22,545 nucleotides of DNA from a virus. Where the stretch lies: the IMG/VR virus record IMGVR_UViG_3300018049_000162, positions 1 through 22,545 of that record; one strand, given 5' to 3'. Below, piece by piece: positions 1 to 22,545 of this stretch. The position numbers and the translations under genes were made by a program. Every line of letters begins with the position of its first letter. Within the stretch, counting starts at the first letter, position 1. Under the pieces are notes generated by a model. The model ran no database searches. It was not told the origin of the DNA and was given only the letters and a program-made list of their open reading frames with translations.

Positions 1-3000
1 AGTTCAATTCTTATAACTTTGTAACCTGCGTTATCAAGCCAGCTCTTGTTTGGATATACATTAACTTCTTCTGGGTTGTCAACAACAATACCTTCCGGAG
101 ATGCTTTAACACGTAATGGTTCAATAGAGTCCGAAACAGAAACATATCTTGCAGGTAAGTCAAAATCACTTACTACAGAAGCAGAGTTGTCAATAGATTC
201 ATAAGAGCTTAAATATTCTCTAATTTTTGTTCTATAAGGTTTAACCTCTTTAATGTATTCTTCATAACTCGGAAGGTTATCATTTTGGAAGTTTACTTTT
301 TGCTCTAGATTTCCGACATTGTGTTTTGCTTTTAGGAAGCTAGTCTTAAATGCCCAATCTACATAATTTTGTTCTGCAAATACATAACGCAAACTTGCAA
401 AGAATAAGTTGTTGTACTCTAATAATAAATCGTCAATAAAGATATTATTCTTAATTGTGTTTAGAATAATTCTAGTTTCTGTTGACGGCAAACTATCGAA
501 CGTTAATACGTCATAACTAGTTGTGTCAAAACCAACTAGTGCTGCTGTCACATCGTATAGAGTTGGACGAATTTGAATTGTTCCGTTTTGTCTACCAATT
601 GTTTTATAGTTAACACTATAATCAACGCCAGTTTGTGCATCAATTTTTTCCAGGAGCAACCAACCGCCTGTTCCAACATTTTGAATTTTAATAATGTTAC
701 CAATAGTATCTTCTATAGTTGTTAGGTTATATGAAAAATCAATAACAAAGTCTATTTTTGTAAACGAATTATAACCTTCTGCATACCAATCAATGTATTC
801 CCAATACAAGTTTACATCGTAAGCCTGGCTTTCAACTAGAATCCATTCTTTTGCAACAGTATCACGTTCATACAAAGACCATTTACCATTTAGTGTAGTA
901 TCATTTTTAACCAAAACAGTATATCTTCTAACTGTTAATCTTGTAGAACTATTGTAATTGCTTCCTTCGTTTTCAACAATTACTTCAATTACTCTGCCTT
1001 GGGCATCAATAACTGTTTCAATTTCTGCATCACTGCCAATGCCAAATACTGAAACTGTAGGAGCCTGCAAATAACCTCTACCTGGATTAGTTATTTCAAC
1101 ACGTACAATTTTACCATCTTCGATAACAGGAGTTAATACTGCTTGTTCTGCTTTTGCAACACCAACAAACTGTAAGTCTATTAGAGAATCAACACTTCTG
1201 TCCCAACGTCTGCTTTGTTCAGTTGGTTCTGGCTGTTGTTCTGTTAATGGCGTAATATCTTTATCGTCAGCAATTAAGTTTTTAGCTAATACACTGTTAA
1301 TTCTAGTAACTGTTTGTTTTAATGCTTCTTCTCTATTTACAAACCAACCCTGCCTTGGTCTATTTAAAATACCGTATTTTTCTTTAACACTTAATTCAGG
1401 AGCAGGAACTTGACGGTCTTGTTCATCATGACCAACTAAACTGTCAAACCACTTGCGTTGAATATCTCTTTTTGGAATACTTGTTTCCAATCCTTCTGTT
1501 AAAATTTGATATTCGTTATGAATATTGGTGTCTTGGTTGTCAATAGTCCAATATTGTATACTTAATACAATATCTTGATTTCTTACAAGACCTTCACAGT
1601 TGTGTACTGCAAATTGATCATTTCCAATTAAACTAATAAACTTATATCCTTCAGCAGCAGGATTTTCAATTAACTTTGCAACATCACGTGCAGTTACAGT
1701 TCTTCCTTCTACAGGAGGAAGCGTTGTTTTATTTCCTACCCAATAATAGTAGTAAGTTTTAAATACACCAACTGCTTCGTTATATTCACGTTTGACAACA
1801 TATGCATTGTCGCTATCTTTTGTTGTTCCTGTAATACCTTTGGCTAAACCTTCTGCTGTTCCGCTTGTTTCGTCCCATTCGCTAGGCAATAGATCTGACT
1901 TAACCCATTCGTAAACATCAATAGTGTTAATTTCAGAAAATGCAGCGTTCCAGTGGTTTGCACTAAAAATTACATCAGACTGGTATGGATTTTTAAACTT
2001 AGCATTTGTTAAATTCCACCATAGCTGGCCAACTTGTGCAGATCCCCAACTATTAGTAGGATCTGTGTTAGGTAATATACCAGTAGTATATGTTGCAGGA
2101 TCATAATAAGTTTTATATGTTAGTTCTTGTTCTGCAGGACCTGCAATCTTTCCTTGTAATACATCAATATAGTCAATGTATGTAACAATTTCGTTTGCAC
2201 TCTTATCATAAAGCATTGCACGTTTAATTTTACTTACATCAACTGTGTCCTTAGACTCTCTCAATGCATTCCATACACTTGTATTTTCTTTGATTCTATA
2301 ATCAACTACTACACCTTCTTTTGTTGCAGTGTCTAAAATTGGCAAGCCTACATAAACGTGGTTTGATTTCAATAATAAGTTTTCGCCAAAGAATTTAACA
2401 TTAGGGACATCATAGTCAATTGTTTCTGCATAAATCAATGTTTCGTCAAATTTTTCATAAATTCTAACTGTTCCGGAATCTTTACTAAGTGCCTTAAAGT
2501 CAGTCATTCTATTATCAAACGTTGTTTGCGGAGTAGTATTTCCTACACTATCTCCATCAAATGTAGTTGTAACAAACGAATCTCCGTTACGAGAACCTAC
2601 AACTAGTCTATCTCCATCAAAGTCTACACTCCAGCCAAATAGTTCTGTTTTTTCTTTTGATGGACTATACAAAGATTGTGACGGAAGGAAAGTGCCACTT
2701 TCTTGTTTATAAACATAAACCTTACCTTGATCTAATTGCTCTGTGTCATCATACGGAGCACCTACTGCAATAAGATGTCCGTCATTGCTAATTGCAATAT
2801 TGCTACCATAATTTGTGTTTTTATCCGGAGCATTAATTGTTTGATATTTGTAGAATGATTCGTTTACATTTCTGTATATTTCAACTGTGTTTGTTTTGTC
2901 GCCTTCATATTCTGTAGTTAACGCAAGTACTTCTCCGTTTTTACTAACATCAAATGATTTTGCAAACTGTAGTAATTGATCGGCATCAACCACTGCTGCT

Positions 3001-6000
3001 TGATCTCCTACAATATTTCCTGTAGTATTTGGCAAATAACCTAAATAATCAGAAATATTTCCGGCTTCAACTAGTTCCCAATCGCTTGCTGTAAATACGC
3101 TAGGACCTGTTGTTGTGATTGCTTTATACAAATTTTGATTGTAGAATACTAATTCGTCTGCAAAGTATACAGTATCGCCGTCATACGGTCCTCTATACGC
3201 CTTGTTTCTTGACGATTCCCAACCATAAGTTGTTCCGTCAAATTCACCATTTTTATAAATGTAAAGTTTACCGTAGTTAGTAATTTCATTATTACCAGCA
3301 GCTTTAACAAACAATTTATCATTGCCATTAAAGCGAGAAATCTTAATATCAGAACCTAATCTAGCGTTAGCAAGTCTATCAGGTACAATAAATGAGTTAA
3401 TATTAACAAACGCACCAATACCTCTGCGCTCATAAACACTAAACATACCTTCATTAGTTTTATCTGTCGCAGGAACAGATCCTGACGCTGTCGCAGGAAC
3501 ATTATAAATAATATCCCAATCATTATTGTCTATAGAAGGTCTATTTGGTTCACGTGGAATACCTAATACTGTTTCTTCTCTGTAGAACCAATATTCACCA
3601 GTTGTAATAGTATCTTCTCTTGTAGCAACATCGTCGTCAACATCTTGTATTGGAATTACATCGCTATTGTCAATAACAATAAACTTACCGATGTTATCAG
3701 GAGCATATTCAAAACTTCTACCAAACATTTGACCAAAAACACGTGAACCTGAAATTGGATCGTAGATAACATCTCCCGAACCATCTGATAAGAATTCAAT
3801 TTCTCTGTTTTCGTTAAAGTCAGAACCTAGTGCCCAGGTTCCAGTAACACCTTTAACAAAAATTCTAGCATTGTTTGTATCGTATTTTTGATAGAATACA
3901 ATTTCAGCAGTACCTAAATTTGTTACATCTCGTACTGTAAGACCTACTTTAGGCTCTAGAGTATTACCTGCAAATTGTTTTGTAAGTCTAATATCAATAT
4001 ATCCGTCCCATACATCGTACACTGTATGCTGAGTATTGATTTGTCCTGGGGATAGTCCAATAGTAGCTAAGTCTCTGTCGCCTAGTTCTCCTGTTAAGAA
4101 CGGAGGCATCGTGTTATAGAAAATATCTAATGTTGGATTATTTTCATCACCCGGTGCAATAATTTGAGGAACAAGTGTATCAGTTAAAGGCTTAGGTGCT
4201 TTAAGCACATAAAGCGACGACTCAAAGTCTCCAATAACATCTAATGGTCCTGGGCTACCTCTATAACTTAGAGTAATAAGTTTGTTATATTCAGTATCTC
4301 TACTGTTTACAACACTATTAGGAAAATCTAAGTTATTGTAGTAGAAACGGTTTTGATTTGACCCTGTTGTAGGAGTCACGTCTACAAATACTAAGCCTCT
4401 ACCCAAGTCGCTGTTGATATCATCAACTACTTGATAAGCACTAGTGTTAATTCTCCAATAGCCGCCCCAATAATCATCAGCATTTGCTTGAGTATCATTA
4501 GGTGCAACAGTTAAATATTCTCCTACAAATTCACCAATGTCTGTTGTTAAAGAACCTACTGTACCAAATGTACCGTTTTGTGCTTTAATATAAATTGTTG
4601 CTTTTGCGCCAACATTAAATGTATAAGCAACTGTACCAAATCCTGTAAGTGTTTCAACTAATTGTCCTACTAACGGAATAGTATTAGAGTTTTCAACATA
4701 AAGTATACTGTCAATTTTTTCAACAATAGTGTGTTCGTCTGTTAAAACTACATCATTTAACTCTGGAATGTCTCCATCAAAAGGTAATCTAGATATAGGT
4801 GTTACACTAGTTTGGTTAGCATAAGTTAGATTGTTCCATTTTAATTTTACAATATCTCCAATACCAGAACCTTCATACATATCTTTTGGTGCTTTAATAA
4901 TAAAGTGATCTGTAAAGAAGTCAGATTGTACTTCTGATGACGAGAACGGATAATCGCCTGTAAGTATTACAGGTTTAATATCATCGTCCTCTTCTGTTTG
5001 TAGCAAGTCAGTCATAATTTGCGGCACAGATTCAAAACTACCAAACGGAATTTGTAATACAGCGCCATCAATTTCTTTATTTGCTTGCCATAAATTATCT
5101 TTGTATTCTACGATGTCAAGTGCATTATAATTAGTTTCGTCTACATACGAATCTTTGTATGTACTTTTTACATTAGATGCTTTTGGAGATCCAACAATCA
5201 AATATCTACCATCTGCTGAAACTGCAATGCTGCTACCAAATGCCTGGCCGCTATCTGCAATATTGTTAGGCGGCTCAACAATTTGGTTAAGTTGGAAAGA
5301 TCCTGCACTACCTGCTCTAACATAAACAAAAACTTTTCCATCGCCATTGTCAGGCGCACCTACACATAGTAGCGTATTGTTGTCACTAACTGCAAGAGCA
5401 TATCCATAATTGTGATCTTCACCTGATTCTGAATTCTCAATTACTTGATGCTGATTAAAGCCAGGAGTGTTTTCTAAAACTTTCCATCGACCGTTTGCAT
5501 CTTCATCAATCCATATTCTGCTAATACCTTGTTTGTAAGTCTGAACTAGTTCACTTGCTTCTTCATAACCAGCAACTCTAACAGGAACAAACTTAGAAAT
5601 AATAGGATTAGTAACTGTTGCCGACTCGTCGATTTCTGTGTTATCAATAGTAACAATATTGTTAAGCACTTTAGTAATCTTTGTAAAGATTGCAACATCT
5701 ACACCTTCTGCATTGCGATATTCAACTCCAATTACTCTACCTTCTACAAGTTTTTTTGGAATTGTAGAAAATTGTAATTGTCTAGTATCACCATCTAATA
5801 ATACTGCTTCAAGTGTAAGATCTTCTTGTAAGAAGGAATAAACATTCCAAGTTTGATTTACGTTTCCAACCCATACAATATCTTTATGATTAATTGTTGC
5901 ATAATCAATTTCCATAATAGCATCATAATCAGCTACTACAAATTGTACATCTTGTTCATTTACAAACCCGCTGTTTCTTGTATACGTATCTTTAACATAT

Positions 6001-9000
6001 GTTGTAGGGAACGGTGCGTGATCATACCCTTCAGGACGTAAGAAAACTTCAAACGGTTTAATTCTGTAGATTAGGTCTGTTTCTTCGCCGGTTGTTGAAT
6101 TTACTAATTGAACGCTTTGTGGTTGTAGTTTAAATTTATCTTCATCTAAAATAAACTCTACTTCATCAAATCCTTCCGATGCGCCATACTGTCCTAGTTT
6201 AATTGCCCATTCTTCATAAAATTCTAAACTATCTTTATCTGCACTTCCTAATACATCAAAAAGTTTTGTAAGAGCATTTCTAGTGCCTTTATCTTGAATC
6301 ATACCTTGATAGAATTTGTACTGACTAACATCGTCATTAATAATGTTTGCTAGATAATCTCTATTTTGATATCCAATTAAGTGCTGTGCATATTTTTGCT
6401 GTTCAGTATCAAAGTTATCGGTATCTAAATCATAAAAATCTGCAAACTGATTTACCTTATATTCCCAGTTTGGAATAAGTTTCATATCTGGTGCTTCGTT
6501 TAGAAGAGACCATTTATTTGCAACAAATGTTTGAGTTCCCGAAACTTTGTTAATAGCACTATAATAAAATTCTTTGTATTTTACAATTTCGCCAATTGCG
6601 TAATCTTGCCAAGGTTCCCATTCGCTAACTGTTGCATTATCAAAAATAAAGCCCGGAATATTTAAACTACCGTCCCAATCGCCTGTTCTATAACCTAAAA
6701 CTTTAATTCGTTGTTGTCTATAACCAGGTTCTTGATCGTAAATAATATCGCCAAATACTGTTTTGTTGTCAATAATAACAACGTGCTCTTTTTGAACTAA
6801 AGAAAGTCTTACTGCAAAAATTCCATCTTCTGTAGCTTTAGGTCTTACTACAAATTCTTTAGGTTCTTCCCTAGTTAAAGATACATTCTGCGGATTTAAC
6901 TTTTTACCATCAGCTTTTAATAAACTGTATCCATAAAATGTATCATAAATGTCGTCAACAATAGCATACTCTGATCTAAATTTAATTTGGAATGCACCAG
7001 GGCTTAATGTAATAACACTTCCTGCTCCCCAGTTTTGTGTAGTCCAAAACATAAACTCTTTAGTGCTAGTTTCCCAATTAGAAACAAACTCGCTGTCTTT
7101 AGAATAGAAGTCAAATACAAAGCCTGCTTTTTCAAGCCAGTAATTGTATCCTAGTAAAAAGTCTACAACATCTTGTACTGTTTTATACACAGTTCCATAA
7201 GCTACACGCTCTGCATTGTTTTTAAATGCTTTTCTAAAATATGCTTCGCGGCCACCTTCAGTTGGAATTACAGGAAGTTTAGCAAACTTAGATTCGTCAA
7301 ATTGATCGTTACTTGTATGTGATTCTGTAACTCTGTAAAATGTACCTTGGAAGTCTACAATACTGCCTGATACATAAGTCTTACCAGAATTCCATTCAAC
7401 AAAACTTGCACTGATGCCGCCAATTCTTATTAGAGGATCATTTTGTAAAGGAATTGCTTTATTAATAGTAAAATATGGATTTACGTTATCATAACCTCTT
7501 ACAATAAAACCATAAGGTTGTTTTTCAATAATAACACCGCTGTAAGTAATATTTTTTACAGGAGCACTTGTATTCAATGAAATTTTATAGTTTTCTTCTG
7601 GTACAAAAACATTGCCTTTATTAGTAGGAGTTCTACTATCAAGAATTAATTTAAATTTATCTTTGTTAGTATAGCCGCCAACTTTAAAACCTATTTGATT
7701 ATTAATTCTTGAAATATTATCTTTATATTCTTCATATGGAGTTTCTACATTTGATGCAAGATAATCAAAAATGTAATTGATTAACCCCGATGTGTATACT
7801 CTTGTTTCTTGCGTTGAAGTATTTGGAAATACTATATTTTTTAATGTAATTGTAGTATTGTTTTCAACATAATTAATTTGACTCGATGTTCCACGAATCT
7901 GTCTTTTTCTATCAAAAATTGAAGCAAACGTTCTTGCAGGCTGATTTAATACCAAAGAAGTAATTAATGAAAACGGATATTCTGAACTTCTACGCCACGC
8001 TGTTTCTACAGGTCCCTGATCGCCAAATGCAAAATTATCATTTAAATCAGTTGTATTATATGTTTTAATAAAACTGCTTAAAATAGGACTAATTAAATTT
8101 CCATCTTCGTCAACTGGAATATGCGTTGTGATAAGTTTACGTGCATATTTTTTGTTAATTACTCCCGAAGTTCCAGGCTCTCTTATCATACCTGCTTCGA
8201 TATCTTCCCACATTAAGAAGTTATTACTAGTATAAGGAGCTTCGCCGTATTGCTCATCCCACCAGCTAGGTTTAATAGTAAAGCCTAACATTTCCCAAGG
8301 ATGTGTGTGTGGACGATCGGTGTCGTAAGCATACTTGTAAACTGCTCTCCAAAAACCGTAAACTGGGTTTTCATCAATGTCTACCATACCAGTATGATTA
8401 AATGTAAAAGAGTTTTCTCTTACAAATGAGTTATTTAAAGTATAATCATCGTCAACCAACTGAAGCCATTGTACAAAATCACTTATCATACTATCATTAA
8501 TCTGCTTTGCAGATAATCCTGTTTCTCTTGAAAATCCAGGAACATAGTCATAAATGTCAAACAATTTTGGATCGTAATTTATTTTGATGTTGTTAAATAT
8601 TCTGCGTTCTAGTTCTAATAACAAGTCATCTCTGTAATCGCCGTATGCAATAGTAATGCTTCCGTCGTGTCCTTGAATAACTGTTTGAGTTTCTAAATAA
8701 GTATCATCCTCCATTATTTGAGGTACAAACTTAGGATACAAACCTAATTTAGTAGGTGTAGGCGGAACAAAAGATCCGTTAGTAGTTTCATATTCATAAA
8801 TGCTTAGAATATCGCCTTGTGCTTTAGTAGCAGTTACAATAACAAACCCTTGATCATTAAATGTATAGTCTACTCCGTATACTAGTTGTACGCCGTTTAA
8901 GTAAACTTGAACGGCAGTACTACTAAGAGTATTAAGGTCAAACACCCTGTTTAATGCAAAGAAGTTATTATCAGGATCAAAAATTTCTGTTTCGCTTTTA

Positions 9001-11813
9001 ATTGCACCTGTAAACGGAACCATATCACTAAAATAATATGGCATTGTGCTAACTTTGTCTTTTGTTAATTCATTTAGAATTAAATCAACGTGCTGTTTTA
9101 CAGGACCACTAAATCCTAATTTAGCTGCAATTTGTAAAAATGATCTTTTAAACTTTCCGTATTCACGTCTTGCAAATTTAAGTGACTTAATAACGTTTGC
9201 ATCTTTGTTAACAATATGATAGACCGGAATATTAAGAGGTGACGAATGTTTTACAATACGCTTACCAAATTGCGAGACAGGTCCTAAATCTCTAAGATTG
9301 CTTGGACCCGGAAACACTCCGTCAAACGTATTAAGCTCTTCTACAATCGTGCTAACGTGGTCGTTAACTTCACCTAGTGTAAACTCGTTAATATTTTTGT
9401 TTAACGGATTTCTTTCTAAGTTACTTGCAATTTCATATTTTCCGTTTTCTGTTTTTAATGCTTTTGACTTAGTTTTTAAAATAATATTATCACCAATGCT
9501 TAACGGATTTACAAAAGTAACTGTAACATTTTCGTTATTGTCTTGTCCTAGTGTATAATCTTTATCTTTAAATTTTAATGCATTGTTAACATATACTCTT
9601 AACCATAAGTCATCTAATAACGCACTTCTTTCATATACATCAACAGTATAAAAAGTTCGTGTATTATCGTTTACATATTGTCTAATTACAGGTTGTGTAC
9701 TTAATTCTCTTGCTGTTGTCCAGCCATTAAGTACTTGCCATTTATCTCTAGCAGAATATTTTCTTATATAACCTTTACTAATATAATCTGTTTGAGGTAA
9801 TTCGTTATTAATTGCAAACGTACTAACATCTTGTAAGAAGTTAGATTCAAAAACAATATCACCTACGTTTTCGATGCTTCTATAAGTTAGCGGAAATTTT
9901 AACTCAGTGTCATTTGATCCGTTTCCTTGTTTGTAAGAAAAGATTTTTGTGCCTCTAAAAGTTGCTGATTCGTAAACAGATTCATCGGAAAAACTATACC
10001 CGTTATCGTCAAACGCATCAAATAGCGGAGGCTGGTTTAATTCAGTTTTTTGCTGTGCAGTTTTCCAAGAAGATCCGTTAAACCATAATACGCTTCCTTG
10101 GAATTCTGTACCTTGCTTACAAAGTAAAACTTCGTTTAATAATGGTGTTGTATCATCTGTTTCTTTTAAAGTAATTTGTCTTGTATTGCGGAAATTAATA
10201 AATTCTACTTCAAATATTTTACCTGTAACTAATGGATCAGGGTCTGCTGTAAACAGTACTCTCATTCCGTTAGTTAAGTCAACATCGTCAATATTGTAAC
10301 CTTGGGCGCCTTCAACTGTGCTAAAAACATCACTAGTAAAGTTATCTACAAGGTCAACACTTTTCTTAATGACTGTACCGTAATTAAATAACTTTAGATT
10401 AGCTTCAAATTCAATAATAGGTCTAGTAGCACGAGCTGTTTGATCAAGGTCTAATGGCTGATTATTAATCTCAGCACTAGCTTCTATCACAGATTTATGG
10501 AACCATCTATTATATTTTGACCATAAATTTCCGTCTTGACTTGCTCTATTAATTGTAATATAATCTTTATTAACAGGATAACCTATTGCTTCTGAATAAG
10601 GAAGTTCGTCAAATCCTTCTGTATCAAAATCTACACGCAAATCTGATGTATAAGAACTAGGAACGTTTAAGTCTACTTCAGACATAAGAACAATACTATC
10701 TCCTACACCTTCTACATACCAAAAACCTTCTCCGTATTTTTCAGGAGTTACTTTACCTACAAACTCTACTTTCATACCGTTTGATAATGCAATACCAGCT
10801 TCGCTTGTGTATGTTTTTGTGCCTAAAATTTCTGCTTCTACGTCAATTGATGTAGCTTCAACTAGATCAAGAACATTAATTGTTCCACTAGCAAACAAAT
10901 CGTTATCCGACATATAGTAAATTAAGTCAGGTGTTTCTGCTGTTAGTTCTACCTCAACTGTACCAGATTCAACACTTTGTTGACTTACTGAATTTCTTAA
11001 ATTAAATGTTGTATCTAACTCCCAGAAATTTAAATCTAATTCTTCTGTAGCAAAATGATCTTTAATACAAAGGAAAATTCCGCCTTCGTAATTTACTTTG
11101 TCGCCTTCAAGATAAGTTACATTTGGTCTAAATCTAGGTGCTGTATCTTTTCTAGTTCTAAATGAAATAGGATTGCCCGGAGCATCAATTTCAAAAATAT
11201 ATTTGATACCTCTAAATAAAGTTAGTACAGGGTTTTGTGTTTGGCCGTCTGGTGTAAAAACATAACCATAATTTTCGCCGTTATCAACTGCTCTAACTTT
11301 AATTGTTTTTTCAACGTTGTCTTTTTCGCCTGCAATTTGTACAGGACGAGGCCCATTAGGCAACCAATAATATTCACGGAAATTAGTAAATTTATCCCAG
11401 TCAATATTTGGGTTCCAAGAATAATACTCTTGTCTATTAAGTAAGCTATGATCAGAGACGCTTGACCCTAGTGTAGTAAGCTGATTAATATAATCATTGT
11501 AATCTGCATAAAATCTAACATTGTTTAAATCGTCTTTAATTACAACAGCAGGTTCAAACTGATAATCTTCTCTAGATTTAGAAACATCGCCTACATAAAA
11601 ATCATTTTTAGTATAACCTTTAGCTTCTTTTTGTCCAAAATATCCATTTAATTTTTCAGCAACACCGGGTTGTATTAACTGATCAATCGTACTAGAAAGA
11701 AATTTATTGTTTACCTGAGTTCTAAAATATCTAGGTAAATGATCTGAACTTTTTCTTCTGTTTGGTTTGCCAGCCGGCAAACTAGTAGGTTTCTGATCGT
11801 CGTCGTATGCCAT
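1..11813 (-). CDS. Giant virion structural protein, probable baseplate wedge/peripheral component (partial, 3' end outside window)
   Basis: One uninterrupted frame of at least 3,937 codons that runs off the left edge without a stop. The ATG overlaps the gp6 stop (TAATG), with GGAGG at 11826-11830 as ribosome binding site. The N-terminus reads MAYDDDQKPTSLPAGKPNRR. The protein is rich in Asp, Asn, Tyr and Trp, with no signal peptide or membrane segment noticed. Visible modules by approximate residue: CBM5/12-like W-Y-G-V-Y segments at 229-267, 1466-1513, 1730-1772, 2217-2255 and 2870-2914; an aromatic block HPWEMLGFTIKPSWWDEQYG near 1170-1190; FG-GAP-like blade motifs at 2130-2210, 2812-2858 and 2947-3175; a GRGYLQAPTVSV beta-sandwich-like repeat at 3570-3620; and a segment ending EVKPYRTKIREYLSSYE near 3860-3875. 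It follows gp6, where T4 has gp7 (about 1,030 aa) and gp8, so a wedge role is inferred from position only. Giant proteins of this type occur in marine T4-like phages as far as I recall. A tail-fibre or adhesin role is the main alternative. Confidence 0.93.
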   Translation of the reverse strand, partial: MAYDDDQKPTSLPAGKPNRRKSSDHLPRYFRTQVNNKFLSSTIDQLIQPGVAEKLNGYFGQKEAKGYTKNDFYVGDVSKSREDYQFEPAVVIKDDLNNVRFYADYNDYINQLTTLGSSVSDHSLLNRQEYYSWNPNIDWDKFTNFREYYWLPNGPRPVQIAGEKDNVEKTIKVRAVDNGENYGYVFTPDGQTQNPVLTLFRGIKYIFEIDAPGNPISFRTRKDTAPRFRPNVTYLEGDKVNYEGGIFLCIKDHFATEELDLNFWELDTTFNLRNSVSQQSVESGTVEVELTAETPDLIYYMSDNDLFASGTINVLDLVEATSIDVEAEILGTKTYTSEAGIALSNGMKVEFVGKVTPEKYGEGFWYVEGVGDSIVLMSEVDLNVPSSYTSDLRVDFDTEGFDELPYSEAIGYPVNKDYITINRASQDGNLWSKYNRWFHKSVIEASAEINNQPLDLDQTARATRPIIEFEANLKLFNYGTVIKKSVDLVDNFTSDVFSTVEGAQGYNIDDVDLTNGMRVLFTADPDPLVTGKIFEVEFINFRNTRQITLKETDDTTPLLNEVLLCKQGTEFQGSVLWFNGSSWKTAQQKTELNQPPLFDAFDDNGYSFSDESVYESATFRGTKIFSYKQGNGSNDTELKFPLTYRSIENVGDIVFESNFLQDVSTFAINNELPQTDYISKGYIRKYSARDKWQVLNGWTTARELSTQPVIRQYVNDNTRTFYTVDVYERSALLDDLWLRVYVNNALKFKDKDYTLGQDNNENVTVTFVNPLSIGDNIILKTKSKALKTENGKYEIASNLERNPLNKNINEFTLGEVNDHVSTIVEELNTFDGVFPGPSNLRDLGPVSQFGKRIVKHSSPLNIPVYHIVNKDANVIKSLKFARREYGKFKRSFLQIAAKLGFSGPVKQHVDLILNELTKDKVSTMPYYFSDMVPFTGAIKSETEIFDPDNNFFALNRVFDLNTLSSTAVQVYLNGVQLVYGVDYTFNDQGFVIVTATKAQGDILSIYEYETTNGSFVPPTPTKLGLYPKFVPQIMEDDTYLETQTVIQGHDGSITIAYGDYRDDLLLELERRIFNNIKINYDPKLFDIYDYVPGFSRETGLSAKQINDSMISDFVQWLQLVDDDYTLNNSFVRENSFTFNHTGMVDIDENPVYGFWRAVYKYAYDTDRPHTHPWEMLGFTIKPSWWDEQYGEAPYTSNNFLMWEDIEAGMIREPGTSGVINKKYARKLITTHIPVDEDGNLISPILSSFIKTYNTTDLNDNFAFGDQGPVETAWRRSSEYPFSLITSLVLNQPARTFASIFDRKRQIRGTSSQINYVENNTTITLKNIVFPNTSTQETRVYTSGLINYIFDYLASNVETPYEEYKDNISRINNQIGFKVGGYTNKDKFKLILDSRTPTNKGNVFVPEENYKISLNTSAPVKNITYSGVIIEKQPYGFIVRGYDNVNPYFTINKAIPLQNDPLIRIGGISASFVEWNSGKTYVSGSIVDFQGTFYRVTESHTSNDQFDESKFAKLPVIPTEGGREAYFRKAFKNNAERVAYGTVYKTVQDVVDFLLGYNYWLEKAGFVFDFYSKDSEFVSNWETSTKEFMFWTTQNWGAGSVITLSPGAFQIKFRSEYAIVDDIYDTFYGYSLLKADGKKLNPQNVSLTREEPKEFVVRPKATEDGIFAVRLSLVQKEHVVIIDNKTVFGDIIYDQEPGYRQQRIKVLGYRTGDWDGSLNIPGFIFDNATVSEWEPWQDYAIGEIVKYKEFYYSAINKVSGTQTFVANKWSLLNEAPDMKLIPNWEYKVNQFADFYDLDTDNFDTEQQKYAQHLIGYQNRDYLANIINDDVSQYKFYQGMIQDKGTRNALTKLFDVLGSADKDSLEFYEEWAIKLGQYGASEGFDEVEFILDEDKFKLQPQSVQLVNSTTGEETDLIYRIKPFEVFLRPEGYDHAPFPTTYVKDTYTRNSGFVNEQDVQFVVADYDAIMEIDYATINHKDIVWVGNVNQTWNVYSFLQEDLTLEAVLLDGDTRQLQFSTIPKKLVEGRVIGVEYRNAEGVDVAIFTKITKVLNNIVTIDNTEIDESATVTNPIISKFVPVRVAGYEEASELVQTYKQGISRIWIDEDANGRWKVLENTPGFNQHQVIENSESGEDHNYGYALAVSDNNTLLCVGAPDNGDGKVFVYVRAGSAGSFQLNQIVEPPNNIADSGQAFGSSIAVSADGRYLIVGSPKASNVKSTYKDSYVDETNYNALDIVEYKDNLWQANKEIDGAVLQIPFGSFESVPQIMTDLLQTEEDDDIKPVILTGDYPFSSSEVQSDFFTDHFIIKAPKDMYEGSGIGDIVKLKWNNLTYANQTSVTPISRLPFDGDIPELNDVVLTDEHTIVEKIDSILYVENSNTIPLVGQLVETLTGFGTVAYTFNVGAKATIYIKAQNGTFGTVGSLTTDIGEFVGEYLTVAPNDTQANADDYWGGYWRINTSAYQVVDDINSDLGRGLVFVDVTPTTGSNQNRFYYNNLDFPNSVVNSRDTEYNKLITLSYRGSPGPLDVIGDFESSLYVLKAPKPLTDTLVPQIIAPGDENNPTLDIFYNTMPPFLTGELGDRDLATIGLSPGQINTQHTVYDVWDGYIDIRLTKQFAGNTLEPKVGLTVRDVTNLGTAEIVFYQKYDTNNARIFVKGVTGTWALGSDFNENREIEFLSDGSGDVIYDPISGSRVFGQMFGRSFEYAPDNIGKFIVIDNSDVIPIQDVDDDVATREDTITTGEYWFYREETVLGIPREPNRPSIDNNDWDIIYNVPATASGSVPATDKTNEGMFSVYERRGIGAFVNINSFIVPDRLANARLGSDIKISRFNGNDKLFVKAAGNNEITNYGKLYIYKNGEFDGTTYGWESSRNKAYRGPYDGDTVYFADELVFYNQNLYKAITTTGPSVFTASDWELVEAGNISDYLGYLPNTTGNIVGDQAAVVDADQLLQFAKSFDVSKNGEVLALTTEYEGDKTNTVEIYRNVNESFYKYQTINAPDKNTNYGSNIAISNDGHLIAVGAPYDDTEQLDQGKVYVYKQESGTFLPSQSLYSPSKEKTELFGWSVDFDGDRLVVGSRNGDSFVTTTFDGDSVGNTTPQTTFDNRMTDFKALSKDSGTVRIYEKFDETLIYAETIDYDVPNVKFFGENLLLKSNHVYVGLPILDTATKEGVVVDYRIKENTSVWNALRESKDTVDVSKIKRAMLYDKSANEIVTYIDYIDVLQGKIAGPAEQELTYKTYYDPATYTTGILPNTDPTNSWGSAQVGQLWWNLTNAKFKNPYQSDVIFSANHWNAAFSEINTIDVYEWVKSDLLPSEWDETSGTAEGLAKGITGTTKDSDNAYVVKREYNEAVGVFKTYYYYWVGNKTTLPPVEGRTVTARDVAKLIENPAAEGYKFISLIGNDQFAVHNCEGLVRNQDIVLSIQYWTIDNQDTNIHNEYQILTEGLETSIPKRDIQRKWFDSLVGHDEQDRQVPAPELSVKEKYGILNRPRQGWFVNREEALKQTVTRINSVLAKNLIADDKDITPLTEQQPEPTEQSRRWDRSVDSLIDLQFVGVAKAEQAVLTPVIEDGKIVRVEITNPGRGYLQAPTVSVFGIGSDAEIETVIDAQGRVIEVIVENEGSNYNSSTRLTVRRYTVLVKNDTTLNGKWSLYERDTVAKEWILVESQAYDVNLYWEYIDWYAEGYNSFTKIDFVIDFSYNLTTIEDTIGNIIKIQNVGTGGWLLLEKIDAQTGVDYSVNYKTIGRQNGTIQIRPTLYDVTAALVGFDTTSYDVLTFDSLPSTETRIILNTIKNNIFIDDLLLEYNNLFFASLRYVFAEQNYVDWAFKTSFLKAKHNVGNLEQKVNFQNDNLPSYEEYIKEVKPYRTKIREYLSSYESIDNSASVVSDFDLPARYVSVSDSIEPLRVKASPEGIVVDNPEEVNVYPNKSWLDNAGYKVIRIE

Positions 11814-14800
11814 TAGTAGCTAAGGCCTCCACTTATTGAACTGCTGCTAAAAGAACCACTTTGAATTCCTGTAGTCGAATTTGTAATACTTGTAACTACA
11901 GCGCCAGATGCTTTTAATCTGCTTGCTGTAATTGCATCAATTATTTCAACGTTTTCAACTGTTGCTCCGCTAATAAAAATTTCATCTGATTCTGATTTTA
12001 TTTCTTGCAATGAACCATATGCTTGATCTTCTTGATCCGGAACAATTACAAACGTTACTAAGGTTGGCGAAAGTTGACTCATTACATAGTTAGACAACTC
12101 TGAGAAGTAAAACTTTTCACCAAAGTCCCAATTATCTAGTGCAAAAAATTTATTAATTGCACTAATTACATTAGATTTAATTTCGTTATCGTTTAACACC
12201 AAGTCTGGGTTTTTAACTATTTTAAATGTTGCTTGCAAGTCTTCTTTTGCCTTGTTTCCAAAAAGTACTTTGTACTTAACTGGATGATAGATAATTTCGT
12301 CACTTAGTGACTTAATTTTATTAAGCTCGCTACCATAACTAATAAACAAAGAATCACTACTTGGCGGTAAAGGCTTATTAGCTACAACACCATCAAGATA
12401 CTGTCTAAATGATGTGTCATACCCTCGTGTTAATATGTAAGTATCAACAATATTGCTTGCACTAGGATCAATTCTACTATCTTGATCAGCTGCGTGTACA
12501 TACTGGAATTTTAATCCATCTCTACCAACGCTTGCTTTATAATCTGTAGTAATTGCAAGTGTTGTAGTAGTTGCGTTAAATACTTCAAAAATATCTTCTT
12601 CTAAATAGTAAAGAATATCACCATCTTCATATGTGCTTAATGGCTGTCTTTCTGATACAGAATTTAAAATAAGTTGTGTAGGATCTCTAAATACTGATTC
12701 TTTACTTACATACTTGTAATCTTCAACGCCGTCAGTTGTTGTACTTTTTTGTAAAAATACTAACTTGTTCAAAGGTGATGTTTCTTCGTCAACAATATCA
12801 TCAAAGATTTCTGGATTATCTACAACACCGTCATCATCGTCATCAAAGAAACTTACTTGTATTTTTCTAGAATCTACATAGCCTTCTGCATCCCTGTATT
12901 CTTCTACAATTTCCCATAAGTAATTGATATTAAACGGTTCTACAGAATCCGGTTTAGTGTTAATATTTAAAATATTGATTTTGTCTTTAACAATTTTACC
13001 TGTTTTGTTATTAAAAATTTTATCACTGCTATCATAATAGAATCTAATATCTTTATCACTTTCAAATACATAACGCATAGCACGATGTGTAATAGTATAC
13101 TTTTCGCCGTCAGTATTAAATTTTAAAAGCCAACTTGCATCAAGTTGTTGATTTGTAGTATCACCGGTTTTACCTGTACTAAAATCACTATTTGCAGCAA
13201 GGTTATTTTCAGTAATAAGTCTCCATTCTCCGTCATTTCTTGAAAATCTCAAACCAAATGTTCTATAAGAAAATATTTGTGCTGTAATTTGTGCTTTAAC
13301 ATCGTCTGTTAGTGCTGACGGAAGTGCTGTTCTAATTTCAACAAGTCTTGATCCCGTAGGGATACTATCATTAAACACAATTGGTCCAGAATTATCATCT
13401 TGTATTTCTGTACCATCTCTAACAACACTAATAACTTTTACCCATTTGTATGCTGTGCCACCTCTAAAATCAGGCTCACCTAATTCTAATTTTCCTTTTA
13501 AGAAATGATATCCAGTAGGCGGAACAAATTTTAATAATGAATTAGGTTTTACAAATTTCATATTCGACCCAGTAAATGTATCAACTTTAATTAATACGTC
13601 TGCTGAATTAGTTAATCTACCTGTAAAATTGTTTGTGTCCTCAGTAATCTGTGTCCACGTGGCGCCTAAATCTTCAACTAATAATTTAGGAAATTGATCA
13701 TAGTAATAATTTCTTACTTTAATACTTGACAGAATAGGTTCAATAGTATTAACAATTTGTCCTTCAATATCAGTTAATGTTTCAAAATCAAAACCTGTTT
13801 TAACTGTTAGATAATTTTTATAAACTGCACCGTCTGTTCCAAATAAATTTGTAGTAGAATATTTTCCAGTTGCATCAACAAGATCAAAGTTTCTACTAAT
13901 ACCGCTAGATGTTCTGTTTACACTTTTTGTTTTTACAATTTCTTGACTAACAGCTAAAGGTCCAATTTGATAATCTTCTGCCGTTACCATACGATTTTGT
14001 GTATAATACAAAGAAGGTGCATTTTTCTTAATACTTGCGTTAGTCTCAGAAACTGTTGAGTTATCAACAGTTGCTTTTAATTCAAGTGTAAGTGTGACAG
14101 TTTCTGCTGTACCTGCTCTTGATACATACGGAATTCTTACAGCAATTCCTCTTAAATTATCCGGAGTAACGATTAAGCGTTGATTTTTACTTGTACGGTA
14201 GTAAACACGGAAATTGCCTTGTGGTAAATTACCAAACGTGCCGTCTGCAAAAATTAAACTAATTCTATCTTCAATACGTGTTAGTACACTGTAAATATTA
14301 CGGATACCTTTGTTTAAACTATTGTAGATAACATTGTTACCTTCAACTGCTTCTACTTTAGACCAAAGTTCTTGTTCATTGCCTAAACTATCTAGCTTGT
14401 AAAGCCAAACGTCTGAGTTATTTACATTACGTGCATCAACTGCAACAACTTGGTTTGTTGACGGATTTGTAACATTAAATTGCCCTTGATCAATAGTACC
14501 TTGTCTAAAATGACAGAAGAACCCTGTGTTAGAACTAGCAACGCCACGGCCGTCATCTCTGTACAAAAACGCAAAGTTATTGCCAGGGAATGGTGCTTCT
14601 TCTTCAATATCTGTATCAGTAATATCTGTCGATACAACTTCAAAAGGAACTGATTTCCCGTCAACTGTTTTACTAAAACTATAAACAGGAACTTCTGTAT
14701 TAGTACTATTCATTCTGTACTGTTCTGTAGGAATGCCGTTAATTGTTTCTTTTTTAACAGGACGTCCAAATGTTCCATTTACTGGTAACGATGCATTCAT

Positions 14801-15277
14801 AACACGAATAAACTGTTCAAACCAGTCTGGGTTAGCTGGGTCATTCCACTGAATTGTTTGTTCTTCTAGATTTACACCGTTACTATCAATGATTTCTTCT
14901 GTAGTGCTAATTGCTTCAATTTTTAGTAAGCCGTTTGCTGCTTGGTTACGTTTAGGATTATAGGAAAGCAATCTTGCTAAACGTAATACACTTTCACGGC
15001 GTTCTGCTAGTTCTAAGAAGTTTTCACGAGCATTTAGATCAATACGGAAAGCAATGTTTTGACCTAAGAAAGCAATCATATCAATAAGTGCTAGGTATTC
15101 ACTTGATTCAATGTAGTCGTTGAAGTCCTCAGGATAGTTTTCTCTAAGGTAATTAATCATTGTTCTGCGCAAATTATCAAAATCGTACGATTTAAAATCT
15201 GCATTACGGAATGATTGGTAAACTCGTTTCCAATCCTCCGCTAGTAATAATCTGTTTTGTCTATCTGTAGATGACAT
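11813..15277 (-). CDS. 6: Baseplate wedge protein gp6
   Basis: 1,154 aa, much longer than T4 gp6 (about 660 aa). In T4, gp6 dimers form the inner ring of the baseplate wedges and change conformation when the sheath contracts. Family signs: the N-terminal segment around YLALIDMIAFLGQNIAFRID (residues 61-80) followed by LARLLSYNPKRNQAANG (100-116), and QNRMVTAEDY near residue 430, typical of gp6/J-like baseplate proteins. The C-terminal part (about 1000-1135) is a mixed alpha/beta domain followed by a Ser/Gly-rich tail ending GGLSY. Residues 812-823 spell a 12-residue EF-hand-type calcium loop (five Asp, Gly, Val-Val, Asp, Asn, Pro, Glu), unexpected for this family. The start has AGGA at 15287-15290, 9 nt upstream, and a late-promoter-like AATAAATA at 15301-15308. 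The stop overlaps the giant gene's ATG. Confidence 0.93.
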   Translation of the reverse strand: MSSTDRQNRLLLAEDWKRVYQSFRNADFKSYDFDNLRRTMINYLRENYPEDFNDYIESSEYLALIDMIAFLGQNIAFRIDLNARENFLELAERRESVLRLARLLSYNPKRNQAANGLLKIEAISTTEEIIDSNGVNLEEQTIQWNDPANPDWFEQFIRVMNASLPVNGTFGRPVKKETINGIPTEQYRMNSTNTEVPVYSFSKTVDGKSVPFEVVSTDITDTDIEEEAPFPGNNFAFLYRDDGRGVASSNTGFFCHFRQGTIDQGQFNVTNPSTNQVVAVDARNVNNSDVWLYKLDSLGNEQELWSKVEAVEGNNVIYNSLNKGIRNIYSVLTRIEDRISLIFADGTFGNLPQGNFRVYYRTSKNQRLIVTPDNLRGIAVRIPYVSRAGTAETVTLTLELKATVDNSTVSETNASIKKNAPSLYYTQNRMVTAEDYQIGPLAVSQEIVKTKSVNRTSSGISRNFDLVDATGKYSTTNLFGTDGAVYKNYLTVKTGFDFETLTDIEGQIVNTIEPILSSIKVRNYYYDQFPKLLVEDLGATWTQITEDTNNFTGRLTNSADVLIKVDTFTGSNMKFVKPNSLLKFVPPTGYHFLKGKLELGEPDFRGGTAYKWVKVISVVRDGTEIQDDNSGPIVFNDSIPTGSRLVEIRTALPSALTDDVKAQITAQIFSYRTFGLRFSRNDGEWRLITENNLAANSDFSTGKTGDTTNQQLDASWLLKFNTDGEKYTITHRAMRYVFESDKDIRFYYDSSDKIFNNKTGKIVKDKINILNINTKPDSVEPFNINYLWEIVEEYRDAEGYVDSRKIQVSFFDDDDDGVVDNPEIFDDIVDEETSPLNKLVFLQKSTTTDGVEDYKYVSKESVFRDPTQLILNSVSERQPLSTYEDGDILYYLEEDIFEVFNATTTTLAITTDYKASVGRDGLKFQYVHAADQDSRIDPSASNIVDTYILTRGYDTSFRQYLDGVVANKPLPPSSDSLFISYGSELNKIKSLSDEIIYHPVKYKVLFGNKAKEDLQATFKIVKNPDLVLNDNEIKSNVISAINKFFALDNWDFGEKFYFSELSNYVMSQLSPTLVTFVIVPDQEDQAYGSLQEIKSESDEIFISGATVENVEIIDAITASRLKASGAVVTSITNSTTGIQSGSFSSSSISGGLSY

Positions 15278-15300
15278 TGTGTGCTTTCCTCGTTATAATG

Positions 15301-15308
15301 TATTTATT
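15301..15308 (-). promoter_or_regulatory. Candidate late promoter for gp6 and the giant gene
   Basis: The 57-bp gap between gp25 and gp6 contains AATAAATA on the minus strand, matching 7 of 8 bases of the T4 late consensus TATAAATA. It lies 10 nt upstream of the gp6 AGGA ribosome binding site (15287-15290). This is the only non-coding gap of note inside the operon, which supports a separate late start for gp6 and the giant protein. No hairpin terminator for the upstream genes was seen in the gap. Confidence 0.5.
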
Positions 15309-15334
15309 TACTTTGATTAAGTGCGTACTTTATC

Positions 15335-15781
15335 TTATGAAAGGAAGCCAGCATTTTCATCAAACCTTAAACGCATTGTTTCTGATATATTGTAAGGCAA
15401 ATAAGTTAGTGTACACTCGATCTGTATGCCGCTTTCGTATGTTGACACTGTAATGTTGTCAACGTTTGCTCTAGGATCAAAATTAACGGTTCTTGAGACA
15501 TTTTGAATGATAGCATCTCTAAGTTGATCTGTGAGAGGTTCAAACAAAATGTCCCAAATAATAGTACCAAATTCAGGATCGCTTAATTTTTCACCTTGAC
15601 GTATATGAAAATTGTTAATAATATCTTGTTTAATTAATTCAATATCGTATAACACCCAATCAGATGCATTAGGATTAACTGTACTAATACCTCTATAGGC
15701 CCTAGACTCGGGAACAACTTCTTGTTTCTTATTGCTAGGAACAACAATTTGTTTGTATATGTTTTTTTCTTGTGTACTCAT
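15335..15781 (-). CDS. 25: Baseplate wedge protein gp25 (lysozyme-like fold)
   Basis: 148 aa, slightly longer than T4 gp25 (132 aa). Homologues are found in nearly all contractile injection systems (phage gpW/gp25 family, TssE of type VI secretion); gp25 helps join the wedges to the sheath and hub. Family signs: GEKLSDPEFGTIIWDILFEP (63-82), matching the DPEFG region of T4 gp25, and FDPRANVDNI (101-110), matching the conserved E/D-P-R core; the rest of the C-terminal half is beta-strand-like. The N-terminal 40 residues are polar and probably extended. The gene starts 8 nt after gp5 ends and has only a weak AGG upstream, so translation may depend on ribosomes finishing gp5. A 57-bp spacer separates it from gp6. 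Confidence 0.95.
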   Translation of the reverse strand: MSTQEKNIYKQIVVPSNKKQEVVPESRAYRGISTVNPNASDWVLYDIELIKQDIINNFHIRQGEKLSDPEFGTIIWDILFEPLTDQLRDAIIQNVSRTVNFDPRANVDNITVSTYESGIQIECTLTYLPYNISETMRLRFDENAGFLS

Positions 15782-15789
15782 AACTATAT

Positions 15790-17745
15790 TTAACCTACAT
15801 TAAAATTCACTAAACTACGTTTGCCGTCAACTTCTTGAACTCTTAGTTTAGAACCGTCTGACATTGTAACTGTTTCGTTTGCTTTATATTTTCCGGCTCC
15901 TACATCTGCAACAATTTGCCTATCTGCAGGATTTCCATATTGGCCCGTATTAGTTGATTGAGGTACTGCTGTTGGTAGTTTTCCTTTAGCAAGAGTTGTT
16001 CTTAAATTAAGTAAATCGTTTGCGGCTTGTGTTACACCGCCAACTATTGCGCCGCCAACTTTCTTAATACTACCTAAAACTCCTGCACCAGCAATGTCGT
16101 CAATAGTTTTAATAAGATTTTGTGCTTGTGCAAACGAGTTTACTCCTGCTTCAACTACAGAATTAATAAATCCAGACACAGATGCTGGACTCATATTTGC
16201 TTTAACTTCTGCTGCTTTTGCTGTTACTTTAGGATCAACTTTTGCTGCGCCATTAGCTGCTGGAGGTGTTTCTGTTTCTGCAGGTTGTGATGCTGGTTTT
16301 TCTCTTACATCTCTTTTTGTATTCTTTTTAAATGTATCCGGGGTTGCTTGTTTTGTTGCTTTAGGTTCTTCTTCCTCTTTACTATCTGTTTTTTCAGGAA
16401 CAAATGCAGCAGGATCTAAATTTTCGTGGCCGTCCCACGGTTCGTGTTGCGGAACTCTAGAAGGTATATTTGCTTCTGTTGCAGCCGTTGCTGTTGCAGC
16501 AGCTGGTCCGTTCATATGAATATTTTTTGCTGTTTCTACGTGATTTCCTGTAGCACTAATATTACTAGATCCGCCTACTGTAATCTTTCCGTCAGCACCT
16601 GCTTTAATTTCCCAATTAGATGCAGCTGACTGAAATATACTTGTTCCGGCATTCATATGAATATCGCGTCCTGCATTAAAGTTAATATCCCTATCAGCAG
16701 TAAAGTTCAAATCATTTTCAGTATGTACACTAATTGAGTCTTGTGCATAGATGTCTATTTTGCCGTTACTTGTTAATTCAATCCAAGTAGTACCTCTAGC
16801 ATTTCCAATATAAATTAAATCTTCTGTATTGTGTAATAAAATTTGATGCCCTGTACGGGTTCTTAAACGCACAAGCTCATTATGTGGTAATGTAGGATCT
16901 CCGCCTTTTTCACCGCCTTCAACATTTACATAAACTGATGGACCTTGGTTTTCGCCACCCGCTGGTGTTTTTCTTACAAGAGTTGAATCACCGTCGTCAA
17001 AAACTAAACTACTACCACCTAATCTATTTTGAGGTACAGGAGTTTGTGCGAAGTTTTCACCATAATTTACTCTTGGAGCACCAGGACGTCTGTCTGCAGG
17101 TCCTGGACTGCTAAATCCCATAACAGCACTAGGTAATTCTCTTCTAGCACTTGAAGTTGTTGTTCCTCTAATCTCATCTTCAATAAGACCTTGTGTTGTT
17201 AAAATGCTAATAGCATCTTCGTTTGCCGGCTTAATAAATTGTGTACTATCTCTTCCCTTGCCATCTTCAATTTTTTTATTATATTCTACAACAGGTAATT
17301 TTTTCGCTTTGTCTTTATCATTAAAAGTAGTTGACACCCAAGGATCAGGAGTCATAATATTTGTGTGATCTTCAGGAATACATCCTAACCAATATCCGTC
17401 TCCACCTTCAGCAAATATAACAAGAACTTTTGAATTAATATCAGGCGGTACTCCCCACCATCCGTAACTACGCTGACTGTTTTGTGCGCCAGCATTTTTG
17501 CTAGTACCTTCTAAAGATGTTGTACCGTGGAAAGGGCTTAGGTATCGTACTGGAATAATTTGCCCTGGAGCGTTTGTAGACTGTCCTGCATTACTAGAAG
17601 TTAGTATTTCAACTTCTAAATTTCCCATATAAGTACTATCTAAATGATTTCTAACAATAGCAACACACGGTTGAGAAGGAAATTTTTCTTTAACACCGGC
17701 ATTGGTAGTGCGTTCAACTTCACTTTTATTAACCTTATCTACCAT
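15790..17745 (-). CDS. 5: Baseplate hub/central spike protein gp5, lacking a recognisable lysozyme domain
   Basis: 651 aa. In T4, gp5 is the trimeric needle of the baseplate: OB-fold, lysozyme, then triple beta-helix. Here residues 25-140 form the OB-fold region (VAIVRNHLDSTYMGNLEVEI, then YGWWGVPPDINSKVLVIFAEGGDGYWLG). Residues 285-412 are a VgrG/gp5-like beta-helix start (LRTRTGHQILLHNTEDLIYI) followed by short-period strands such as DRDINFNAGRDIHMNAG. VPQHEPWDGHENLDP at 431-445 is a motif I recall from marine gp5 proteins. The 140-285 linker is Pro/Gly/Ser-rich with no lysozyme motif. After residue 445 comes a charged low-complexity stretch, a Gly/Ala-rich helical region (510-590), and a compact C-terminal piece (600-651). 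The ATG overlaps the stop of the preceding gene (TAATG), with GGAGG at 17755-17759. Confidence 0.9.
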   Translation of the reverse strand: MVDKVNKSEVERTTNAGVKEKFPSQPCVAIVRNHLDSTYMGNLEVEILTSSNAGQSTNAPGQIIPVRYLSPFHGTTSLEGTSKNAGAQNSQRSYGWWGVPPDINSKVLVIFAEGGDGYWLGCIPEDHTNIMTPDPWVSTTFNDKDKAKKLPVVEYNKKIEDGKGRDSTQFIKPANEDAISILTTQGLIEDEIRGTTTSSARRELPSAVMGFSSPGPADRRPGAPRVNYGENFAQTPVPQNRLGGSSLVFDDGDSTLVRKTPAGGENQGPSVYVNVEGGEKGGDPTLPHNELVRLRTRTGHQILLHNTEDLIYIGNARGTTWIELTSNGKIDIYAQDSISVHTENDLNFTADRDINFNAGRDIHMNAGTSIFQSAASNWEIKAGADGKITVGGSSNISATGNHVETAKNIHMNGPAAATATAATEANIPSRVPQHEPWDGHENLDPAAFVPEKTDSKEEEEPKATKQATPDTFKKNTKRDVREKPASQPAETETPPAANGAAKVDPKVTAKAAEVKANMSPASVSGFINSVVEAGVNSFAQAQNLIKTIDDIAGAGVLGSIKKVGGAIVGGVTQAANDLLNLRTTLAKGKLPTAVPQSTNTGQYGNPADRQIVADVGAGKYKANETVTMSDGSKLRVQEVDGKRSLVNFNVG

Positions 17746-20621
17746 TAACTAATGCCTCCAGTAAGATTAGGATCTACTGATCTTTGTGCTGCAATTCGCT
17801 GCGCTGCTGCTGTGTCGCCTGCGCCAGAATCAACAGATTTGCTAGTAACTGGCGGTGTGCTTAAATTATTTGTTATTGCATTATCAGTTAGTTTAGGAGG
17901 AATAACTGGTTTACCTAATGCTGAAGTTATTGCATTGCCTGCTTCTGTAATACCTGCATCAAGAGCCGCAACACCGTTGTTTAATGCTGCACTAATTGGG
18001 TTAGATGCTATTGCTGCTCCAATTTGATCTATTGCTCCTTGAATGTCTCCTTCAAGTTTCTTAAATGCTCCTGCAAACGATGCTACAGGAGAACTTGCAA
18101 GTGGAGATAATATTGCATCTAATCCTTTTTCAATTACACTTTCGATAGCAATATCTAACGGAACAATTCCAGTATCTTCGGGCTGATTTCTTCTTCTAAT
18201 AGTTTTTAGTTTTTGTGAAAATTGATTTCCGCTCCAAGTATTAGTAACTTCAGTTACTTGATACAGGCCACTAAATGCACCAACTGCTTTTGCGCCACCT
18301 GCTGGAAATTTCATATATCCCGGATCTCGTGTATCTACTGGGGTTCTAAAATTTAAAATAATGTCGACTTCTGATGATTGATAATCCATTGATCCATCTG
18401 ATGTAATATTAAGTCCTGCAGATCTACCGCTATAGTTGCCCATTCCGCTGTCTGCAATATAATACGGATCTCCCCAAATTTCTAATTCAACTGTAACTAA
18501 GTCGACATCACTATTTACGATTGCATCATTAAACGATCTAGCAATTTGATTTTCTGGATGAGTTGCTACGCCTGACCCTGATTCGCCTGTATTAGTTTTA
18601 GGAGTAGCTTTTGCTGTACTCATACCCGCTGTTGAAGAGTTTTGATTATTACCATCGCCAACACCGTGTACTGGTGGTTTATTAGCGGCTGCTGTAATTG
18701 CATTAGAACCTTGTGTTTTTTGCGTTTTTCCAAGTTGTCCCATATCTCCTGCTAATGCTTGGAAAAATGCTACATTTATATCAATATCAAAATTAATAAT
18801 ATCATCGTTTTGACCAGTATAAATGTAATCATATTGCTTTACAGCGTGTTTTCTTAAGTTTACATATCCAGGAGGAGCAACTGAAGGTGTTGTAATTCTT
18901 GCAACGTGTGTTTTATATGGAACAACTTTAAATACATAAACCTTTCCGCCTTCGCCTGTTTGTGCAACATTATCATTACCCGGAATTAAAAATACATCAG
19001 TTTCAATTCTAAACCAAGTTTTCATTCCATTTGCATCTGGTTGTTCTGTAACAAACTTTCTAGCATAATCAGATAGCAAAATTACTTCTTCAATAATGTT
19101 TTGTACTTTAGTTCCTGAAGCAAAATTAATTCTTCTACCTTCGTCGCTAATCTTAACATTACCTCTTTGGAATGTACCAGGTGCTTTTTCTTTATCTTCA
19201 GTGAATGCAGGTTTACCAAAATACTGTTTACCTTCATCTAAGAAATCTTTTACAAGTTTTGCCTTACCAATTGCATTAATATTTTCTTCTTTTTCTGCTG
19301 CTTCTCTAATAGATTCGCCAATTTGGCTGCGTTTTACAACTATACCTAAAATTTTACTAAGTTCTGCATCAAAGTCTGCAGGGACTTCTCCGCCTTCAAT
19401 ACCTGAAAGTTGTTCAAACAATTTTTGTTTCTTCTCTTCAGACATTTGGGCGCCAGCAGCAGAATCATCTTTAGAACTTTGTGTTGTTGCGCCTTTGTTG
19501 TTATCTGTTGCTCCAGTTCCTGCACTAGCAGTACTAGTGAGCTCATTAGGAAACATTATAACATATTCATCTGCAACTTTTTTGTTACCTGATTTTTTCT
19601 GTTCCTGTTCTCTAGTGTTTAAAATTGTTGCAAGACTTTCAGGACCTGTTTGTAAAAATTCAACAATAGTTGTTCCTTTAATGTCTACTGCAACTTGTGT
19701 TTGCTGTACTTCATCCGACAATACAATTTCGTGATATGGTATTGCTGTTACTTGATATTGGCTTCCGCCTTCGGATACATCAAAAGTTACGTTACTAAGT
19801 TTTAACGGGAACATTCTTTTTGATCTTGTATCTTTAAAAGATCTTCCATTGTCGTCCCAACCAATAAAATCTATTTGTAATAAAAATACTGCATCAAGAT
19901 AGTTAGTGTATCCTGCTTGTGCAGCAGCAATATGTAATGACTGTAAAAACAATCCCATACTATATGGTTCTGTTACATTAAAACTAATATTAGTAGCATT
20001 TGTTTGTTTAGTAGATGCTGCTGGAGCAACTAAACAATGTACTTCTACATCATCAATAAAATATTCGCCAGTAATTCCTGCTGCACGTTCTAATTGAGTT
20101 CTTACTTGTCTAGATCCGCTGCCGCCAGACTGTAATACAATTACATCAGGTCCATTTACCCTGTATGTAGTGTCTGGAGAATTGAATGAAGTTTTGTTTA
20201 TTGTGCCAAAAGTAAAAATATTGTTGTAACTAGCAAATCTACTCAAAGGATTTTTTTGAATACCAACAGGTGAAAATCCTCCACCTAGTAAATTGCCAAG
20301 TAAACCTCCGCCAATGTTAGCAAGAGGTGCTGCTAGTGCATCGCTAATTGCATTTCCAGCAAATGCAACTGGATTAGATAAAGCAGCAGAAATATCATTT
20401 ACAACTCCAACTGCTCCTTTTATATCTGCAACCGGTCCTGCAAGAGCAGAACTAATTGCGTTTCCTACTTTAATATTTGCAGAATTTACAATTGGTGCAA
20501 GAGGTTTGTTTAATGCACTAGAAATATCGTTACCAAACTGTTCAGCGGTATCTTCAAAATCTTTTCCTGCTTGTTTTAGCCTAGCTTCTAAGTTTTGCGG
20601 CTTAAAATTAAAAGTTGCCAT
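17745..20621 (-). CDS. Baseplate hub structural protein, gp27-like candidate
   Basis: 958 aa, between gp53 and gp5. Residues 125-335 and 500-620 look like beta-rich hub/tube domains. Residues 700-812 contain VELEIWGDPYYIADSG and GLYQVTEVTNTWSGNQFSQK, ending in KTIRRRNQ; a GDP-containing strand followed by a terminal Y-x-V-x-x-V strand pattern is typical of gp27/gpD-type hub proteins. Adjacency to gp5, the partner of gp27 in T4, supports this. T4 gp27 is only 391 aa, so most of the length is extra: a low-complexity Ser/Thr/Ala/Lys linker (360-400), a charged helical section (395-465), an Asn/Thr/Gly linker (630-690), and Ala/Gly-rich helical ends that repeat GN-x-I-S-x-A-L four times near the N-terminus and twice near the C-terminus. 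The ATG directly abuts the gp53 stop; GGAGG at 20626-20630 is the ribosome binding site. Function is inferred from position and pattern; an unclassified structural protein is the alternative. Confidence 0.85.
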   Translation of the reverse strand: MATFNFKPQNLEARLKQAGKDFEDTAEQFGNDISSALNKPLAPIVNSANIKVGNAISSALAGPVADIKGAVGVVNDISAALSNPVAFAGNAISDALAAPLANIGGGLLGNLLGGGFSPVGIQKNPLSRFASYNNIFTFGTINKTSFNSPDTTYRVNGPDVIVLQSGGSGSRQVRTQLERAAGITGEYFIDDVEVHCLVAPAASTKQTNATNISFNVTEPYSMGLFLQSLHIAAAQAGYTNYLDAVFLLQIDFIGWDDNGRSFKDTRSKRMFPLKLSNVTFDVSEGGSQYQVTAIPYHEIVLSDEVQQTQVAVDIKGTTIVEFLQTGPESLATILNTREQEQKKSGNKKVADEYVIMFPNELTSTASAGTGATDNNKGATTQSSKDDSAAGAQMSEEKKQKLFEQLSGIEGGEVPADFDAELSKILGIVVKRSQIGESIREAAEKEENINAIGKAKLVKDFLDEGKQYFGKPAFTEDKEKAPGTFQRGNVKISDEGRRINFASGTKVQNIIEEVILLSDYARKFVTEQPDANGMKTWFRIETDVFLIPGNDNVAQTGEGGKVYVFKVVPYKTHVARITTPSVAPPGYVNLRKHAVKQYDYIYTGQNDDIINFDIDINVAFFQALAGDMGQLGKTQKTQGSNAITAAANKPPVHGVGDGNNQNSSTAGMSTAKATPKTNTGESGSGVATHPENQIARSFNDAIVNSDVDLVTVELEIWGDPYYIADSGMGNYSGRSAGLNITSDGSMDYQSSEVDIILNFRTPVDTRDPGYMKFPAGGAKAVGAFSGLYQVTEVTNTWSGNQFSQKLKTIRRRNQPEDTGIVPLDIAIESVIEKGLDAILSPLASSPVASFAGAFKKLEGDIQGAIDQIGAAIASNPISAALNNGVAALDAGITEAGNAITSALGKPVIPPKLTDNAITNNLSTPPVTSKSVDSGAGDTAAAQRIAAQRSVDPNLTGGIS

Positions 20622-20924
20622 TTAGCCTCCTAGCTGTGCTGTAATGTTTCTCTCTTTTGGTAGATAAATTTGTGTGCCTGCAACAAAATCATATACAGGA
20701 TCTTTAAGTACATTCATATTGCGTTGAGCAAAAACCCACCAATATTTTCTATCTCCGTATAAATCATATGCTAATAAGTCCGGACGATAAGTGTATTGCG
20801 GTTCAATTTCATATACAATATCATCATTTTCTGACGGGACAGGTCTAATATTTAGAATGCCTAAATATTGACCGTTTACTGCTCTTGTGTCACTGTATTG
20901 ACTTTTATCATCATAATATGCCAT
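20622..20924 (-). CDS. 53: Baseplate wedge protein gp53 (LysM-like)
   Basis: 100 aa, about half of T4 gp53 (196 aa), which bridges neighbouring wedges during baseplate assembly. The core YRPDLLAYDLYGDRKYWWVF (46-65), followed by AQRNMNVLKDPVYDFVAGTQ and IYLPK, is the characteristic gp53 pattern. The stretch around DFVAGTQIYLP resembles the end of a LysM module, as reported for this family. The start overlaps the gp48 stop by one base (TAATG) and has no strong ribosome binding site, so translational coupling to gp48 is likely. Its last codons (for QLGG) supply the GGAGG sequence used by the next gene. Confidence 0.9.
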   Translation of the reverse strand: MAYYDDKSQYSDTRAVNGQYLGILNIRPVPSENDDIVYEIEPQYTYRPDLLAYDLYGDRKYWWVFAQRNMNVLKDPVYDFVAGTQIYLPKERNITAQLGG

Positions 20925-21694
20925 TATAAGTATCCATCATTACTGCCAATGTATCCGCCACTAACAAATCTATCAAGACTAAATCTATTAACTTTATCTC
21001 TGCTGTATTGTGGCATTAGTGCAACAGATATTTCTGATCTAGTAGGAGCGTATGATCCATTAAATCCAATACCTGCCGGAATGTAGTCAACATCTGAAGG
21101 TAATGTTACGTTAAAGTTTTGAACAACTACAGGAACATTATTAAAAACATAATCTCCGTAACCGTTAAGTTTTACTACTGGCGGTGGTGAACCTTTATTT
21201 GAACTTTCACCGTATGCCATTTTAGTAACTGATTTTAAGAAGTGTACTGCTGCAATCCAGTACTCTGCTTCTTTTGAATTTTCTACTGTAAACTCGCCTG
21301 TGATTGTAAATTGATCCACTTGCGAACTTGTATAAATGTGAAAGGGGTAATTACTATGTGTAGGCTGTAATGCATTATAGTTTGCACTATGGGTAATAAA
21401 TACTTGTGGCGTATAAGGGAATACCATAGAATTTTGTGTTTCTTTTAAAGGCGCCAATAATGTACTACTAGAAAACGCACCACCCGGAGGTAGAGATATC
21501 CTAACACGCCAATCTGCATTAGTACCTGTATCCCAGGTAGCTGCCGAGAACGACCCGTCATTAGTTGGATTGGCACCTGGCAATAAATTAAATGTTCTTA
21601 ACACGCGGCCAAAATTTGTATCTGAAATCTCTTCGATAGCCTTTTGCTTAACGTTGTTAACAATTCGATTGCCGATATTTCCTAAAAAGCTCAT
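20924..21694 (-). CDS. 48: Baseplate tail tube cap protein gp48 (gp48/gp54 family)
   Basis: 256 aa, shorter than T4 gp48 (364 aa). gp48 and gp54 sit on the hub and nucleate tail-tube polymerisation. The N-terminus has a short amphipathic helix (MSFLGNIGNRIVNNVKQKAI). The central part includes MVFPYTPQVFITHSANYNAL (90-109) and VDQFTITGEFTVENSKEAEY (126-145), then a helix WIAAVHFLKSVTKMAYG and a strand run PPVVKLNGYGDYVFNNVPVV; the alternating beta pattern with one helix fits a tail-tube-like fold. It is the first gene of the minus-strand operon, with AGGAG at 21702-21706 placed 7 nt before the ATG and a late-promoter-like CTAAATA just upstream. gp54 is the main alternative label, since the two T4 paralogues are hard to separate and only one is seen here. 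Confidence 0.82.
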   Translation of the reverse strand: MSFLGNIGNRIVNNVKQKAIEEISDTNFGRVLRTFNLLPGANPTNDGSFSAATWDTGTNADWRVRISLPPGGAFSSSTLLAPLKETQNSMVFPYTPQVFITHSANYNALQPTHSNYPFHIYTSSQVDQFTITGEFTVENSKEAEYWIAAVHFLKSVTKMAYGESSNKGSPPPVVKLNGYGDYVFNNVPVVVQNFNVTLPSDVDYIPAGIGFNGSYAPTRSEISVALMPQYSRDKVNRFSLDRFVSGGYIGSNDGYL

Positions 21695-21713
21695 AATTAC
21701 TCTCCTATGCTAT

Positions 21714-21731
21714 TATTTAGTTGACTTTATA
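21714..21731 (-). promoter_or_regulatory. Candidate late promoter(s) for the gp48-led baseplate operon
   Basis: On the minus strand CTAAATA (21714-21720) lies 7 nt upstream of the gp48 ribosome binding site region and resembles the T4 late element TATAAATA. A second AT-rich element, TATAAA (21726-21731), lies just upstream of it. Either could be the gp55-recognised -10 element; the sequence alone does not decide. CTAAATA would place the start site close to the AGGAG, giving a very short leader. Confidence 0.5.
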
Positions 21732-21749
21732 AACAGAGTATATTATAAT
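21721..21749 (+). promoter_or_regulatory. Sigma70-type (early, host-recognised) promoter for gp55
   Basis: TTGACT at 21721-21726 (5 of 6 to the -35 consensus TTGACA) and TATAAT at 21744-21749 (6 of 6 to the -10 consensus) are separated by exactly 17 nt. The start site would fall near 21756, leaving a leader of about 17 nt that contains the CAGGAG ribosome binding site. This fits expression of the late sigma factor by unmodified host polymerase before late transcription begins. Confidence 0.8.
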
Positions 21750-21772
21750 ATGTACAACATTCAGGAGCCCCT

Positions 21773-22545
21773 ATGAGAAAAGTAAACTATCTTAACAATA
21801 AAGACTTGTTATTAGAAATTCACAGGTCAAAAACATCATTTTCTAGCTATGTTGACGACAGCTATAGCGAATACGACATAATTTTACCAAGTATAGACAA
21901 AATTAACATTAGAACTATTGCAGAAGCAAAAAGAAACAAAGCAAAACGCCTATCACAAGAAGACTACGCTCAAAGAAAAGAAGCAGGTGAACGTGTAAAG
22001 CAAGCAGATTGCGAAATTGATTACAAAAAAATTACAAAAGAAGAACTAATCTTTCGTATTATGACGTATGATCACATTCCTGACGAGCCTGGACGCAAGA
22101 AAAATCCAAAAACTGTAGCAGACAGTAAAGTAAAATTAAATTTTCCACCTTTTCAGCATTATAAATTTGATGAAAACGATAATTTAGTGTGTGTAGGCAA
22201 ATCGCACTGGGAAGGCGGTATGGAAAACGGAAATTTTGCACTTAAAAAGGGACAGGCTACAGATAAACTTGCTCGTATGTGGATGAAACTGTGCGAAAGA
22301 TACGCAACACGAGGAAACGTGAGAGGATATACTTACAATGACGAAATGCGAGGACAAGCAATACTACAACTTGCTCAAATTGGTCTACAGTTTGATGAAA
22401 GCAAGTCAAACAACCCGTTTGCTTACTACACAGCGGCAGTCACAAACTCATTTGTACGTATTATCAACATTGAAAAACGCAATCAAAACATTAGAGACGA
22501 CATTCTTGAAATGAACGATATGAATCCGTCACACACTAGACAAAT
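21773..22545 (+). CDS. 55: Late-transcription sigma factor gp55 (partial, C-terminus outside window)
   Basis: 257 codons are visible before the right edge. T4 gp55 (185 aa) is a minimal sigma-70-family protein that binds host RNA polymerase core and recognises late promoters (TATAAATA), acting with gp33 and the gp45 clamp. The N-terminus KVNYLNNKDLLLEI matches the T4 gp55 start (NYVNNKELLQAI). Residues 173-240 (CERYATRGNVRGYTYNDEMR, then LQFDESKSNNPFAYYTAAVT and NSFVRIINIEKRNQN) align with the T4 sigma region-2-like core (FNFSGYTQSWKQEM, then [21 protein letters not shown]). NIRDDILEMNDMNPSHTRQ follows, as I recall from cyanophage gp55. Between the two lies about 150 residues, much longer than in T4: a Lys/Glu/Arg-rich helix (48-80), then a Pro/Asn-rich part including KLNFPPFQHYKF and SHWEGGMENG. 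The ATG is set by CAGGAG at 21762-21767, 5 nt upstream. It is transcribed divergently from the baseplate genes. Confidence 0.92.
   Translation, partial: MRKVNYLNNKDLLLEIHRSKTSFSSYVDDSYSEYDIILPSIDKINIRTIAEAKRNKAKRLSQEDYAQRKEAGERVKQADCEIDYKKITKEELIFRIMTYDHIPDEPGRKKNPKTVADSKVKLNFPPFQHYKFDENDNLVCVGKSHWEGGMENGNFALKKGQATDKLARMWMKLCERYATRGNVRGYTYNDEMRGQAILQLAQIGLQFDESKSNNPFAYYTAAVTNSFVRIINIEKRNQNIRDDILEMNDMNPSHTRQ

Follow-up and report, generated by a model that had tools for sequence, protein, structure and literature searches.

Half of the viral DNA analysed here (the window, 22,545 bases, which is the entire IMG/VR record) is taken up by one gene lying where phage T4 encodes the baseplate wedge protein gp7, which raises the question of what role so large a protein would play at that position. 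The giant is probably the gp7 counterpart in the baseplate of a RaK2-like (phrog_10938) myophage, of which the window encodes the N-terminal ~3,940 of some 5,150 residues. It most likely supplies the gp7-type chain of the wedge because of its position, a short motif of the gp7 core and the lack of any other candidate.

A truncated giant gene and its family

The giant gene lies on the minus strand (3..11813) and stays open for 3,937 codons from its ATG with no stop up to the contig end, so the sequence-only reading was right in describing a single uninterrupted minus-strand gene that fills half of the window and is open at its edge. The gene is truncated because the record is the window itself. 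A search for relatives in viral contigs yielded 365 stretches, of which 80 were kept. The nearest complete orthologue (contig L086) measures 5,149 amino acids (aa), and most complete orthologues from the closest marine metagenomic contigs have 4,914-5,658 aa, indicating that ~1,200 C-terminal residues are absent from the giant in the window. Relative to L086, the gene differs at 534, 322 and 1,503 first, second and third codon positions across 3,937 codons; 1,194 codons carry synonymous changes only and 624 change the amino acid. This third-position-dominated divergence identifies the giant as a translated gene under purifying selection along the whole 3,937 codons.

The idea that the frame is chimeric or falsely open, an artefact of assembly or annotation, draws on the fact that the gene comes from a single contig whose end cuts it. 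Its probability is nevertheless negligible: the third-position bias extends over the full length, the architecture is repeated in many independent contigs and complete isolate genomes, and a second contig (L006, IMGVR_UViG_3300018428_000482) is 100% identical to the giant over residues 1-945. L006 is the only identical contig found and overlaps the N-terminal end of the giant; from this identity, it would come from the same phage, or from one very close to it, in a separate assembly.

The giant was said to lack a clear family name, which turned out to be incorrect. A PHROG scan matched it to phrog_10938 (E=0, 1158.6 bits, 5 stretches), the only PHROG reported for it at E<=0.01; judged by this match, it is a further member of an established family and ordinary in kind. 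At E<=1e-5, 57 phage records contain orthologues, and most of those with a name are jumbo phages. They include RaK2 ORF070w (3,326 aa), PA5oct gp355 (3,857 aa), Atu_ph07 gp180 (4,449 aa), a Phosso protein (4,555 aa), CBB_236 and phAPEC6 gp245. The giant resembles these proteins in being encoded directly after gp6 and in its homology over most of the length outside an insert of ~1,200 residues. It differs in that its phage is uncultured and lies close to contigs from metagenomes, and its close relatives exceed the isolate proteins (3,326-4,555 aa) in length, having an FG-GAP insert and more CBM5/12-like modules.

Several orthologues have been found in virions. CBB_236, whose gene adjoins that of the gp6 protein CBB_237, was detected with 21 peptides by mass spectrometry (PMC5259590), and phAPEC6 gp245 (381.88 kDa), adjoining the baseplate wedge protein gp244, with 17 unique peptides (PMC7247149). 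The sequence record of PA5oct gp355 likewise bears an ESI-MS/MS note. By extension, the giant would be incorporated into the particle of the window phage.

The baseplate gene block

The genes upstream of the giant lie on the same strand. A gp6 homologue (11813..15277, 1,154 aa; phrog_10646 and phrog_219) is directly adjacent, followed by a gp25 homologue (15335..15781; PHROG scan and PF04965), a gp5-like hub/spike protein (15790..17745; phrog_13211), the virion structural protein phrog_11190 (17745..20621; PHROG scan), a gp53 homologue (20622..20924; PHROG scan and PF11246) and a further virion structural protein, phrog_12050 (20924..21694; PHROG scan). In transcriptional order, the operon comprises phrog_12050, gp53, phrog_11190, gp5-like, gp25, gp6 and the giant, preceded by a divergent gene for the late sigma factor gp55. 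On these profile matches, the block is a T4-type baseplate block. The gp5-like protein shows matches of the hub/spike type, with the lysozyme domain absent from the Pfam scan. PHROGs places phrog_10938, phrog_11190 and phrog_12050 (3-11813, 17745-20621 and 20924-21694) in the category 'head and packaging', which looks wrong for all three as members of a baseplate operon; on this synteny, phrog_10938 would be better classed with the baseplate.

The linkage between gp6 and the giant is strict. The gp6 gene lies immediately 5' of the giant in all 74 loci with enough upstream sequence (74/74), and in the window base 11813 is common to the giant ATG and the gp6 stop codon. The position after gp6 is that of gp7 in T4, phiM7, Cr30 and many cyanophages. 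Two gp6-type chains and one gp7-type chain make up the wedge heterotrimer, both in T4 and in type VI secretion, and it contains a trifurcation domain as well as a three-helix bundle (PMC6300606). T4 gp7 itself is a monomer present in six copies per tail (PMC3004832). Sullivan et al. 2010 remarked that the divergence of gp7 across T4-like phages was great enough to separate it into several clusters (PMC3037559).

On the 3' side, the next gene in 62 of 65 loci, as also in PA5oct, belongs to phrog_11259 (204 aa, motif KRNAIHYEN; examples are L099:16247-16861, L111, L118 and others). Three similar-looking fibre-like proteins are encoded after it in relatives. This arrangement allows for another reading, in which the giant is a baseplate-peripheral or adsorption protein that happens to follow gp6, while the role of gp7 falls to another small protein, for example phrog_11259 or one encoded elsewhere. 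Such a division of labour is the less probable explanation, though one to be taken seriously, and the invariant placement of the giant in the gp7 position is the first observation that speaks against it.

The gp7 core motif and the search for separate wedge genes

A gp7-core-like segment lies at residues ~1790-1865 of the giant (6219..6446, minus strand) and includes a KGT motif at residues 1842-1844 (6282-6290, minus strand). The core motif of gp7, FY..KG[T/I]..[AS]...LF..L, has its unique top profile-profile match at giant residues 1808-1858. There, the gp7-superfamily profile scored 31-34 with a first profile and 29-31 with a deeper, differently weighted one; the next-best place scored 13.7-19.7, the reversed profile 13-15 and six control proteins 10.5-15.3, and column shuffles reached maxima of 20.4 and 23.7 (54 shuffles each). 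The same segment was the top match for marine-only, cyanophage-only, isolate-only and T4-only subsets alike; taken alone, the comparison was insignificant for the T4-only subset (p 0.88) and for the isolate-only subset (p 0.1-0.2). The YL..I element upstream of it also aligns, and the FY of the motif is not strictly aligned in phrog_10938. The match spans only 23-51 columns, with an hhalign probability of 4-12% and p of about 0.002-0.012, and the comparison was not blind, the motif profile having been assembled after the motif was spotted by eye. The profile-profile comparison is thus suggestive of a gp7 core in the giant, not proof of one.

HMMER profiles of gp7 (phrog_964, and a profile termed A5 made from gp7 of T4, a vibriophage, a Caulobacter phage and a cyanophage) match the positive controls T4, ACG-2014h, phiM7 and Cr30 and find no match in the giant or in any phrog_10938 member. 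Comparing full-length profiles of the giant and T4 gp7 also returned nothing, the T4-only profile being too shallow. AlphaFold predicts helices in the core segment at low confidence (pLDDT < 50), which would be compatible with folding only in the presence of gp6, yet is no evidence for this; structure searches gave no confident match to a wedge protein. T4 gp7 (phrog_964, 1,032 aa) is like the giant in being encoded immediately after gp6 and in its KG[T/I] core motif, as picked up by profile-profile comparison, and differs in the absence of HMMER-level homology, in its length (the giant is at least 3.8 times longer) and in the location of the core, which is internal at residue 1842 in the giant and at 738 in T4. 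The missing HMMER-level match, the core segment that is not confidently folded and the many domains of surface-binding type in the giant are what a peripheral or adsorption protein has in its favour. Its weakness is that the core motif appears in the giant in every subset comparison and that a gp7 profile match occurs nowhere else in four complete genomes.

These genomes also bear on the observation that no separate gp7-like or gp8-like frame is seen. This holds for the window, where it means little as the window ends inside the giant, and complete relatives were tested instead. The complete genomes of RaK2, PA5oct, Atu_ph07 and Phosso gave no HMMER match to a separate gp7 and no full gp8 by profile, only repeat-driven partial matches, so at the profile-HMM level the observation extends to all four, and the separate gp7 or gp8 homologue that the sequence-only reading regarded as incompatible with its proposal was detected in none of them. 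Matches of Atu_ph07 and Phosso segments to gp8 (phrog_438) and to cyanophage wedge families were rejected, as they reflect a widespread GxGY..P repeat and not gp8 or gp7. Profile-profile comparison found no gp8 (phrog_977, phrog_438) either inside the giant or in the gene that follows it, and no gp8 similarity in phrog_11259. T4 gp7 has gp8 as a neighbour, whereas none was found in the relatives of the giant. A marginal match to T4 gp10 (p 0.005) was not used; it lies in a C-terminal region of L086 whose counterpart is absent from the window. The recommended comparison with wedge proteins gave a suggestive match for the gp7 core at 1808-1858, nothing for gp8 and no more than a marginal match for gp10. 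The proposal that one protein takes the place of gp7 and gp8 is supported for gp7 by position, motif and the lack of a separate gp7, and finds no match for a gp8 inside the giant.

Modular architecture and a possible surface-contact role

Residues 1-2000 and 3200-3900 of the giant are largely common to RaK2 and PA5oct, while residues ~2000-3200 form an insert that is mostly missing from both. Five CBM5/12-like modules are scattered along the chain (all coordinates are on the minus strand). Module 1 (residues 228-266, 11016..11132), module 4 (residues 2223-2263, 5025..5147) and module 5 (residues 2872-2915, 3069..3200) were recognized by a model built from the five giant segments themselves; module 3 (residues 1729-1771, 6501..6629) was found by structure search as well as by this model, and module 2 (residues 1471-1513, 7275..7403) by Pfam PF02839 and by a structural match to chitin-binding domains. 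The giant also contains FG-GAP-type repeats, of which repeats 1-2 occupy residues 2135-2212 (5178..5411) and repeats 3-7 residues 2818-3174 (2292..3362). Four of these were identified by a second model and three more by eye only (repeats 2, 6 and 7). A seven-bladed propeller split by an insert of ~600 residues is a reasonable inference from the repeat pattern. The Pfam scan backs the CBM5/12-like and FG-GAP-type parts through PF02839 and PF14312, and the description of the giant as a mosaic of repeats is borne out.

AlphaFold gave a good model for ~1015-1690 within residues 1000-2130. The part at ~1471-1515 adopts a predicted chitin-binding-type fold that matches a chitooligosaccharide deacetylase at 1.2 A over 45 residues, and chitin-binding domains are the only plausible relatives in a PDB sequence comparison of the giant. 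Structure prediction by segment followed by Foldseek, recommended as a check, returned no match at E<=0.001. VIA matches of a small beta domain at ~1994-2076 (Z 7.9, 2.2 A, 75 residues) are in a range reached by unrelated folds and were rejected. The CBM5/12-like and FG-GAP modules could be peripheral host-contact parts, and the claim that the giant adds such domains to the wedge holds as domain annotation.

The size of the giant, its CBM5/12-like and propeller-like modules and the fibre-like genes downstream might also suggest a protein that serves only as a long tail fibre, or as a scaffold for fibres, with no role in the wedge. This is improbable: tail-fibre families are absent from the PHROG and Pfam scans of the giant, its linkage to gp6 is strict, and the long tail fibres of RaK2 were assigned to gp526-gp534, encoded in a different gene cluster (PMC10253068). 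If the giant is a gp7 counterpart, two copies of gp6 would be joined by its short helical core at ~1790-1865, which contains the KGT motif, as in the (gp6)2-gp7 heterotrimer of T4, and the wedge periphery would be made up of the ~1,780 residues that precede the core and the >2,000 that follow it. There, the carbohydrate-binding-type modules and the propeller-like insert may touch the cell surface, and the periphery may anchor the three fibre-like proteins encoded downstream in relatives. Each particle would hold six copies of the giant, should its stoichiometry be that of T4. A bolder version, in which one chain of ~5,000 residues does the work of both gp7 and gp8 and its glycan-binding and propeller domains turn the wedge hub into a host-recognition surface, seems doubtful.

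The assignment of phrog_10938 as a gp7 counterpart is new as far as the literature was searched, and is moderately supported. It offers a testable function for a giant family annotated only as 'virion structural protein', and would make RaK2-like baseplates comparable with those of T4 and cyanophages. gp7 would then prove to be an elastic scaffold into which domains of surface-binding type have been inserted repeatedly.

A single giant in the gp7 position is not exceptional, contrary to the initial impression. Going by annotated coordinates, cyanophage genes after gp6 encode 7,124 aa in P-SSM7 (PSSM7_090), 6,817 aa in ACG-2014d (gp071), 4,314 aa in S-CAM7, 4,307 aa in P-TIM68 (gp086) and 3,533 aa in ACG-2014h. 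These giants (phrog_4406, phrog_2885) resemble that of the window in being single genes directly after gp6 with the core motif and similar small repeat cassettes. They differ in that the core lies at residues ~200-700 and that their homology to the window giant is confined to repeats and motif, the profiles of phrog_4406, phrog_2885 and phrog_701 having no match to it at E<=0.01. ACG-2014h, the complete cyanophage genome searched, also retains a full gp8. In ACG-2014h, the gene named 'gp7 baseplate wedge initiator' (L205:20980-29439, 2,820 aa) lacks the gp7 core, and its name is possibly a mis-annotation among cyanophages; the core is carried by the gene directly after gp6 (3,533 aa), which is labelled 'virion structural protein'.
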